This document shows, in pieces, positions 1-64,000 of a stretch of DNA of 64,000 nucleotides. Positions within the stretch are counted from its first letter, which is position 1, and every line of letters starts with the position of its first letter. Source of the DNA: Acutalibacter muris. GTDB taxonomy: Bacteria; Bacillota; Clostridia; Oscillospirales; Acutalibacteraceae. The position numbers were made by a program, and so were the translations under genes. The notes below the pieces were generated by a model that saw nothing but the letters and a program-made list of their open reading frames with translations, had not been told where the DNA came from and made no database searches. The stretch spans positions 1,550,001 to 1,614,000 of the forward strand of contig NZ_CP021422.1 of assembly GCF_002201475.1 (NCBI RefSeq). The letters are read 5' to 3'.

Positions 1-281
1 TAAAGGAACGGAGCAAGGGGATCATTACGGTCCAGGAAGGCTCTCTCTATCCGCTACTTTACCGTATGGTAGATGCTGGCTATATTTCCGGCCGGGATGA
101 AACCGTAGAAACAAAGTTTGGTCGTAGGCGCACCCGGGTGGTATACTATATGGAACCCAAAGGGATTTTGCGGCTGGAACAGTTAGAAAAGGAGTATTAT
201 GAAGTACAGGAGGGAATAGAAAATGTATTCCGATACAGCCAAGAACATAGATCCGAATCTTCCGGATGGACTGGGGGCTGA
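1..281 (+). CDS. PadR family transcriptional regulator (5' end outside window)
   Basis: The gene is open from the first bases in frame 3 and ends at TGA 279-281. The visible part carries the PadR winged-helix signature: a GSLYPLLYRMVDAGYI-like recognition helix and start of the wing, then a basic wing (GRRRTRVVYYM) and a C-terminal helix for dimerisation. PadR proteins are cytoplasmic repressors, usually of the membrane or transport genes beside them. The last 59 bases overlap the next gene, so the two are translationally coupled. PadR plus HAAS-domain protein is a common pairing in Firmicutes. The start codon is not in the window. Confidence 0.85.
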   Translation, partial: KERSKGIITVQEGSLYPLLYRMVDAGYISGRDETVETKFGRRRTRVVYYMEPKGILRLEQLEKEYYEVQEGIENVFRYSQEHRSESSGWTGG

Positions 282-660
282 AGCAAGGCGCTACCTGCAA
301 GCAATCAAGCATGAGTTACATTGCCCAAGAGCTCGCAAGGCCCTTTTTTTGGAGCAGATGCAGGAAAGCGTCGCACAATACTTTTCTGAAAATCCTGCTG
401 CTACCATGAGTGACCTAACAGCAAAATTTGGTACACCTGATGAAATTGCAAAAAGCTTCCTTGAAGAAGCTGATCCGGTAGTATTAGGTAAGTCACTTCG
501 GTATGGCCGGAGGATATTTGGGGCGGTTTTGGCGGTTATAGCGCTATTAGCTGTGGTGTTTTCCATAATATTTTTTGTCGATTATCTGGAAAATGAGGGG
601 TACCGACGAGGCCATTATGTTGAAACAGTCGGTGAAATACCTGCTACAACATTAAATTAA
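223..660 (+). CDS. HAAS-type (DUF1700-like) single-pass membrane protein
   Basis: This 145-residue protein has a soluble N-terminal helical region (about residues 15-85) resembling the HAAS/DUF1700 signalling domain, including the DLTAKFGTPDEIAKSFLEE segment typical of such domains. One transmembrane helix follows at about residues 98-120 (AVLAVIALLAVVFSIIFFV) and then a short charged tail. It overlaps the preceding PadR gene by 59 bp. In this family the pair is thought to sense or regulate an envelope process, but the partner here is unknown. No enzyme motif is visible. Confidence 0.7.
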   Translation: MYSDTAKNIDPNLPDGLGAEARRYLQAIKHELHCPRARKALFLEQMQESVAQYFSENPAATMSDLTAKFGTPDEIAKSFLEEADPVVLGKSLRYGRRIFGAVLAVIALLAVVFSIIFFVDYLENEGYRRGHYVETVGEIPATTLN

Positions 661-685
661 ACTGTAATAGGGGTTGACTAATTCT

Positions 686-1141
686 ATGAAAAAGATTATA
701 TCTCTTGGACTTGTTTTTTTGCTTGCGTTTGTGTGCTTTACGTTTCCCGCTTCTGCTCAAGAAGTAGTGTCTATCAACACATCAACTTCCATTGAGACAT
801 TTACTGATGGAAGTTACTTTATTATTGAAACGGGATCTTATCCAACTTCCGCGAGAGCTTCAACGAAAAACGGTTATAAAACTGCTACTTATTACACTTC
901 GAGTAATGTCGCTGTTTGGGCCGTGACTGTAAATGGATCATTTTCCTATAACGGAACTACTTCAACTGCAACATCGGCCTCATGCTCCATAACTCGGTAT
1001 GATTCCAACACATCTACTATAAGCAAGAACGCTTATACCAGCGGCTCTTCTGCAGTCGGCACTGCAACAGTAAAGTATAAAAGAATTTATACAGATAAAA
1101 CTGTAACCCTAACCTGCGACAGAAACGGAAATCTTTCCTGA
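686..1141 (+). CDS. small secreted protein of unknown function
   Basis: The start chosen is the ATG at 686, behind a TAGGGG-like ribosome site; an in-frame TTG at 674 is less likely. Residues 1-24 form a classic Sec signal peptide: a basic MKK start, a hydrophobic core, and an ASA cleavage motif. The mature part of about 125 residues is very rich in Ser, Thr, Tyr and Asn and looks like an extracellular beta-sheet protein. No known domain was recognised. It lies 25 bp after the HAAS gene and is followed by a strong terminator, so it probably ends the PadR-HAAS operon. Confidence 0.7.
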   Translation: MKKIISLGLVFLLAFVCFTFPASAQEVVSINTSTSIETFTDGSYFIIETGSYPTSARASTKNGYKTATYYTSSNVAVWAVTVNGSFSYNGTTSTATSASCSITRYDSNTSTISKNAYTSGSSAVGTATVKYKRIYTDKTVTLTCDRNGNLS

Positions 1142-1205
1142 CTGCATATATGCTCATAGGATAGGACCGGCATATAGTGGAGCACCCGCCAACCGCATAT
1201 TTTAC

Positions 1206-1236
1206 AAAAGAGCCGTGAGGTATTCACGGCTCTTTT
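1206..1236 (+). terminator. intrinsic terminator after the secreted-protein gene
   Basis: A 13-bp stem (arms 1206-1218 and 1224-1236, reading AAAAGAGCCGTGA and its complement) closes a five-base loop and ends in a T run. It works for the plus-strand operon and would also fit minus-strand transcripts. Confidence 0.85.
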
Positions 1237-1240
1237 CCCA

Positions 1241-1384
1241 TTATTCGCCTACACTGTACTTCTCTGAGAATAAGAACAGGTCACTAGCCGGGTCTAGCAC
1301 TTTTGAAAGTTTCCGTGAAGTCTGGACAGTATAGTTTCCCTGTTTCAAATAGCTGTAGGTGGAAATGCTTATGTCCTGAAGCCT
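1241..1384 (-). pseudogene. remnant of an XRE-type helix-turn-helix regulator
   Basis: On the minus strand, 47 codons from 1384 to TAA 1241-1243 read as the second half of a Cro/CI-type HTH domain (ISISTYSYLKQGNYTVQTSR, then KLSKVLD) with a short tail. There is no start codon: the frame is closed by TAA at 1385-1387, just beyond the end of the wall-hydrolase gene. The beginning of the domain is missing, so this is a broken gene left at the edge of the conjugative element. Confidence 0.6.
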
Positions 1385-1391
1385 TTACGCA

Positions 1392-3338
1392 TCAATCTCT
1401 ATACTGCGGCCAGGCCATTTCCGCATAATTCATGCCGTTCTCGCCCGCGCTGCCATGATAGTACAGAGCCAGATGCAGGTGAGGCCCGGTAGAATTGCCC
1501 GTACTGCCTATATACCCCACAAGCTGGCCCTGCCGTACCGGCGTGCCCGGCACTACCGCCAGCCGTGACAAATGGGCATAAACGGACTGCCAGCCGTCCG
1601 TGTGATCCACCACCACGCAGTTGCCAAAGGACCACATATTGTCTACGCCATGGGCAGGCGTCCATCCGTCCTGTATGTACCGTACAGTACCGGGAGCGCA
1701 GGCATAGACCGGCTCTCCGTAGCAGTTTGCAAAAGAAATATCTATCCCGTTGTGGCCGGGGTATGTGTCCCAGGTATGGCCGGGAAAGGGAAAAGCGAAA
1801 CGCCCCTCTGCAATGGCGCTGGCTCCGTCCAGCGGGTTTGCGGCCAGGGGGTAATAGCGGAGAACATGTTCCACATAGTCCATGTCACCGTACCCACTCC
1901 ACCCATGGGCCGCCGCCTGCTGGATGGAGAACTCCCGGGCGTTTTCTTTGGAGTAACCGCCCCGGGCCAGCGCCCAGCTTATGTAGCCGTTGCCGAAATT
2001 GTAGCCCTGCAAGGCCAGGCTGATGTGCGGGATATCGCCGGGGCCGGTGGCCCCCGCAAGCCGCAGGTTGTCTGCGATTATGCTTGTCCCGAAGTCAATG
2101 GATTTTTCCGGGTCAACCGGCGTGCCCACCGGCAGGCCCATACCCTCGGCACACTGCATAACATCACCGCCCACCAGCTCCACGCTGCCGCCGGATTCCT
2201 GCATCATCACAGCTTTTATCAAATCCACATATTCCGGGATTCCGTGCTGTGTGGCATAAATGCGGATAATAGGGTCGAAGGCTTCCACCTCCGCGCTGAC
2301 CGGGGTATAGCTGCCACTGCCCGGAGAGCTCCCGAACGCAGACAGAGCACCGCCCAGGAGGATAACTGCCAGCAGGACGAAAAATCCAGCGCCGCCAATC
2401 AGCCCAATGACAGCACTCATCAGAGAGCGAGCTACCTTAACAGTGACAGCGGCAGCTTTCTTTGTGACAGTTCCCGCAGCCTTTACGGCGCAGCTTGTTT
2501 GCTTTACTAACTGTTTTTGGCTGTGGAGTTTCATCCTGCGGGCGGCACGTTCCATCAGGGCCTTGCCAGCGGACATGCGGGGGCTCGTGAATCTGCCTGT
2601 CCTGATAGAATTTGCGGATTTAGTGGGAAAGTGCGGTTTGCTGGCGCCTGCCCTGCCTGTTTTGATGGGTTCTGCCATAGCCTTAACGGATTCCTCCGGG
2701 CGGCGGGATTTAATGGCGGAAGGGCCGCGCACAGGCTTCTCCTTGGGAGAGATATTCTCAGAAAAGCGCTCTCTGACCGCCGAACGGCCAGCCTCCCCCT
2801 TGGTCGGCTGGCTGGATTGATAGATTGATGGATGGGTTTGCGTGCCGCTGCTTTTTGTGGATAAAGACGGGAACGATACTTTCCCTTTCAAAGCAGTTTC
2901 ACCAGAAGGAGCAGGCCGCGCGGAAATGGAATAAGGGATTTCAAGTATCTGGTCGGAAGTCGCAGGCTCAATCCCTGTATGTATCTGTACCCTGTCATTC
3001 ATAGGCGGCGTAAGAATCTCTTGCTGTGCCCCGGCTTCGGCAATTCCCTGTTCCCGGCGAACCGAATCCGCCGCCTGTGCTTTTTTCTCAGCGGCTTGCG
3101 CCCTGCGTTCCTTAATAAAATTCTGCCGCTTCTGGATAGCGATTTTCGCCTTTTGCGTGCCAGCTTTCACGGAACCGATAAATTTATCAACACCATATTC
3201 AACCGCCTGCCCAGTGCGGTCAACGGCATGGTTACTGTTCAGGGTTTCTCGCTGGTCTATATTTTCACCTTTCACAGCTTCGCCGATTTTCCTTGTGAAT
3301 GTATCCCGGCCCAGTTTCAAAGCGCGTTTTTTTGGCAA
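1392..3338 (-). CDS. conjugative-element cell wall hydrolase: lysozyme-like plus M23 peptidase (CD1108-like)
   Basis: This 648-residue membrane-anchored hydrolase opens peptidoglycan for the conjugation channel. Residues 1-300 are a charged, Lys/Arg-rich cytoplasmic region; a transmembrane helix lies at about 308-330. A lysozyme-like transglycosylase domain follows (catalytic Glu in VMMQESGG, YNFGNGY motif), and a C-terminal M23 endopeptidase domain has the GHNGID and HLHL zinc ligands. The architecture matches the CD1108 family of Tn1549/CTn-type elements, which usually follows VirB4. The start is TTG at 3338 with only a weak AAAGG ribosome site, so the exact start is uncertain. A copy of the element's palindrome lies about 105 bp upstream. 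Confidence 0.85.
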   Translation of the reverse strand: MPKKRALKLGRDTFTRKIGEAVKGENIDQRETLNSNHAVDRTGQAVEYGVDKFIGSVKAGTQKAKIAIQKRQNFIKERRAQAAEKKAQAADSVRREQGIAEAGAQQEILTPPMNDRVQIHTGIEPATSDQILEIPYSISARPAPSGETALKGKVSFPSLSTKSSGTQTHPSIYQSSQPTKGEAGRSAVRERFSENISPKEKPVRGPSAIKSRRPEESVKAMAEPIKTGRAGASKPHFPTKSANSIRTGRFTSPRMSAGKALMERAARRMKLHSQKQLVKQTSCAVKAAGTVTKKAAAVTVKVARSLMSAVIGLIGGAGFFVLLAVILLGGALSAFGSSPGSGSYTPVSAEVEAFDPIIRIYATQHGIPEYVDLIKAVMMQESGGSVELVGGDVMQCAEGMGLPVGTPVDPEKSIDFGTSIIADNLRLAGATGPGDIPHISLALQGYNFGNGYISWALARGGYSKENAREFSIQQAAAHGWSGYGDMDYVEHVLRYYPLAANPLDGASAIAEGRFAFPFPGHTWDTYPGHNGIDISFANCYGEPVYACAPGTVRYIQDGWTPAHGVDNMWSFGNCVVVDHTDGWQSVYAHLSRLAVVPGTPVRQGQLVGYIGSTGNSTGPHLHLALYYHGSAGENGMNYAEMAWPQYRD

Positions 3339-3443
3339 AATATTATCTGCCTTTCTGGGCTGGATTTTGGGTTTCCCTTTTATAGCGGAAACCGCGCTTT
3401 TTTCTCTTATTACCCGAATAAAAACACCTCCAAAATACAGAAA

Positions 3444-3472
3444 GAAATGCGTCCCAAGTTGGGACGCATTTC
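3444..3472. repeat. 29-bp perfect palindrome, copy 1 of the element's GTCCCAANTTGGGAC family
   Basis: Arms of 14 bp (GAAATGCGTCCCAA and its complement) surround a single central G at 3458. It lies between the methyltransferase stop and the hydrolase start. With a one-base centre it is better suited to a dimeric protein than to an RNA hairpin, although a five-base loop form is possible. No T run follows it on either strand. Confidence 0.85.
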
Positions 3473-3477
3473 CAGCC

Positions 3478-4533
3478 TTAGTCTATAGTTTCTCGTATGC
3501 CCGCCATGATGTAACAGGCGCAGGGCAGGGCAATGGAGTTGCCCAAAGCCCTCTGTCTTTGCGTGGGGCTTATTCTTTCACCGGTTACACCGAACTCTGT
3601 CCAGCCGTCCGGCAGGCCCATAAGCCGTTCGGTCTCCCTCTCGGTCAGACAGCGGATACAGCCGCCTGCCTGGTCGTCCTCGTACCAAAAGGCAAAGGGC
3701 GCGGCCCTGCTGGACAGGATGGTGGTGTATGGGTCTCCTTCCCGCCCAAAGCTGCCAATAAACTGCGCGTGATTCTGCTTGACTGCCGCGGCCCTCATCC
3801 TGTACATCTGAAAGGGCCGGACCTGGGGTATACGCCCCCCTGTTTCAATAAAAGGGCCTCTATTTCCCTGGGCGGCGGGATTCCCACCTTTGCCGCCAGC
3901 GACAGTAATGTGCTGCACTGTCCGGGGCTTAAACAGTATTTCGGCAGCACGCCGCCCTCTAAAATCCGCCACCAGGAAAATCCTCTGCCTTCGGGCCAGC
4001 CGGGGGCTTGCCCAATATTGGGCGTCCATGAGCCGCCAGGCAAGGTCAATCCCGGCCCCTCTAACCATTCCGGCGTTGGCCCAGCGTCCAGAAGCAGGCA
4101 TTGGAACCGCGCGCCCTGTGAAAGCTGCAAGCACGGCTCCATAATCAGCCCGGTTTCCTGATACAAGACTTCCCATAACGTTTTCCCAAACAGCGATTGT
4201 TGGAAATATATTTCCAGTAGCATCCCTCATTTCCTTTATGATTCGTATAGCTTGAAAAAACAGGCTTGATTTCACCCCGCCCAGACCTTGGCGGTCCCCG
4301 ATTCGTGAAAGATTTTGGCAGGGTGAGCCAAAAGTAATAATATCAACAGGGGGAACCTTCCCACCGTTGAGCCGGGTAATATCCCCCAAGTGAAGCATAC
4401 CGGGGAAATGGCGCTTTGTGACGGAGACCGGCGCTTTCATGATCTCGCTGGCCCAGACAGGCTCAATGCCGTTAAGCCTTGCCGCCAGTGGGAATACGCT
4501 GATGCCATCAAAGAGACTGCCCAAGGTCAGCAC
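3478..4533 (-). CDS. C5 cytosine-specific DNA methyltransferase
   Basis: This 351-residue enzyme methylates cytosine at C5 in DNA. Motif I is at the N-terminus (LGSLFDGISVFPLAA). Motif IV with the catalytic Cys is FGSPCQNLS, followed by the motif VI ENV (AVWENVMGS) and a C-terminal GNSIALP-like motif X (RALGNSIALPCA). No restriction endonuclease gene is adjacent, so it probably acts as an orphan, for example to protect the element during transfer. The start is GTG at 4533, overlapping the VirB4 stop by one base (TAGTG), which implies translational coupling. It sits between VirB4 and the wall hydrolase, a position where such elements often carry a methylase. Confidence 0.9.
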   Translation of the reverse strand: MLTLGSLFDGISVFPLAARLNGIEPVWASEIMKAPVSVTKRHFPGMLHLGDITRLNGGKVPPVDIITFGSPCQNLSRIGDRQGLGGVKSSLFFQAIRIIKEMRDATGNIFPTIAVWENVMGSLVSGNRADYGAVLAAFTGRAVPMPASGRWANAGMVRGAGIDLAWRLMDAQYWASPRLARRQRIFLVADFRGRRAAEILFKPRTVQHITVAGGKGGNPAAQGNRGPFIETGGRIPQVRPFQMYRMRAAAVKQNHAQFIGSFGREGDPYTTILSSRAAPFAFWYEDDQAGGCIRCLTERETERLMGLPDGWTEFGVTGERISPTQRQRALGNSIALPCACYIMAGIRETID

Positions 4534-6545
4534 TAGGATTCCCCCGGCGTCGTGGACATGAGCCTGTACAGTTCCGTGTCCCTGGGGATGGTATTGACAA
4601 AGGGCACCAGCGCGCCGCCCATGCGGAGTAGGCCATGCCCGGCCTCGGCATTTTCGATGTAACCCATCTGCGTGTCGGACAGATGAAGAAGCTGGGCAAG
4701 CTCAACCCGGTCGGTAGCCGCCTGATTGAACAACAGCAGAAATTCAGAGTTTGCAAACATGAGCCGGGCTGTTTCCGAACGCAGACATTCCTCCACGTTC
4801 TGGGTCGCGGCTGTCAGCGGCGCTCCGTATTTGCGCCAGCGTTTCCACGCCCGGTAGAGGACTTCCGCCGAATAGTGGTACTTGAAATACAGATAGATTT
4901 CATCAATGAAAACCCAGGTGTATTTCCCTTTCTTGCGGTTGGCGGCAACCCGGTTTTGTATGGCCTCCAGCGTAACCACCAGCGCTGTGGGCCGCAGGCT
5001 TTCTCCCATTTCATAGAGGTCGATAGCCACCAGCCGGTTGTCCATGTTCACATTTGTTTCGTGGGCAAACACATTGAGACTGCCCTCGGTGATGAGCTCG
5101 GCGGCAAGGGCAATTTCCCGGGCCTCCGGCTCGGTCTGTTTCAGCACTTCGGCACGCCAATCCGTGAGTAAAGGGGCAGGAAGCTTGCCCTTGGATTTCA
5201 AAAAGGGCCTGTACACATTAGCGGTACAGCGGTCTATGATAGACTTGTGGCTGCCTGTGATCCTCCCGGAACCCATCTGCTGCTCCAGAATACTGGTGAT
5301 AACCTCGGATTTCAGGGCTACGGGGTTTTCGTCCTCGCCGTAACCCTCGGCCATGTCCAGAGGGGAAATGTGGTGGGGGCTGTGGGGCGATATTTCCACC
5401 ACTTCGCCGCCCAGGGCACGGACCAGCGGGCCGTATTCGCGCTCGGCGTCGATGATAATGATATCGTCATTCGTACCCAGCGCGACATTTGTTATTGTTG
5501 ACTTCATAGCCATGGATTTGCCCGAACCGGACACGCCCAGATAAAAACCGTGTGGGGATATGAGCCGTTTGCGGTCACAGATAAGCAGGTTTTTTGACAC
5601 GGCATTTACCCCATAGTACATTCCGCCTGGGTCCTGTATCTCCTGTGCCCGGAAGGGCATAAGCACAGCGGCGCTTTCCGTGGTCAGGGTCCGGAGTGCC
5701 TTTACCCGGCGCAGGCCATAGGGCAGCACTGTATTCAATCCATCCTCCTGCTGATACCGCAAAATGGAAAACTGGCAGAGGTGCTCCCGGCCTATGGCAA
5801 GCAGCGTTTCCGTGTCCGCGTCAAGCTGCTCCAGAGAGTCGGCAACGTGGGCCAATGTCACTACCGCGAACATCATCCGCTGGTCGCGCACGGTAAGGTC
5901 GTCGAGAAATTCCTTCGTTTCTGCCCGAAGCTGCTCCAGTTCATAGGGCACGGACGCGGTAAAATTGTTCTTGGAGTTCTGCCGCTGCTGCCAGCGGGTA
6001 ATGTCCGATTCCACGCCCAAAATGCGCTGCTGGATTTCTTTCACCGCTTCGTCAGTGGGAACCGGCAGGATGTCAATGGCAATCACCAGATTCCGGGCGA
6101 AGTCCGACAGGTCGGCAATCATTTCATCTTTGATGTAACTGGCGTACTCCTTCAGAAAGAGCACCCGGCCAAACTTGCCGCCCATCTCAAAATGGCCCGC
6201 CTTGAATTGCAGACCGTCCGGGCAGATAAGGTCTTTGTAGTCCAGCCCATGGCGGATGGCGGCAGCCTGGTCGAAGGTGAAATATTGCTCCTCTCCCGGA
6301 CGGAAAAAGTCGTGGAGAAGGCGCAGACGCTCATAGTTAGAAATGGCTCTTGCGCCAGAATCCAGCCGCCCAAAATTCTTGCTCAGGTTCCCGTCTACCC
6401 GGCGGAAATAAGCGCGGGTATCTTCGATTTTCCGCTGGGCGATAGACAGGGTGATATACTTCTCCTGCACAAGATCGTTGCTTTCGGCGGCCTTGCCAAT
6501 AAGAATATCGTTGTACTCCTGTCTGCCTGACGCTGGGCCTTCCAT
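4533..6545 (-). CDS. VirB4-like conjugation ATPase (CD1110-like), N-terminally truncated
   Basis: This type IV secretion ATPase drives DNA and pilin transfer at the inner face of the membrane. The open frame encodes 670 residues. Walker A is GVSGSGKS at about residue 336 and Walker B is WVFIDEI near 541. The TAATQN motif and conserved C-terminal block (LVPFVNTIPRDTELYRLM) are intact. The N-terminal channel-docking region that normally precedes EYNDILIGKAAESN is absent: upstream of it the sequence continues, in another frame, as the start of an unrelated protein (6518-6595). The ATG at 6545 lies inside that foreign piece and has no good ribosome site. The ATPase fold may be intact, but full function is doubtful. 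Confidence 0.85.
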   Translation of the reverse strand: MEGPASGRQEYNDILIGKAAESNDLVQEKYITLSIAQRKIEDTRAYFRRVDGNLSKNFGRLDSGARAISNYERLRLLHDFFRPGEEQYFTFDQAAAIRHGLDYKDLICPDGLQFKAGHFEMGGKFGRVLFLKEYASYIKDEMIADLSDFARNLVIAIDILPVPTDEAVKEIQQRILGVESDITRWQQRQNSKNNFTASVPYELEQLRAETKEFLDDLTVRDQRMMFAVVTLAHVADSLEQLDADTETLLAIGREHLCQFSILRYQQEDGLNTVLPYGLRRVKALRTLTTESAAVLMPFRAQEIQDPGGMYYGVNAVSKNLLICDRKRLISPHGFYLGVSGSGKSMAMKSTITNVALGTNDDIIIIDAEREYGPLVRALGGEVVEISPHSPHHISPLDMAEGYGEDENPVALKSEVITSILEQQMGSGRITGSHKSIIDRCTANVYRPFLKSKGKLPAPLLTDWRAEVLKQTEPEAREIALAAELITEGSLNVFAHETNVNMDNRLVAIDLYEMGESLRPTALVVTLEAIQNRVAANRKKGKYTWVFIDEIYLYFKYHYSAEVLYRAWKRWRKYGAPLTAATQNVEECLRSETARLMFANSEFLLLFNQAATDRVELAQLLHLSDTQMGYIENAEAGHGLLRMGGALVPFVNTIPRDTELYRLMSTTPGES

Positions 6546-6595
6546 TCCTGGTCGTTCTGTGTCTTGCGCGATACGATATCTGCTAAATTTGCCAT
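6518..6595 (-). pseudogene. N-terminal fragment of an ArdC/DUF-like element protein, joined out of frame to VirB4
   Basis: An ATG at 6595 has a good AAAGGAG ribosome site eight bases upstream and starts a frame reading MANLADIVSRKTQNDQEWKA. From memory this resembles the beginning of antirestriction (ArdC-like) proteins of Clostridia elements; the match is not checked. After about 26 codons the sequence becomes the coding sequence of VirB4, but in a different frame. The foreign frame continues meaninglessly to 6395. The join is best explained by a deletion that removed the rest of this gene and the beginning of virB4. Confidence 0.6.
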
Positions 6596-6608
6596 TAGAA
6601 ACACTCCT

Positions 6609-8090
6609 TTATCTTATATGTTCTTTTACTTTGACAGGCCCGGACCTCATGCTGTCGCTGGCGGCGCGCAGGGCTTCCAGGCGGTTTTTCACAGACGGTT
6701 TATCCGTCGATTTCTCCGTCGTCTGTTTCAAGCCATTCCCGCGCCCGGGCAAGGATCGTTCTTGTGGAACGCGGGGGATGGCTTTTTTTGCGGCAGGCTC
6801 CTCCTTAACCTCTTTTGCCGGGATGGGATAGCCCATAGCCTGAAAAACCGCGTTGAGCTTGGCGGCATTGGCCTCGTTGGATACCACGTTCAACATGGGG
6901 CTGCTGTCGCCTTTCTTTCGCGGGATAAAATACAGCAGGCCGAAGGAACGGGCCAGCTTTTGAAGCCTGTCTCCATACACCTGTGTAACGCGGATGCCCT
7001 TGGGCGGTTCAACCGCAGTAGCTTTCCCCGGGCCAGCGGCAGGGGCCTCTGCCTTTTTATCACCAGCGGCAGGGGCGGCCTTGGTATCAGCGAGCTTCGC
7101 CGGGTTCTCGGGCTTTTTATCGCTGGCGGCAGGGTCGGCCTTACTATCGGCGGGTTTCGCCAGGTCCTCTGGCTTTTTATCACCAGCGGCAGGGGCGGCC
7201 TTAGTATCAGCGGGCTTCGCGGGAACCTCTGGCTTTTTATCACCAGCGGTAGGCGCGGCCTTGGTATCAGCGGGCTTTGCCGGGTTCTCTGGCTTTTTAT
7301 CACCAGCGGTAGGCGCGGCCTTGGTATCAGCGGGCCTTGCCGGGTTCTCGGGCTTTTTATCACCAGCGGTAGGGGCGGTCTTGGTATCAGCAGGCTTTGC
7401 CGGGACCTCGGGCTTTTTGTCACCAGCGGCAGGTGCGGCCTTGGTATCAGCGGGCTTTGCCGGGACCTCGGGCTTTTTATCACCAGTGGTAGGCGCGGCC
7501 TTGGTATCAGCGGGCTTTGCCGGGGTCTCGGGCTTTTTATCACCAGTGGTAGGCGCGGCCTTGGTATCAGCGGGCCTTGCCGGGACCTCGGGCTTTTTGT
7601 CACCAGCGGCAGGGGTGGTCTTGGTATCAGCGGGCTTTGCCGGGCCCTCGGGCTTTTTGTCACCAGCGGCAGGGGTGGTCTTGGTATCAGCGGGCTTTGC
7701 CGGGCCCTCTGCCTTTTTATCACCAGTGGCAGGGGTGCCCTTGGTATCACCGGGCTTTGCGGGAACCTCGGGCTTCTTATCACCAGTGGCAGGGGCGGCC
7801 TTAGTATCAGCGGGCTTTACCGGGGCTTCCGGCTTTTTATCACCAGCGGCAGGCGCGGCCTTGGTATCAGCGGGCCTTGCCGGGTTCTCGGGCTTTTTAT
7901 CACCATCGGCAGCGGCGGCCTTAGTATCGGCGGGTTTCGCCGGGGTTTCCGGCTTCTTATCACCAGCGGCAGGCGTGGCCTTGGTATCAGCGGGCCTTGC
8001 CGGGGTCTCGGGCTTTTTGTCATTGGTGGCAGACACGGTTCTGGTATCAGTGGATTTTGTAGTATTTTCTATCTTTCTATTTTCGGGCAT
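6609..8090 (-). CDS. Pro/Ala/Lys-rich tandem-repeat protein with a DUF3801/PcfB-like C-terminus
   Basis: The start chosen is ATG 8090, with AGGAGG at 8097-8102. An upstream ATG at 8117 lies inside a palindrome and has no ribosome site. The protein (493 residues) begins with a short Lys-rich segment, then about sixteen copies of a 20-residue unit (KPADTKAAPAAGDKKPEVPA type) that should be disordered. A folded C-terminal part of about 150 residues follows (YGDRLQKLARSFGLLYFIPR, and KPSVKNRLEALRAA). That tail resembles, with low certainty, the DUF3801/PcfB proteins that accompany the coupling protein in conjugation operons. No signal peptide is present, so it is cytoplasmic. It precedes the truncated virB4 in the same direction. 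Confidence 0.65.
   Translation of the reverse strand: MPENRKIENTTKSTDTRTVSATNDKKPETPARPADTKATPAAGDKKPETPAKPADTKAAAADGDKKPENPARPADTKAAPAAGDKKPEAPVKPADTKAAPATGDKKPEVPAKPGDTKGTPATGDKKAEGPAKPADTKTTPAAGDKKPEGPAKPADTKTTPAAGDKKPEVPARPADTKAAPTTGDKKPETPAKPADTKAAPTTGDKKPEVPAKPADTKAAPAAGDKKPEVPAKPADTKTAPTAGDKKPENPARPADTKAAPTAGDKKPENPAKPADTKAAPTAGDKKPEVPAKPADTKAAPAAGDKKPEDLAKPADSKADPAASDKKPENPAKLADTKAAPAAGDKKAEAPAAGPGKATAVEPPKGIRVTQVYGDRLQKLARSFGLLYFIPRKKGDSSPMLNVVSNEANAAKLNAVFQAMGYPIPAKEVKEEPAAKKAIPRVPQERSLPGRGNGLKQTTEKSTDKPSVKNRLEALRAASDSMRSGPVKVKEHIR
7051..8040. repeat. about sixteen tandem 60-bp repeats inside the repeat-protein gene
   Basis: Units of exactly 60 bp follow each other with 80-95% visible identity. 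Each contains, on the plus strand, a core like TTGGTATCAGCGGGCTTTGC and CGGGCTTTTTATCACCAGC. The period is a multiple of three, so gains or losses keep the frame. The array also keeps long frames open on the opposite strand. Confidence 0.9.
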
Positions 8091-8105
8091 TAAATTCCTC
8101 CTTTT

Positions 8106-8130
8106 AATGCGTCCCAATTTGGGACAGATT
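8106..8130. repeat. palindrome copy 2 (core 8111-8125)
   Basis: The 15-bp core GTCCCAATTTGGGAC is perfect around a central T. The flanks AATGC and AGATT are only partly symmetrical. It lies immediately upstream of the AGGAGG site of the repeat-protein gene, 21 bp from its start codon. Confidence 0.8.
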
Positions 8131-8151
8131 ATGATATCAGGAAACAGGGCC

Positions 8152-8172
8152 GGAAATGCGTCCCAGCTTGGG
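8152..8172. repeat. palindrome copy 3, left part, split by the IS; contains 11-bp target duplication
   Basis: The sequence GGAAATGCGTCCCAGCTTGG plus a final G runs up to the insertion sequence. Bases 8162-8172 (CCCAGCTTGGG) are repeated directly at 9638-9648 on the other side. Removing the IS and one repeat restores a palindrome flanked by GGAAATG and CATTTCC. Confidence 0.85.
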
Positions 8173-8254
8173 CAATGCCATTAAGTTAAGCATTTTGTAA
8201 AAAGATAAAGAAATCGGCAAAAAGCCCTTGACAAAATAAGAAAAATATGCGGCG

Positions 8255-8287
8255 AAGCCCCTTGAAAAATAAAAACTTCAAGGGGCT
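8255..8287 (+). promoter_or_regulatory. hairpin that hides the transposase ribosome site
   Basis: A 12-bp stem (AAGCCCCTTGAA at 8255-8266 pairing with 8276-8287) includes the AGGGG that serves as ribosome site for the ATG at 8294. Transcripts entering from outside the IS would fold and block translation, a known self-restraint device in IS4/IS10-type elements. Here it is inferred from the sequence. Confidence 0.6.
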
Positions 8288-8293
8288 TATAAA

Positions 8294-9601
8294 ATGAAAC
8301 AAACCGCAAAAAACTTACGAAAAAAGCTGCTGTCTCAGGTAAGGAAAATGGGAAAGAATCCCCAAATTTACGCCAGCCGGCCAGGACGGGATTTCACCCG
8401 CCGCAGGGCGCTGGATTTTGAAAAAATCCTTCTCCTGCTGCTTACCATGAGCTGTGAAAGCGTGGGCAAAAATCTCATGAAAGCTTTCCGTTTTCAAGAA
8501 AAAACACCCTCTGCCTCCGCTTTTGTGCAGCAGCGGAAAAAGCTTTTGCCTAAAGCCTTGGAGGACTTATTTCACAGCTTTTCAAATTCACTTACCCCCG
8601 AAAAGAAGTACCGGGGATATCGGCTGCTGGCAGTGGATGGAATGTCCTTGAAATCATCAGCATACCCTGCAGATTTGCTTTCTTATCTGCCCGGAACAGA
8701 CCGCCAGCACGGTTGGAACAAGCACCTGATAAACGCTCTTTTTGACTTGGAAAACGGCATTTATACAGACTTAATTGTCCAAAAGGAACACGAGAAAAAT
8801 GAAGGCAAAGCTCTGTGTGAAATGACAGACCGTTCGCGGATTTCAGAGCCGGTTATCCTTTTAGCCGACCGGAACTATGCGTCCCTGAACAACTTGGCGC
8901 ATCTGGAAAACCGGGGCTGGAAATATGTCCTCCGCCTGAAGGAAAGGGATTCGGTTTTTGGTGTAAAGCTTCCTTGTTTTCCCGAATTTGATATACCCGC
9001 AAGCCTCACTTTGGGGCGCCTCACAAAACGAAAACTGGAAACAAGAAATATCCCTGTTCCGGCAGATTTTTATAAGCTTACAAGTCAGCGTGTTTTCGAT
9101 TTCCTGCCTGCAGAAAGCGTTGGCTTTTACCGGCTTTCTTTCCGTATCGTACGCGTAAATTTCTGCAATGGAAAAACGGAAACCTTCCTGACAAATCTGA
9201 ATAAAAATCAATTTCCGCCCGAAACTTTGAAAGCTCTTTACGCCAAACGCTGGGGCATCGAAACATCTTTCCGCAGCCTGAAATATTCAGTGGCGCTCAT
9301 TCATCTCCACTCCAAAATTCCAGAACTTATTTTACAGGAGGTTTTTGCTGCTTTCCTGATTTTTAACTTTGCACAGGCAGCAGCCTGGAACGTGGAGCTT
9401 TCCTGCCACAAGACAAAACAAAAGCAGCGCCTCAATTTTTCCGATGCTGTCTTTGCCTGCTGTGCTTTCTTACGGAAACCTTTTCGAGAACTGGAAGGGT
9501 TGCTTTACAGGAAACGCTTTCCAGTAAGGCGGGGACGGGCTTTCCAGAGACCTGTTTCCTCGGGTAATCGGATTTCTTGGTTTTATCTCCCGGCACGATA
9601 G
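8294..9601 (+). CDS. IS4-family transposase
   Basis: The protein of 435 residues is a DDE transposase. The first Asp is in VDGMSLKSS, the second in LADRNYASLNNL, and the Glu lies in the Y-(2)-R-(3)-E-(6)-K signature YAKRWGIETSFRSLK, which is diagnostic of the IS4 superfamily. The N-terminal part with the DFEKILLLLLTMSCES segment matches the usual IS4 N-terminal domain. The frame is complete and ends 19 bp before the right inverted repeat, so the enzyme is probably active. Its codon use looks more AT-rich than the surrounding element. Confidence 0.93.
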   Translation: MKQTAKNLRKKLLSQVRKMGKNPQIYASRPGRDFTRRRALDFEKILLLLLTMSCESVGKNLMKAFRFQEKTPSASAFVQQRKKLLPKALEDLFHSFSNSLTPEKKYRGYRLLAVDGMSLKSSAYPADLLSYLPGTDRQHGWNKHLINALFDLENGIYTDLIVQKEHEKNEGKALCEMTDRSRISEPVILLADRNYASLNNLAHLENRGWKYVLRLKERDSVFGVKLPCFPEFDIPASLTLGRLTKRKLETRNIPVPADFYKLTSQRVFDFLPAESVGFYRLSFRIVRVNFCNGKTETFLTNLNKNQFPPETLKALYAKRWGIETSFRSLKYSVALIHLHSKIPELILQEVFAAFLIFNFAQAAAWNVELSCHKTKQKQRLNFSDAVFACCAFLRKPFRELEGLLYRKRFPVRRGRAFQRPVSSGNRISWFYLPAR

Positions 9602-9637
9602 CCGGGATCTTTGGCGGCGCTTAACTTAATGGCATTG

Positions 9638-9658
9638 CCCAGCTTGGGACACATTTCC
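9638..9658. repeat. palindrome copy 3, right part, with the second 11-bp duplication
   Basis: CCCAGCTTGGG at 9638-9648 is the right-hand target duplication; the rest of the original palindrome (ACACATTTCC) follows to 9658. Confidence 0.85.
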
Positions 9659-9690
9659 ATGCCATATTCCCCTAGGTTTTTTACAGAAAT

Positions 9691-9719
9691 TTGCAATTTC
9701 TCACAAGGCGTGCTATACT
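9691..9719 (+). promoter_or_regulatory. sigma-70-type promoter of the SLH-CAP gene
   Basis: A -35 box TTGCAA (9691-9696) and a -10 box TATACT (9714-9719) are separated by 17 bp, 42 bp before the start codon. Confidence 0.7.
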
Positions 9720-9761
9720 TACATTGTAGAAATTCACCAAATATTGAAAGGGGTTTTCTCT

Positions 9762-10970
9762 ATGAAAAAACAGATTTCCATAATGTTAGCCGCCCTGCTC
9801 CTTACCGCCTCCCTCACTATCCCGGCCAGCACCAAAAGCGTCTCGGATTTCACGGACGTTTCCCCAAAAGCGTGGTACTACGGCGCCGTGGAGTATGCCG
9901 CAAACGCCGGGCTTTTCAGCGGCACATCGGCCACACAGTTCAGCCCCAACAGTACCATGACGCGGGGCATGTTCATCACCGTGCTGGGCCGTTTGCATGG
10001 GGTGGAAGCCACCTATGGCCGGTTTGATTATTACAATTTCAATGACGTCTATCAAGGGGAATACTTCTATCCCTTTGCGGTATGGGCCAGGGACAACGGT
10101 ATCGCGGACGGCGATTTCTTCTATCCCAACAAGCCCATCGCCCGGGAAGATATGGCGGTGTTTTTCTACCGCTATTTCCAGAAGTTCGGCTTCCCCCTGA
10201 CGGAGCGCGAATCCAAGTACGCCTCTTTTTCGGACTGCGCAAAGGTATCGCCCGGAGCGCAGGACGCCATGAAATGGGCGACTGCCTACGGCATACTCAA
10301 CGGTTCCGGCGGCAGGCTTGACCCTTTGAGTTCAGCGACCCGGGCGCAGGTGGCGCAGATATTCCTCAATTTCAGCAGGCTAAAGAGTTTTGAAAAGCCA
10401 GCCGAGAATCCTTCCCCTACGCCCACGCCCACCCCCGGCGAGGACCCGCCGTGGTACAACTACAATCCAACCTATGAAAAACCCACGGGCAGGTCGGCGG
10501 CAGACTCAAACGGCGGCTATTTCGATTATGACCTTGCAAACGAGGTTATGGAGCAGATAAACGAGCTTCGGAAAAGCAAGGGCCTGAACGAATTGTTATT
10601 CCACCCCCTTGTAAGAGACTGGGCGGATATCCGTGCCAAAGAGAGCGTTATCCGTTTTGAGCATGTCCGGCCCAACGGCGAAGTCTGCCTTACCGTCGGC
10701 GAGGGCCTGAACGTGGAGAACATCTACAAGGGCATCGGCTACCCCGCCTATATCCGGGACGATACCCGGAAGATGGCAAAAGCCATTGTGGACGCCTGGT
10801 ACAATTCCACCGGCCACCGGCAGAATATGCTCCATGATTCTATGGACGTGGCAGCGGTCTCCTGTTATGTGGTGGGTAACAATGTCTACGCCGAACACCT
10901 GTTCAGCAAGCAGCCGTTGTACTTTTTCGACCATACCATCTATGACATATACGGATGGCCCCGGCAATGA
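9762..10970 (+). CDS. secreted SLH-domain protein with CAP/SCP domain
   Basis: The start is ATG 9762 behind AAAGGGG; an ATG at 9744 is upstream of the ribosome site. Residues 1-24 are a Sec signal peptide (MKKQISIMLAALLLTASLTI). Three S-layer homology modules follow at about 28-210 (FTDVSPKAWYYGAVEYAANA, TRGMFITVLGRL and similar), expected to bind secondary wall polymer. A Pro-rich linker (about 222-240) leads to a C-terminal CAP domain with the DWADIRAKE, GENVE-like and WYNSTGHRQNMLH motifs. It should sit outside the cell on the wall; the role of the CAP domain is unknown. It lies on the plus strand inside the otherwise minus-strand element and has its own promoter and terminator, so it is a cargo gene. 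Confidence 0.88.
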   Translation: MKKQISIMLAALLLTASLTIPASTKSVSDFTDVSPKAWYYGAVEYAANAGLFSGTSATQFSPNSTMTRGMFITVLGRLHGVEATYGRFDYYNFNDVYQGEYFYPFAVWARDNGIADGDFFYPNKPIAREDMAVFFYRYFQKFGFPLTERESKYASFSDCAKVSPGAQDAMKWATAYGILNGSGGRLDPLSSATRAQVAQIFLNFSRLKSFEKPAENPSPTPTPTPGEDPPWYNYNPTYEKPTGRSAADSNGGYFDYDLANEVMEQINELRKSKGLNELLFHPLVRDWADIRAKESVIRFEHVRPNGEVCLTVGEGLNVENIYKGIGYPAYIRDDTRKMAKAIVDAWYNSTGHRQNMLHDSMDVAAVSCYVVGNNVYAEHLFSKQPLYFFDHTIYDIYGWPRQ

Positions 10971-10996
10971 ACAAACATAAACATATATAATGTAGG

Positions 10997-11028
10997 GAAA
11001 GCTCCCGGCTGTATAGCCGGGGGCTTTC
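10997..11028 (+). terminator. intrinsic terminator after the SLH-CAP gene
   Basis: A 14-bp stem with one G-T pair (GAAAGCTCCCGGCT against AGCCGGGGGCTTTC) closes a GTAT loop and is followed by TCTCCGTTT. It lies between two convergent genes and may serve both. Confidence 0.75.
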
Positions 11029-11070
11029 TCCGTTTAAGTAAGCCTCCTCTCCCTGATTCTGTTTTCTTCC

Positions 11071-14000
11071 TTAGTCAATAAGCCTTATCCATGTTTCCCG
11101 GCCTCTGCTGTCCTTCGTATACTCATGGCCGTTGCTGACCTCAGCCACCAGAGCCGCATAGGAACTGACGTCGGTGAAGAAAGCGCCCTCTAAACCGCTG
11201 CGGTCGGGGTTTGTGTCTCGGCTGGTGATTTCGCACAAGTCCATAGCCACCTTGATCCGGCTGACCTCTCCCTCTGCACTGACGATGTAGGAAGTAAGAT
11301 CACGCTGGAAAGCGGCGCTCAGAATACGGTAGGTCTGCGCCTGTGTGGCGGGCTTGCGGCCATCTGACTCGGACGAGTATTCGGCGGTGGACACCATGCC
11401 CAGTGAAATAAGGAACCTTGCGTCCTTTGTTGTAACGCCCTCCGGCACGGCCTTCGTCCCATAGCCAAGGGATTTACGGTAATCGTCTGTCATGATACGT
11501 ACGGCAAGCTGGCAGACCTGCCTCAAGGTAATGGGCTCCTCCGGGCGCCACTTGAAAGTGGGGTTGCCCTGGCTGTCGCCATACCCATAGAAAAGTCTAT
11601 AGTGGATATCCGTAAACGGTACAGTAACATCCTCAAGGACGGAAACCTCCGGGGCCGTCAGGCCCACATCCTTATGGCTGGGGCTTTTCAGGGTGGCATA
11701 ATTGGTAAAGGCTTTTCCCGAAGCGTCCGTCTTGAACTCCACCCGGAACTGGGCCTCGGCAGAGCCGCCAGGCTGGATATCGCCCAGATTGAGCACCAAC
11801 TCGCACCCGTTGAAGCTCCACTGGCTGGACTTCACGCCGTTGATGGAAACGGAATCGTTTATAAGGGTCAGCATGGAACTGTCCAGAATATCCAGCGCCT
11901 GTACATTCTCCCATACCATATCTGTAGTGTTGCTGGCGGTGATGGTATAGGTCACGGATTCCCTGGGCTTTACGATGGTCTTGTCCACTGTTTTTGTTCC
12001 AGCGGGCTTGTTATCAGCCGTATCGTCCGGGGTAAGGGCGGGCACGGTAACGCCGGGGTCTGTGCCGGTCTTTTCACCGTTATCGCCCCTGGCTATAGCG
12101 GTATTGGTGATGGCAGTACCCTGAGCATTACCCAGCACACGCACATCAAATTCCACAACAGCAGTTTGATTGGGCTTGAGGTCGTCAACCGGGATTTCGA
12201 TTGCCCTGCCGGAAATACCATAGGAGACGGTCTGCCCGTCCACCCGCACAGAACCGGCAACAAACTCAAGGCCAGCCGGGATAACGTCGGAAACCGTGAC
12301 ATTTTTCCAGTCAGCAGTGGCATTTGCGCCGTTCTTGACCTGAATGGTATAGGTGAAAATATCTCCGGGCTTGGCTTTCGTCACACTGGCGCTCTTGGTA
12401 ATGGCCGGTTCTGTCTTGCCGCCGTCAATCTCCACGCCTGTGTCGGGAAGCTGGATATCCTCCCGGTCCGGGCTTTTCACAACGGCGGTGTTGGTGATGT
12501 ACATACCCTGCGCGCCCTCGTCAACCGTGACGCGGAAGGAGTAGGTTTTGGTCTGGCCGGGCTCTACGCTGTCCGTTATCAGCTTCAAAGTGCGGGCACT
12601 GGCATTGTACGAAAAGTCATTGGTGGAGCGCCCGTCCACTTCCACGCTGCCGGAAACAAAGGTCAGGTGTTCCGGGATAACGTCGATGACTTCCACATTC
12701 TTCCACGGGCCGGAAGCAGTAGAAGCATTGCGCACAGCGATAGAATATGTCAGTGTGTCGCCAACCTTGGCCCTGGATTTATCCACCGTCTTAGCTCCTA
12801 CGGAGCCCTCGGACTTGCCGTCCTCCACGGCTACATCTCCGGGAGTTGTTACAGTCACGGGGCCGCTGTTTTCAGCGGCCAGCACAGCGGTGTTGCCGAA
12901 CCTCTTACCGTAAGCGTTGGTATTGACCGCGGCCGTAAAGGTCACGGTTTTCGTCTGGCCCGGGGCAATATCTCCCAGCTCCACACGGAGCTGCCGGGCC
13001 GCCCCGTCAAAAAAACTGCGGGCGGTAAGGCCGTCTACCCGCACACTGGCGGGGTCAAGGGTCAGGTACTCGGAGAGGGTGTCGGTCACGGTCACATTCT
13101 TCAGATTGGCCGTCACTTTGTCGGAATTGTGGGCGGTGATGGTGTAGGTGAGAATATCGCCTACTTTTGCGGTAGTCTTGCTTACAGTCTTTGTGCCGCT
13201 TAGCTGGCCTTTGCCAAGTCCCACGGCCACGCCGTTGTCGCTGGCGGTATGCTTGCCGTTATCGCCCTGGGCGGTTGCCACGTTGCGGATGATATCCCCG
13301 GCGGCGCGCTCCAGAACCTTTACCCGGAATGTCACCCGGACGCTTTCGTTGGGCTTCAAGCTGCCAATTTCCACGCTCAAAACCTGCCCGGAAAGGGTAT
13401 ATTCGGTGGTTTTATCATCAACGGCAACTGAACCGTCCACCAGTTCCACGCCTGCGGGGAGCACGTCGGAGAGCACAATGTTTTTCCAGTCGGCGGTGGC
13501 CTTTGCGCCGTTCTTGATTTCTACCGTATAGGTGAAAGTATCGCCGGGTTTGGCCTTGCTGACGCTGGCGGTCTTAGTCATGGAGGGTTCAACACTGCCG
13601 CCTTCAATCTCCACGCCGGTATCGGGAAGCTGCATATCTTCCCGGCCCTCGCTGGTGACTTTGGCGGTGTTCACGATACGCAAACCCTGTGCCCCATCTT
13701 CCACCGTGACGCGGAAGGTGTATGTCCGGGTCTGGCCCACGGCAATGCTGTCCGCCAGCAGGGTCAAGGTGCGGGCATCTGCGTCAAAGGAGTAATCGTT
13801 GCTGGCCCGTCCGTCCACTTCCACGCTGCCGGGGACAAAAGCCAGGTGTTCCGGGATAACGTCCGTAACCTTGGCCTTCTCCCAGGCTGCGGTGGCTGTG
13901 GAAGAATTGCGCAGGGCGATGGAATAAGTGAGGGTATCGCCAACCGCCGCCCGGGACTTATTGACGGTCTTTGCGCCTGTGTAGCCCTCGGGCGTGCCGG

Positions 14001-15396
14001 CGGCAACGGTCACGCCGCTGTCGGTGGCAGGCTTATCTTCCTCGTTGGCGGCGCTCAAAACAGCGGTATTGGTGAATTTCTTTCCGCAAGCACTGGTGTT
14101 GACTGTAGCAGAAAACGTCACGGTTTTTGTCTCGTTGGGATTGATATCCCCCAAGTCAACCGTAAGCTGCCGGGTCTTGCTGTCAAAGGTAGTGTGGACG
14201 GTATTGCCGTCCACGGCCACGCTGCCCTGATTGAACGTGACATACTCCGGAAGTGTGTCGCTCATGACCACATCCCGCAGGGGGACAGTGGCGGTGTCCG
14301 CGTTGTTGACAGTAACGGTATAGGTCAAAGTGTCTCCCACATGGGCCTCGGCCTTATCAACAGACTTTGCCGCAGACATTTTCGCAATCCCGTCCTCTAC
14401 AGTCACGCCCACGTCAGAGGGGACAACGGAGTCAGAATTATCCGCGCTCAGCACAGCGGTATTCTGGAATGTCTGGTTATAGGCGCTTTTGTTGACAGTC
14501 ACCTGGAATGTAACGGTTTTTGCAGCACCCGGTTCCATGGTGCCCAACTCAACAGCTAAAATGCCCTTGTCGAAGCTATAGCGGCCACTGGCCCCGTCCA
14601 TCATGACGCTGCCCTGCACAAAATCAACGAAGCTGGGCAGGGTATCAGTGAGAGTTGCATTTTCAAGCGGGGCGGTAGCGTCCTCCGCATTGCTGGCGGT
14701 GACGGTGTAAGTCAGGGTATCGCCTACCTTTGCGGTGGATTTATCAACAGTCTTTGTGGCAGTCAGGCCGGGCCTGCCGTCCTCTATCTTCGTGCCAGCG
14801 TCTGTAACAGGCTTGTCCTCGTTCCTGTCCGCGCTCAGGATGGCGGTGTTGGAAAGGCTCTCGCCGTAAGCGGTGTCCTTAACGATGGCGGCAAAAGTCA
14901 CCTGCTTTTTCTCACCGGGGGCAAGGTCTCCCACCTTAACGGTCAGCAGGCCGGACTTCATGTCAAACTGATAGCTGCCATTCTCGCCGTCCACCAGTAC
15001 AGAGCCGTACACGAAGCCCAGATGTTCCGGGATGGTGTCCTTTACAACGGCATTACGCAGAGTGGCGTTAGCAGATTCATCGTTGCCAACGGTGATGGAG
15101 TAGTGCAGGGTATCGCCCACTCTGGCCTCGGCCCTGTCCACGTCCTTGGAGCCGGTCAGCACAGAATTGCCGTGATGGTAGACATAGGTAATCTCCGTGG
15201 TGTAGCCAAGGTAAACGCGGTTGCTGACGGCAGGTGCGGCCAGTTCCCGGCTGGTGCTTTCATCAAGAAAACGCTCGGTCATGTTGCCGGATTCGCCGGG
15301 GCTGGCCTCAGTGGCAAGGGCGGCGGTGGTCATGGGGCCAAGGACGGTCAGAAGGCTCAAAAGCAGAGCCAGGAATTTTTGGGAAATTTTATTCAA
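11071..15396 (-). CDS. giant secreted surface protein with nine DUF11 repeats and SLH-like end
   Basis: The start is TTG at 15396, eight bases after a perfect AGGAGG; no better start exists. The 1441-residue product begins with a signal peptide (to about residue 29, ALATEA). A first domain leads into nine repeats of about 125 residues, each opening with a K-x-V-(D/N/S)-K...AKVGDTLTYT motif and containing NTA(V/I)L strands, typical of the DUF11/conserved repeat domain of wall adhesins. From about residue 1265 the sequence changes to an SLH-like region (FTDIHYRLFYGYGD; ITLRQVCQLAVRIM) that could anchor it to the wall. No LPXTG motif is present. Repeats 4/5 and 7/8 are near copies, showing internal duplication. 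It is a cargo adhesin of the element. Confidence 0.85.
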   Translation of the reverse strand: MNKISQKFLALLLSLLTVLGPMTTAALATEASPGESGNMTERFLDESTSRELAAPAVSNRVYLGYTTEITYVYHHGNSVLTGSKDVDRAEARVGDTLHYSITVGNDESANATLRNAVVKDTIPEHLGFVYGSVLVDGENGSYQFDMKSGLLTVKVGDLAPGEKKQVTFAAIVKDTAYGESLSNTAILSADRNEDKPVTDAGTKIEDGRPGLTATKTVDKSTAKVGDTLTYTVTASNAEDATAPLENATLTDTLPSFVDFVQGSVMMDGASGRYSFDKGILAVELGTMEPGAAKTVTFQVTVNKSAYNQTFQNTAVLSADNSDSVVPSDVGVTVEDGIAKMSAAKSVDKAEAHVGDTLTYTVTVNNADTATVPLRDVVMSDTLPEYVTFNQGSVAVDGNTVHTTFDSKTRQLTVDLGDINPNETKTVTFSATVNTSACGKKFTNTAVLSAANEEDKPATDSGVTVAAGTPEGYTGAKTVNKSRAAVGDTLTYSIALRNSSTATAAWEKAKVTDVIPEHLAFVPGSVEVDGRASNDYSFDADARTLTLLADSIAVGQTRTYTFRVTVEDGAQGLRIVNTAKVTSEGREDMQLPDTGVEIEGGSVEPSMTKTASVSKAKPGDTFTYTVEIKNGAKATADWKNIVLSDVLPAGVELVDGSVAVDDKTTEYTLSGQVLSVEIGSLKPNESVRVTFRVKVLERAAGDIIRNVATAQGDNGKHTASDNGVAVGLGKGQLSGTKTVSKTTAKVGDILTYTITAHNSDKVTANLKNVTVTDTLSEYLTLDPASVRVDGLTARSFFDGAARQLRVELGDIAPGQTKTVTFTAAVNTNAYGKRFGNTAVLAAENSGPVTVTTPGDVAVEDGKSEGSVGAKTVDKSRAKVGDTLTYSIAVRNASTASGPWKNVEVIDVIPEHLTFVSGSVEVDGRSTNDFSYNASARTLKLITDSVEPGQTKTYSFRVTVDEGAQGMYITNTAVVKSPDREDIQLPDTGVEIDGGKTEPAITKSASVTKAKPGDIFTYTIQVKNGANATADWKNVTVSDVIPAGLEFVAGSVRVDGQTVSYGISGRAIEIPVDDLKPNQTAVVEFDVRVLGNAQGTAITNTAIARGDNGEKTGTDPGVTVPALTPDDTADNKPAGTKTVDKTIVKPRESVTYTITASNTTDMVWENVQALDILDSSMLTLINDSVSINGVKSSQWSFNGCELVLNLGDIQPGGSAEAQFRVEFKTDASGKAFTNYATLKSPSHKDVGLTAPEVSVLEDVTVPFTDIHYRLFYGYGDSQGNPTFKWRPEEPITLRQVCQLAVRIMTDDYRKSLGYGTKAVPEGVTTKDARFLISLGMVSTAEYSSESDGRKPATQAQTYRILSAAFQRDLTSYIVSAEGEVSRIKVAMDLCEITSRDTNPDRSGLEGAFFTDVSSYAALVAEVSNGHEYTKDSRGRETWIRLID

Positions 15397-15477
15397 ATAG
15401 AAGTCCTCCTTTTAATTTTTTGATGTTTTCGGCGGGTGAAGGGAAAAGGGGGCGCCCGGATTTTGTGAATCAAATAA

Positions 15478-15831
15478 TCATTCATCGGCAATTCCCTGTC
15501 CTTTCACGGTCAAAATGCCCTCAAGGGTGGTGGCGGCAATCCGCAGGCGTTGGGCCACGGCAATATCGCTCTTGACCGTTTCATCCACCTGCCCTCCGCA
15601 GACGACCAGCACCCGGGAACGGCGCAGGTACTCCCGGGCCATGTCCAGTCCGTCCTTGTGTTCCTGGGGCACCTCCTTGTGAATGAAGTCCGGCAGGAAC
15701 AGCAGGGGGCATATGGGCGAGAACCCGGCTTCATACACCTGCCTGCAATAATAGGCGGCGTTCTCCCTGTCTGTGCTCCTGCTGCCACTCCACGCGGCTG
15801 AAATGTAGGCGATAGGACGTTTTACTGTCAT
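15478..15831 (-). CDS. DUF4406/DUF7768-like nucleoside-deoxyribosyltransferase-fold protein
   Basis: The start is ATG 15831 with GGAGAAAGGAAA upstream; ATG 15852 lies before the ribosome site. This 117-residue protein begins with YISAAWSG, then NAAYYCRQVYEAGFSPICP and a C-terminal SRVLVVCGGQVDETVKSDI segment. That pattern fits small Rossmann-like proteins related to nucleoside 2-deoxyribosyltransferases that occur in phages and mobile elements. The substrate is unknown. It lies 81 bp upstream of the DUF11 gene in the same direction and probably shares its transcript. Two palindromes and a terminator-like hairpin precede it. Confidence 0.6.
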   Translation of the reverse strand: MTVKRPIAYISAAWSGSRSTDRENAAYYCRQVYEAGFSPICPLLFLPDFIHKEVPQEHKDGLDMAREYLRRSRVLVVCGGQVDETVKSDIAVAQRLRIAATTLEGILTVKGQGIADE

Positions 15832-15860
15832 ACTGATTTCCTTTCTCCCCATTCGGGGTA

Positions 15861-15884
15861 AAAAAATAACGGCTTATAGCCGTT
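15861..15884 (-). terminator. terminator-like hairpin in the leader of the DUF7768-like gene
   Basis: On the minus strand the stem AACGGCT-ATA-AGCCGTT (15868-15884) is followed by ATTTTTT. It is only 30 bp upstream of the start at 15831 and directly follows palindromes 4 and 5, so it may end the upstream gene or act as an attenuator. Confidence 0.65.
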
Positions 15885-15888
15885 TTGT

Positions 15889-15903
15889 GTCCCAACTTGG
15901 GAC
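15889..15903. repeat. palindrome copy 4
   Basis: Perfect GTCCCAACTTGGGAC around a central C, flanked by TTTGT and GGATTTC. Confidence 0.85.
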
Positions 15904-15926
15904 GGATTTCTCTGTTGATTTTTTGT

Positions 15927-15941
15927 GTCCCAACTTGGGAC
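15927..15941. repeat. palindrome copy 5
   Basis: Perfect GTCCCAACTTGGGAC; with flanking TGT and ACA the symmetry extends to 21 bp. Its start is 38 bp from the start of copy 4, and it is 11 bp from the stop of the next gene. Confidence 0.85.
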
Positions 15942-15951
15942 ACATTACCCG

Positions 15952-16488
15952 CTACCTGTCCGGGCCGTTTTTGGTTTTGGGCTTCTGCGTGACGGCCCTG
16001 ATTTTCTCCATATCAAAGCCCCATTCCCGGGGATGGATATCCCGCAGCGAACTGCCCCAGAGGATGACATTTCCAATCTGGCGGCGGTTCGGGCCAATTT
16101 GCAGTATTTCAAAAATGCAGTATTTCCGGCCCTTTGCCGCCCCTTTCGGTGCAAAAGCAAAGCCGTGGGCGGATATTTCATCAATGATAAAATAGGGCGG
16201 GCCCTTGGCCGTGCTATCCTTGGTAAAGTAGAATTTCCGGTAAAATTCAAGCTCGCGTATGTAGTCCAGCGGCGTATACTTTGCGCCGATGCCCTCCATG
16301 CGCTCCGCAAACTCGCAGATGTGGTAAACATTATTTCCCACCTGCGTGTGGCACTCGTCCAGAAACCGGCATACTCGCTCAATCTGTTCCCCGTTCGGGC
16401 GGGTGATCCGGATGCGCCCGCCGTCCGGCAGGTGGAACAGGGTATTGTAGCTGCTGTCGATAAAACGGATGTACTTTTTCGTGGGCAA
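15952..16488 (-). CDS. conserved mobile-element protein, function unknown
   Basis: I do not recognise a named family for this 178-residue soluble protein. It has a beta-rich N-terminus (YIRFIDSSYNTLFHLPDGGR) with an LPDGG turn, a central helix with Cys residues (RVCRFLDECHTQVGNNVYHI), and a basic C-terminus (KPKTKNGPDR). It lies 27 bp downstream of the replication gene in the same direction and probably forms an operon with it. The open frame begins with TTG at 16488, only two bases after AGGAGG, which is unusually close; no better start is visible. Confidence 0.6.
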   Translation of the reverse strand: MPTKKYIRFIDSSYNTLFHLPDGGRIRITRPNGEQIERVCRFLDECHTQVGNNVYHICEFAERMEGIGAKYTPLDYIRELEFYRKFYFTKDSTAKGPPYFIIDEISAHGFAFAPKGAAKGRKYCIFEILQIGPNRRQIGNVILWGSSLRDIHPREWGFDMEKIRAVTQKPKTKNGPDR

Positions 16489-16515
16489 AACCTCCTTAAA
16501 AAAATTTTCTGTGGA

Positions 16516-17454
16516 TTAAGAGCTTCCGTATAAATCGTGCTGCACCTGCGTCTGGTAGTACCGACCGATAGTGGTCGGCGCGTTGTACAGGCTGGTAAGC
16601 AAGTAGGCCCGGATGTTGCGGACTTTCCCGGTGGTTTGATTTAAACAGTCAAAGACGTACTCAATGTGTGAATCGTCCAGCTTGAGAAACCGGGAGCGTA
16701 CCGCTTCTGCGGGAATGTCCTCTCTGCCAATGCGTACCGTGGGCTGGGTGGTGGTAAGGGTGTCAACTATCAAATCCACCACTCCATCCGTGTCCTCCTG
16801 CCCGTATTCGCCCACCAGCTTTTCATAGCCGATATTTTCCATCACCACCTCCCGATACCCGGCCCTATCCATTGTATCAACCGAAAGATGGATAGATGGA
16901 TTTGTCTGGTTCAACTCTGTATAACTTTTATCAGTATAGATACACTCCGATTTTCCGAACTCTGCACTTCTGCTTTCCCGAAGTCTTGACTTCTGGTTTT
17001 CCGAACTCTTGACTTCGGTTTTTCCGAAGTCTGGGTTTCCGCTTTTCGGAAGTCTGGACGGGGGAGAGGGCTGTATATCTTCTCCCGATGGTTTTTCCGA
17101 AGTGGTGAACCGCTTGACATAGATTCTCGCCGGTTTACCCTGTCCCTGCTTCACGCGCTGGATAAGGCCAATACCTTTGCCCGTGTCCAACTCGGCCAGC
17201 AGCTTGACCGCCTTATCGTTGCCGCAATTCAAAGCCTCCCGGATTTCATCCAGCGGGTAATAGATAAAGACGCGGTTTTCTTCATCATACCAGCCGTTCC
17301 GGGCGGACAGGCCCATCCTGTCCAGCATAAGGCCGTAGAGCAGCTTGGCGTCGGTAGAAACATGCCTGAACTCCGGGCCGACAATAAGCTGCCGGGGGAT
17401 TCGGTAGAAACTGAACTGTTCCGATTCCCCGCCATAGAAATAATCAAAAGCCAT
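16516..17454 (-). CDS. RepA_N-type replication initiator with DUF6017 tail
   Basis: This 312-residue protein starts at ATG 17454 with AAAGGAG nine bases upstream. Residues about 14-100 match the RepA_N winged-helix initiator domain (FYRIPRQLIV, LLYGLMLDRMGLSARNGW, YYPLDEIREALNCGNDKAVK). A low-complexity linker follows in which FGK/SSEN/RES-like units recur. The C-terminal part (about 190-312) is DUF6017-like and ends with NIRAYLLTSLYNAPTTIGRY, a signature of initiators found on Clostridia conjugative elements. It would let the excised element replicate as a circle. It lies at the edge of the element next to tRNA-Ala. Confidence 0.88.
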   Translation of the reverse strand: MAFDYFYGGESEQFSFYRIPRQLIVGPEFRHVSTDAKLLYGLMLDRMGLSARNGWYDEENRVFIYYPLDEIREALNCGNDKAVKLLAELDTGKGIGLIQRVKQGQGKPARIYVKRFTTSEKPSGEDIQPSPPSRLPKSGNPDFGKTEVKSSENQKSRLRESRSAEFGKSECIYTDKSYTELNQTNPSIHLSVDTMDRAGYREVVMENIGYEKLVGEYGQEDTDGVVDLIVDTLTTTQPTVRIGREDIPAEAVRSRFLKLDDSHIEYVFDCLNQTTGKVRNIRAYLLTSLYNAPTTIGRYYQTQVQHDLYGSS

Positions 17455-17504
17455 GTAGTCGCTCCTTTCTTATTTTTTGATAACTGTTAAAAATGGGCAT
17501 GAAA

Positions 17505-17537
17505 AAAGGGCATTCAATAAAATCCTGAACGCCCTTT
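17505..17537 (-). terminator. minus-strand terminator upstream of repA
   Basis: On the minus strand the stem AAAGGGCGTTCA against TGAATGCCCTTT is followed by TTT. It would stop transcription from the tRNA side before repA. Confidence 0.6.
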
Positions 17538-17595
17538 AAGGGGAGTGGCACTTGTCTGGCTGGGATATTCTGGTCTGCAAATGCCACAATAACGA

Positions 17596-17627
17596 AAAAG
17601 GCTCGTTTCTTTTGAAACAAGCCTTTT
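17596..17627 (-). terminator. terminator of tRNA-Ala
   Basis: A 14-bp stem with one mismatch (AAAAGGCTTGTTTC on the minus strand) lies 15 bp after the tRNA end and finishes in CCTTTTTCG. Confidence 0.75.
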
Positions 17628-17642
17628 CCCATGTGTACCTTT

Positions 17643-17718
<76 letters not shown>

Positions 17719-17839
17719 GAGTTTTCTATCATACTATGATATCTGATATCGAGGTACACAATATTCAATTTTGGTCGTTATAAACAAGATATTAAAGCTT
17801 TTTGCATTCTCAGTGGGGGCATATAAATGATTTTTCGGG

Positions 17840-17861
17840 CTCCCAGCTGAGCTATACCCCC
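17840..17861 (-). pseudogene. 5' fragment of a second tRNA-Ala copy
   Basis: The minus-strand sequence GGGGGTATAGCTCAGCTGGG plus AG is identical to the first 22 nt of the intact tRNA, and the 12 bases upstream match it at 8 positions. After the D-arm it diverges (CCCGAAAAATC). A minus-strand -10 box TATAAT lies upstream at 17891-17896. It is a truncated tandem tRNA copy or the footprint of an integration or excision event. Confidence 0.8.
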
Positions 17862-17967
17862 GAATCTTCTACGCTATCCCTTAGCGCTCAATTATAATAC
17901 CATATTTCTTTCAATTTTGCAACCCCTTTTTTGCAAAAAAATAATTTTATTTTTTGATCAAATCAAA

Positions 17968-18004
17968 GATTGTCGCCTGAAACCCAAATCGTAGGTTGAC
18001 AATC
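17968..18004. promoter_or_regulatory. BirA operator
   Basis: Inverted half-sites GATTGTCGCCT and AGGTTGACAATC, separated by 14 bp, fit the BirA box of Firmicutes (TTGT-AACC, spacer, GGTT-ACAA type). The right half overlaps the -35 box of the birA promoter. Biotinyl-AMP-loaded BirA should therefore repress birA and bioY. Confidence 0.85.
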
Positions 18005-18024
18005 TTGACCTTCTATGCTACAAT
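17996..18024 (+). promoter_or_regulatory. birA-bioY promoter
   Basis: A consensus -35 TTGACA (17996-18001), a 17-bp spacer and a -10 TACAAT (18019-18024). The -35 box lies within the right BirA half-site. Confidence 0.85.
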
Positions 18025-18052
18025 ACGATAAAAACTTTGGGAGGTGATAATT

Positions 18053-19054
18053 TTGAATATAACAGACAGCATTTTACGGATACTGCGGGAGAGCCCAAAG
18101 GCAGTTTCCGGGGAAGCCATAGCGGAGCAGTTGGGTGTCAGCCGCAGCGGGATATGGAAAGCTGTCAGAAAATTGCGGGAGGAGGGGTACAAAATTGAAG
18201 CAGCCACAAACAAAGGCTACCGTTTGGTGTCAGAAAGCGGTGCTCTAAGCCCGGAAAACATACAAAGACGTCTGGAGCCTGGCATGGAGGGAATCGAGAT
18301 CGATCTGCGAGGGGAGGTTACCTCTACAAACACAGTGCTAAAGGAACTGGCCGAGCAGGGGCGGCCCGAGGGACTGGTGCTAATTGCACAAAGCCAGGTG
18401 AAGGGCAAGGGGCGGCTGGGCCGGTCCTTCTACTCACCCCAGGGGCAGGGGCTATATATGAGCATATTGTTGCGCCCAGAGCTTCCCGCGGAGGACTCGC
18501 TGGCCATAACCACGGCGGCGGCGGTGGCCGTGGCGGAGGCCGTCAGCCGGGTCACGGGGCGGCAGGCTATGATCAAGTGGGTCAATGACGTGTACCTTGA
18601 GGGCAGGAAAATATGCGGTATCCTGACGGAGGCGGCCATAGACTTTGAGAACGGCAAGCTAAACTATGCTGTGCTTGGCATCGGAGTAAACATTTTAGAA
18701 CCGCCCGGAGGGTTCCCTCCCGAGATATCGGAGACAGCGGGCGCGCTATATAGGGAGGAGGCTCCGGCGGACACCAGGACAAGGCTGGCGGCAGAGATAC
18801 TGAACCGCTTTTTCGGGTTTTACCGCGCGCTGCCGGAGCATAGCTATATGGACGCATACAAAAAGCTCTCCCTGCTGACCGGCCTGGAGATAACATTCCA
18901 GCAGGGCCAGGAGACCTGGGAGGGCACAGTGCTTGGCATCGATAACGAGGCCCGGCTTGTGGTACGGCTGGACTCCGGCGAGGAGAAGGCGTTTAGCGCC
19001 GGAGAAGTCGCCATCGTTAAGAAAGGGCTTCTTGAGCAGATACGCACAAACTGA
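18053..19054 (+). CDS. birA: bifunctional biotin-protein ligase / biotin operon repressor
   Basis: The product of 333 residues makes biotinyl-5'-AMP and transfers biotin to a lysine of biotin-dependent carboxylases; loaded with biotinyl-AMP it dimerises and represses biotin genes. The N-terminal 60 residues are a winged helix (SGEAIAEQLGVSRSGIWKAV). The ligase core holds the KGKGRLGRSFYSPQGQGLYM adenylate loop and IKWVNDVYLEGRKICGIL. A C-terminal SH3-like domain closes the protein. The start is TTG 18053, five bases after GGGAGGTGAT; an in-frame GTG at 18044 lies inside the ribosome site. It is followed by bioY with a 53-bp gap. Confidence 0.95.
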   Translation: MNITDSILRILRESPKAVSGEAIAEQLGVSRSGIWKAVRKLREEGYKIEAATNKGYRLVSESGALSPENIQRRLEPGMEGIEIDLRGEVTSTNTVLKELAEQGRPEGLVLIAQSQVKGKGRLGRSFYSPQGQGLYMSILLRPELPAEDSLAITTAAAVAVAEAVSRVTGRQAMIKWVNDVYLEGRKICGILTEAAIDFENGKLNYAVLGIGVNILEPPGGFPPEISETAGALYREEAPADTRTRLAAEILNRFFGFYRALPEHSYMDAYKKLSLLTGLEITFQQGQETWEGTVLGIDNEARLVVRLDSGEEKAFSAGEVAIVKKGLLEQIRTN

Positions 19055-19107
19055 CGTTATGTGCATAAAAACAAAACCACAGCTTTTTATAAAAAGGAGA
19101 AAGTATT

Positions 19108-19659
19108 ATGGAACACAGCAAAAATCCAATCCGGCGCACAGTTATGACCGGCGTAATGGCCGCGCTGCTGGCGGTTATGTCGCAGATATCTATCCCACTG
19201 CCCGTGGGCGTGCCAATCACCTTACAGACCTTTGCAGTGGCCCTGTGCGGCTATCTGATGGGCCCGGCGCTGGGCACGCTGGCAGTTGTAGTATACCTGG
19301 CCCTGGCCGCCGTTGGAGTGCCGGTGCTTGCCGGGTTCAGCGGGGGAGTGGGCGCGTTTATGGGCATGACAGGAGGATTCCTTTGGGGTTTCATACCCAT
19401 GGCGCTGTTGTGCGGCCTGGGGGTAAGGGCCGGCAAAAAATACATAGCCCTGCTTTTGGGCGGGGCGGGGCTGCTCCTGTGCCATCTGGCGGGCTCCTTC
19501 CAGTTTGGGCTTGTAAGCGGCACCAGCTTTTTCGCTTCTGTTATGGCCGTGTCCGTGCCCTTCTTAATTAAAGACGCGGTCTCCGTAGTGCTGGCGTATC
19601 TGGCAGCGGCGGGGATAGCGGTAAGCCTAAAGAAGGCCGGTATGGGGGACCTGGCATGA
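19108..19659 (+). CDS. bioY: BioY, biotin-binding S component of an ECF transporter
   Basis: A membrane protein of 183 residues with about six hydrophobic helices and the BioY signature (ISIPLPVGVPITLQTFAVAL near the N-terminus, GFSGGVGAFMGMTGGFLWGF in the middle). It captures biotin and hands it to a shared ECF energising module, whose genes are not in this window. It lies downstream of birA, has a good AAAAAGGAG ribosome site, and should be co-regulated by BirA. Its stop overlaps the next gene (ATGA). Confidence 0.95.
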   Translation: MEHSKNPIRRTVMTGVMAALLAVMSQISIPLPVGVPITLQTFAVALCGYLMGPALGTLAVVVYLALAAVGVPVLAGFSGGVGAFMGMTGGFLWGFIPMALLCGLGVRAGKKYIALLLGGAGLLLCHLAGSFQFGLVSGTSFFASVMAVSVPFLIKDAVSVVLAYLAAAGIAVSLKKAGMGDLA

Positions 19660-20051
19660 GGGCGCTCAGAGGGCACCATATGTTCTGCACAAGACTGTTC
19701 TCTGGCAGCGGGTATAACCAGGCCTTTGCGGATAATATGGGGCGGCTGGTAGAGAATATGCAGAAGGGCGAGAAATTCCAGCTTGTACAAGGCAATGACG
19801 ACATATGCAGATACTGCCCCAACAGGGAGCCGGAGGGCTGCGCCCTGGGCACAGAAGATGTGCAGAGAAGGGACGCGGCCGCCATGGAGGTCACCGGCAC
19901 GGCTCCGGGGCAGGTGCTGGACTGGGCGGAGCTGCGGGAACGCCTGGAAAAGCTCAGCGAAGAAGACTTTCGGTATGTCTGCGGGGACTGCCGCTGGCAG
20001 AGGGAAGGGCTGTGCTCATACCCGCTGCTGAAGGAGCGGACTAGGCCCTGA
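19656..20051 (+). CDS. DUF1284 cysteine-rich protein, possible Fe-S protein
   Basis: This 131-residue soluble protein starts with RALRGHHMFC, the DUF1284 signature, and carries cysteines in CRYCPN, GCALG, VCGDCRW and LCSYP that could bind an iron-sulfur cluster. It overlaps the bioY stop by 4 bp (ATGA), so it is translationally coupled to the biotin operon. Function is unknown; a link to biotin metabolism is suggested only by position. Its 3' end overlaps the convergent Fic-like gene by 11 bp. Confidence 0.8.
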   Translation: MRALRGHHMFCTRLFSGSGYNQAFADNMGRLVENMQKGEKFQLVQGNDDICRYCPNREPEGCALGTEDVQRRDAAAMEVTGTAPGQVLDWAELRERLEKLSEEDFRYVCGDCRWQREGLCSYPLLKERTRP

Positions 20052-20727
20052 TATATCGGGCCGCCCGGGCGGCCCCCACCTTTTGTATGCGCCCGGCCCG
20101 CACCATGGCCCCTAGTGCGGCCTCCACGGTGGTGGGGCTCACGTTCGGCAGGGCTGCGCATATCTCGGCCTTTGAGATAGGAGCCGCGCTTCCCAGCACT
20201 ATCTCCTCGATGGCGGCGCGCTTTGTCCTGCCGCGCCGGCGCACAGTCGGCGCCATATCCTTGCCGCACAGATAGAGCAGTGAGAGAAATATCTCTATAT
20301 AATATAGATAAGCGTTTCCGTTTTGCTCCCAATGGACAGAAGCGCGCTCCAGAGCCCTCTGGTAGAAAAAGCGGTATGTGCAGATTTTGTCCTCCAGAGG
20401 GAAATTTCTGCACATAGGGTACCCGGACCGGCTCAGCAGCTGCTGCGCCAGCCCGATAGCGGCGCTTTGGGAGCCGGGGTCTTTAGGCAGGGTGCAGAGC
20501 ATATCCAAGGTGACGCAGGGAACCAGAAGCAGGGGTTCAGCGTCAGAGCGCTTATATGCTGTTATGATCTTTTCGGGGAATTCGCTGAGGTCCGGCTTCT
20601 GCGCCGGGTTTCCCGCACCGGCCTTGCCGCCAAGCCGTTTCTGCATACCCCTTAGGCATTCCAGCAAGCTGGATACGTTTTCCGGCAGAGGGAATTTTTC
20701 CAGGAACGAGTAATCATATTTATGCAT
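20041..20727 (-). CDS. Fic-like protein lacking the Fic motif, with winged-helix C-terminus
   Basis: The 228-residue protein starts like many Fic proteins (MHKYDYSFLEKFPLPENV). It has a W-E-Q-NGNAYLYYIEIFLSLLYL segment resembling the helix after the Fic core and ends in a winged helix (ISKAEICAALPNVSPTTVEA; VGAARAARYIRA) like the C-terminus of Fic-wHTH proteins. The catalytic HPFxxGNGR motif is absent and the middle is too short to hold a Fic core. It may be a regulator derived from a Fic protein. The assignment rests on resemblance only. Confidence 0.5.
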   Translation of the reverse strand: MHKYDYSFLEKFPLPENVSSLLECLRGMQKRLGGKAGAGNPAQKPDLSEFPEKIITAYKRSDAEPLLLVPCVTLDMLCTLPKDPGSQSAAIGLAQQLLSRSGYPMCRNFPLEDKICTYRFFYQRALERASVHWEQNGNAYLYYIEIFLSLLYLCGKDMAPTVRRRGRTKRAAIEEIVLGSAAPISKAEICAALPNVSPTTVEAALGAMVRAGRIQKVGAARAARYIRA

Positions 20728-20768
20728 ATCCCCATCTCCTTTTCTGCATATATCATATCAAATCTCAT

Positions 20769-20790
20769 AGGGAAAAGCAAGCTTTTCCCT
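20769..20790. promoter_or_regulatory. palindrome upstream of the Fic-like gene
   Basis: Arms AGGGAAAAGC and GCTTTTCCCT surround a two-base centre, 42 bp upstream of the start at 20727. It lies where an autoregulatory operator would be expected. No T run follows, so it is not a terminator. Confidence 0.5.
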
Positions 20791-20845
20791 AAAACTTTGT
20801 CCCTTGGCGTTGATAAATATGCACATACAAAATGAATAGCAAAAA

Positions 20846-20880
20846 CGGGGGAAATGGCCGTGTTATAGCCATTTCCCCCG
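20846..20880 (-). terminator. terminator of the FtsX-type permease operon
   Basis: A 13-bp stem (CGGGGGAAATGGC and its complement) lies 58 bp beyond the permease stop. The minus strand continues with TTTTTGC; the plus strand continues with TTTATAATG, so weak action in both directions is possible. Confidence 0.8.
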
Positions 20881-20937
20881 TTTATAATGTACGCTTTGTG
20901 TACATTATGGCATTACCTGCCGCCCCGGCCTATACTT

Positions 20938-22947
20938 CTATTGTTTTGCGTTAAGCAGCAAAAGGGGTTCAATGCGCAGGCTGCGGCCAATAAGGCAAAG
21001 GCCCAGCAGTAAAACCAGCAGATCCAGCGCCAGGGGGGCCGCCATAAATACGCCGGCGGGCGCCTCTATCTTCTGCAGCTCCGCCTTGTTGCCCTGCACG
21101 TCCCACATGGCCCAGGGACTGTACTTGGCGCTAAAATTATAGATGCCCCCAAGGTTCCAGTCCACCACCCTGCCCTCCTCCATCTTGGCGCTTTGGGCCT
21201 GGGCCTGTTCCAGGCTGTAGGCGTCCACCCGGTCCAGCAGCACTCCGGCTCCTACGCTGCCTATGGCGGTGGCGGCCAGCGAAAGGACCATCAGACCCGC
21301 CATCAGGGATACCCGGCACTGGCCCTTGGTCATGCCAAGGCTGCGCTCTACCGCGGTGCGCTTCTTCTCCATCACCACGAAGAAGTACAGAAGCAGGGCA
21401 ATAATGGCCCCGGCGGCCAGCACCCCCACGGCGAACAGCAGCGCGGCGGTTTTCTTTGCGTCGTTCAGGTTCTCCACCGACCGGGCATAGCCCATGTCGT
21501 CATAGTAGATATCCAGCCTCTCCGCCTCCGGCACAGCCTCACGCAGTGCAGCGTCAAATTCCTCGATGCTGCCGTTGGGTATCATGAAGGAGGTGTTGCT
21601 GTCGTCCATGGCCCCGGCATAGAGTATATGCCCCTCGTCCGAGCCCTCTATGGACCGGCTGGGGACAATGATAAGATCGCTGTAGGTCAGCTCCTCGCAG
21701 CGGTAGCGGGGGTCGAAAATGCCAACGATTTCGTATTCCGCCTCAAAGAAGGGCTCCAAGGGCTTGCCCTGTGCGTCCAGCAGATGCTGTACCGGCAGGC
21801 TGAAGCGGGTGGTCGAGCCAAATTCGTTTATTTCCTGATAGCCGTAGAGTGAGCCGATAAGGGGCAGGGTGATCTTGTCCCCCTCATACAACAGGTTCTT
21901 TTGGGCAAACTCCTTTGCCACCATGCACACCCGGGCCCCGCTGGCGTACTCCTCCTCGGTTATCTCCCGGCCCCGGATATTGGCGATGTTCCGCCGGTGA
22001 AAGGTCAGCAGGTTCGGATCGCTTACAGGCAGCACCGGGTGCGTGAGCTTCTTCATCTCGTTTTCCGTCGTAAGGCTCCTCCAGGCCTCAAAGGCCCCGC
22101 CCTCGTCATAGTAGCCGGGGGTGACCTCTACAAAGCCCGAAGAACGCCCGTTTTCGTCTGTGTTAAAGATATCGCTCTCTACCGGGTTGCCCCGCCGGTC
22201 TACCAGGGACGTACCCGGGGAGCTGAGAGCGGCATAATTATCTCCCAGAGCATTGAGACTCACCATCTTTCCGTCCCTGTCCATTACAGATACGTCGGAC
22301 AGGGGGTTTGCGGTGTTGTGCGTCAGAAGGCCCACGTAGGTCTTGCCGGGTTCAAGCTCGCCTTCTTCTAGCCAAAACTCCACAAAGTTCATAGTCTCGC
22401 CAATCTCAAGGTCGCAGGGCATATAACTGATGGAGGCCCTGGAGTCTGCATCGCCTTCGTAAAGGTTCAGTTTAAGCACCTGTCCGCTGCCCTCTAGAAT
22501 TTTGGTGAGCTCGGCCTCAATCAGATAGGGATTCTCCGGGTTTGGGCCTTTTACGCGGAACTCTAACAGGTTAATGTTGTCGTCCACCGCTATGGAATCC
22601 CGGTTGCCGCCCTCGACCCAGGCCCCCTCTATACAGGCCAAATAGTACGGCCGGCTCTCCGGGGGCACTATGTAATCCGCTCCCTCAAAGTCCAGCGTAT
22701 CGGGATATATGATTCCCTCCTCGCCATAGTCCCAGAACACCGGGTTGAAGGAGCCGCCCTTGTCCTTGGGCTGCTGGCTTATATAGCCCACGGTGGTAAA
22801 GGACTCGTCCAGAGAATCGATACGTATCTGGTTCTGCATATACATGGCCGCGCCGAACACCAGCAGCAGGGTAGAGGCCGCCATCAGCAGAAAGAACAAT
22901 ATGGCACGTCCGGGCCGTCGGAGCAGCTGTTTCAGACTGTTTTTCAT
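20938..22947 (-). CDS. FtsX/MacB-type ABC transporter permease (large subunit)
   Basis: The protein has 669 residues. A first transmembrane helix lies at about 13-35 and a large extracytoplasmic region of about 450 residues follows. Three further helices sit near the C-terminus (GVLAAGAIIALLLYFFVVME; MAGLMVLSLAATAIGSVGAG; PLALDLLVLLLGLCLIG), with the RTAVERSLGMTKGQCR loop typical of FtsX domains. It should pair with the permease just upstream (18-bp gap) and an ATPase to move or sense an envelope substrate. No ATPase gene is adjacent. The ribosome site AGGAGGATATTATC fixes the start. Confidence 0.8.
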   Translation of the reverse strand: MKNSLKQLLRRPGRAILFFLLMAASTLLLVFGAAMYMQNQIRIDSLDESFTTVGYISQQPKDKGGSFNPVFWDYGEEGIIYPDTLDFEGADYIVPPESRPYYLACIEGAWVEGGNRDSIAVDDNINLLEFRVKGPNPENPYLIEAELTKILEGSGQVLKLNLYEGDADSRASISYMPCDLEIGETMNFVEFWLEEGELEPGKTYVGLLTHNTANPLSDVSVMDRDGKMVSLNALGDNYAALSSPGTSLVDRRGNPVESDIFNTDENGRSSGFVEVTPGYYDEGGAFEAWRSLTTENEMKKLTHPVLPVSDPNLLTFHRRNIANIRGREITEEEYASGARVCMVAKEFAQKNLLYEGDKITLPLIGSLYGYQEINEFGSTTRFSLPVQHLLDAQGKPLEPFFEAEYEIVGIFDPRYRCEELTYSDLIIVPSRSIEGSDEGHILYAGAMDDSNTSFMIPNGSIEEFDAALREAVPEAERLDIYYDDMGYARSVENLNDAKKTAALLFAVGVLAAGAIIALLLYFFVVMEKKRTAVERSLGMTKGQCRVSLMAGLMVLSLAATAIGSVGAGVLLDRVDAYSLEQAQAQSAKMEEGRVVDWNLGGIYNFSAKYSPWAMWDVQGNKAELQKIEAPAGVFMAAPLALDLLVLLLGLCLIGRSLRIEPLLLLNAKQ

Positions 22948-22965
22948 GATAATATCCTCCTTTCC

Positions 22966-24282
22966 TTATTCCGTGGCCGTTAGAAGGGCCAATGCGTCAA
23001 AGCGCAGCAGGATTATAAGTCCCACAATATCCCCGATAAGGGCACAGAGCAGGAACGTCCCGCACACCAGCAGCGCCGTGCCAAAGCCGATGCCCGTCAT
23101 CAGCATGGAGACGGGGACCGCCAGCAGCGCCCCCGCAAGCTGTGCCGCCAGGGCCGCCATCAGGGTTGAAAAGGCCGTTACCACCTTTGGACGGCCTAAG
23201 GAGCAGGCTATGGCCATATCCCTGCGGCAGCCCCGCAGCACCAGGAAGATGGCGAGGGTGACAAGGAACACGACCACCACAAAGAAGGGCACAAGGAACA
23301 TCTCGTACTGGCGCATGCTCTGTCCCAGCTTTTCCGCGCTGCGGATGAACTCCTCGTCGTCCATGTAGACCGTGCGGGCATTCACCAGACTGACATACAT
23401 CTCATGGGTATCGATGAAGAAGGGCTGGCCCAGGCCGCTGTCCTTCAGGCTGTCCTTGAATTCGTTGAGCTTCATGGAGTCCTTCAGGTCCCCTCCGTAG
23501 CTTGTATAGGTGAAGGGGTTATTGGGCTGGTCCTCCGCAAGCCTGGCGCGCAGCCAGGTAAGGGGCAGATACATATCCGCCGGATGTATTGTCTCAATGC
23601 GCGCGGGGTAGGTGCCCGCTACGGTGAAGCTGTACTCGTTCATATAGGAGTACGCCTTGCCCACCCCAAAGCCGCTGGTGAATTGCAGGAAGCAGATGGG
23701 CATTTCAAAGGTGTCGCCTATCTCCAGGCCCGTACTCTGCGCCATCTTGTCGCTGATAAGGCAGAGAGACTCGCCCCCCTCCAGGAAGGAGAGGTCATAG
23801 CCCTCTCCCAGGGTTACGTCCCCGGCCCAGCCAAGGCCAGTGGCCTCAAAGTTGGTGACGCCGTAGATATGCACGTCTCCCTGGGGCATATAGGAAGAGA
23901 CGTATACCCAGTCTGATTCCCGATCCTCTATCTTGCGGACCATTTCATCGTGGGCTGTGTTCAGGGCCGTCCGGCTCTCCTCTGAGTAGTAGCCCCCCGC
24001 CTGGCAGGTGGCCACGACCCTGCCCACCCCCAGCATCTCCAGCAGCTCTCCGTAGGTATAGGAGATGGTCAGGTCGTCGAAGGTGTCGGCATTGACGTTG
24101 CTGATGCGCACCTTGGCGGGAGTATTCTCGCTGAGGGTCTCAAGGGCCCGGCGGTTGCTGCTCAGGCTGCCGATATAGAACGCGATGCAGCCGCACAGCA
24201 GCAGCGACACGCAGCACAGCAGCACCGAGCGTCCCCGGTAGCGGAACAGCTGGTAGCCGGACTCTGTAAAAATGAACTTCAT
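22966..24282 (-). CDS. FtsX/MacB-type ABC transporter permease (small subunit)
   Basis: The protein has 438 residues with the same layout as its downstream partner. It has an N-terminal helix (about 18-40), an extracytoplasmic domain to about 325, and three C-terminal helices beginning FLVPFFVVVVFLVTLAIFLV, with a DMAIACSLGRPKVVTAF loop. It starts at ATG 24282 behind GGAGGT. It is the first gene of a two-gene operon with its own promoter and a leader of about 170 nt. The substrate and ATPase are unknown; antimicrobial-peptide resistance or lipoprotein export are family possibilities only. Confidence 0.75.
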   Translation of the reverse strand: MKFIFTESGYQLFRYRGRSVLLCCVSLLLCGCIAFYIGSLSSNRRALETLSENTPAKVRISNVNADTFDDLTISYTYGELLEMLGVGRVVATCQAGGYYSEESRTALNTAHDEMVRKIEDRESDWVYVSSYMPQGDVHIYGVTNFEATGLGWAGDVTLGEGYDLSFLEGGESLCLISDKMAQSTGLEIGDTFEMPICFLQFTSGFGVGKAYSYMNEYSFTVAGTYPARIETIHPADMYLPLTWLRARLAEDQPNNPFTYTSYGGDLKDSMKLNEFKDSLKDSGLGQPFFIDTHEMYVSLVNARTVYMDDEEFIRSAEKLGQSMRQYEMFLVPFFVVVVFLVTLAIFLVLRGCRRDMAIACSLGRPKVVTAFSTLMAALAAQLAGALLAVPVSMLMTGIGFGTALLVCGTFLLCALIGDIVGLIILLRFDALALLTATE

Positions 24283-24459
24283 ATTGGTACCTCCTGTCCA
24301 ATAATTTGCGCACTCTCCAAATGCGGCAGGGAAGGGGCCGGAGAAATGCTTCTACCTATAAGAAGTCAGTTTTTCGGCAAATGGTTGCAGCTTTTTCAAA
24401 AAAATTTTTTCTTTTTCCGATGAGCGGCTTTTTCGGCGCGCATTTCCCCTTATTATTAC

Positions 24460-24488
24460 ATTATAAAACACCGAAAGCGGCAAGTCAA
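24460..24488 (-). promoter_or_regulatory. promoter of the permease operon
   Basis: On the minus strand a -35 TTGACT (24483-24488), a 17-bp spacer and a -10 TATAAT (24460-24465). It stands about 175 bp before the start at 24282. The leader between them is AT-rich with A/T runs at about 24395-24415 and holds no open frame I would support. Confidence 0.75.
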
Positions 24489-24690
24489 GGTTCTGCTCCG
24501 GGCGGTCTCAACCGTGTGCCCTACGCCTGGGCGCGCAGGGCTATCTGCTGAAGCACGGGACAAGATTATTGACAAGATAAGCCTTTGGGGTTAGAATAGC
24601 TTCATAGAGGTCCGTCTCGCGGAACGCCGTTTTTCCAGCCGCTGTTGTATCCGCATATTTTGACGGCATGGAAAGGAGCGTGTATTCCCT

Positions 24691-25785
24691 ATGTACCGCG
24701 ACACGCATACCAACAGCACCGAGCGATACGAATATATAGACATTGCCAAAGGACTGTGTATGCTGGCGGTAGTGTGGGGGCATCTGATGCTGGCGGGCGC
24801 AAGCAATCGTCTGGCGTACGCCTTTCATATACAGGCGTTCTTTTTCCTGTCGGGAATGTTATTCCGACAGGAAAAGCATAAAAGCCTTTTATGCTTCGCA
24901 AAGCACCGTGCCAAAACCCTCCTGCTGCCCTATGCCGCTTTTTCCTTAGTCACCTGGACATATTGGGCGCTGCGCTGCACCCTGTTGCACATAGAGGTGA
25001 GAAGCTATTGGAAACCGCTTGCGCAAACTGTGCTGGCTCAGGGCTCCGCCGGATTTCTTGTACACAATGTAGCCCTTTGGTTTGTTACCTGCCTATTTGT
25101 AGTGGAAACACTCTACTATTTTTTGTGCAAGCTTCCGCCTTGGGCTACGGCCCTTATGTGCGCTCTGTGCGGCGGGGTGGGGTATTGGATGGTACAGCCC
25201 CACAGTTTCTTCGATTTTAAGCTGCTGCCCTGGAGCATAGAAGCCGCCATGACTGGGGTAGTATTTTATGGCGCGGGAAATCTGTTTGTTCGCAAATTCC
25301 CTCTTTCTGTTCTATATACCGCCGTTTTGCGCCGCAAGGGTATCGGAGCTGCCCTTGCCGGGGCAGCAGCCGTTCTTCTTCTGCTCCTTGGCCCGGGCAA
25401 CGGCCATGTGACCATTGCCCAGGGCAGCCTTGGCGACTGCCTTTTTCTGTTCTATCTGAATGGGTTACTTGGAGTGGCGGCTGTGCTGCTGTTTAGCGTT
25501 CTTCTGTCTGATTCTCTCTCCCTCTCACAAGGCATTCTCACAAAGCCTGTGGCCTGGCTCTCCTGGATTGGAAAAAACAGCTTCTACGCTATGGCTATTC
25601 ATATACCGGTCATGGTAGATGTAGTGTGGATTTTCTCGCATTTTACGCAGCAGGGCATGGACGCGCTGCGTACCAGCTGGCGCTTTACTTTCCCGGAGTT
25701 TCTGCTTATTCTCCTGCTTACGTCCCTGTGGATATGGGCGCTGGGGCGGGCCCGCAGATATTTTAAAAGCAGGCGTTTTTTATAA
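24691..25785 (+). CDS. acyltransferase 3 family membrane protein
   Basis: The protein has 364 residues and about ten transmembrane helices. The N-terminal motif YIDIAKGLCMLAVVWGH contains the His that is catalytic in acyltransferase-3 (OAC/OafA) proteins, and FFLSGMLF follows about 45 residues later. Members add acetyl or other acyl groups to extracytoplasmic sugars or polymers. It has a GGAAAGGAG ribosome site and lies 182 bp upstream of the Dlt-like operon, in the same direction, but that operon has its own promoter. A shared envelope target is likely but not shown. Confidence 0.85.
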   Translation: MYRDTHTNSTERYEYIDIAKGLCMLAVVWGHLMLAGASNRLAYAFHIQAFFFLSGMLFRQEKHKSLLCFAKHRAKTLLLPYAAFSLVTWTYWALRCTLLHIEVRSYWKPLAQTVLAQGSAGFLVHNVALWFVTCLFVVETLYYFLCKLPPWATALMCALCGGVGYWMVQPHSFFDFKLLPWSIEAAMTGVVFYGAGNLFVRKFPLSVLYTAVLRRKGIGAALAGAAAVLLLLLGPGNGHVTIAQGSLGDCLFLFYLNGLLGVAAVLLFSVLLSDSLSLSQGILTKPVAWLSWIGKNSFYAMAIHIPVMVDVVWIFSHFTQQGMDALRTSWRFTFPEFLLILLLTSLWIWALGRARRYFKSRRFL

Positions 25786-25830
25786 TTTTGAGATTCATCT
25801 CCCGCTGGAGCGTGCGCCCGTAGAAAGCTC

Positions 25831-25860
25831 TTGACAATAATCGTCCCCTTATGGTAAGAT
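25831..25860 (+). promoter_or_regulatory. promoter of the Dlt-like operon
   Basis: A consensus -35 TTGACA (25831-25836), an 18-bp spacer and a -10 TAAGAT (25855-25860). The leader of about 100 nt contains a possible long-range stem AACAGC (25875-25880) with GCTGTT. Confidence 0.7.
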
Positions 25861-25967
25861 AGCAACGGAATTCTTAACAGCTTTTTGCCTGCCTGTCCCC
25901 GGAAAGTCTGCGACTGCTGTTAGGGCCGTCGCTATTTTTTAAGTTTAGAAACTGCGGAGGAGTGGCC

Positions 25968-27551
25968 ATGTCCATTACATCTCTGGCCTTTGTGGCTTTT
26001 GCGGCCGTCCTGGCGGCGGCGTACTATCTTGTGCCAAAAAGGTTCCAGTGGGTGGTTCTGCTGCTTTTCAGCGCCGTTTTCTATCTTATGTCCGGGCCAA
26101 AGCACGGAGTATATATTCTGGTAACCGCTCTTTCCGCATATGCCTGCGCCCTGTGGATGGCCCGCGTCTCCCAGGGGCAAAAGGCTTTCTTCCAGGCCCA
26201 CAAGGAGCTTTCCAGGGAGGAAAAGGGCGCCATACGCCAAAAGAATACCCGGAGGAAGCGTCTGGCCCTTATAGCTGCGCTGCTGCTCAATTTTGGCCTG
26301 CTCAGCGTCTTCAAATATGCCCACTTCGTATTAGATCAGATAAACCGTCTGCTGGGTCTGTTCGGCGGTTTTCAATTCGATAATTCCTTTTCCATACTGG
26401 TCCCCCTGGGTATTTCCTTTTACACCTTCCAGACAATGGGGTACCTTATCGATGTATACTGGGACAAGGCGCCCCCGGAGAGGAATTTCTTTAAACTGCT
26501 GTTGTTCACCTCCTTTTTTCCGCAGATTACCCAGGGGCCTATCAGCGGCTATTCACAGCTGTCCTGCCAGTTCCTCCAGCCCCACAGCTTCTCCTATGAG
26601 AACTTTGCCGCCGGGTGCCAGCGTATGATCTGGGGCTATTTTAAAAAGCTGGTTCTGGCCGATACCCTGGCCCCCTGCGTTCATGCGGTATTTGAAAACT
26701 ACGCCCAATATTCCGGCCCCGCCGTGCTGACAGGCGTATTTTTTTACAGCATACAGATATACGCCGACTTTTCCGGCTATATGGATATTATGTGCGGCCT
26801 GTGCCAGGTTTTGGATATACGTCTTGAGGAGAACTTCCTGCGTCCGTATTTCTCAAAGTCCATTGCCGAATACTGGCGGCGGTGGCACATCACCCTGGGG
26901 GCATGGTTCAAAAGCTACATTTACTACCCTATCGCCGTCTCCAAGTGGAACACGCGCCTGGGTAAATGGGCCCGCGGCCGTTTCGGCAAGACCTTCGGTC
27001 AGGCTTTGCCCGCGTCTATCGCCTTAGTGGCCGTATGGCTTGTGACGGGTATTTGGCACGGAGCCAGCTGGGCGTATATCGCCTGGGGCGGGGTCAACGG
27101 CCTGTTCATCATCGTTTCCCTGTGGCTCGAGCCTCTGTACCAATGGGGCCGGGACAAGCTCCACCTCCGGGAAAGCTCCTTCGGCTGGCGGCTGTTCCAG
27201 GTGGCGCGCACCTATCTGCTGGTCTGTTTTATAAAGGTGCTGCCGGAGGTGGGCGGTCTTCGCCAGGGTCTGGGGCTGTGGCGGCAGGTTTTCACCGGCC
27301 GGCGGCTGCCCTCCTTTGCAGAGCTGTTTCCCTATGGTATGCCCCTTTCCTCCCTTATAATGGTTGCCGTTGCCACAGGGGCGCTGCTGCTTGTCAGCCT
27401 GCTCCAGCGCAAAGGATCTGTGCGTGCCTGGTTCGGGAGGGCCCCTCTGCCCGTGCGCGCTTTTACCCTTGCGGTGCTTCTGGTGCTTACCGTCTACTTT
27501 GGCGTGCCGGCTTCCGGCAATGTAGGAGGTTTCCTCTATGCGCAATTTTAG
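25968..27551 (+). CDS. MBOAT family acyltransferase, DltB-like
   Basis: A multi-helix membrane protein of 527 residues that would pass an activated acyl or aminoacyl group from a carrier protein across the membrane. The MBOAT core holds the conserved His residues in WRRWHITLGAWF (about His307) and WHGASWAYIAWGG (about His364), and the FFPQITQGPI segment. The start is ATG 25968, seven bases after GCGGAGG; GTG 25962 is too close to it. It overlaps the next gene by 14 bp. Together with the three genes that follow it forms a DltB-DltD-DltA-DltC-like set in an order different from the usual dltABCD. Confidence 0.9.
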   Translation: MSITSLAFVAFAAVLAAAYYLVPKRFQWVVLLLFSAVFYLMSGPKHGVYILVTALSAYACALWMARVSQGQKAFFQAHKELSREEKGAIRQKNTRRKRLALIAALLLNFGLLSVFKYAHFVLDQINRLLGLFGGFQFDNSFSILVPLGISFYTFQTMGYLIDVYWDKAPPERNFFKLLLFTSFFPQITQGPISGYSQLSCQFLQPHSFSYENFAAGCQRMIWGYFKKLVLADTLAPCVHAVFENYAQYSGPAVLTGVFFYSIQIYADFSGYMDIMCGLCQVLDIRLEENFLRPYFSKSIAEYWRRWHITLGAWFKSYIYYPIAVSKWNTRLGKWARGRFGKTFGQALPASIALVAVWLVTGIWHGASWAYIAWGGVNGLFIIVSLWLEPLYQWGRDKLHLRESSFGWRLFQVARTYLLVCFIKVLPEVGGLRQGLGLWRQVFTGRRLPSFAELFPYGMPLSSLIMVAVATGALLLVSLLQRKGSVRAWFGRAPLPVRAFTLAVLLVLTVYFGVPASGNVGGFLYAQF

Positions 27552-28554
27552 AAGGGCTCTGTGTTCGGTCCTCGCGGTGCTGGTATGCTTTTCGCTGATA
27601 ACCGCCGTCATCGTTTTTCCATATTACGCCTGGGGTACGTACCCCTATCAGGACGCGAAGGTCCGTAAAGACATGGCGGGTCAGTTTGACCTCTTGGTGT
27701 CCAGCGCCTCCCAGGGACTGCGGGCCATAGACCCAAGGGCCCTGGACGACGCCCTGGGCTGCACAAGCTATGATTTGGGAGCTCCGTTGCAAACTATGTA
27801 CGGCCGCTACCTTTTTCTTAAGGAGGAATTGGATCGCAACCCGGTGAAAACTGTTATCTTAGAGCTTTCTTATGACGCCCTTTCCCGTTCTTACAACGAT
27901 TATGGCAGGGAGGGCAGCATATATCAGCTGGGGCGGTCAGATAACCTGGGGCTTTGGGTGGAATACTTTTTCAGACAGGTCCCTCCCGCCGACTGGGCTC
28001 ATCTGTTGTATGACACGATGAACCGAGGTGTCCATACCTGGCGGCAGCTGCTTGCCGGTGAGTTGTCCGTACCCAAGCACTATGAAACCCACGGCTTCTG
28101 GCCGGGTCTGGAAAGCACGCCTATGCCCGGCCCGGAAAATTATGAAAAGGATTATCACACAGAGGCTCTTTCCACAGTCCCGCAAGAGGACAACCTTTAT
28201 TGGCTGGATATGTGCCTGTCCCTGTGCCGGGAAAGGGGCGTTCGGGTGGTGATGATCGCCACGCCTCTTTCTGAATATATGCTTTGGAGTACCAGCGGAT
28301 TTGACGAAATCCTGGCGACCCACCGTGCGGTAAGTGAAAAATGGGGCGTACCCTTTTACGATTTTAATCTGAAGAAGGACAAGCTGGAGCGGTACCCGGA
28401 GGAGACCGCCTATTTCGACCAGCACCATCTCTGCGAAGCCAGTGCTCGGGATTTTCCATATGACCTGGCGGAGGTACTCATGGCGGAAAAACCCGACGCC
28501 CTTTTTTACGGCTCTTATGAGGAGGCCCTTCACGCCCGGTACCAGGCCCCCTAA
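27538..28554 (+). CDS. SGNH-type membrane-anchored protein, DltD-like
   Basis: The protein has 338 residues with one N-terminal transmembrane helix (about 8-30) and an extracytoplasmic SGNH-like domain. The nucleophile block is VSSASQGLRAIDP, followed by the YDLGAPLQTMYG block and a C-terminal FDQHHLCE that supplies a D-x-x-H pair. DltD-like proteins work with the MBOAT partner to place the D-alanyl group on the polymer. It overlaps the MBOAT gene by 14 bp, which implies coupled translation. Its sequence is not a close match to classical DltD, so it may serve another acceptor. Confidence 0.7.
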   Translation: MRNFRRALCSVLAVLVCFSLITAVIVFPYYAWGTYPYQDAKVRKDMAGQFDLLVSSASQGLRAIDPRALDDALGCTSYDLGAPLQTMYGRYLFLKEELDRNPVKTVILELSYDALSRSYNDYGREGSIYQLGRSDNLGLWVEYFFRQVPPADWAHLLYDTMNRGVHTWRQLLAGELSVPKHYETHGFWPGLESTPMPGPENYEKDYHTEALSTVPQEDNLYWLDMCLSLCRERGVRVVMIATPLSEYMLWSTSGFDEILATHRAVSEKWGVPFYDFNLKKDKLERYPEETAYFDQHHLCEASARDFPYDLAEVLMAEKPDALFYGSYEEALHARYQAP

Positions 28555-28582
28555 AATGTCTTTCTTATGAAAGGAGAGGCTT

Positions 28583-30064
28583 ATGGATTCTGTCCTGCAA
28601 TATCTGGTAGAGGCAGCGGCCCGCTGCCCGGATAAGGTTGCCTTGGCTGACGGTGAGCAGGCTTTCACCTATAGAGAGCTTCTGGAACAGTCCCGCCAGG
28701 TCGGGGCCTTTATTTCCAGTCGGGAGCCGCCCGGCCGGCCCATAGGGGTGCTGGCCAAGCACTGTGCCGCCACCCCGCTGCTGTTCTATGGGGCGCTGTG
28801 GGCCGGCTGTTTCTATGTGCCGCTGGACCCGGAGCTTCCCAGCGCTAAATTGCAAAGGCTGTTAGCGGACTGTAACCCTTCTCTGGTGCTTACCACCGAC
28901 GCCGGGGACCCTTTGCCCTTCTCCGGGGAGACTGTATGTCTGGCAGACGCTCTTAGTCGGGGAGCCGGACGGCCCCTTCCATGTCCCGAAGGTGGGCCGG
29001 AGCACCCTCTGTGCCTGCTCTATACCTCCGGCTCCACCGGCACGCCAAAGGGGGTGCTGAAAAGCCACGGGGCCGTTAAGAGCTTTGTGGAGGCGTTTCT
29101 CAGCACCTTTCCCCTTTCACCCGATGAGGTGCTGGGGAACCAAACGCCGTTTTTCTTTGACGCTTCTGCTAAGGACCTGTACCTTTCAATGCGCCTTGGG
29201 GCCCGGTTGGAGGTCCTTGACGCAAGCTTGTTCACATTTCCTGTGCGGCTGATCGAACACATGAACCGCCGGCAGGTTACCTGTATCAGCTGGGTGCCCT
29301 CGGCCCTGGCCCTTGTAACCCAGCTGAACACGTTTCAGGAAATAAAACCTCAGTATCTTCGGCAGGTTTTCTTTGTGGGGGAGGTCTTTCCCATGAAGCA
29401 GCTGAACCGCTGGCGCGCTGCCCTGCCTCATGTGCGGTTCACAAACCTATACGGTTCCACGGAGCTTGCGGGGGTGTGCTGCTATTATGAAGTCGCCGGA
29501 GATTATTCCGACAGCGACGCTCTTCCCATTGGCCGGGCCCTGCCAAACTGCCGGGTCTTCTTGTCTGACGGACAGGAGCCTGTCCGTCGGCCAGGTGAGA
29601 TCGGTGAGATTTGCGTGTGCTCTCCAGCCCTGGCCCTGGGCTACTATGGCGATGAAGAGAAGACTGCCGCCGTATTTCGTCAGGAGGGGGCACAAAAAGT
29701 TCTGCACACCGGGGACCTGGCCCAGTACCGTGAGGACGGCCTTTTAATGTTCGCCGCCCGGAGGGACCACCAGTTCAAGCACATGGGCAGGCGTATCGAG
29801 GCCGGGGAGATAGAAGCCGCCGCTCTGGCCCTGGAGCCTATCCTGCGGTGCTGCTGTATGTATCAGCAGGAGCGGGGCAAAATTATCTTGGCCTGCCAGC
29901 TGGCCCCAGGCTGCCAGGAGACGGCCCGGGACATACGCGCCGCCCTGAAGCAGTCCCTTGCCGACTATATGGTACCCTCAAAGGTGGTTCTGCTGCCGGA
30001 GATCCCTTTAAACGCAAACGGTAAAATTGACCGCCCGGCCCTGAGACTCAGCCTGGGCATATAG
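28583..30064 (+). CDS. DltA-like adenylation enzyme (carrier-protein ligase)
   Basis: This 493-residue AMP-binding enzyme activates a carboxylic acid and loads it on the carrier protein encoded next. Motif A3 is LLYTSGSTGTPKGVLKSHG (about 142-160), A5 is NLYGSTE (about 287), A8 is HMGRRIEAGEIEA, and the A10 lysine is in NANGKIDRPAL (about Lys481). The FFVGEVFP block aligns with the CGEVLP block of DltA, but the Cys that contacts D-alanine in DltA is replaced by Val265. The substrate may thus be another amino acid. It lies between the DltD-like and DltC-like genes, 28 bp after the former. Confidence 0.85.
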   Translation: MDSVLQYLVEAAARCPDKVALADGEQAFTYRELLEQSRQVGAFISSREPPGRPIGVLAKHCAATPLLFYGALWAGCFYVPLDPELPSAKLQRLLADCNPSLVLTTDAGDPLPFSGETVCLADALSRGAGRPLPCPEGGPEHPLCLLYTSGSTGTPKGVLKSHGAVKSFVEAFLSTFPLSPDEVLGNQTPFFFDASAKDLYLSMRLGARLEVLDASLFTFPVRLIEHMNRRQVTCISWVPSALALVTQLNTFQEIKPQYLRQVFFVGEVFPMKQLNRWRAALPHVRFTNLYGSTELAGVCCYYEVAGDYSDSDALPIGRALPNCRVFLSDGQEPVRRPGEIGEICVCSPALALGYYGDEEKTAAVFRQEGAQKVLHTGDLAQYREDGLLMFAARRDHQFKHMGRRIEAGEIEAAALALEPILRCCCMYQQERGKIILACQLAPGCQETARDIRAALKQSLADYMVPSKVVLLPEIPLNANGKIDRPALRLSLGI

Positions 30065-30087
30065 CTTTCATAAAGGAGATGTAGAAA

Positions 30088-30318
30088 ATGGAGGAACTGC
30101 TGGAAATTTTGGAGGACATTGATCCTGATATTGACTATACCACCGCTGAACACCTGATAGACGGCAAGCTGCTGGATTCGTTCAGCATCGTATCCCTGGT
30201 GTCTGAAATCGCCAACACCTTTGATATTGAGATATCGCCTAAGTACCTGGTACCGGAAAACTTCAACAGCGCTGCCGCCATGTGGAGCATGATCTGCCGC
30301 CTCCGGGAGGAGGAATAG
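30088..30318 (+). CDS. DltC-like acyl carrier protein
   Basis: A 76-residue acidic carrier protein. Ser31 in GKLLDSFSIV is the expected phosphopantetheine site and matches the LLDSF motif of DltC. The helical pattern and the FDIEISPKYLVPENF segment also fit DltC. It accepts the aminoacyl group from the adenylation enzyme just upstream (23-bp gap) and delivers it to the MBOAT protein. It is the last gene of the operon and is followed by a hairpin. Confidence 0.88.
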   Translation: MEELLEILEDIDPDIDYTTAEHLIDGKLLDSFSIVSLVSEIANTFDIEISPKYLVPENFNSAAAMWSMICRLREEE

Positions 30319-30369
30319 TTCCCAACATATAAAGACCTCTTAATTTTAATGGAGAAAATCTGTAGTGGT

Positions 30370-30398
30370 AAGCCGGTCTCCGGGAAGGGAGAGCGGCT
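30370..30398 (+). terminator. hairpin after the Dlt-like operon
   Basis: The stem AAGCCGGTCTCC against GGAGAGCGGCTT (one mismatch) closes a GGGAAG loop and is followed by TTCCACC. The T run is short, so termination may be partial. Confidence 0.6.
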
Positions 30399-30427
30399 TT
30401 TCCACCAAAAGAAAAGGAGTGTTCCAT

Positions 30428-32323
30428 GTGGCAAAAATGGCGGTTCTTGTACCATACGCTGAGATGAGGGACATGGCGCGGCCCATGGCGGCCAGGTATG
30501 GATATCTCAGCCCGATGTGCATTGAATATGCGGAGACCTGCAGGGTACAGAGCCGCGCCCGGGAACTGGAGCGGCAGGGCTGCGAACTCATAGTGGCACG
30601 GGGACTGCAGGCCACGCTGGCCCGGCAGGTGGTGAAGATACCTATAGTGGAGATACGCGTGACAAGCCAGGAGATAGGTATGCTGGCGCTGGATTTGAAG
30701 GGAGAGCTGGAGGAGCCCTGTCCGCGCATAGGGCTGGTGGGCTTTTCCAACGCTCTCAGCGATACCGCCAGCTTTCATGGCCTTTTCGGCGTCAAGCTGC
30801 CCAGGTACATGGCCGAGAGCCAGGAGGAGCTTTCCCGCTTTGTAGACAAGGCCCGGCAGGAGGGCTGCCATGCGGTGATAGGCGGGGAGGTGGTCTGCCA
30901 GAGGGCCAGGGAGCTGGGGCTTCCGTGCCGGTTTATACCCTGCGGGCGGGAGAGTTTGGAGGACGCCTTCAGAATGGCCTCCCAGGTGGGTTATGCCATA
31001 GATTTGGAGAAGAGCAGCCGGGCGGAGATGGATACCATGCTCAGCTACACCTTCACGGGCATCGTGCAGCTGGACTCTCGGGGCACCGTGCTCCGGGCCA
31101 ACCGCATGGCCTTTAATATGCTGGGACTCGCTCCCGGCGATATGCTGGGCAGTGCCATTGCAGACGTGCTCCCCGAGCTGCCCAGGTCTCTCTTTGATCA
31201 GGCGCTCCACGAGGGCAAGGAAACCTACGCCATCCATGTGCCCCTGCACAAGCTGGCGGTCATAGTGAACATCGCCCCGATCCTGGTAGACAATGCCATA
31301 CACGGGGCCATCCTCACCTTCCAGGAGGGGGAGAGGGTGGAGGAGATGAGCGGCGAGTTCCGGCGGGACCTGTATCAGCAGGGATATTTTGCCCGCCTGC
31401 GCTTCAGCCAGCTGCCCCAGGAGAGCGCCGAGAGCAAGCGGCTGATAGCTATGGCAAAGCGGGTGGCGGGCTGCAGTGCGCCTCTGCTCCTGTCCGGGGA
31501 GCCCGGCTGCGGCAAGGCTATGATTGCCCAGTGCATACACAACGAGAGTCTTGTGCGGGACAACGCTTTCGTGCCTCTGGACTGTGCGGCCTTTCAGGAG
31601 GACACCCTGGACACCATGCTTTTCGGAAACTATACCAGCCGCCAGAGCGGGACCCTCTGCCTTGCGGAGACCGCCCAGAATGGTACCCTTTACCTTTCCC
31701 ATATCGACGCGCTCTCCCCGGAGCTTCAGTATAAGGTGCTTGATCTGGCCAGGGGACGCCTTCGCCATAACGGGTCCCACCCGCTGATGGCCTCCAACGC
31801 CCGGGTCATCGCCTCCTGTGACGGGAACCTCTTCGCCAAGGTACAAGAGGGAGAGTTCCGTTCGGACCTGTATTATGAGCTAAGCGCCCTGCATCTGCGC
31901 CTGGAACCTCTTCGGCGCCGCCGTGAGGACATACTGGGCTGGGTGGATATGTACCTTGAGGAGTATCAGCGCAAGCATAAGCGCTATGTGGCCCTGACCC
32001 AGGAGGCCAGAGCCTATCTTACCGGGTATAGCTGGCCGGGAAACTTGAACCAGCTTCGGGGCCTTTGCCAGCGGGTGGTGCTCCTTGCGGACAAGCGCCA
32101 CGTAAACGATCTGTTCCTGCGCCAGCAACTGGAGCAGAGGGACCCGGAGCCACGGGCGGACGCCGGTCCCCCGGTATACCAGGACCAGGAGGCCCGCCGC
32201 CTGGCGGAGCTGCTCATAAAGCATAAGGGCAGCAGGCAGGCGGTGGCAGAGGAACTGGGCATAAGCAAGACCACCCTCTGGCGGCGCATGAAGCGGCTGG
32301 GACTGGGCGGAGAGCGAGTATAA
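30428..32323 (+). CDS. PrpR-type enhancer-binding-like regulator with degenerate AAA+ domain
   Basis: The start is GTG 30428, eight bases after AAAGGAG; upstream codons in frame lie across a hairpin. The 631-residue protein has a PrpR_N sensor domain (about 1-170), a PAS domain (about 195-290), an AAA+ domain (about 330-560) and a Fis-type helix-turn-helix (SRQAVAEELGISKTTLWRRM). Walker A is altered (GEPGCGKAM). The GAFTGA loop that contacts sigma-54 is missing (MLFGNYTSRQSGTL at its place). Walker B reads GTLYLSHIDAL instead of LDEI. It probably acts without sigma-54. A phased operator array lies just downstream, before the acid-sugar genes. Confidence 0.85.
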   Translation: MAKMAVLVPYAEMRDMARPMAARYGYLSPMCIEYAETCRVQSRARELERQGCELIVARGLQATLARQVVKIPIVEIRVTSQEIGMLALDLKGELEEPCPRIGLVGFSNALSDTASFHGLFGVKLPRYMAESQEELSRFVDKARQEGCHAVIGGEVVCQRARELGLPCRFIPCGRESLEDAFRMASQVGYAIDLEKSSRAEMDTMLSYTFTGIVQLDSRGTVLRANRMAFNMLGLAPGDMLGSAIADVLPELPRSLFDQALHEGKETYAIHVPLHKLAVIVNIAPILVDNAIHGAILTFQEGERVEEMSGEFRRDLYQQGYFARLRFSQLPQESAESKRLIAMAKRVAGCSAPLLLSGEPGCGKAMIAQCIHNESLVRDNAFVPLDCAAFQEDTLDTMLFGNYTSRQSGTLCLAETAQNGTLYLSHIDALSPELQYKVLDLARGRLRHNGSHPLMASNARVIASCDGNLFAKVQEGEFRSDLYYELSALHLRLEPLRRRREDILGWVDMYLEEYQRKHKRYVALTQEARAYLTGYSWPGNLNQLRGLCQRVVLLADKRHVNDLFLRQQLEQRDPEPRADAGPPVYQDQEARRLAELLIKHKGSRQAVAEELGISKTTLWRRMKRLGLGGERV

Positions 32324-32382
32324 AAATGACCGCCGGACTTCGCGATGCGTAGGTTTGGGGAAATTTGCCTGTTTTTCAAAGT

Positions 32383-32477
32383 GTTTCATGCCGCGTTTCA
32401 AATTGCATTTTAAGAGTTTCATTGGAGGTTTCACCAAGTGAAACGTCAAGCCCGTAACACGTTTCAAAATCTGAAAT
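32383..32477. promoter_or_regulatory. operator array of GTTTCA sites with 33-bp phasing, upstream of the acid-sugar operon
   Basis: GTTTCA occurs at 32383, 32395, 32416, 32428 and 32461; the intervals 32383-32416, 32395-32428 and 32428-32461 are each exactly 33 bp. Two sites form inverted pairs, GTTTCA-N5-TGAAAC (32428-32444) and GTTTCA-N5-TGAAAT (32461-32477). A -10 box TATAAT lies at 32555-32560 without a good -35 box, so the promoter probably needs an activator, most likely the neighbouring PrpR-type protein. I see no sigma-54 -24/-12 pair. Confidence 0.7.
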
Positions 32478-32629
32478 ATATGGCGTAATAACCAAGTTTG
32501 CCCGGCTTTTTTGTGGCGTATGCCGGTTGTAAAATTCCTCTCCCGGTGATACACTATAATTCGTCTCAAGAACAGTGGAACAGCGAAATAGACGTGACAA
32601 TAATTATTTGAAAGGAAGTCGGGTCATTT

Positions 32630-33511
32630 ATGAAAATCGGTATGATAGGCCTGGGCATTATGGGCCGTCCTATGGCAAAAAATCTTCTAAAGGCAGGCTA
32701 CGATCTGACCGTCAACGACCGCAATCCGGCGGCTGCCCAGGAACTGGAGACGGCAGGGGCAAGGGCCGCCTCCAATGCGGAGATAGGCGAGACCTGTGAT
32801 CTGGTGCTCACCATGGTGCCCAACAGCCCTCAGGTCAAGGAGGTCATGCTGGGCGAGGACGGCGTTGCCGCCCATATGAAGCCCGGCGCCACCTTTATCG
32901 ACATGAGCTCCATCAATCCCATGGCCTCCAAGGAGATAGCCGCCGAGCTTGAGAAGAAGGGCATTGAGATGCTGGACGCGCCCGTCTCCGGCGGCGAGCC
33001 CAAGGCCATCGACGGCACTTTAAGCTTTATGGTTGGCGGCAAGCAGGAGGTGTTTGATAAGTTCAAGCCGGTGCTCCTGGCCATGGGCTCCTCGGTGGTG
33101 CGCTGTGGCGAGGTGGGCGCGGGCAACACCACCAAGCTTGCAAACCAGATTATAGTGGCCTGTAATATCCAGGCCGTGTCCGAGGCCTTCACCCTGGCCC
33201 AGATGGCCGGCGTGGACCCACAGCTGGTGTTTGAGGCCATTAGAGGCGGCCTTGCGGGCTCCACCGTTATGAACGCCAAGGGCCCCATGATGATAGAGGG
33301 TAACGACGCCCCCGGCTTCAAGATAGACCTGCACATAAAGGACCTGAACAACGCCCTTGACTGTGCCCACACCGTTGGTGCTCCGGTGCCCATGACCGCT
33401 CAGGTCCAGGAGATTCTACAGTGGATGCACAGCCATGAGGGCGGACAGAAGGACCACAGCGCCCTTGCCCAGTATTATGAGTACCTGACCGGCATCAAGA
33501 TTGGCCGCTGA
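32630..33511 (+). CDS. garR: tartronate semialdehyde reductase-like beta-hydroxyacid dehydrogenase
   Basis: The 293-residue NAD(P)-dependent enzyme should interconvert tartronate semialdehyde and D-glycerate. The Rossmann motif is GMIGLGIMGRPMAKNL, the substrate motif is DAPVSGGEPKAIDGTLSFMV, and the catalytic Lys is in GNTTKLANQIIVA. The GEPKAIDGTLSFMVGG block is close to GarR as I remember it. A ribosome site GAAAGGAAG lies upstream. It is the first gene of the operon behind the operator array and is followed by an aldolase with an 18-bp gap. Confidence 0.85.
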   Translation: MKIGMIGLGIMGRPMAKNLLKAGYDLTVNDRNPAAAQELETAGARAASNAEIGETCDLVLTMVPNSPQVKEVMLGEDGVAAHMKPGATFIDMSSINPMASKEIAAELEKKGIEMLDAPVSGGEPKAIDGTLSFMVGGKQEVFDKFKPVLLAMGSSVVRCGEVGAGNTTKLANQIIVACNIQAVSEAFTLAQMAGVDPQLVFEAIRGGLAGSTVMNAKGPMMIEGNDAPGFKIDLHIKDLNNALDCAHTVGAPVPMTAQVQEILQWMHSHEGGQKDHSALAQYYEYLTGIKIGR

Positions 33512-33529
33512 CCGAAAGGGGGAATTTCT

Positions 33530-34447
33530 ATGTATAAACCCTACGGAATTATCCCTCCCATAATTACCCCCTTTGACGATCAGGGATATGTGGACTGTCC
33601 GGCTCTGGCACAGATGTCAAGGTTCTTGGTGGACAACGGTGTGCACGGCCTGTTCCCCTTTGGCACCACCGGCGAGTTCTACGCGGTGTCCGACGGGGAG
33701 TTCATAAAGGGTCTTGAAACCGTTCGGGACGCTGTGAAGGGCAAGGCAAACAGGTACGGAAAACCCATACAGCTTATTGCCGGGTGCAGTCATATCACCA
33801 CCCGCGAGGTAATTCGGCTCATAAAGCTGGTGGAGCAGGTGGGAGGATATGACGCGATTTCCGTGCTGACCCCTATGTTTGTCAGCCAGACCCAGGCCGA
33901 GCTCTACACCTACTATAAGACAATTGCCGACAGTACCGAAATGCCCATTATCATGTACAATAATAAGCCAAAGACCAACGTGACCATCGAGCCCGCAACG
34001 GTCTCCCGCCTGGCCCGGGCCTGTCCAAACATCATCGGCATCAAGGACTCCACCGGGGACATGACAAATACCGAGGAGTATCTGCGCCTTACAAGGGACC
34101 TTCGGGAGCGCTTCGACGTTATCATGGGCCGTGACACACTTATCTGTGCGGGCCTGCACTACGGCTGCTCCGGCGCTGTGGCAAGCTGTGCCAACGTGGC
34201 CCCAAGGGTAGTGGCTGATATCTACGACAAGTTTCACGACGGCGACTATAAGGGCTCCCTCGAGGCTCAGTACAGGCTGGCCCCCCTGCGCATTGCGTGC
34301 AGTATGGGCACCTTCCCCGAGGTCATCAAGGAGGGGCTGAACCTCCAGGGCCTCCAGGTGGGCAAGTGCCTGGAGCCCATAGGTGAGCTGACAGTAGAGG
34401 AGAAGGAGAAGCTGCGCACGGTACTTAGAGAGATGGAGCTTATTTGA
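33530..34447 (+). CDS. DapA-family aldolase/dehydratase for a deoxy-keto-sugar acid
   Basis: This 305-residue class I lyase has the DapA fold motifs: GTTGEFYAVSDGEF near the N-terminus, Tyr143 in IIMYNNKPKT and the Schiff-base Lys172 in IGIKDSTGD. In this operon the expected substrate is a 2-keto-3-deoxy sugar acid such as 5-keto-4-deoxyglucarate. It could be cleaved to pyruvate and tartronate semialdehyde, which the reductase upstream would use. A decarboxylating dehydratase of the KdgD type is the main alternative. The substrate cannot be fixed from sequence alone. Confidence 0.8.
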   Translation: MYKPYGIIPPIITPFDDQGYVDCPALAQMSRFLVDNGVHGLFPFGTTGEFYAVSDGEFIKGLETVRDAVKGKANRYGKPIQLIAGCSHITTREVIRLIKLVEQVGGYDAISVLTPMFVSQTQAELYTYYKTIADSTEMPIIMYNNKPKTNVTIEPATVSRLARACPNIIGIKDSTGDMTNTEEYLRLTRDLRERFDVIMGRDTLICAGLHYGCSGAVASCANVAPRVVADIYDKFHDGDYKGSLEAQYRLAPLRIACSMGTFPEVIKEGLNLQGLQVGKCLEPIGELTVEEKEKLRTVLREMELI

Positions 34448-34448
34448 G

Positions 34449-34544
34449 AGACTGAACATATCCGGAGCCCACGCGCCATACTTTACCCTCAACATGGTTA
34501 TCCTTACCGACTCGGGCGGCACAGAGGGTGTGGTCTCTGCCGGC
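34449..34544 (+). pseudogene. remnant of a glucarate dehydratase gene (gudD N-terminal piece)
   Basis: Directly after the aldolase stop, 32 codons in another frame read RLNISGAHAPYFTLNMVILT and on through DSGGTEGV. This closely resembles the N-terminal strand region of glucarate dehydratase (LSGAHAPFFTRNIVILEDN-like, recalled, not searched). No start and no downstream part of the enzyme remain. It shows that a glucarate/galactarate dehydratase gene once stood in this operon. Confidence 0.7.
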
Positions 34545-34567
34545 CTTTTTATACAAGGAGGTGCCTT

Positions 34568-35803
34568 ATGGATAAAAAACTTCGGCATGACGCCGACAAA
34601 ATAATCGCCGCCAGCATAAAAGCAGTCCTCCCGGACGAGGCGGTGCGCAGGGCCCTGGAGGACTTTGAGCCCGGCCCAGGGCGCACTCTGCTGGTGGCGG
34701 CGGGGAAGGCCGCCTGGCAGATGGCAAAGGCGGCGGTGGACGCTCTCGGAGACGTGGAGGGCGGCGTAGTGGTGACAAAATACGGCCATGTGAAGGGGAA
34801 GATACCAGGGGTGAGCTGCTATGAGGCAGGACACCCTGTGCCGGATGAAAACAGCTTTTCCGCTACAGAAAAGGCCCTGGAACTGGTCAGGGGCCTGACA
34901 GAAAGCGATACGGTACTCTTTCTGCTCTCCGGCGGCGGCAGCGCCTTGTTCGAGCGCCCCTTGGTGCCGGGAGAGGAGCTGCAGGATATTACCCGCCAGC
35001 TTCTGGCCTGCGGCGCGGATATAGTGGAGATGAACACTATCCGAAAACGTCTCTCAGAGGTAAAGGGCGGGCGATTTGCCCAGGCCTGCGCCCCGGCCCG
35101 TGTTTTCAGCATCGTGCTCAGCGATATCATCGGCGACCCCCTGGACATGATAGCCAGCGGCCCTGCCTACCCGGACAGTTCCACCTGTGAGCAGGCCAAG
35201 GCTATTGTCCGAAAGTATGGCTTAAAACTGTCGGACACCGCAAAAGCGCTTCTTGACAGAGAGAACCCGAAGGAGCTTGATAATGTGGCCACCCGCATTA
35301 CCGGCTCCGTCCGTGAGCTCTGTGCGGCTGCGGCAAAAGCCTGCCGGGAGCTGGGCTATGAGCCCGTGCTTCTAACCGACCGCCTTGCCTGTGAGGCGAG
35401 AGAGGCAGGGAGCTTTTTGGCGAGCCTCCTGCAAAGCCACGCAAAGGACGGCCGCAGCCTTGCGTTTATTGCCGGCGGAGAGACCGTCGTGCACCTTACA
35501 GGCAGCGGCCTGGGCGGCAGGAACCAGGAGCTGGCCCTGGCCGCTGCCCCAGGCCTTGCCGGGCTCACCGGCGCGGCGGTCTTCTCCGTGGGCAGCGACG
35601 GTACCGACGGTCCTACCGACGCCGCCGGAGGCTATGTGGACTGGGAGACCCAGCCGGAGCTTGCGGGGAGGGGCCTGGATATTCCGGCGGTTCTGAAGGA
35701 GAACGACGCCTATCATGCCCTGGAGGCGGTAGGCGGGCTTATCGTTACCGGGCCCACGGGGACGAATGTGAATGATGTGGCGGTGGCAATGCTAGCGCCA
35801 TAA
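34568..35803 (+). CDS. glycerate 2-kinase, MOFRL family
   Basis: The 411-residue enzyme phosphorylates D-glycerate to 2-phosphoglycerate. It belongs to the DUF4147/MOFRL class: RTLLVAAGKAAWQMAKAA near the N-terminus, the phosphate-binding FLLSGGGSALFERP, MNTIRKRLSEVKGGRFA, and the C-terminal MOFRL domain with GGRNQELALAAA and SVGSDGTDGPTDAAGG. Its ribosome site CAAGGAGGT lies right after the glucarate dehydratase remnant. It completes a route from tartronate semialdehyde through glycerate to glycolysis. A terminator follows. Confidence 0.92.
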   Translation: MDKKLRHDADKIIAASIKAVLPDEAVRRALEDFEPGPGRTLLVAAGKAAWQMAKAAVDALGDVEGGVVVTKYGHVKGKIPGVSCYEAGHPVPDENSFSATEKALELVRGLTESDTVLFLLSGGGSALFERPLVPGEELQDITRQLLACGADIVEMNTIRKRLSEVKGGRFAQACAPARVFSIVLSDIIGDPLDMIASGPAYPDSSTCEQAKAIVRKYGLKLSDTAKALLDRENPKELDNVATRITGSVRELCAAAAKACRELGYEPVLLTDRLACEAREAGSFLASLLQSHAKDGRSLAFIAGGETVVHLTGSGLGGRNQELALAAAPGLAGLTGAAVFSVGSDGTDGPTDAAGGYVDWETQPELAGRGLDIPAVLKENDAYHALEAVGGLIVTGPTGTNVNDVAVAMLAP

Positions 35804-35848
35804 GCCGTGCTTTTGGGCAAAGCAAATTATATAAGACCATTATAATCC

Positions 35849-35888
35849 GCGCACTTGAAAAGAGGTACTTTACCTTTTTCAAGTGCGC
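35849..35888 (+). terminator. terminator after the glycerate kinase gene
   Basis: A 13-bp stem (GCGCACTTGAAAA and its complement) is followed by TTACTTTATT. It separates the glycerate operon from the glycyl-radical genes. The 225 bp after it up to 36115 hold no open frame or promoter that I can support. Confidence 0.8.
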
Positions 35889-36115
35889 TTACTTTATTCC
35901 ATGGGCAAGCACACCCGGGCAAGTATAGCTTTTGCCTATTATCTGAAAAAAAGCCTATCCTTTTATGTGGAAAGCCGCAAGATTTTCGGCTTATCCAAAG
36001 GATTGAAGCTTGCGAAAAGAGGGCATATGGGGTTTAATAAAGCTGTAAGGGAAACAGCGGCCGGCGTTTCCCTATCCTCTGCCCCTGCGGGGCAGGTATT
36101 TGGAGATGATGTGTT

Positions 36116-37042
36116 TTGCGTAAACAAGGCTTACTGCTTGATATGGATGGCTTCTCTACCCACGACGGGCCGGGGATCCGCACGGCGGTGTTTCTCAAGG
36201 GCTGCCCTCTCTCCTGTCGGTGGTGCCATTCGCCCGAGTCCCAAAAGTATAAATCAGAGCTGCTCTACCAACAGGCCCGCTGCACCGCCTGTCTGCGCTG
36301 CGCCGCCGCCTGCCCTGCGGTGGCCATTTCCCCGGTTACCGCCGCCGGCGGCCAGGAGCCGGGAATCGCTGTTGACCGAACAAAGTGCAAAAGCTGCTAT
36401 TCCTGTGTGGGGGCCTGCCACTTCAAGGCTCTGCGAGTGGGGGGCGTTAAGGCGGACCCGGAGGAGCTGGCCCGGCAGGTAGCCAGGGATCTGCCCTTTT
36501 TCCGCAGTTCCGGCGGGGGCGTCACCCTAAGCGGCGGCGAGCCGCTGATGCAGCCGGGGTTTACCCTGACGTTCCTCACCGCGTGCCAAGCGCTGGGGGT
36601 GCATACCCTGCTGGAGACCTGCGGCCATGGCAGCCGGACAGAGCTGCTGGAAATTGCCGTCCACTGCGACATGATCTATTTTGATCTCAAGCTGATGGAT
36701 CCGCAAAAGCATAAAGAATGGGTCGGGGTGGACAACCGGGTGATTCTTCAAAATCTGGAGGCCCTCTGCGCCGCCGGACACGCGGAGCGGGTAACGGTGC
36801 GGACGCCCTGCATCCCCGGCGTAAACGACAGCCACGAGGAGATACGCGCCCTTGCCCGCTACGCCAGAGGTTTGGGAATTTCCCAAATGCAGCTGCTGCC
36901 CTATAACCCCATGGCTGGGGAAAAGTACAAATGGATCGGCGCGGGCTATGCCCTGTCGGACCGGGAGCCCCGGGACAAGGCTTATTATGAGTCGCTGGAC
37001 CAGACCGCCGGGCAGGAGGGCATGACCCTCCTGCGGGAATAA
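36116..37042 (+). CDS. glycyl-radical enzyme activating enzyme (radical SAM)
   Basis: The 308-residue enzyme installs the glycyl radical on its partner encoded next. The N-terminal DGPGIRTAVFLKGCPLSCRW region holds the radical SAM CxxxCxxC cluster motif (CPLSCRWC). Two ferredoxin-like 4Fe-4S motifs follow (CTACLRCAAACP and CKSCYSCVGACH), as in activases of glycyl-radical dehydratases and decarboxylases. GGGVTLSGGEPLMQ binds SAM. The only in-frame start is TTG 36116, since a stop lies three codons upstream; GGAG is about ten bases away. Confidence 0.92.
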   Translation: MRKQGLLLDMDGFSTHDGPGIRTAVFLKGCPLSCRWCHSPESQKYKSELLYQQARCTACLRCAAACPAVAISPVTAAGGQEPGIAVDRTKCKSCYSCVGACHFKALRVGGVKADPEELARQVARDLPFFRSSGGGVTLSGGEPLMQPGFTLTFLTACQALGVHTLLETCGHGSRTELLEIAVHCDMIYFDLKLMDPQKHKEWVGVDNRVILQNLEALCAAGHAERVTVRTPCIPGVNDSHEEIRALARYARGLGISQMQLLPYNPMAGEKYKWIGAGYALSDREPRDKAYYESLDQTAGQEGMTLLRE

Positions 37043-37097
37043 TCGGGAACGCTTTTAGTAAAATAGCAGATCCAAATTTGAAATGGAGGTATGTACT

Positions 37098-39509
37098 GTG
37101 GAAACCATAGTGGACCAAGCAAGAACCGATCTGTCCTTACGGGGGATGTCCCCCAAAATCAGGCTGCACTTCGACACCCTGGAGCACCGTATGCGCCGGC
37201 GGCAGAGGATGTGGGGCGGCGACCTTTCTGTGCTCAACGAGGAAACCGTCCGTCGCAGCGCCGCTATCCGCCGGTCCCTGGCCTTTGAGAAGGTCATGAG
37301 GGAAATGCCCCTGGCTCTGGAGCCCTATGACGTGGTGGTAGGAAGCTGCGCCATTGAGGGGGCGGTGGTGCGCTGTGCACTGCCGATTTACCTCTTGAAC
37401 CAGGAGCTCGGCTACTGCTCCTTGCAGATGTCCCACAAATGTCCTGACTACGAGACCCTGCTGCGCCGGGGCCTGCGCTCCATAATCGATGAGCTGAAAT
37501 CCCGGCGGCCTCAGGCGCAGGCCCAGCCCTTTGCGGACGTGCGCCAGAGCCAGCTGGACTTTATTGAAGCCTGCGTGCGGGAGGCCGAGGCGGTGATAGC
37601 CCTTGCCAACCGCTACAGTGATATCACCGAAGCCGCCGCCCGAAAGGAGAGCGACCCTATCCGGCGGGAGGAGCTGCTGGAAATTTCCCGGGTCTGCCGC
37701 CGGGTGCCGGAATTCCCTGCCACCGGCCTGCACGAAGCCCTCCAGTCCCTGTGGTTCTTTAACCTGGCTATGATTGAGGTGTACTCCAATATCTCCATCG
37801 GGCACATCGACGCGGTGCTGAACCCTTATTTTGAGTCGGACTGGAACGCCGGGAAAATCACCCTGGCCCGGGCCCAGGACCTGGTGGACAGCTTTGTTCT
37901 CCATGTAAACGACCGCGCCCAGGTGGACCCCAAGCAGTATTATTTAAAGGACCAGAAATCCCTGCCCGGCGCGCCCCAGCAGTGCCGGATCGGTTACGGC
38001 TACGGCTTTGTCACTTCGTTGGAAAACGACCAGGCCGACGCTATCAACCATTGGGGTCAGAACATCCTGATAAGCGGGCTGAACGCCGACGGCTCCGACG
38101 CCACCAATGCCCTTACTTACCTGTTCCTGAACGCCCACGAGAAGTTCTCCATGACCAGCCCGGTGCTCACCGTGCGTATGCACAAAAACACCCCGCCCCA
38201 GCTGCTTCACCGGGCGGCGGAGGTGCTGAAAACCGGCGGCGGTATGCCCTACATAAACAACGACGATGTGATAGTGGCGGGCTACGAACGCCTGGGCGTT
38301 CCTCGAGAGGACGGCTGCAAATACGCCAACTCCAACTGCTGGGAGACCCTTTTGCAGGGTATGTGCAACCAGGAGATGATCCGTGGGCTGAACTTCCTTT
38401 ACTTCCTGGAGCTGGCCCTGAACCAGGGGCAGCCGTTCCTATATAAAGATGACCTGAAGGGCCAGCACGGTCCCGACCGCGGCGACCCCATGACCTTTGG
38501 GGCCAGCTACTGCGTCTCCTATAACATGGTGGAGGGGGTTGAGACCAAGAACCCGGCCGCGCTGGAGACGTTTGACGACCTGATGTATGCCTGGAAACTA
38601 CAAATGGATTGCATGATGAGCAAGTCTATGGAGTATGTGGCCGCCAATGTAAGAGCAGGGGGCTCCCATGGACCGCTGGACGCCAAGCCTATCCTTTCGG
38701 TGCTGACCCAAGGCTGTGTGGAGAGTCTGACGGACCTGACCCACGGCGGGGCCAAGTATAACCTCTGGCACCTGATGGGCGAGGCGGTGGCCAATGCCGC
38801 CGATTCCCTGGCGGTCATCAAAAAATTTGTGTATGACGAAAAGCGCCTGACTCTGCCTCAAATGGTAGAGATACTTAAACGCGACTGGGCCGGCGAGGAG
38901 GGCGAGAGCCTGCGGCTGAAGTGTATTAGCGAGGTCCCGAAATTCGGCAACGATATTCCCTATGTGGATGACATTGCAAAGGAAATGGTGGATTACTTCC
39001 TTCAGCGGGCGGAGTTCCACGGAAAGAAGTACCCGGACTTCATTTTCTCCCCCTGTATCGGCACCTATTCCTGGATCATCTCTATTGGCAAAAAGATTGG
39101 AGCCTCCGCCGAGGGCCGCAAGGCCAGGGAGCCCATTGCGGCCAACCTGTCTCCTGTGCCGGGCCGGGACGTCTCCGGTCCCACCGCGGCGGTGCGCTCC
39201 TATCTGAAGCTGAACACGGCTCCCATGGCCGCGGGAGCGCCCATCGACCTGCGGGTGAGCAGCAGCGGCCTGGAGGGAGAAGCCGGCACCAAGCGGGTGG
39301 AGGGGCTCATCAAGGCCTTCCTCCAGGAGGGCGGCAACATGATGACCCTGACCATCACCAGCGCCGAGGAACTGCGCCGGGCCATGGCCGAGCCGGAGAA
39401 GTACCGGGGTCTGCGGGTGCGCATGGGCGGCTGGTCCGCCTATTATGTGCTGCTGAGCAGGGCTTCACAGGAGATACACCTGAAGAGGGTGGAGCATGGG
39501 TTTGCATAA
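37098..39509 (+). CDS. glycyl-radical enzyme of the diol-dehydratase type, substrate unknown
   Basis: The start chosen is GTG 37098, seven bases after GGAGGT; ATG 37083 lies before that site. The 803-residue enzyme has the thiyl-radical Cys414 in YANSNCWETLL, keeping the C-x-E pair of glycerol/propanediol dehydratases and choline lyase but with NCWE instead of GCVE. The glycyl-radical motif is RMGGWSAYY (Gly778, with Trp in place of Tyr). Pyruvate formate-lyase has Cys-Cys at the active site, so this is not one. Context (activase upstream, semialdehyde dehydrogenase downstream, glycerate genes nearby) suggests dehydration of a small hydroxy acid such as glycerate. Confidence 0.88.
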   Translation: METIVDQARTDLSLRGMSPKIRLHFDTLEHRMRRRQRMWGGDLSVLNEETVRRSAAIRRSLAFEKVMREMPLALEPYDVVVGSCAIEGAVVRCALPIYLLNQELGYCSLQMSHKCPDYETLLRRGLRSIIDELKSRRPQAQAQPFADVRQSQLDFIEACVREAEAVIALANRYSDITEAAARKESDPIRREELLEISRVCRRVPEFPATGLHEALQSLWFFNLAMIEVYSNISIGHIDAVLNPYFESDWNAGKITLARAQDLVDSFVLHVNDRAQVDPKQYYLKDQKSLPGAPQQCRIGYGYGFVTSLENDQADAINHWGQNILISGLNADGSDATNALTYLFLNAHEKFSMTSPVLTVRMHKNTPPQLLHRAAEVLKTGGGMPYINNDDVIVAGYERLGVPREDGCKYANSNCWETLLQGMCNQEMIRGLNFLYFLELALNQGQPFLYKDDLKGQHGPDRGDPMTFGASYCVSYNMVEGVETKNPAALETFDDLMYAWKLQMDCMMSKSMEYVAANVRAGGSHGPLDAKPILSVLTQGCVESLTDLTHGGAKYNLWHLMGEAVANAADSLAVIKKFVYDEKRLTLPQMVEILKRDWAGEEGESLRLKCISEVPKFGNDIPYVDDIAKEMVDYFLQRAEFHGKKYPDFIFSPCIGTYSWIISIGKKIGASAEGRKAREPIAANLSPVPGRDVSGPTAAVRSYLKLNTAPMAAGAPIDLRVSSSGLEGEAGTKRVEGLIKAFLQEGGNMMTLTITSAEELRRAMAEPEKYRGLRVRMGGWSAYYVLLSRASQEIHLKRVEHGFA

Positions 39510-39527
39510 AGAAAAGGAGGGCTAACA

Positions 39528-41042
39528 ATGAGCGAAATCGTTAAGCTGCCGTTTTACGGCAAGGGCGGCTGGAAGCAGTCCGCCACAGAAAAATGGAGGG
39601 ACGTTATGGACCCCAGCACCGGCCAGGTGATCGCACAGGCCCCCTGCTGCACGGCGGCAGAGGTGGACGAGACGGTGGCCCAGGCCGCCGAAGCCTATCG
39701 GACCTGGTCCCGCACGCCTGTGATACGGCGCACCCAGGTGCTGTTTCAGTTCCGTGAGCTTCTGATGGAGCATATGGACGAGCTGACCTATATTCTGGCC
39801 CGGGAAAACGGCAAGGTGTGGGAGGAGGCCCGGGGCGATCTGCTGAAAGTAAAGGAGCCTGTTGAGCTGGCCTGCGGTGCGCCTACCCTGATGATGGGAG
39901 AAAGCCTGATGGATACCAGCTTCGGCTATGATACCGTGCTCTACCGGGAGCCGCTGGGTGTGTTTGCGGGGATAGCGCCGTTCAATTTCCCGGCCATGAT
40001 CCCTATGGGCTGGATGGTGCCGCTATGTATCGCCACAGGCAACACCATGGTAATAAAGGCATCCAGCACCACACCCATGACTTCCATGCGGCTGTTGGAG
40101 CTGTTGGAGGAGGCCGGACTGCCACAAGGGGTGGTAAGCGTGCTTACCACCGGGCGGGACAACGCCCAGGCCCTGCTCAGTGATCCTAGGATCAAGGGGG
40201 TGTGCTTTGTGGGCAGTACCGGGGCAGGCCTGAAGATATATTCCGCCGCCGCAGCCAGCGGCAAACGGGTGCAGGCACTATGCGAAGCCAAGAACCACGC
40301 CCTGGTCATGGACGACGCAGTATTGGAACGAACCGCCAAGGGAATTATCAACTCCGCGTTCGGCTGCGCGGGTGAGCGCTGCATGGCCCTGCCTGTGGTG
40401 GTGGCCCAGGAGGGGATAGCGGACCGGCTGGTAGAGCGCCTGGCTGAGTTGGCCGGACAGCTCAAGGTGGGCTGTGCCTATGATAAGTCCTCGCAAATGG
40501 GTCCTGTCGTTACGAAGAAGCATATGGATTCCATTCTGGACTGGATCGATACCGGCTTAAAAGAGGGCGCGCGGCTGGCACTGGATGGCCGGGACGTGCA
40601 GGTGCCGGGCTATGAGAACGGCTACTACATCGGACCAACTATTCTGGATCATGTGACGCCGGAGATGTCTGTGGGCCGGCAGGAGATCTTTGGGCCGGTG
40701 CTATGTGTAAAGCGGGTGAAGACCTTTGAGGAGGGCGTGGCCCTGATCAATGCCAACCCCTATGCCAACGGCGCGGTGATCTACACCCAAAACGGCTATT
40801 ACGCACGAAACTTTGCCCGGCAGATCGACGGCGGCATGGTCGGCGTGAACGTGGGCATTCCGGTGCCGGTGGGTATGTTCCCGTTCTCAGGGCACAAGCA
40901 GTCCTTCTTTGGCGACCTGCACACCCTGGGCAAGGACGGTGTGCGGTTCTTCACGGAAAATAAGGTGGTCACCTCCACCTGGTTCACAGAGGAGTCTAAC
41001 CGGGAAAAGGTAGACACCTGGGACGGCTCCGTAGGCGGCTAA
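39528..41042 (+). CDS. methylmalonate/malonate-semialdehyde dehydrogenase-like aldehyde dehydrogenase
   Basis: This 504-residue aldehyde dehydrogenase resembles the CoA-acylating MmsA/IolA group. The catalytic Cys is in GCAGERCMALPVVV, the GERCMA form of that group, with PFNFPAMIPMGWMVPL and GNTMVIKAS in the cofactor region. MmsA enzymes turn malonate or methylmalonate semialdehyde into acetyl- or propionyl-CoA and CO2. It lies 18 bp after the glycyl-radical enzyme and shares its transcript, so it should consume the aldehyde made by that enzyme. An AAAGGAGG ribosome site precedes it. Confidence 0.85.
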   Translation: MSEIVKLPFYGKGGWKQSATEKWRDVMDPSTGQVIAQAPCCTAAEVDETVAQAAEAYRTWSRTPVIRRTQVLFQFRELLMEHMDELTYILARENGKVWEEARGDLLKVKEPVELACGAPTLMMGESLMDTSFGYDTVLYREPLGVFAGIAPFNFPAMIPMGWMVPLCIATGNTMVIKASSTTPMTSMRLLELLEEAGLPQGVVSVLTTGRDNAQALLSDPRIKGVCFVGSTGAGLKIYSAAAASGKRVQALCEAKNHALVMDDAVLERTAKGIINSAFGCAGERCMALPVVVAQEGIADRLVERLAELAGQLKVGCAYDKSSQMGPVVTKKHMDSILDWIDTGLKEGARLALDGRDVQVPGYENGYYIGPTILDHVTPEMSVGRQEIFGPVLCVKRVKTFEEGVALINANPYANGAVIYTQNGYYARNFARQIDGGMVGVNVGIPVPVGMFPFSGHKQSFFGDLHTLGKDGVRFFTENKVVTSTWFTEESNREKVDTWDGSVGG

Positions 41043-41173
41043 AAATGGCCCAATCCTGGCCTTTTGAGAGCAGAGAGAATTTGGGGAATGAATATAAAGA
41101 ACGAGTATGCAAGGCTACCTAGCTTTTGGGAAGTATAGATATTTGATTATGCTTGCTACTTGCCTCCTATAGA

Positions 41174-41209
41174 GAAAACCGCCGGTCCTTTTGGACGCGG
41201 CGGTTTTTC
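41174..41209 (+). terminator. terminator after the glycyl-radical operon
   Basis: The stem AAAACCGCCG against CGGCGGTTTT holds a loop with an inner GTCC/GGAC pair and ends in a T run. It also faces the convergent regulator gene and may stop both. Confidence 0.8.
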
Positions 41210-41239
41210 TTTTGGGGCGAAATCAGTGTTCCATAATTT

Positions 41240-43498
41240 TCAAGTGCGTTTGCCGTCCTCCTTTCCGGCAGACTGTTCCTGGCGATACTGGGTGGGGGTG
41301 ATTCCCTCCAGCTTCTTGAAACCCCGGATAAACGTGCCGCTGCTGGCATAGCCCACCTGGGCAGCGATCTCAGCCACGTTTTTCTTTGAGGAACAGAGCA
41401 GCTCTTTGGCCTTGGTCATGCGCAGCCGCGTCACACGGTCCATCAAGCCCTCGCCCATCTTTTCCTTAAAAAAGCTGGAAAGATAAGTGGGCGTCAGGCC
41501 CAGATGATCCGCCAGGCCCACCAAGCTAAAGCTGTTGTCAAAGCAGTTGTCCAGAATATACCCGTCAATCCGCTCCAAAAGCTGTTGGTTGCGGTTGCTC
41601 TGGCCTTTCTTAATAGAGTCGCAGATCTCCAGCAGGATATGGTTTAAGGTGCGCTGCAGCCTGCCAATGCTCTGGCAGGCAAACAGCATATCCAAATATT
41701 CACCATAGGAGCTGCCCTGCTCCAGTTTTATCTCCGACAGCACCTCCAGCCCCATGCCCATAATATCGAAGAACAGGCACTTTGCCACCTCCAAGGGGAG
41801 GTCCATTCGGTTTGAGGAGATCCTCTCGAACACATTGTCCAGCAAAGCCACCGCGCCGGGTCCGTCTCCCGCGCGGATGCGGGCCTTGATCTTTGCTTTA
41901 TCAATCACAGGGTAGAACGCTTTGGGCGCTTCACGAACGCCTACGTCCTGGTATGCGCACACAGCGCCCCGGTCCTCTAAGATGCGGTATTCCAGGGCGG
42001 ACATACTCTCACCATAGGAGGCCCCAATCTCTTCAAAGGAGCCGTGCACGCCTCCCACCCCGATGGAGAGGAACGCGTCAAATTCTGACTCAAACCCTTG
42101 CCTGATTCCGTCCAGTTCCTGGCACAAGGCGTTGGTCCAGCCCTGCAGGCTGTCGCCGTTGATAATCACCGCGATCTGGTTCCAGTTCACGTCCACAAAG
42201 CTTGGACGGTGTGCCGCCGCAACGCCCTGGCCTATTAGGTCCATAAGATAGTATTTCATCAGCGGCTGGCGCTCCAGTCCGTTGGCACGGGAGGCGTTGC
42301 CATATTCAATCAGGATGCTGACCACCTGGTACTCCGGCCCGGAAAGCTCCGGCCCTAAGGCGTCCAGGTAGCCGTTCTCCATTTCGTTCAAGGCAAGGCT
42401 GCTGTTCAGAACCGCCAACAGCATATTGTTGCGTACCACCTGGTTGTGGTGTTCCAAAAGCTGGTCCTTTTCCGCCAGCAGGCTTTCAAAATGGGAGTTC
42501 ACCAGCTTATATTCATTGCCGACCTCCTTCCATCTGGCAGGCGCGGCATAGCCCTGGCCGGTGATTCGGGCATAGAGAGCGCGCACCGGCGCCACGTTAA
42601 ACCGGGCAAAGAAAAACGAGAGCAAGATTCCTATGGCAAGTTCTGCCAGCAGCACTAAAATCGTGCGGAAGATCAACTCATTTATGGCGCTGTCGTAGAT
42701 TTTGGAGGGAATAGCTGAGAGGTAGGTCCAGCCGGTCCGGGAGGAGGTGTAGGGCGCTATATACCGGTTGTCGGCCTCCTCGAAGTTCTCGCCGCCAAAA
42801 CTCACCAGCACCTCCCCGCTGGCGTCCGTGATTTGGAAGGCCATTTGGCCGGAGAAAAACGAATTCTGGAAGATGCGGAAGATATCCTCAAGGCTAAAGG
42901 TAACCGCCACCAGCGCCTTGCGCCCATAGACCCCGTAAACCGTGTGGTACAGTACAAATTCGTTGAGGTCTCCGCTGTATGAGGGCTCATACTGCCGGTA
43001 AAACAATTCGGACTGCCTGTGGTGCCACTCCTCATAGCTGATCTTTTCCGGGTCCACAAACTGTCGGTAAAAATCCTCGGCCCGATAGTAGGCGCCCTCC
43101 ATTACTATGGCGTCGTTGTTGTCAAAATAGATGTACATCCCGGCCACATCGTTGGAGTAGTTCCGCATAAGGATGGAGGTACGCAGGGTTTTAGAAAGCT
43201 GGTGGGAGGAAACCAAGTCGTCAGAGGACACGGACCGAAGGATGTCTGTGTCCGTAAGGACATTAAGTAGGAGGGAGTCCACCTTGTTCAACTCGCTGTT
43301 GACCATCTCGTCAAACTGCTGGAACATAACTTGGTCGTATAGATCCTTCTGTGTCCGAAGCTCCGCGATATAAGCAGTGTAATTGTATATATTGAACAGC
43401 AGCGAAAAAAGCAGAACGAAAAGATATGAGACAAAGCAGATATAAAAAATGCTGTGCCTTTTGGTGACCTCCCACAGGTTTGTTGTGATCCGTTTCAT
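41240..43498 (-). CDS. membrane-bound AraC-family regulator of the first importer locus
   Basis: The start is ATG 43498, behind GGAGGGC; the open frame begins earlier at 43567 without a site. The 752-residue protein has a transmembrane helix at about 17-40, an extracytoplasmic sensor (Cache-like) to about 275, a second helix near 280-300 (TILVLLAELAIGILLSFFFA) and a cytoplasmic part. A C-terminal AraC HTH pair ends it (SLVGLADHLGLTPTYLSSFF; NVAEIAAQVGYASSGTFIRG). Such proteins sense extracellular sugar and switch on the divergent importer, here at 43793. The gap between the two genes is 294 bp and contains the promoter of that operon. Confidence 0.88.
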   Translation of the reverse strand: MKRITTNLWEVTKRHSIFYICFVSYLFVLLFSLLFNIYNYTAYIAELRTQKDLYDQVMFQQFDEMVNSELNKVDSLLLNVLTDTDILRSVSSDDLVSSHQLSKTLRTSILMRNYSNDVAGMYIYFDNNDAIVMEGAYYRAEDFYRQFVDPEKISYEEWHHRQSELFYRQYEPSYSGDLNEFVLYHTVYGVYGRKALVAVTFSLEDIFRIFQNSFFSGQMAFQITDASGEVLVSFGGENFEEADNRYIAPYTSSRTGWTYLSAIPSKIYDSAINELIFRTILVLLAELAIGILLSFFFARFNVAPVRALYARITGQGYAAPARWKEVGNEYKLVNSHFESLLAEKDQLLEHHNQVVRNNMLLAVLNSSLALNEMENGYLDALGPELSGPEYQVVSILIEYGNASRANGLERQPLMKYYLMDLIGQGVAAAHRPSFVDVNWNQIAVIINGDSLQGWTNALCQELDGIRQGFESEFDAFLSIGVGGVHGSFEEIGASYGESMSALEYRILEDRGAVCAYQDVGVREAPKAFYPVIDKAKIKARIRAGDGPGAVALLDNVFERISSNRMDLPLEVAKCLFFDIMGMGLEVLSEIKLEQGSSYGEYLDMLFACQSIGRLQRTLNHILLEICDSIKKGQSNRNQQLLERIDGYILDNCFDNSFSLVGLADHLGLTPTYLSSFFKEKMGEGLMDRVTRLRMTKAKELLCSSKKNVAEIAAQVGYASSGTFIRGFKKLEGITPTQYRQEQSAGKEDGKRT

Positions 43499-43724
43499 TT
43501 TCGGCCCTCCGTTCTTTTTGCGCTGCAAGGCAGCCGTAATTTTTCCAGTCGGCTCTGTTGGTTGCAAACTAATTATATACTAAGTGGCTAAATATGTCCA
43601 TAGAAATAATTATATTTTTAGCAAAATCACAAGTATTGCATATGTATCATAATAAATGCGCACCTATATAACAGGCTATATTATCCAAAAACAAAAGAAC
43701 GCCCACAATCCAAACTATTGAGCA

Positions 43725-43753
43725 TTGACATACCCCGTCCGATGGGTTATGAT
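43725..43753 (+). promoter_or_regulatory. promoter of the first importer operon
   Basis: A consensus -35 TTGACA (43725-43730), a 17-bp spacer and a -10 TATGAT (43748-43753). It falls inside an upstream extension of the open frame and supports the start at 43793. Confidence 0.8.
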
Positions 43754-43792
43754 CTTCTCAACAAACACCGAAAACAAGGAGGGCTGCATCTT

Positions 43793-44737
43793 ATGACAAA
43801 CACGGACAAAACCAGCGTCCGGCCGCAGAGAAAGAAATCCCTTGGCGCCAGAATGAAGCAGTACTGGCAGATCTACGTATTAATGGGCGTGGGCCTGCTG
43901 GCCTATCTCATCTTCCGTCTCCTGCCGCTTTGGGGACTTTCTCTGGCCTTTGTGGATTTCAACATTATTGGCGGCTTAGCCAACAGCCCTTTTGTGGGCC
44001 TGAAGCATTTCATCAATCTTTTTACCACCGACCGCTTTTTCCGTATGCTGCGCAATACTCTGGGCATCAGCTTGCTAAACCTGTTCCTGGCGTTTCCCGC
44101 GCCTATTATGCTGGCGCTGCTGCTCAACGAGGTGCGTAGCGAGAAATTTAAGCGGCTCTCCCAGTCCCTTGTCTATATGCCCCATTTCCTTTCCTGGCCG
44201 GTAATTACGGGCATTACATTTTTTCTGTTCAGCATAGACGTGGGCGTGGTCAACAAGTTCCTTGTAGCCAGCGGCGGCGAGGCCCAGCGTTTCCTTTCCA
44301 ACCCCAGCACCTTTTGGTTCGTGCTGCTGTTCCAGAACATATGGCGGGAATGCGGCTGGGGATCCATTATATACTTGGCTGCCATCTCGCAAATTGACAC
44401 CAGCCTTTATGAGGCTGCCACGGTGGACGGCGCTACCCGTATGCAGAAGCTGCTGCGCATTACTCTGCCATGTCTCATGCCTACCATTATCGTTATGTTT
44501 ATCATGCGGCTGGGCAACCTATTAGATGTCTCCTTTGAGCAGGTGCTGATGATGGACAACCGCTTTGTCACCAGCGTCTCTGAGGTCTTCGATATCTACT
44601 CCTTTAAGGTGGGTATGCAGCAGGGCAACTACAGCATTGGCACGGCGGTAGGCCTGTGCAAAAGCGTGGTGGGCCTGTGTATGGTCATCGGCAGCAACCG
44701 GCTGGTAAAGAAGGCCGGCGGCGAAGGCATCTATTGA
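43793..44737 (+). CDS. sugar ABC transporter permease, LplB type (locus 1)
   Basis: The 314-residue integral membrane subunit has six hydrophobic segments. The EAA loop is DTSLYEAATVDGATRMQKLL, which docks the ATPase, and LLPLWGLSLAFVDFNIIGG is typical of the LplB/YtcQ group used for oligosaccharides. The start ATG 43793 follows AAGGAGGG and the promoter above. The shared ATPase is not in this window, as is common in this family. It forms an operon with the second permease (20-bp gap) and the binding protein. Confidence 0.92.
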   Translation: MTNTDKTSVRPQRKKSLGARMKQYWQIYVLMGVGLLAYLIFRLLPLWGLSLAFVDFNIIGGLANSPFVGLKHFINLFTTDRFFRMLRNTLGISLLNLFLAFPAPIMLALLLNEVRSEKFKRLSQSLVYMPHFLSWPVITGITFFLFSIDVGVVNKFLVASGGEAQRFLSNPSTFWFVLLFQNIWRECGWGSIIYLAAISQIDTSLYEAATVDGATRMQKLLRITLPCLMPTIIVMFIMRLGNLLDVSFEQVLMMDNRFVTSVSEVFDIYSFKVGMQQGNYSIGTAVGLCKSVVGLCMVIGSNRLVKKAGGEGIY

Positions 44738-44757
44738 CGGAAAGGAGGAGAAATATT

Positions 44758-45657
44758 ATGACAAACGCAAACGCCATAAAGCCGCAGAAAAGCCGGCTGA
44801 ACCGGAAGATCACCCTATTCGACGTGGTGGTTCACGCCCTCCTCATTGTAATTGTGCTGCTCTGCTTTCTGCCCTTTCTCTATGTATTTATTGTGTCCTT
44901 TACGGACCCCGCCGTATACGTCCCGCTGGAGTTCCAGATTATTCCGGAAAAATTCTCCTTTGACGTGTACTGGTCCATTTTGAACACCGACACCTTTTTG
45001 CGTACCCTGGGCAACACGGTGTACGTCACTGTGATCGGCACAACGCTGAGTATTTTCACCACCTTTACCTTTGCCTATGGTCTCTCGAAAAAGGAGATAC
45101 CCTTTCACCGGGTGTTCGTGGCAATAGTTCTGTTCGGGCTGCTCTTTAATCCCGGCATGATTCCCGAATATATGAACATCCGCAGCCTGGGTCTGCTGAA
45201 CAACCACTGGTCCCTGATCCTCTCCGGCCTGATTTCCTCTTGGAACGTGGTGATTGCCAGGAACTTTATCCAGGGCATTCCCGGCGAGCTGGAGGAGGCT
45301 GCGAAGATTGACGGCTGCTCCTATTTCGGCACGTTCTTTCACATAATCCTGCCCCTTTCCACCGCCTCCCTTGCCACGCTTACCCTGTTTATCGCGGTGG
45401 GAAACTGGAACCAATATACTAAACCTCTGCTCTATCTCAACGATTACAAGCTCCACACTCTGCAGGTCTATTTAAAGTCCCTGCTGGTGGACTCGGACAC
45501 CATGGGCATGAACGCGGTGGACAGCGACCGCGTACTCCCCTCCGAGAGCATCCGAATGGCCACAGTGGTGCTGGCCATGTTCCCCATCATGTGCGTCTAT
45601 CCCTTTGTGCAGAGATACTTTGTCAAGGGGGTTATGGTGGGCTCTGTGAAAGGCTGA
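44758..45657 (+). CDS. sugar ABC transporter permease, YtcP type (locus 1)
   Basis: The 299-residue second permease has six helices, the EAA loop ELEEAAKIDGCSYFGTFFHI and the conserved C-terminus FVQRYFVKGVMVGSVKG. It starts at ATG 44758 after AAAGGAGGAG. It pairs with the upstream LplB-type subunit to form the membrane channel. A 49-bp gap with GGAGGT leads to the binding-protein gene. Confidence 0.93.
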   Translation: MTNANAIKPQKSRLNRKITLFDVVVHALLIVIVLLCFLPFLYVFIVSFTDPAVYVPLEFQIIPEKFSFDVYWSILNTDTFLRTLGNTVYVTVIGTTLSIFTTFTFAYGLSKKEIPFHRVFVAIVLFGLLFNPGMIPEYMNIRSLGLLNNHWSLILSGLISSWNVVIARNFIQGIPGELEEAAKIDGCSYFGTFFHIILPLSTASLATLTLFIAVGNWNQYTKPLLYLNDYKLHTLQVYLKSLLVDSDTMGMNAVDSDRVLPSESIRMATVVLAMFPIMCVYPFVQRYFVKGVMVGSVKG

Positions 45658-45706
45658 GCCCGCCTGATATATACGCAGTAAAAATTTGAAGGAGGTCAAC
45701 CCAACT

Positions 45707-47311
45707 ATGAAACGCAGCAAACTACAGCGCATTGCGGCACTGCTCCTGGCCCTGGCTCTCGTCGCCGGCCTTGGCGCCTGCTCGCAGAAGGACAACTCCT
45801 CCGGCGGCAGTTCTTCTGCCAACACGCCGTCCTCAAGCGAGGAGAGCTCTGAACCGTCCTCCTCCGCTGTGGAGGAAAAAACCAGTGGCGATGACCAGGA
45901 GCCCCTGGAGATCACCGCCGTGCTCACCATGTTCGAAACCCCTGTGGACGTGAACAGCGAATACTGGCAGGATATGCAGGAGCGGTGCAAGGTGATCTAC
46001 ACCCCCGAGTGGGTGCCCGTCACCTCTTACAACGACCGGCTAAGCCTGCTGGTCTCCACCAACGATCTGCCGGATATCATACGTGTGGAAAACCTCTCCA
46101 CCCCCTGGGTGGTAAAGGCCCTGGAGGCCGGTATGTTCTATGACTTTACCGACTCCCTGGGCAGCGACGGCCTGCCCAACCTCTCCGCACTAAACCCCGC
46201 CGCCTGGACCAACTCCAAGTATAAAGGCAGAAACTACCTGATACCCAACTCCAGGGGACAGTACAACAACTGCTACTTCCTGCGGCAGGACCTGCTGGAC
46301 AAGTACGATCTGCCTTTGCCCTCCACCATCGAGGAACTGACCGCCTATTTTGAGGCCATTGCCCAAGAGGACGGCATGGTGCCGGTTCCCTCTAATGTGG
46401 ACAGCCCCATTGAGCTGGTGCAGTCCGCCTTTGGACCGGGCAATATCCTTCCCGTATACACCGAGGACGGCTCCGGCATTGTTCCGTTCAGGCTGACGGA
46501 GAGCTACGCCAAGTCGGTGGAGTACATGGCCGAGTTGTACGGCAAGGGCCTGCTCTCCAAAGAATTCGCCCTGCTCAACGGCGACCAGACCGAGGACCTG
46601 ATGGTTTCCGGCAAGGGCGGAATCTACTCCAAGAACGCCTGGCATAGCTACCGCATTAACGAGGAAATCAAAAAGGTGAACCCCGAGGGCAGTTTTGAGC
46701 CCATCTTCGGCCTGGAGGGACCCGGCGGCACCAGCGTGTTCTATGATATGGGTTACTCCGGCGGCCTGTCCATCAACAGTTCTGTCGGCGATGAAAAGGC
46801 CCGGCGCATTCTGGAGTTCATGGATTATACCAGTGATCCCGACAATTACAACTACTTCTATTATGGTATTGAGGGCACCCACTTCGAGATTGTGGACGGG
46901 TTCCCGTCCCTGACCGAGGAGGGCAAAAAAGTAGTCAACAATTCTTTCTATATACCCTTTACGCTGGCCTCCGCTACCTACACCAAGGTGAACAGCCCTC
47001 TGGCTCCAGCCGAGTATAACCTGGAAATGCAGAAAAAAGTGGGCAAGGTAGACGAGCTGGCAAAAGAGATCGACGGCGCGCCGTTCCTGATCTTCAACAT
47101 CATTAATTCCCAGACCTGGGCCGATTTCTGGGCTGTGAACCAAGTGGAGTTCGAATCTTTCCGTGCCGACGTGATCACAGGCGCCAAAACTATTGAGGAC
47201 TTCCGGGCCTATCAGCAGCAGCTCCTGGAGATGGAGGAGATAAAAACGGCCATGACCGAGTATAAGACAAGCTATGACGAATTCGGCTTTGACAGCTGGG
47301 AAGCTTCTTAA
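45707..47311 (+). CDS. sugar-binding lipoprotein of ABC importer (locus 1)
   Basis: The 534-residue extracellular binding protein has a lipoprotein signal (LVAGLGAC, Cys about residue 25), then a Ser/Glu-rich flexible linker to about 68 and a large two-lobed solute-binding domain of the LplA/LipO type. It is tethered to the membrane and delivers a saccharide to the two permeases upstream. The start ATG 45707 follows GGAGGT. A hairpin terminator comes 31 bp after the stop. The ligand is unknown. Confidence 0.9.
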   Translation: MKRSKLQRIAALLLALALVAGLGACSQKDNSSGGSSSANTPSSSEESSEPSSSAVEEKTSGDDQEPLEITAVLTMFETPVDVNSEYWQDMQERCKVIYTPEWVPVTSYNDRLSLLVSTNDLPDIIRVENLSTPWVVKALEAGMFYDFTDSLGSDGLPNLSALNPAAWTNSKYKGRNYLIPNSRGQYNNCYFLRQDLLDKYDLPLPSTIEELTAYFEAIAQEDGMVPVPSNVDSPIELVQSAFGPGNILPVYTEDGSGIVPFRLTESYAKSVEYMAELYGKGLLSKEFALLNGDQTEDLMVSGKGGIYSKNAWHSYRINEEIKKVNPEGSFEPIFGLEGPGGTSVFYDMGYSGGLSINSSVGDEKARRILEFMDYTSDPDNYNYFYYGIEGTHFEIVDGFPSLTEEGKKVVNNSFYIPFTLASATYTKVNSPLAPAEYNLEMQKKVGKVDELAKEIDGAPFLIFNIINSQTWADFWAVNQVEFESFRADVITGAKTIEDFRAYQQQLLEMEEIKTAMTEYKTSYDEFGFDSWEAS

Positions 47312-47342
47312 AACATGACGCATAAAGTAGCGTGAAAAAGAA

Positions 47343-47364
47343 GGGCAGGGAGAAATCCCTGCCC
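47343..47364 (+). terminator. terminator after importer locus 1
   Basis: The stem GGGCAGGG against CCCTGCCC closes a six-base loop; CCCTGATTTTCC follows. Confidence 0.7.
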
Positions 47365-47399
47365 CCCTGATTTTCCGGGGAATATTTTATGGGAAAGCT

Positions 47400-49086
47400 C
47401 TACATCTGTTTCCTAAACACACTTGGCGGAACGCCTTCATACTTTCGGAACGCGCGGTTTAGGACCAGCGGGGTGGTATAACCCACCTGCTCGGCGATGT
47501 CCTTTAATGGCAAGGCGGGGTTGGCCTGCATTTTTTCTTCGGCAAGGCGTACACGGTTTTGGTGGACATAGTCCAGAAATCCTGCGCCCACGCTTTTTTT
47601 GAAAAGGCGGGAAAAGTATGAGGGGCTCATGTCAAAGCTCTCAGCGGCCATAGTCACATTTAGGTTAGGGTCGGTGAGGTGGCTCTCGGCATACTGGAGG
47701 AACTGTTCACGCAGACGGGAGGGGCTGTTTATGCGCTGCTGTGCCGAAGCCTCGGCCAGAGTCTCCAGAACAGCGTCGATCTGTAAGGTTATGGAGGTTA
47801 CCTCCTTTGTTTGCAGCCGGCACTCTGGGCTGGGCAGGCCCTCAAGACCCAGAGCGGTTCCCACCTCCTCTAACGTAGGCTCTACCGCGCTGACCAGCCC
47901 CAGCATTCGCAGGCGGACTTCCGCCGCCGAGCAGGAGCCCTGGGCCAGATCTTGCGCTATCCCTCGCAGCAGCTGACGTGACGACTGATATTCACCTGCG
48001 CGAACACAATTGCACAGTTGCCGCTCCCGCTCAAGTATACCTGTGATAGCCGGGGAACGGGAACCGAGACCGGCGGATATCTCATTATAGAGGCAGCATT
48101 TTGCAGCTATGCCCTATGTAAAATCATCTCCGTCACCGTCGGCTCCCACCCCGGAAAAGACCTTGCCGAATTCCTCCACATCATAGAGCACCACCAGAAA
48201 GCGCCCGCTTTCAAGGTTTATACCGCTGTTATAGGCGTGGCGGTATATTAAGCTGTCCTTACTGACCCTGCCGGAGAGTATGCTGCGCAGCACATGCTCC
48301 CTAAGCCCCTTGCGCGCGAGCTCATTCTCTTCTACCATGGTGGAGCGCTGGTGCAGAAGCTCCGTCAGGGCGTGCTGTACTTGGCGGTACTCATTTTTTT
48401 CCAGCGGGGCTTGCTCAACTGCGGCAAGCATCCGGCGGGAAAGCTCGCGCATTGGGCTGCTGTGGCAGTTTGAAAGGTAGGAGCTGAGCGCTATGCCGCC
48501 TATAAACGCGGAGAAAAGGTATATTCCGGCGCTGAGGAACAGAGGGGTGAGAGAGGACAGAAAGTCGCTCATGTCTGTGGCCGTCAAAGTCCAAAAAGTC
48601 GTCCCATTCTTCAATGGTCATACCCAGGTCCTCCTGGCATCGGTAGGTAAAATTATGGTCGTAGTATACCCCGGAGCTGCTGAGTATCACGTCGGACTTG
48701 GGAAATACCGCGTACATTGTCCCAATATAGTTGGAGGCGGCAACCTTAAAACGCATCTCCTTCTGAAGCTCGGAGAGATACACTATCTGCCGGGTAGTGG
48801 GGGAGGGGGACGTGTAGTTTATTAGCTTCTGGGAATAGTCGTTGAGTATCAGCGCGAAGCTCTCGCTGCGGGCCTCGTCCAGGTAGGTGTCCACCACCGA
48901 GGCCAGATGCCGGCCCACTACGCTAACAGTGTGCCGGGCCTGCCTTGAGGTGACCTGATAACTGCCGGCAAACACAAGAAAGCTCAGCAGGAGGGGCAGC
49001 AGGAGGGTGAGCAGATACGAGACAAACAGGGAGGTCCTCACAGAGGTCCCCGGACGGGAGACGGTAAAAGGGCCAGAGTCTTGCAT
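47400..49086 (-). pseudogene. broken membrane-bound AraC-family regulator (locus 2)
   Basis: Three pieces together spell a regulator like those at 41240 and 52904. The first piece runs from ATG 49086 (AAGGAGGTC site) with a transmembrane helix (SLFVSYLLTLLLPLLLSFLV) and the start of a sensor domain. Around 48585-48615 the frame shifts into a second piece with the second helix and a cytoplasmic region, and the sensor is shorter than normal. An in-frame TAG at 48114-48116 then interrupts it. The last piece carries an intact AraC HTH pair (NVTMAAESFDMSPSYFSRLF). The gene should not make a working protein. Confidence 0.85.
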
Positions 49087-49211
49087 TGCTGAGACCTCCT
49101 TTCGAGCCTGAAAAAAGTTTGGTCTCATTATAAGGCCATTTACGGAAAATATCAAATATAATCGCCTTGTCAAGCACGAAAACCAAAACAAAGAAACGGA
49201 GGTTCTAAAAA

Positions 49212-50876
49212 ATGAACAAAACCCTGAAACGCTGTCTGGCGCTCCTGCTGACGGCGGCCCTGCTCGTCACGTGCCTAGCGGCCTGCGGCGGCAAGGACAA
49301 CAGCTCTACAAGCGGCGAAAGCAGCAGCTTGCAGCCCGAGGAGAGCAAGGAGGACAGCTCCGCGCAGGAGGAGAGCAGCTCCGAGCCCGCAGAGACCGGC
49401 ACAGGCCTGCCGCTGACGGAGGAGCCGGTGACGCTGAAAATGTGGTTCTACCTTCCCGCAGCCAACGGCCTGAGTGATTATAACGATTCGGATTACTATC
49501 AGTGGCTGGAGGAAAAGACCGGAGTGCACATCGAGTGGATAATGCCAGTTGAGGGTACAGAGCAGGAATCCTTTAACCTGATTTTTGCCAGCGATGAAAT
49601 GCCTGACCTGATAATGAACCAGTCCGGGCGTGAATATGCCTCCGGACCGGATGTGGCCATAGCAGATAATGTGTATTTGCGGCTTAACGAGCTCTGCGAT
49701 GAATACGCGCCAAACTATATGGCGCTAATAAACGCTAACCCAAGGCTTCAAAAGGACACTATCACTGACGATGGCAATCGTTGGGCTTTTAACTATTTAT
49801 ATAAAGACGGAAGGCTTGCGAACCAGGGGCCAACTATCCGTCAGGATTTCCTGGACAAGGTGAAAATGGATGTGCCCGTCACATTCGACGACTGGCATGA
49901 CGTGCTTAAGGCCTTTAAGGAGCAGCTAAATATTGAGATACCTCTGTTCTATTCCAGCAGCTCAAATGATGGCACCACAGGAGACAGCGAATTTTTGGCT
50001 GGCTTCGGTATCGGCAGAGAATTTATTGTTGAGGACGGAACTGTTAAATACGGCCCCATGGAGGACGGTTATAAAGATTACCTGGATATGATGAAGCAGT
50101 GGTATTCCGAGGGCCTTATCGACCAGAGCTTCTCCACCAGAAACGGTGTGTTGGAGGATGACCTAATTCTTAACGATAAAATAGGTGCGGTCATAGTTCC
50201 GGCTACCTATTGCGGCGATAAGTATTACCCAAGCCGCGGTGCAACCAATCCCGAGTTCAACTTGGTGGGTGCTCCTATTCCTGTGCAGAAGGAAGGGGAG
50301 GTGACCCATCTGCGAAACAAGGATCTCCTGATGAACACTATGAGCATTGCCCTTTCAGCCCAAACTAAGCACCCTGAGCTGTGTGTGAAGTGGAGGGACT
50401 ATCAGTTCGGCGAGGAGGCCAGCCTAGTAGCTAACTACGGCACCCGCGAGGGCGAGAGTTACACTATAGAAGCCGACGGCACATATAAGTGGGGCACGCT
50501 CATTACAGACAATCCGGAGGGGCTTACCCAGAACCAGGCCCGCACCAAGTACACTACCCTGAACGCTCCCTATGAGGATTATAGCCGCGTTATGGGTGCT
50601 TGGTCGGATATTTAGCTGAATGCACAGCAGACATGGCAATCTGGCAAGGACGACTGGGCCGTGCCGGTGGCCGTCACCATGAGCGAGGCCGAACAGGATG
50701 AGTATTCCTCCGTCATGAGCGACATCACCATCTATGTGGCAGAGTACACCGTGAACACTATCATGGGCCAGGACACCCAGGACTTCGACGCGTTCCGCAA
50801 GCAGCTAAAGTCCATGGGCATAGAAAGGGCCACCGAGCTCAAGCAGGCTGGCGTGGACCGCTATAACCAGCGCTGA
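49212..50876 (+). pseudogene. sugar-binding lipoprotein gene interrupted by an in-frame TAG (locus 2)
   Basis: The frame starts at ATG 49212 with a lipoprotein signal (LLVTCLAACGG) and reads 467 codons to TAG 50613-50615. The same frame then continues for 87 further codons with sequence typical of the family's C-terminus (TMSEAEQDEYSSVMSDITIY) to TGA 50874-50876. Without the TAG the protein would have 554 residues, like its paralogues at 45707 and 57411. A CAG-to-TAG change would explain it. A truncated 467-residue product may still be made. A -10 box TATAAT at 49157-49162 lies upstream. Confidence 0.88.
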
Positions 50877-50880
50877 CATT

Positions 50881-51654
50881 TTGAACATCGGCAAGGGACT
50901 CCTGGGCAGCCAGTGGGTGGGCTTTAAGAATTTTACAGACTTCTTCGGCAGCTATTATTTCACCCGCCTGCTGGGGAACACACTGGCGCTGAGCGTCTAT
51001 GACCTGTGCGTGTCCTTCCCGGCGTCCATAATCTTCGCCCTGCTTTTAAACAAGGTACATAACCGCCTGTTCAAGCGCACCATACAGACCATCTCATATC
51101 TGCCGTATTTTATCTCCATGGTGGTGGTCTGCGGGCTGGTGAAGACCTTCACGGAGTCCGGCGGGGCCATATCCCTTATCTCCCAGGCATTGGGAGGACC
51201 CTCTGAGCTCATATCCAACGCCGGGGCCTTCCGCTCCATAGTGGTGGGCTCTAACCTCTGGCAGAACCTGGGATACGGATCTATCATCTACATCTCGGCT
51301 CTCGGCAGCATAGACACGGAGCTGTACGAGGCCGCCAGGATAGACGGAGCAGGGCGCTGGAAACAGACGCTACATATCACGCTGCCCGGTATAATCTCCA
51401 CTATCATGATAATGCTCATCATGCGCATGGGCCAGCTGATGACGGTGAACTACCAGAAGATAATCCTGCTGTACAGCCCGGCAGTGTATACCACCGGCGA
51501 CGTGATATCTACCTTTGTGTACCGCAAGGGCCTGCTGGAGAACAACTACTCCTATGCGGCGGCAGTGGACCTGTTCAACTCGGCGATAAACACGCTGATA
51601 CTTGTAAGTGCCAACACCCTGAGCCGTAAATACACGGAAACCAGCCTGTTCTAG
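50881..51654 (+). pseudogene. LplB-type permease gene missing its 5' end (locus 2)
   Basis: The frame opens at TTG 50881, only 4 bp after the binding-protein stop, and has no ribosome site. The text begins at the [19 protein letters not shown] region that is normally about residue 55-65 of the family, so the first transmembrane helix and start are gone. The rest is intact, including the EAA loop [21 protein letters not shown] deletion has fused the end of the binding-protein gene to the middle of this one. Confidence 0.85.
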
Positions 51655-51675
51655 GACGGAAAGGAGGAGAAAAGT

Positions 51676-52548
51676 ATGGTAAAGAGGACCCAAGGCGAAA
51701 AGGTATTCGCCGTTTTCAATGCGCTTATCCTGCTGGCCGTCGGACTTGCCTGCGTGATACCCATATGGCACTGCATATGCTGCTCAATAAGCGACCCGCT
51801 GAAGCTCTCCGCCCACCGGGGGCTGGTGTTCCATCCGCTGGGCACGCCCACACTGAAGGGCTATGAGCAGTGCTTTAAGAATAAGGACCTGATACGCGGC
51901 TACGGCAACTCCATAATATACCTGATAACCGGCACGGCCTTCGGCCTGACCCTGACAGTGCTGGCGGGGTACGGGCTGTCAAGAAAGCTCATGTGGTCAA
52001 GGCCCATAGCGTTGTTTATAACCTTCACCATGATGTTCAACGGCGGGATAATCCCCACATACATGGTGGTGCGCAACCTGGGTATGCTGGACACAAGGCT
52101 TGCCATAATACTGCCCACCGCCGTGTCCGTGTTCAACATAATGGTGACGCGTACCTCCTTTGCCGCCATACCCGAGGGGATGCTGGAGGCCGCAAGGATA
52201 GACGGAGCGGGGCATTTCCGCCTCCTCTGGAGCGTGGTGCTGCCGGTGTCAAAATCTATATTGGCTGTTGTGACTTTGTTCTATGCCATACAGATCTGGA
52301 ACTCATGGTTCCACACGGCCATATATGTCACCGACCGCAGCCTTTACCCCTTACAGATAATTCTTCGGGAGATAGTGCTCCAGAACAGCGCCAGCAGCGA
52401 GACTGGGGATCCCAATGAGGTGAACGTGATACAGGTGCTGATAAAATACTGCGTCATAATGATGTCTATAATACCCATGATGGTGCTGTACCCTTTTATA
52501 CAGAAACATTTTGTGTCCGGGGTAATGATAGGCTCCATCAAGGGCTGA
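51676..52548 (+). CDS. sugar ABC transporter permease, YtcP type (locus 2)
   Basis: The 290-residue permease looks complete, with an AAGGAGGAG ribosome site, six helices, the EAA loop [20 protein letters not shown] and the C-terminus FIQKHFVSGVMIGSIKG. Its partner permease and binding-protein genes are broken, so it has probably lost its role, although it shows no lesion itself. Confidence 0.88.
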   Translation: MVKRTQGEKVFAVFNALILLAVGLACVIPIWHCICCSISDPLKLSAHRGLVFHPLGTPTLKGYEQCFKNKDLIRGYGNSIIYLITGTAFGLTLTVLAGYGLSRKLMWSRPIALFITFTMMFNGGIIPTYMVVRNLGMLDTRLAIILPTAVSVFNIMVTRTSFAAIPEGMLEAARIDGAGHFRLLWSVVLPVSKSILAVVTLFYAIQIWNSWFHTAIYVTDRSLYPLQIILREIVLQNSASSETGDPNEVNVIQVLIKYCVIMMSIIPMMVLYPFIQKHFVSGVMIGSIKG

Positions 52549-52571
52549 GCAGGAGAAATGGAGGAATACTT

Positions 52572-52819
52572 ATGGTAAACCTGCACACTCACACGTACCT
52601 TTGCGGCCACGCCACCGGCACGCCGGCCGATTACGCGGCCGAGGCCCTGGGGCGGCGATAAAATGGACAGGGACGCGCTTAGCGGTGAAGGCAGTAGTCA
52701 ACTCCGACGCCCACTCGCCGGAGCTGTTGGACGCATACCTTCAAAATGGGTATGCGCTGGCCCGGGAAACTGGAGTTGAGGTTGTACAGCCGGTCAAGAG
52801 TGATGGGGAGGTAATGTAG
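52572..52819 (+). pseudogene. PHP-domain phosphoesterase gene with internal deletion (locus 2)
   Basis: From ATG 52572 the first 29 codons give the PHP N-terminal metal motif (MVNLHTHTYLCGHATGTPAD) and end in TAA. In another frame the text resumes as the PHP C-terminus (AVVNSDAHSPELLDAYLQNG) up to TAG 52817-52819. About 150-200 codons of the middle are missing. It was probably a HisK-like PHP hydrolase serving the importer locus. Confidence 0.8.
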
Positions 52820-52845
52820 ATACTTAAATATTTCAGGCTTCAGTA

Positions 52846-52878
52846 AAGGAACCCCCTGGTTTTACCAGGGGGTTCCTT
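52846..52878. terminator. terminator between locus 2 and the locus 3 regulator
   Basis: A perfect 15-bp stem (AAGGAACCCCCTGGT and its complement) with a TTT loop. It is flanked by convergent genes and can serve both. Confidence 0.85.
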
Positions 52879-52903
52879 GTGTAAATTATGCTTCATAACT
52901 TAT

Positions 52904-55144
52904 TCAGCTTTTCTGCCTAAAGCGCGCCCTATAGATGGCCGGCGTGCAGCCCTCCCGCTGCTTGAACTGGCGCATGAAGGTGGACAGGTGCAGATAGCCG
53001 CACTGGGTGCTGATATCCTGCAACAGGCAGTCTGTGTCTCGAAGGAGCTGCTTTGCCCGCTCAAAGCGCAGGGAGGCAATATACTCAGACAGGTTCTGCC
53101 CGGTATTATTCTTGAAAAAGTGGCTTAGGTTAGAGACGGACATATTGAAGTTGTCGGCGGCGGTCTTGACGGAGAAGTTCTCCTCACAGAAATGGTTTCC
53201 GATGTAGTCAAGCAGACTTTGTAAAGAGCTGCTTTTGCTGCCTGTCTCTGTGCCGCCCTCGGCCTTTTTGCAGAAACTGTCGGTGATGGCGTGGCCAAGA
53301 TCGGAGATATACTGCCTTAGAGACTCCTCGCTGTTTAGGGCCTGACTGAAATCCGAAGAAAGCCGTTCCAGGCTATCTGTGCCGCAGTTCAGTTCTCTCA
53401 GGGCCCTCATGGAGGTAGTAATGACGTCCCGCAGGATATAGCTGCAGTAGAGCAGGCTGTCGTTGCTCAGTATCTCCGAGAACAGGGATTGAAGGGAGAG
53501 GTGGACCGGGCCCTGGTCCACTTTCAGTATGGCGTTGTAGAGGGTGTCTATTTCCCGGCTGGGATATAACCCCTTCCATCTGCTGTCGCCTGTGATGTCC
53601 CGAAAGAAAACCAGGCCCCCGCTTTTTTGGAACAGCCTGTAGTCGCAGGCCTTTGCCGCCTGGAAATAGGCCATTGGCACCTGAGGGCAGGCGGTCTCTA
53701 TGCCCACGCCCACCACGATCTTCATGTCCCAGGTGCTTTCCATGGCAAGACGCAGGCCGTCCAGCCTGAGATAGAGGGACTCCAGGTCCTCCTCTGCGCC
53801 GGCCACCAGCAGGGCCACCGAGGCCGTGTCGGGCAGGGGCAGGAACTGCACGCTAAGGCCCGGCGGCAGGCTCTCGCTCCAGAAAGCGCCGATGTTTTCA
53901 CAGAGATACAGCGGGGCCGTATGCAGGTCTCCGTACTTCAGCTGGAGCAGTATGACGTTGAAGCGCTCCCCGTAAAGCTCCAGGTCCAGCTCCTGGGCCT
54001 TCTGCTGAAATTCCTCCTGGGTGCTGAAGCAGCCGCTTAAGAGCTCCATAAGCAGGTCCCGGCGAAGATTCTTCTGCCGCCCCTCCTGAAGCTCGGTCAG
54101 CGCCTTGCGGGCCACGGAGAGCTGTTCGCTGTCTGAATTTATGGGGGCGGCCCCAAACATCTCGTTTATCATATCGCTGAATTGCTGCATAGGCGTATAA
54201 ATAATATTCATGAACCGCAGCACGGCGAAGCTGCATACCAGTGAAGCCGCGAGGAGTACGGCCACAAAGGCCCACTGGTAGAAGGATAGCGTCTGCATAA
54301 GGCTGTTAAAGGACACTATGGATACATACTGCAGATTGGCGGCGGCGCCGGAGCTGGTGTAAAAGACCAGATGGTCCTCGCCGTTTACCGAGACCTTGAG
54401 CTTGCCGCTGCCATGGGATATGTCCTCTCCTACGGAGGCGAGCAGCCCGTCTGAAAGCTCTGGGGAACTGCTGTATAGGAGCCCGCCGTCATAGAGCATC
54501 ATTATCTGGCGCTGCTGGCGGCGACTGTCCCGGCTGAGTATCTCCTTGAGGGTGGACTCCTTTATTTGGAACAGTATGGCCGCGCTGGGAGGATTCCAGC
54601 TGGTTTTATTGGTGGCTATATAGGTGACAAAACCCTCCTCGCTGTCGGGCTCTGCCGCAAGCCAGTAGCTGGCCCGGTTTTGCAGCAGCATATCCTCCAG
54701 GTTGTCCGGGGTCATGCCCTCGTGGCGCAGGCCAAATTTGCAAAAGCGCTCATAGTCAAACATGGTCTCCCGGCTGAACAGTATCTTGACCTCGCTGTTA
54801 AGATAATAGTAGCCATCCACAAAGGTATTGGTATAGGTTATGTTGGCAAGGCGGCGGGTCACGTCGTAGAAATTACCGTATGCCGCCCTCAGGTGCTCGG
54901 GCTGGAACTCGTTGGAGTTAAGCAGGATAATGGCGTTGCTCTGCATCTCCCGCACCACGTTGTCCATAAGCGTCTGGCTCCAGTGCAGGGAGTCCTCCTC
55001 GCTTTGGATAAGCTCCTTATCATAGGTCTGATAGAGGAACCAGAAGAACAGCAGGCTCAACAGAGCTATGGGCAGGGCCATGGTGCAGAGATAGGAGAGC
55101 AGTATACTAAAGAAGACAGGACGTTTCTCACGGGGCTTTTTCAC
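52904..55144 (-). CDS. membrane-bound AraC-family regulator of importer locus 3
   Basis: The likely start is GTG 55144 after AGAAGGGAG; upstream codons in frame have no site. The 746-residue protein has a first helix at about 13-40 (LLSYLCTMALPIALLSLLFF) and an extracytoplasmic sensor to about 285. A second helix follows (QWAFVAVLLAASLVCSFAVL), then a cytoplasmic segment and a C-terminal AraC HTH pair (SVKTAADNFNMSVSNLSHFF; LQDISTQCGYLHLSTFMRQF). It is divergent from the importer at 55436 and should activate it when the matching sugar is sensed outside. Confidence 0.88.
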   Translation of the reverse strand: MKKPREKRPVFFSILLSYLCTMALPIALLSLLFFWFLYQTYDKELIQSEEDSLHWSQTLMDNVVREMQSNAIILLNSNEFQPEHLRAAYGNFYDVTRRLANITYTNTFVDGYYYLNSEVKILFSRETMFDYERFCKFGLRHEGMTPDNLEDMLLQNRASYWLAAEPDSEEGFVTYIATNKTSWNPPSAAILFQIKESTLKEILSRDSRRQQRQIMMLYDGGLLYSSSPELSDGLLASVGEDISHGSGKLKVSVNGEDHLVFYTSSGAAANLQYVSIVSFNSLMQTLSFYQWAFVAVLLAASLVCSFAVLRFMNIIYTPMQQFSDMINEMFGAAPINSDSEQLSVARKALTELQEGRQKNLRRDLLMELLSGCFSTQEEFQQKAQELDLELYGERFNVILLQLKYGDLHTAPLYLCENIGAFWSESLPPGLSVQFLPLPDTASVALLVAGAEEDLESLYLRLDGLRLAMESTWDMKIVVGVGIETACPQVPMAYFQAAKACDYRLFQKSGGLVFFRDITGDSRWKGLYPSREIDTLYNAILKVDQGPVHLSLQSLFSEILSNDSLLYCSYILRDVITTSMRALRELNCGTDSLERLSSDFSQALNSEESLRQYISDLGHAITDSFCKKAEGGTETGSKSSSLQSLLDYIGNHFCEENFSVKTAADNFNMSVSNLSHFFKNNTGQNLSEYIASLRFERAKQLLRDTDCLLQDISTQCGYLHLSTFMRQFKQREGCTPAIYRARFRQKS

Positions 55145-55344
55145 GCAAGCGGCATCTCCCTTCTGAAACAGACGTAATAAAAAAGTGTCCTTGCCGTTGG
55201 CATTTATATTATAACCATCCCAAGGGGTGGAAAGCAATTTGCATCTATTGAAGGAGGGGGACAAAAATCCACAGAAATATTCAAAAAACAAGAAGATTAT
55301 ACGAAAATTGAAGGGGGGGAAGGGAGAGATTCAATAAATGCTCG

Positions 55345-55373
55345 TGGACATTTAGAGAGTTATTGTGTAAAAT
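55345..55373 (+). promoter_or_regulatory. promoter of importer locus 3
   Basis: A -35 TGGACA (55345-55350), a 17-bp spacer and a -10 TAAAAT (55368-55373). A short G/C hairpin (CCCCCGAGGGGGG) follows in the leader. Confidence 0.6.
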
Positions 55374-55435
55374 GCACTCATACCCCCGAGGGGGGCCGGT
55401 GAAAAATCTATCAGCTTATAAGGAGGGGTGGTCAT

Positions 55436-56404
55436 ATGACAGCCGCTAAAAAAAGCACTGCCGGCCGGAAAAAGGCGGCGCGACCAAGGGAGAAAAGGAA
55501 CTGGGGCAGGCTCTGGTCCAATATCCGAAAGAACTGGCTCTTATACCTGTTCCTGCTGCCCATGGCGGTGTACCTCATCATATTCAACTACGCGCCGCTT
55601 TACGGAATACAGATAGCCTTCAAAGACTTCAGGGGCGCGTTGGGCATCTGGGGAAGTCCATGGGTGGGGTTCAAGCATTTTGAATCCTTCTTCAATTCCT
55701 ACCAGTTCAAGGATCTGCTGTATAACACCCTGACCCTGAGCTTCTACCAGCTGGTGGCCACAATACCAATGCCGGTGATACTGGCGCTGCTGCTGAACTA
55801 TACCACCGTGCCATGGTTAAAGAAGCTGACCCAGAGCTCCACCTTCGCTCCGCACCTGATATCCGTGGTGGTGATGTGCGGTATGCTCAATACCTTCAGC
55901 AGCTCCACGGGGCTGTTCAACATACTGCTCAAGCAGTTTGGGCTGGAGCCTATCTCATTTTTGGGAATACCCGGCCTGTACCAGACCATGTACGTCATGT
56001 CCGGCGTATGGCAGCGCACAGGCTATAACGCGGTAATATATATCGCCGCCCTGTCCAGCGTCAGCGAGGACCTGCACGAGGCGGCCATAGTGGACGGAGC
56101 CAGCAAGCTAAAGCGCGTCTGGTACATAGACATACCGTCCATACTGCCCACAATGGTGATTCTTATTATAATGGCCGTGGGCAACCTGATGAGCATCGGC
56201 TTTGAGAAGTCCCTGCTTTTGCAGAACGACCTGAATCTGGCCCGCTCGGAGATCATCTCCACCTATGTATACAAGGTGGGCATACAAGGGGCCCAGTACA
56301 GCCTGTCGACGGCGGTGAGCCTGTTTAACAATATCATCAACTTCATTCTGCTGATCAGCGTCAACAAGGCCTCAAAGGCACTGTCCGGCAGCAGCTTATG
56401 GTAA
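55436..56404 (+). CDS. sugar ABC transporter permease, LplB type (locus 3)
   Basis: The 322-residue permease has a basic N-terminal tail, six helices beginning NWLLYLFLLPMAVYLIIFNY, the YGIQIAFKDFRG segment of the LplB group and an EAA loop DLHEAAIVDGASKLKRVWYI. It starts at ATG 55436 after AAGGAGGGG. It is the first gene of an operon that continues through a second permease, a binding protein and at least three glycosidase-like enzymes. Its last bases overlap the open frame of the next gene. Confidence 0.93.
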   Translation: MTAAKKSTAGRKKAARPREKRNWGRLWSNIRKNWLLYLFLLPMAVYLIIFNYAPLYGIQIAFKDFRGALGIWGSPWVGFKHFESFFNSYQFKDLLYNTLTLSFYQLVATIPMPVILALLLNYTTVPWLKKLTQSSTFAPHLISVVVMCGMLNTFSSSTGLFNILLKQFGLEPISFLGIPGLYQTMYVMSGVWQRTGYNAVIYIAALSSVSEDLHEAAIVDGASKLKRVWYIDIPSILPTMVILIIMAVGNLMSIGFEKSLLLQNDLNLARSEIISTYVYKVGIQGAQYSLSTAVSLFNNIINFILLISVNKASKALSGSSLW

Positions 56405-56418
56405 GGGAGGGCGGCCTT

Positions 56419-57336
56419 GTGGAAAATGTGAAGAAGCGGGAAAAGAGAGGGAACGCCCTGGCCCAGTCCAGGGGCGACCGGGTATTCGACATAGTGGTGA
56501 ACTGTCTGGTGGTGCTGGCGGCCATTATCACGCTGTATCCGCTGTACTACGTGGTGCTCTCCTCCATCAGCTCTCCAAACGCTATTATAACCGGGAAGTC
56601 GCTGCTTCTGCCTGTGGACGTGAGCTTTGCCTCCTATAGATACGTTTTCGCGGACACGCGCATATGGAGGGGCTATGGGAACACCATATTCTACACCTTC
56701 TTCCAAACCTTACTGGGCACGGCGGTGACCATATGCGCCGGGTATGCCCTGTCCAGGAAGGATCTGGTGGGCAGGAATGTCATCATGAAGCTGGTGGTGT
56801 TCACCATGTATTTCCAGGGTGGCCTTGTGCCGACCTATCTGGTGGTAAAGAACCTGAAGCTTACGGACACTCGGTACGTCATGATAATCATGGGGATGTT
56901 TTCGGTGTTCAACCTGATAGTGGCCCGCACCTTCTTCATCTCAAAGATACCCGACGACCTGTGGGAGGCCGCCCAGCTGGACGGCTGCGGCAATGGACGC
57001 TTTTTCGTCTCGGTGGTGCTCCCGCTGTCAAAGGAGATAGTGGCGGTCATACTGCTCTATATTGCTGTGGGCAGCTGGAACTCCTTCTTCAATGCCCTTA
57101 TCTATCTGTCGAACCAGAAGCTCTATCCTCTCCAGCTTATTCTGAGAGAAGTGCTGCTGGCGGGGCAGACTATCCAAAGCGACGTGGACGCGGCGGATAT
57201 AGCGGAGATGCAGCGGCTGGCCGCCACCATAAAGTACGCGGTCATGGTGATTTCAACGCTGCCCATTATGGCGCTCTATCCCTTTGTACAGAAGTATTTT
57301 GTCAAGGGGGTCATGATGGGAAGCATCAAGGGGTAA
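56419..57336 (+). CDS. sugar ABC transporter permease, YtcP type (locus 3)
   Basis: The start chosen is GTG 56419, after AAGGGAGGGC; an in-frame ATG at 56398 lies inside the previous gene. The 305-residue permease has six helices, the EAA loop DDLWEAAQLDGCGNGRFFVS and the C-terminus FVQKYFVKGVMMGSIKG. It pairs with the upstream LplB-type subunit. Confidence 0.92.
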   Translation: MENVKKREKRGNALAQSRGDRVFDIVVNCLVVLAAIITLYPLYYVVLSSISSPNAIITGKSLLLPVDVSFASYRYVFADTRIWRGYGNTIFYTFFQTLLGTAVTICAGYALSRKDLVGRNVIMKLVVFTMYFQGGLVPTYLVVKNLKLTDTRYVMIIMGMFSVFNLIVARTFFISKIPDDLWEAAQLDGCGNGRFFVSVVLPLSKEIVAVILLYIAVGSWNSFFNALIYLSNQKLYPLQLILREVLLAGQTIQSDVDAADIAEMQRLAATIKYAVMVISTLPIMALYPFVQKYFVKGVMMGSIKG

Positions 57337-57410
57337 TTTCTGGTCAGTCCGGCTGGGTACAGGCTCTTTTGCCCAAGCCGTGAAATATAGACAAATCAGG
57401 AGGTAAAAAA

Positions 57411-59090
57411 ATGAACAAAAAGCTTAAAGGAATGTTGGCGGCGGCGCTCGCTCTGCTGCTGATAACAGGGACCTTCGCGGGTTGCGGCGGAAAAGAAAAT
57501 TCCAGCGCAGAGCCCAGCGAACAGCCGAGCAGCAGCTCGTCCGAGGTATCCGTTGATTCCTCCAGTGTGACGGAGGACGGCGGCGAGGCCGCGGACCTTA
57601 TCCGCGGCAACATCTACAAGTCCGGAGACAAGATCCTAAAGGAAAAGAAGACCTACCGTGTGGCCGTCAACAAGGACCCCAACTCCCAGAACGGCTTTGC
57701 GGACAAGCAGTGCGTGCAGGAGACCAACGCCGCCACCAACGTGGACATCGAGTGGCTGGATATTCCCTCCGACTCCTGGAAGGAGCAGGTGAATATCATG
57801 ATAGCCGGCGATAACCTGCCAGACGCCTTCTGCGGCGCTGAGGTGGACATCATGTCCAATCTGGAACTGTTTGTGCCCATAGGGGACTATGTGGACGAGA
57901 TAGCCCCTGCGGTCAAGGAGATGCTGGACACGGATACCGTGCTGAAGACGGCGCTTACCGCCCCCGACGGCAAGATATACGTGTTCCCCACAAACAAGGA
58001 CAACCCCTCCAACCGGGTCGACAATATGCTGTGGATGAACCCCGAGTGGCTGGAAAAGGCGAATATGAAGGCGCCCACCACCACCGACGAATTTGTGGAG
58101 GTGCTCAGATACTTCCGCGACAACGACATGAATGGCAACGGCGACCCCAACGACGAGATACCCTTCCAGGCTCGCCAGGCCAACGACTATGCCCATAACC
58201 TCAGCGCTATACTCGGCGCCTTCGGCGTGGTGCTGCCCAGCGACTATGTGTATTCTCTGGACGGGGAGACCGTCACCTTCGGCGGCACGGAGCCCGGCCT
58301 GTTCGACGCGCTGAACTGGCTGCATATGCTTTATGACGAGAAGCTGCTGGACAATGACACCTTCACCATGACCAACGACGAGCAGAACGCCAAGGCCCAG
58401 AACGAGGACGTGCTCATGGGCTCGCTTATCTACTGGATACCCGACTCCATGGACACAAAGTACGCCGACTACATCGTTCTCGACCCACTGAAGGGTCCAA
58501 AAGGCGACCAGCTCTGGTACGGCGGCAAGCAGCCCACCGCAACCTTTGGCTACTGCGTTACCACTGCCTGCGAGGACCCCGAGGTGCTTATCCGCTACTA
58601 TGACTACTGCATGAAGGACGAGACCACCATCATGGAGTGGCAGTGGGGACCCGAGGGAGCGGGGCTGTGGAAGTACACCGACGACGAGGGCCACTGGACC
58701 CAGACCCAGGAGTTCGTGCCCGAGGGCACTAACCTTACCTACTTCAAGCGCACCATCTGCGGCAGCGTGAACAGCCCCAACTATATCTGGAAGAAGTACG
58801 CCGACCTGGAGGTGGCCGACCCGCGCAACGCCAAGAAGCGCGAGGCGGCGGAGCGCATACTGCCCTACTGTGTTACCATGATGCCCAAGGGCCTGTATGA
58901 CCCCGAAAAGACTGCGGCCCGCAATCTGCTGCTCACCGATATAGACAACTATATGAGCAAGTTCGTGGCCACCTCGGTGGTAAACGGCCTGACCGAGGCC
59001 CAGTGGAACGAGCACCTGGAAAACTGCAAGCGCCTTCGTACCGAGGAGTATGTGGCCATGTGGCAGGAATACTTTGATTCCAAAAAATAA
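57411..59090 (+). CDS. sugar-binding lipoprotein of ABC importer (locus 3)
   Basis: The 559-residue protein has a lipoprotein signal (LLITGTFAGCGG, Cys about 24), a Ser/Glu-rich linker to about 55 and a large solute-binding domain. It contains a D-M-N-G-N-G-D-P-N-D-E segment (about residues 240-250) resembling a calcium-binding loop, seen in this family. A good CAGGAGG ribosome site precedes the ATG. It captures the saccharide for the two permeases upstream and is followed by the glycosidase-like genes. Confidence 0.92.
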   Translation: MNKKLKGMLAAALALLLITGTFAGCGGKENSSAEPSEQPSSSSSEVSVDSSSVTEDGGEAADLIRGNIYKSGDKILKEKKTYRVAVNKDPNSQNGFADKQCVQETNAATNVDIEWLDIPSDSWKEQVNIMIAGDNLPDAFCGAEVDIMSNLELFVPIGDYVDEIAPAVKEMLDTDTVLKTALTAPDGKIYVFPTNKDNPSNRVDNMLWMNPEWLEKANMKAPTTTDEFVEVLRYFRDNDMNGNGDPNDEIPFQARQANDYAHNLSAILGAFGVVLPSDYVYSLDGETVTFGGTEPGLFDALNWLHMLYDEKLLDNDTFTMTNDEQNAKAQNEDVLMGSLIYWIPDSMDTKYADYIVLDPLKGPKGDQLWYGGKQPTATFGYCVTTACEDPEVLIRYYDYCMKDETTIMEWQWGPEGAGLWKYTDDEGHWTQTQEFVPEGTNLTYFKRTICGSVNSPNYIWKKYADLEVADPRNAKKREAAERILPYCVTMMPKGLYDPEKTAARNLLLTDIDNYMSKFVATSVVNGLTEAQWNEHLENCKRLRTEEYVAMWQEYFDSKK

Positions 59091-59134
59091 AATAAGAGCA
59101 CAGAGCCCTGGCTTATGGGCTGTGACGTGAAAGG

Positions 59135-59169
59135 AGAGGGGAGCCGGGCAGCAGCTGGGTTCCCCCCTC
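59135..59169 (+). promoter_or_regulatory. possible attenuator hairpin before the glycosidase-like genes
   Basis: Imperfect G/C-rich arms GAGGGGAGCC and GGTTCCCCCCTC can pair around a GGGCAGCAGCTG region. An AT-rich stretch follows. It could lower expression of the enzymes relative to the binding protein. Confidence 0.35.
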
Positions 59170-59215
59170 AATATATTAAATATACAATAAATATTTTATA
59201 AAGGAGCGAAGGACC

Positions 59216-61351
59216 ATGACGGAGCATAATCTCCCCTGGTACAGGCGTGTGCGCCGCTGGGGACAGACCAATCTGACCGAGGAGGACCCGAAAAACTGCG
59301 ACCTGGAGTTCTGGAGGGAGCAGTGGAGGCGCACCGCCGTGCAGGGGGTCATCATAAACTGCGGCGGGATCGTGGCCTATTACCCTAGCAGGTTCGGTCT
59401 GCAGTACCGGGCCGCGCTGTTGGAAGGACGTGACTACTACGGCGAGTTCAATAAGGCCGCCAGAGAAGCGGGGCTGGCGGTGGTGGCGCGCATGGACATA
59501 AACCGGGCCACCCAGGAGTTCTTCGAGGCCCATCCCTCTTGGTTCTGCCGCCATAAGGACGGTTTGCCCATTATGTCCCAGGGACGGTATTTCTCCTGCG
59601 TGAACAGCGGCTACTATAAGGAGTATATACCAAGCGTATTGCGGGAGATAATCGAGCGCTATCACCCGGACGGCTTTTCCGACAACAGCTGGAAGGGCTT
59701 GGGGCGCAATACCATATGCTACTGCGACAACTGCCGCAGGCGCTTTAGGGAGGACTGCAACGAGGGGCTGCCGGAGAAGGTGGACTGGAACGACCCGGTA
59801 TACCGTAAGTGGGTCCGGTGGAGCTATGGCCTGCGCACGGAGAACTGGGATCTTTTCAACGAGACCACAAGGAAATACGGCGGCGAGGACTGCCTATGGC
59901 TTGGAATGCTAAACGCCGACGTAGCCGGGTCCTGCCAGGGCTTTGCGGACCTGAAGGCCCTTTGCGCCCGCTCGAAGGTGATATTCAGCGACCACCAGTC
60001 AAGGGAGGTCATAAGCGGTTTTGAGCAGAATTCCCTTAACGGTATGCTCTTCAAGCTTGCCTCTCCCTCGGAGGACGTGGAGGTGCCGGAGAGCATGGCA
60101 AACTATGTCCGGGGCCATAGGGCCTTCCGTCTGGCGGCAAACCCCGCCGCCGAGACCCGTACCTGGATAGCAGAGGGGATAGCTGGGGGCATAACGCCGT
60201 GGTTCCACCATGTCGGCGGCGGCCGGCGGGACAGGCGGCAGTTTGATACCCCTGTGCCCATGTTCCAGTGGCACAAGGAAAACGAGGAGTATCTGTACGG
60301 CAGGGAGAACATTGCCAATGTGGCGGTGGTGTGGAGCCAGCAAAACCATGACTTCTATGGCCGGGACAATATAGATGAGCGCTGCTCGTATCCCCTAAGC
60401 GGATTCTGCCGGGCCCTTTCTTCGGGCCGGATACCCTTCCTGCCGGTACATGCCGGCGATATCGGGCGATATAAGGACAGGATAGCGACCCTTATCCTGC
60501 CGGACATAGCGGTGCTGACGGACAATCAGACGGAGGAGATATGCAGTTTCCTGGACCGGGGCGGAAATCTGGTGCTGACCGGGCAGACCGGCTCCCTGGA
60601 CGAGGACGGGAACAAGCGGCGGGATAATAGGCTGCTGAACAGGCTGGGCCTGAAGCTTGGCGAGGAGTTCTTCGGGGCCTCCGGGGATCAGACCGCCAGC
60701 TGGGAGTATTACGATATGCACAATTATCTGCTCCTGCCAAAGGACCGGCACCAGATCCTTAAGGGCTTTGAGAAGACGGATATCCTGGCCTTTGGCGGAG
60801 GCTTCTATAGGGCGGAGAGCACGGGGCCGCTAAAGCCCATAGCGGGGTACATACCGGCCTTCCCCATATACCCGCCGGAGTTCAGCTGGATACGTGAGGA
60901 GCGCCCGGAGCTGGGCACGATCTTCGCAGGGACCCTGGACAGCGGCGGCAGGGTGGTGTACTTTGCCGCGGACGTCGACCGCTGCTTCGGAAGGGAGCAC
61001 CTGCCGGACCATAGGGAGCTCCTGCTAAGCGGCGTGCGATATGCCGCAGGGGAGAGCCTGCCGGTGAATATCTCCGGGCCCGGAAGGCTGGACTGCACCA
61101 TCTACCGCCAGGGGGACAGAAGGGTGCTTCACCTTGTGAACCTGACGGACTGCTCCATAAACCCCGGCTACTGCGAGGGGGCGGCCCCCATAGGGCCCAT
61201 AAAGGTCTCGCTGCCTGTCAAGAGCAGCGGAGACGACTATAGGGCAGAACTGCGGGTGTCCGGCGGCAGACCCGGTGTCACGGTGAAGGGCGGCAGAATT
61301 GAAATAGTGATAGAGCGGATAGAGGACCACGAGCTGCTGGTGGTGGAATGA
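59216..61351 (+). CDS. GHL6-like glycosidase paralogue 1, cytoplasmic
   Basis: The 711-residue protein has no signal peptide. The N-terminal half looks like a (beta/alpha)8 barrel of the hypothetical glycosyl hydrolase 6 type. VQGVIINCGGIVAYYPSR opens it, RYHPDGFSDNSWKG carries a likely catalytic acid, and a CYCDNCRRRF cysteine motif follows. The middle part (VAVVWSQQNHDF; FLDRGGNLVLTGQTG) resembles the trimerisation/GATase-like domain of GH42 enzymes. A beta domain ends the protein. It should act inside the cell on sugars brought in by the importer. The substrate is unknown and the catalytic residues are inferred. Confidence 0.75.
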   Translation: MTEHNLPWYRRVRRWGQTNLTEEDPKNCDLEFWREQWRRTAVQGVIINCGGIVAYYPSRFGLQYRAALLEGRDYYGEFNKAAREAGLAVVARMDINRATQEFFEAHPSWFCRHKDGLPIMSQGRYFSCVNSGYYKEYIPSVLREIIERYHPDGFSDNSWKGLGRNTICYCDNCRRRFREDCNEGLPEKVDWNDPVYRKWVRWSYGLRTENWDLFNETTRKYGGEDCLWLGMLNADVAGSCQGFADLKALCARSKVIFSDHQSREVISGFEQNSLNGMLFKLASPSEDVEVPESMANYVRGHRAFRLAANPAAETRTWIAEGIAGGITPWFHHVGGGRRDRRQFDTPVPMFQWHKENEEYLYGRENIANVAVVWSQQNHDFYGRDNIDERCSYPLSGFCRALSSGRIPFLPVHAGDIGRYKDRIATLILPDIAVLTDNQTEEICSFLDRGGNLVLTGQTGSLDEDGNKRRDNRLLNRLGLKLGEEFFGASGDQTASWEYYDMHNYLLLPKDRHQILKGFEKTDILAFGGGFYRAESTGPLKPIAGYIPAFPIYPPEFSWIREERPELGTIFAGTLDSGGRVVYFAADVDRCFGREHLPDHRELLLSGVRYAAGESLPVNISGPGRLDCTIYRQGDRRVLHLVNLTDCSINPGYCEGAAPIGPIKVSLPVKSSGDDYRAELRVSGGRPGVTVKGGRIEIVIERIEDHELLVVE

Positions 61352-61382
61352 GGCGATACCGTAATAAAAGGAGTGGAGTATA

Positions 61383-63467
61383 GTGACAGAGAAAAAATAC
61401 TGGTGGCACGGACCCCTTCGTGTCCTCCAGACCAACCTTCAGGTGATGGACACACCAAAGATGGACCCGGAGAAGATCGCCTGTGAAATCGTGGAGATGG
61501 GCGGCAATGTGCTGGTCACCAATGTGGGGGGCATATACGCCTGGTATGAGAGCCGGGTGAAATATCACCATATTAACGAGTGGCTGCCAAAGGGGAGGGA
61601 TCTTCTGAAGGAGCTTATCGACGCGTGCCACAGGCACGGCGTAAAGCTGGTGGCCCGGTTCGATTTTAGCAAGGCCGACGACCTGGCCTATCAGAACCAC
61701 CCCGAATGGTTTGTGCGCGAGCCGGATATGTCTCCGCGGGTGTTCGGTGCCATGCGGCCCGGGGCCTGGTCCAACCTGTATCTGACGTGTATAAACGCCG
61801 GGTACAGGAATAATGAGGTGGCTGTGCCGGTGCTGGAGGAGGTCATAGATCGTTACGACATCGACGGCATATTTTTTAACGCGCCCAATTATGAATACTG
61901 CTGCTGCGAGGCCTGCAAGAGGAAATACCGCGAGCTGTACGGCAAGGAGCTGCCCATGGACAGCTCCGCCGTGGAGCAGAACACCACCTACGCTATAAAG
62001 CAGGCCAGAGGCCTTGAGCCCGGCTTTGCCAGCCGCTGTGTGCGGGACAATATGGAGGGGATATATAGAGCCGTCAAGGCAGAGCGTGTTGACCTGCCGC
62101 TGATACTGTATTATAATCTTCATAGGGACAATCTTGACGAGCGCTACGCCACCGCAGACATGATCTGCACCGAATCTCAGGACGTGTTGTCAAGGGGTTG
62201 GCGTGACCTGCCGCCCCTATGGCACCCGGTGCTCTCCATGAAGTTCGGGTCCTCGGCTCCCGGCAGGCCCGCGCCCTTTGGCATAATCCACTCCTGCCCG
62301 GGGATGGACTGGCGGCATACGGGCCTGCCCACGGCCGAGTACCTGTTCTGGATGAGCGGCGTGGCCGTCGGCGGCGGGAGTATTTGGCACAGTATTACTG
62401 GCTTTTGCGGCACCATCAGCGATAAGAGGCTGTTAAAGGCGCTGACCGAGGTGAACCATAAGATAGCGAAGATAGAAGGGGACATGGACAGCGCAAGTCC
62501 CCGCTCCGACGCGCTGCTGCTCTGGGGCGGCGGCAAAAGCGCCGAGGGCTGGGCGGATATCCTGATGAACAACCAGCTGCAGTTCGACCTTGCGGCCCCG
62601 TATCAGGCCACCAGGGAGCGGCTGGCGGGATATCCCCTGGTCATAGTGCCGGAGGGTTTCCCGCTGGAGAACGGGCTGCCAAAGGTTTTGGAGGAATATG
62701 TCAGTAAGGGCGGCAGGCTTATCTTTGAGGGCGCGGACAGAGAGCAGCTGGCGCCTGTGGCGGGGCTTCTGGGCATTTCAGAGTCAATAAGCGCCAGCGA
62801 GTCCCTTACCGCCTGTTACTGGCAGTTTGAGCCGGAGGGCGCTCCTCTGCGCGGTGAGGAGTTCCAAAAGACGCCGCTATTGCCTCATAGAGGACGGACG
62901 GCTTACTGTAAGCCCTTGCCGGGAACAGCGGTCCTGGCCACGCTGGTGCCGCCCTTCGCTCCGCTGAATTCGGTGGGTGCGCCGCCGGAGCGGGCCAGTA
63001 TGCTGGTGGAGCACACAGAGCTGCCCCTATGCCTTTACCGTCAGGAGGGGAAGGGTGCGGCGCTGACGCTGACGTTTATGCTGGGCAGGCTTATGGGCGA
63101 GTTTAGACTGGCAGAGCACAGCCGCCTTGGGAGGAACCTTGTTCGCTTTATGCTGGGAGAAAAACAGACCTTTGACATGAAGCCGGTGAACGGGCTGGAG
63201 GCCTTATGCTATGAGAAGGGGCGGGATATTCTTGTCCACCTGCTAAACGGCGTGGGCCAGCGCCCGCTGATGGACACCATAGAATACCACGGCGCAAAGT
63301 TCAGCGTCAGGCTGCCAAAAGGCAGCAGGGCGGAGGGGGTAGAGCTCAAGCTGTCCGGGGAGGAGCCTCTGTGGAAGCAGGAGGGTGAACGGCTTACTAT
63401 CGAGGTGCCCAGGCTTTCCTACTGGGATATGGTGAAGATAACGCTGGCAAAGAGGGGGGCAGAGTAA
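61383..63467 (+). CDS. GHL6-like glycosidase paralogue 2, cytoplasmic
   Basis: The 694-residue protein starts at GTG 61383 after AAAAGGAGTGG. It shares its plan with paralogue 1: NVLVTNVGGIYAWYESR near the start, VARFDFSKADD, YDIDGIFFNAPNYEYCCCEA with the likely catalytic acid and cysteine motif, and a second domain with LEEYVSKGGRLIFEGAD. Spacing to its neighbours is 31 bp upstream and a one-base overlap downstream (TAATG). Its best-matching segments are closer to paralogue 3 than to paralogue 1. Confidence 0.75.
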   Translation: MTEKKYWWHGPLRVLQTNLQVMDTPKMDPEKIACEIVEMGGNVLVTNVGGIYAWYESRVKYHHINEWLPKGRDLLKELIDACHRHGVKLVARFDFSKADDLAYQNHPEWFVREPDMSPRVFGAMRPGAWSNLYLTCINAGYRNNEVAVPVLEEVIDRYDIDGIFFNAPNYEYCCCEACKRKYRELYGKELPMDSSAVEQNTTYAIKQARGLEPGFASRCVRDNMEGIYRAVKAERVDLPLILYYNLHRDNLDERYATADMICTESQDVLSRGWRDLPPLWHPVLSMKFGSSAPGRPAPFGIIHSCPGMDWRHTGLPTAEYLFWMSGVAVGGGSIWHSITGFCGTISDKRLLKALTEVNHKIAKIEGDMDSASPRSDALLLWGGGKSAEGWADILMNNQLQFDLAAPYQATRERLAGYPLVIVPEGFPLENGLPKVLEEYVSKGGRLIFEGADREQLAPVAGLLGISESISASESLTACYWQFEPEGAPLRGEEFQKTPLLPHRGRTAYCKPLPGTAVLATLVPPFAPLNSVGAPPERASMLVEHTELPLCLYRQEGKGAALTLTFMLGRLMGEFRLAEHSRLGRNLVRFMLGEKQTFDMKPVNGLEALCYEKGRDILVHLLNGVGQRPLMDTIEYHGAKFSVRLPKGSRAEGVELKLSGEEPLWKQEGERLTIEVPRLSYWDMVKITLAKRGAE

Positions 63468-64000
63468 TGGCATGGTGGAGGGAAAATAATCTGCGCCTTG
63501 TGCAGATCAATATGCGGGACATAGACGGTGGTATGGACGTGGATAAGCTTATAGCGGAGCTCAAGGAGTTTTGCTGCAGCGTGGTGATGGTGGGGGCCGG
63601 GGGGATATCCGCCTTTTATCCCACAAGGCTTGAGTTCCAGCGCACGTCCCCATGGCTTGAGGACCGGGACCTTCTTGGGGAGATAATAGAAAAATGCCAC
63701 AGAGAGGGCATAAGGGTAATAGCCAGGTTTGACTTCAGCAAGACCCACCAGAGCTTCTTCCGCCGGCACCCGGAGTGGTACTACCGCTCTGAGGACGGCC
63801 GGGCCGTGCCCTATAACGACACGGTGGCCACCTGCGTCTGTGGCGAGTACCAGCAGGAGCGCGCACTGGAGATAATCGGGGAGGTGCTGCAAGGATACCC
63901 GGTGGACGGCATCTTCTTCAATATGTTCGGCTTCATTACCTGGGACTACAGCGGGAATTACTACGGCCCCTGCCACTGCGACTGCTGCAAAAAGCGCTTT
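63467..64000 (+). CDS. GHL6-like glycosidase paralogue 3 (3' end outside window)
   Basis: The gene begins at ATG 63467, overlapping the previous stop by one base, and runs off the window after 178 codons. The visible part repeats the family landmarks: VVMVGAGGISAFYPTRLEF, VIARFDFSKTHQSFFRRHPE, YPVDGIFFNMFGFITWDYSG and the cysteine motif CHCDCCKKRF. Translational coupling suggests the three enzymes are made together. Confidence 0.75.
   Translation, partial: MAWWRENNLRLVQINMRDIDGGMDVDKLIAELKEFCCSVVMVGAGGISAFYPTRLEFQRTSPWLEDRDLLGEIIEKCHREGIRVIARFDFSKTHQSFFRRHPEWYYRSEDGRAVPYNDTVATCVCGEYQQERALEIIGEVLQGYPVDGIFFNMFGFITWDYSGNYYGPCHCDCCKKRF

Follow-up and report, generated by a model that had tools for sequence, protein, structure and literature searches.

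A glycyl-radical enzyme paired with an IolA-like dehydrogenase in Acutalibacter muris and its possible role in a malonate semialdehyde route

Results

A three-gene unit for a glycyl-radical enzyme and a dehydrogenase

The window, that is, the whole 64,000-nucleotide stretch of Acutalibacter muris DNA analyzed here, contains three consecutive plus-strand genes that encode a radical SAM activating enzyme, a glycyl-radical enzyme (GRE), and a CoA-acylating malonate/methylmalonate-semialdehyde dehydrogenase (MMSDH) (Table 1). The activase gene starts with TTG; it is separated from the GRE gene by 40 bp, and the GRE gene from the MMSDH gene by 18 bp. The preliminary description, which was made from the DNA letters and their open reading frames, had given this gene order at 36116-41042, and the ORF list, Pfam, and NCBIfam confirmed it. 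The activase passed the TIGR02494 cut-off (306.7 against 174.35 bits), and in the NCBIfam scan no substrate-specific activase model was found at its cut-off. The database entry for the GRE, P0001, begins five codons downstream of the start of the ORF in the window; residues are given below in P0001 numbering unless stated otherwise.

Table 1. Features of the GRE locus and its surroundings (window coordinates)
Feature	Position	Strand	Basis or remark
Sigma-54-type regulator with PrpR_N, upstream unit	30365..32323	+	Pfam; none of the 25 NCBIfam families shown at cut-off
2-Hydroxy-3-oxopropionate (tartronate semialdehyde) reductase GarR, upstream unit	32630..33511	+	NF008592, 454.8 against cut-off 397
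DapA-fold lyase/aldolase-like protein, upstream unit	33530..34447	+	PF00701; no NCBIfam equivalog over cut-off
Glycerate 2-kinase-like protein, DUF4147 and MOFRL, upstream unit	34568..35803	+	Below both NCBIfam glycerate-2-kinase cut-offs
Terminator-like hairpin, 13-bp perfect arms, then TTACTTTATT (T-rich)	35849..35888	+	Inverted repeat, between kinase gene and GRE unit
Palindrome of 26 bp, possible operator 5' of activase gene	36048..36073		Inverted-repeat search
GRE-activating radical SAM enzyme (CxxxCxxC and ferredoxin-type clusters)	36116..37042	+	TIGR02494; Pfam Radical_SAM and Fer4
GRE, eliminase-type family without a characterized member	37083..39509	+	808 aa
His118 codon (His113 in P0001), at the beta-1 substrate site	37434..37436	+	Alignments; 66/66
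CWE, thiyl Cys and eliminase Glu	38337..38345	+	66/66
Arg434 codon (Arg429 in P0001), candidate carboxylate contact	38382..38384	+	Strand after Cys loop; 97% of 66
RMGGW Gly loop, second Gly the presumed radical site	39420..39434	+	Aligned to RVAGY of solved GREs; 66/66
CoA-acylating MMSDH, IolA-like anaerobe clade	39528..41042	+	TIGR01722 and iol context
Terminator-like hairpin 3' of MMSDH gene, 10-bp perfect arms, then TTTCTTTT	41175..41207	+	Inverted repeat; loop of 13
Sugar-type ABC importer (two permeases, binding protein)	43718..47311	+	64, 56, and 49% identity to the importer 5' of the L006 GRE genes

Terminator-like hairpins flank the unit. The 111 nt around the upstream hairpin gave a folding z of -4.0, which was equaled by none of 200 shuffles. 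Both hairpins are missing from the consensus terminator scan because it permits loops of 3-8 only. That scan returned 32 matches in the region against 17 in shuffles, one of them within the activase gene (36474-36495), indicating that terminator-like hairpins are common there. The palindrome upstream of the activase gene has a single mismatch-free copy in the genome; with up to three mismatches it was matched 12 times per strand against 20 in a reversed control, and thus no regulon was seen for it. Neither a sigma-54 pattern nor a sigma-70 match was found on the plus strand of the kinase-activase interval; in the window as a whole the sigma-54 pattern showed no excess (31 matches against a shuffle mean of 38.9). 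We infer that 36116-41042 is one transcription unit.

The GRE had also been described as a neighbor of genes for the formation and use of glycerate. Genes for GarR, a DapA-fold protein, and a glycerate-kinase-like protein are indeed present upstream; however, a terminator-like hairpin stands between the two sets. Probably, though not certainly, the two sets are transcribed as separate units; terminator-like hairpins are common in this region. Moreover, homologs of GarR, of the DapA-like and glycerate-kinase-like proteins, and of a GarK-type kinase were found in none of 26 related GRE loci (tblastn, E up to 1e-15; many of the loci are short). Conservation of glycerate genes beside the GRE was therefore not seen.

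The GRE belongs to a family without a characterized member

The window GRE scored 380 bits with PF02901 and 57.8 bits with PF01228; its PFL-like and Gly-radical domains, Cys loop, and Gly loop place it in the glycyl-radical enzyme superfamily. It is 20-30% identical to the solved pyruvate-formate-lyase-type GREs and reached none of the curated equivalogs HpsG, HpfG, CutC, HypD, the indoleacetate and hydroxyphenylacetate decarboxylases, PRK09983, and PFL1; the top equivalog score was that of HpsG (317 bits against a cut-off of 1000). Scores below every curated GRE cut-off and identities of at most 30% are in favor of the earlier suggestion that the substrate class may be undescribed. The window GRE likely represents a new functional family within the known superfamily. 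It is one of four PFL-like GREs in the window genome, which consists of one contig of 3.8 Mb.

Relatives were aligned in sets of 22 and then 66 sequences, drawn from the 120 matches listed of 283. Both motifs pointed out previously, NCWE and RMGGW, are real: they occur in all 66 sequences of alignment A2, which comprises the window GRE and 65 relatives at 46-89% identity. Among the 120 listed of the 283 matches, some of which are fragments, NCWE occurs in 120 and RMGGW in 116. According to PMC8473560, the CxE motif defines GRE eliminases. By this motif, present as CWE in 66 of 66 sequences, the window GRE groups with the eliminases, and it would be expected to catalyze a 1,2-elimination. Literature since 2021 on uncharacterized gut GRE dehydratases includes PMC8473560 and PMC11574389.

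Recurrence of the GRE-MMSDH pairing

The related loci comprise eight near ones, with GREs 47-69% identical to that of the window, and 18 at 41-45%. In a Spirochaetia locus (L006), an ABC importer is followed by an activase, a GRE, an MMSDH, and Dak1 and Dak2 proteins; the GRE and MMSDH are 67 and 73% identical to those of the window. The genome of locus L009, a Clostridiales MAG, contains another operon (L087), in which genes for an importer, an aldo-keto reductase, Dak1, Dak2, an MMSDH, an activase, and a protein resembling an epimerase precede, in this order, the gene for a second GRE. The latter is 32% identical to the window GRE and has GCWE, NHW, TFSW, and RMGGW. The L006 and L087 MMSDHs fall into different supported groups of the tree, which implies either more than one origin of the pairing or a swap of partner.

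An MMSDH of at least 61% identity was found in six of the eight near-GRE genomes (one is a fragment); at a different cut-off, at least 59%, one was found in 33 of 200 same-family genomes, the window genome counted. The presence check covered 18 of the 26 loci: none of the 10 more distant GRE carriers searched had an MMSDH of at least 60%, and the genomes of L008 and L027 had none. The MMSDH adjoins the GRE in one of the 26 related loci, many of which are short. Given this figure and the result for the distant carriers, a link to malonate semialdehyde does not extend to the whole NCWE/RMGGW family. Equal-sized contigs in the GRE and MMSDH match lists numbered four against 0.08 expected, with a maximum of three in 20,000 simulations; this comparison covers contigs longer than 10 kb and concerns co-occurrence on a contig rather than adjacency. 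A further match list covered 120 of 7999 matches. Genome searches for the GRE (E up to 1e-150) gave 1/29 in the genus, 1/398 in the family, and 1/394 in the order, which are overlapping sets and in each case the window genome itself. At the class level, 3/391 genomes matched; the other two are L034 and L035, on contigs equal in size to those of L027 and L010. No such GRE was found on plasmids in a protein search (E up to 1e-100).

These data bear on whether the GRE and MMSDH might be mere neighbors without a common pathway, the GRE acting on an unrelated substrate, such as a polyol. Such independence would account for the 18 of 26 loci, those with GREs 41-45% identical, that have no MMSDH near, as well as for the mixed character of the scanned neighbors (sulfatase-like, oxidase-like), among which no group beyond GRE and activase occurs in more than three of the 26 loci. 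However, the pairing recurs across distant genomes and involves a second GRE as well, the genes are spaced by 18 bp, and contigs are shared, which makes this explanation improbable.

Active site of the GRE

The invariant His113 aligns with the beta-1 substrate site, which according to PMC8473560 is occupied by Asp216 of CutC, His160 of HypD, and Gln193 of IslA. The same source describes CutC Tyr506 and HypD Tyr450 as offered to the substrate; by alignment reading Arg429 lies near these residues, which would place it in the pocket. Arg429 is thus a candidate contact for an acid substrate. The evidence for carboxylate binding is weak, because two of the host's three other GREs have Lys at this position. 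The second GRE of L087 has Lys there too. The family of the window GRE keeps Lys114 without exception, and that second GRE has Ile in its place.

The dehydrogenase is related to IolA

The window MMSDH matched Pfam Aldedh and passed the cut-off of TIGR01722, the model for CoA-acylating MMSDH (557.6 against 448.5); it is the one copy over this cut-off in the window genome. In the established pathway of inositol breakdown, the substrate of the IolA-type enzyme is malonate semialdehyde. Among 28 same-family loci, fetched from the 33 family genomes with a match after exclusion of the window genome and four others, the MMSDH lies between iolE and iolG in 17, where the names iolE and iolG were checked over NCBIfam cut-offs at L096 only. 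These iol-linked copies are 59-65% identical to that of the window. In a tree of 50 hand-picked rows, from which fragments of up to 400 aa were dropped, the wider clade of the window MMSDH includes the inositol-operon copies and is separated from ordinary MMSDH with support of 100/100. The window copy is one of 19 rows in a group (97/100) to which six of the seven rows labeled as GRE-linked belong, four of these six being linked by equal-sized contigs only; 13 rows of the group have no known context. The labeled iol copies form a separate group (97/98).

Since the wider clade includes iolE-iolG copies, malonate semialdehyde is the likely substrate of the window MMSDH. In the window genome the best IolE score was 112.7 against a cut-off of 290, and by this marker an inositol pathway was not recognized. 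With no IolE over cut-off and a single MMSDH, the GRE is the evident source of the substrate of this enzyme. The second step proposed in the preliminary description, from malonate semialdehyde to acetyl-CoA and CO2, has therefore been strengthened by the IolA-like wider clade.

Three residue differences, Lys for Arg (GDLLKVKEP), an extra Gly (MIPMGWM), and Glu (LCEAKNH), were at one point read as signs of a changed MMSDH substrate. This reading was dropped because in the iolE/iolG-linked copies the Lys and the extra Gly recur and the third position is Glu or Gln. The RCMA of the catalytic loop is likewise common to the window MMSDH and these copies, with minor differences around the shared residues. 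The six top-scoring same-family copies (65-69% identity; L090-L094 and L100) have no iolE, iolG, or GRE of this kind adjoining. In one of them, L094, a GarK-type glycerate kinase gene lies immediately 5' of the MMSDH gene, again with no such GRE, a loose link between glycerate and MMSDH.

A different carboxylated aldehyde, such as 2-hydroxy-4-oxobutanoate formed from a tetronate, could also be the GRE product, with the MMSDH making the matching acyl-CoA. In a Treponema locus (L005), a LarA-like protein (Lar_N, under every racemase cut-off) is encoded two genes past the GRE, and a gene pair which we take to be class I fumarase/tartrate-dehydratase-like lies convergent to the L006 operon. Adjacency of MMSDH and GRE in only some carriers and the lack of iol neighbors around the nearest GRE-less MMSDH copies would also agree with a different aldehyde. 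The residues shared with the iolE-iolG copies, however, give no clear sign of a changed substrate, and we regard a different aldehyde as quite improbable.

Discussion

The genes present, their motifs, the fold, the repeated GRE-MMSDH pairing, and the dehydrogenase clade are observed; starting from these, we propose that malonate semialdehyde is an intermediate shared by the two enzymes. The activase would place a glycyl radical on the RMGGW loop, and the radical would pass to the Cys of NCWE to form a thiyl radical. This may abstract hydrogen from the carbon bearing the hydroxyl held by the CxE Glu, after which the adjacent leaving group would depart, aided by the beta-1 His, and malonate semialdehyde would form. 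The MMSDH would then convert it to acetyl-CoA, CO2, and NADH. If a 1,2-elimination is to yield malonate semialdehyde, on chemical grounds the carbon beside the leaving group must be terminal, since a longer chain would yield a beta-keto acid; the substrate would thus be glycerate or a 2-O-substituted glycerate. The 18-bp gap, the flanking hairpins, the invariant CxE Glu and beta-1 His, and the diol dehydratases as nearest folds suggest such a route.

The NCWE/RMGGW enzyme is probably an eliminase of a family without a characterized member, with malonate semialdehyde as its probable product here, although the chance that this is the product is not far above even. For the whole sequence, from a glycerate-type substrate through malonate semialdehyde to acetyl-CoA, the chances are evenly balanced. 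Free glycerate is the simplest choice of substrate and a doubtful one. Somewhat less doubtful, and still tentative, is the broader suggestion that this is the first glycyl-radical dehydratase of glycerate or O-substituted glycerate, which together with an IolA-type dehydrogenase would lead from sugar-acid fragments to acetyl-CoA in anaerobes, bypassing phosphoglycerate and pyruvate. The route had been put forward earlier with glycerate as its starting point; its second step has gained support, whereas glycerate is only plausible, and nothing glycerate-specific was found in the GRE or its context.

Alternatively, the GRE substrate may be larger and enter the cell through the ABC importer, for example as a glycoside or ether of glycerate or another sugar acid. 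The enzyme would then release malonate semialdehyde together with an alcohol, or else a precursor whose cleavage gives malonate semialdehyde and a triose of the dihydroxyacetone type; the Dak genes of two operons would thereby be explained. L006 and L087 each combine an importer, activase, GRE, and MMSDH with Dak1 and Dak2 proteins that score just short of the NCBIfam cut-offs for DhaK and DhaL. The importer of L006 is a homolog of that in the window, and Dak1 occurs in five of the eight near-GRE genomes. Judging from their titles, solved complexes with 1,5-anhydroglucitol-6-phosphate further suggest that GREs acting on ring ethers exist. On the other side, a genome search found no Dak1 in the window genome, the operons were not seen to share an aldolase or glycosidase, and six stretches around other Dak genes of these genomes (L128-L133) had no GRE or MMSDH homolog. 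A larger substrate is on balance unlikely. The Dak genes of L006 and L087 may mean that the substrate gives rise to a ketotriose as well; free glycerate alone leaves them unexplained.

For a glycerate-type substrate, energy bookkeeping is also relevant. Where the cell has a glycerate kinase, the route through the GRE gives the same ATP yield and brings no gain; as the kinase gene lies next door, a second glycerate route would be redundant in ATP terms. L-glycerate or an imported glycoside would be physiologically more sensible, because D-glycerate has the kinase route with equal yield. The LarA-like protein encoded two genes 3' of the Treponema GRE is of interest with regard to the L-glycerate option.

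Searches of the open-access literature found no GRE dehydratase with malonate semialdehyde, no link of glycerate, malonate semialdehyde, and diol dehydratase, and no sequence similarity network of the GRE superfamily, none of which proves absence in print. For GREs with glycerate, PMC6298115 was not relevant.

Malonate semialdehyde is otherwise known to derive from inositol, beta-alanine, and 3-hydroxypropionate. If the proposed route is true, it would be a new reaction among GRE eliminases and a new biological source of malonate semialdehyde, useful for 3-hydroxypropionate synthesis. The three genes would also serve as a marker for a so far unread carbon source of anaerobes, including the host of the window, Spirochaetia, and Clostridiales, and the unit may run an anaerobic breakdown route not yet described. 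The proposal is directly testable, because, given the GRE-MMSDH pairing, only a few substrates need to be assayed.

Comparison with known systems

The 1,2-propanediol dehydratase (5I2G, 9RCO) and the B12-independent glycerol dehydratase (1R8W) resemble the window GRE in whole-chain fold, CxE Cys loop, and first-strand His. They are 28-30% identical to it and have RVAGY where it has RMGGW, and the window GRE adds a conserved Arg after the Cys loop. What we take to be the site residues of glycerol dehydratase also seem to differ: in pairwise alignment, in which loops may shift, Asp447 aligns to Met and the His281-Ser282 stretch corresponds to a three-residue deletion.

Small acidic alcohols, as proposed for the window GRE, are the substrates of the (2S)-3-sulfopropanediol GREs HpsG and HpfG and of the isethionate sulfite-lyase IslA. 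The HW before the third strand of HpsG aligns with the window GRE; however, the latter scores only 317 and 297 bits with the HpsG and HpfG models against cut-offs of 1000. The sulfonate-binding Arg189 (beta-1) and Arg678 (beta-8) of IslA are not Arg in the window GRE by sequence alignment: Leu stands four residues before the beta-1 His, and no Arg occurs in the beta-8 segment, which was located through the HpsG alignment.

The upstream unit matches the make-up of the lower pathway of galactarate and glucarate breakdown (GarR, aldolase, glycerate kinase); it is probably transcribed separately, and such a unit was not found near the GRE in any of the 26 related loci. The dehydrogenase shares with IolA of inositol catabolism the wider clade (100/100), the Lys, the extra Gly, and the RCMA loop. 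IolA has Iol enzymes as its partners, whereas the window MMSDH, in another supported group (97/100), is partnered by a GRE.

Neighborhoods of the related glycyl-radical enzymes

A second glycyl-radical enzyme (GRE) in the Clostridiales genome of L087 is 32% identical to the window GRE; its gene cluster also encodes importers, proteins of the Dak1 and Dak2 types, and a dehydrogenase resembling IolA. In L094, from the family of A. muris, a glycerate kinase passing the TIGR00045 cut-off is encoded directly upstream of an IolA-like dehydrogenase; a search of this genome for a window-type GRE found none. The two Treponema proteins of ~430 aa resemble each other and matched nothing in Pfam or NCBIfam at the cut-offs applied. 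Clustering of neighbor genes revealed homologous genes in the vicinity of the distant, Chloroflexi-type GRE relatives (L012, L016 and L022), and L012 and L016 gave a sulfatase-like match.

Features in the window and related loci
Locus	Position	Feature
Window	30365-35803	Sigma-54-type regulator with PrpR_N, GarR, DapA-fold protein, MOFRL glycerate-kinase-like protein
Window	36048-36073	26-bp palindrome, AGGGAAAC-N10-GTTTCCCT
Window	41240-43567; 52904-55291	AraC-type regulators (~780 aa)
Window	47400-49191 (minus)	Regulator-like region
Window	55436-59090	ABC importer-like set
Window	59216-63467	Two GHL6-type putative glycosyl hydrolases
L005 (Treponema)	521-1825; 5267-6544; 6541-7842	Two ~430-aa proteins and a LarA-like protein, around activase and GRE
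L087	3976-6339	Second GRE (GCWE, NHW, TFSW, RMGGW)
L094	7372-10085	GarK-type glycerate kinase, then IolA-like dehydrogenase

Surroundings of the window genes

Genome-wide, the mismatch-free palindrome near the window activase gene occurs only once. Downstream, the regulator-like region, unlike the two AraC-type regulators, is spread across three open frames and may be a broken gene; the hydrolase genes lie in tandem, preceded by the importer-like set. Judged by its gene make-up, the region upstream of the activase looks like a galactarate/glucarate-type lower pathway, but it has a DapA-fold enzyme where the usual aldolase of that pathway would stand.
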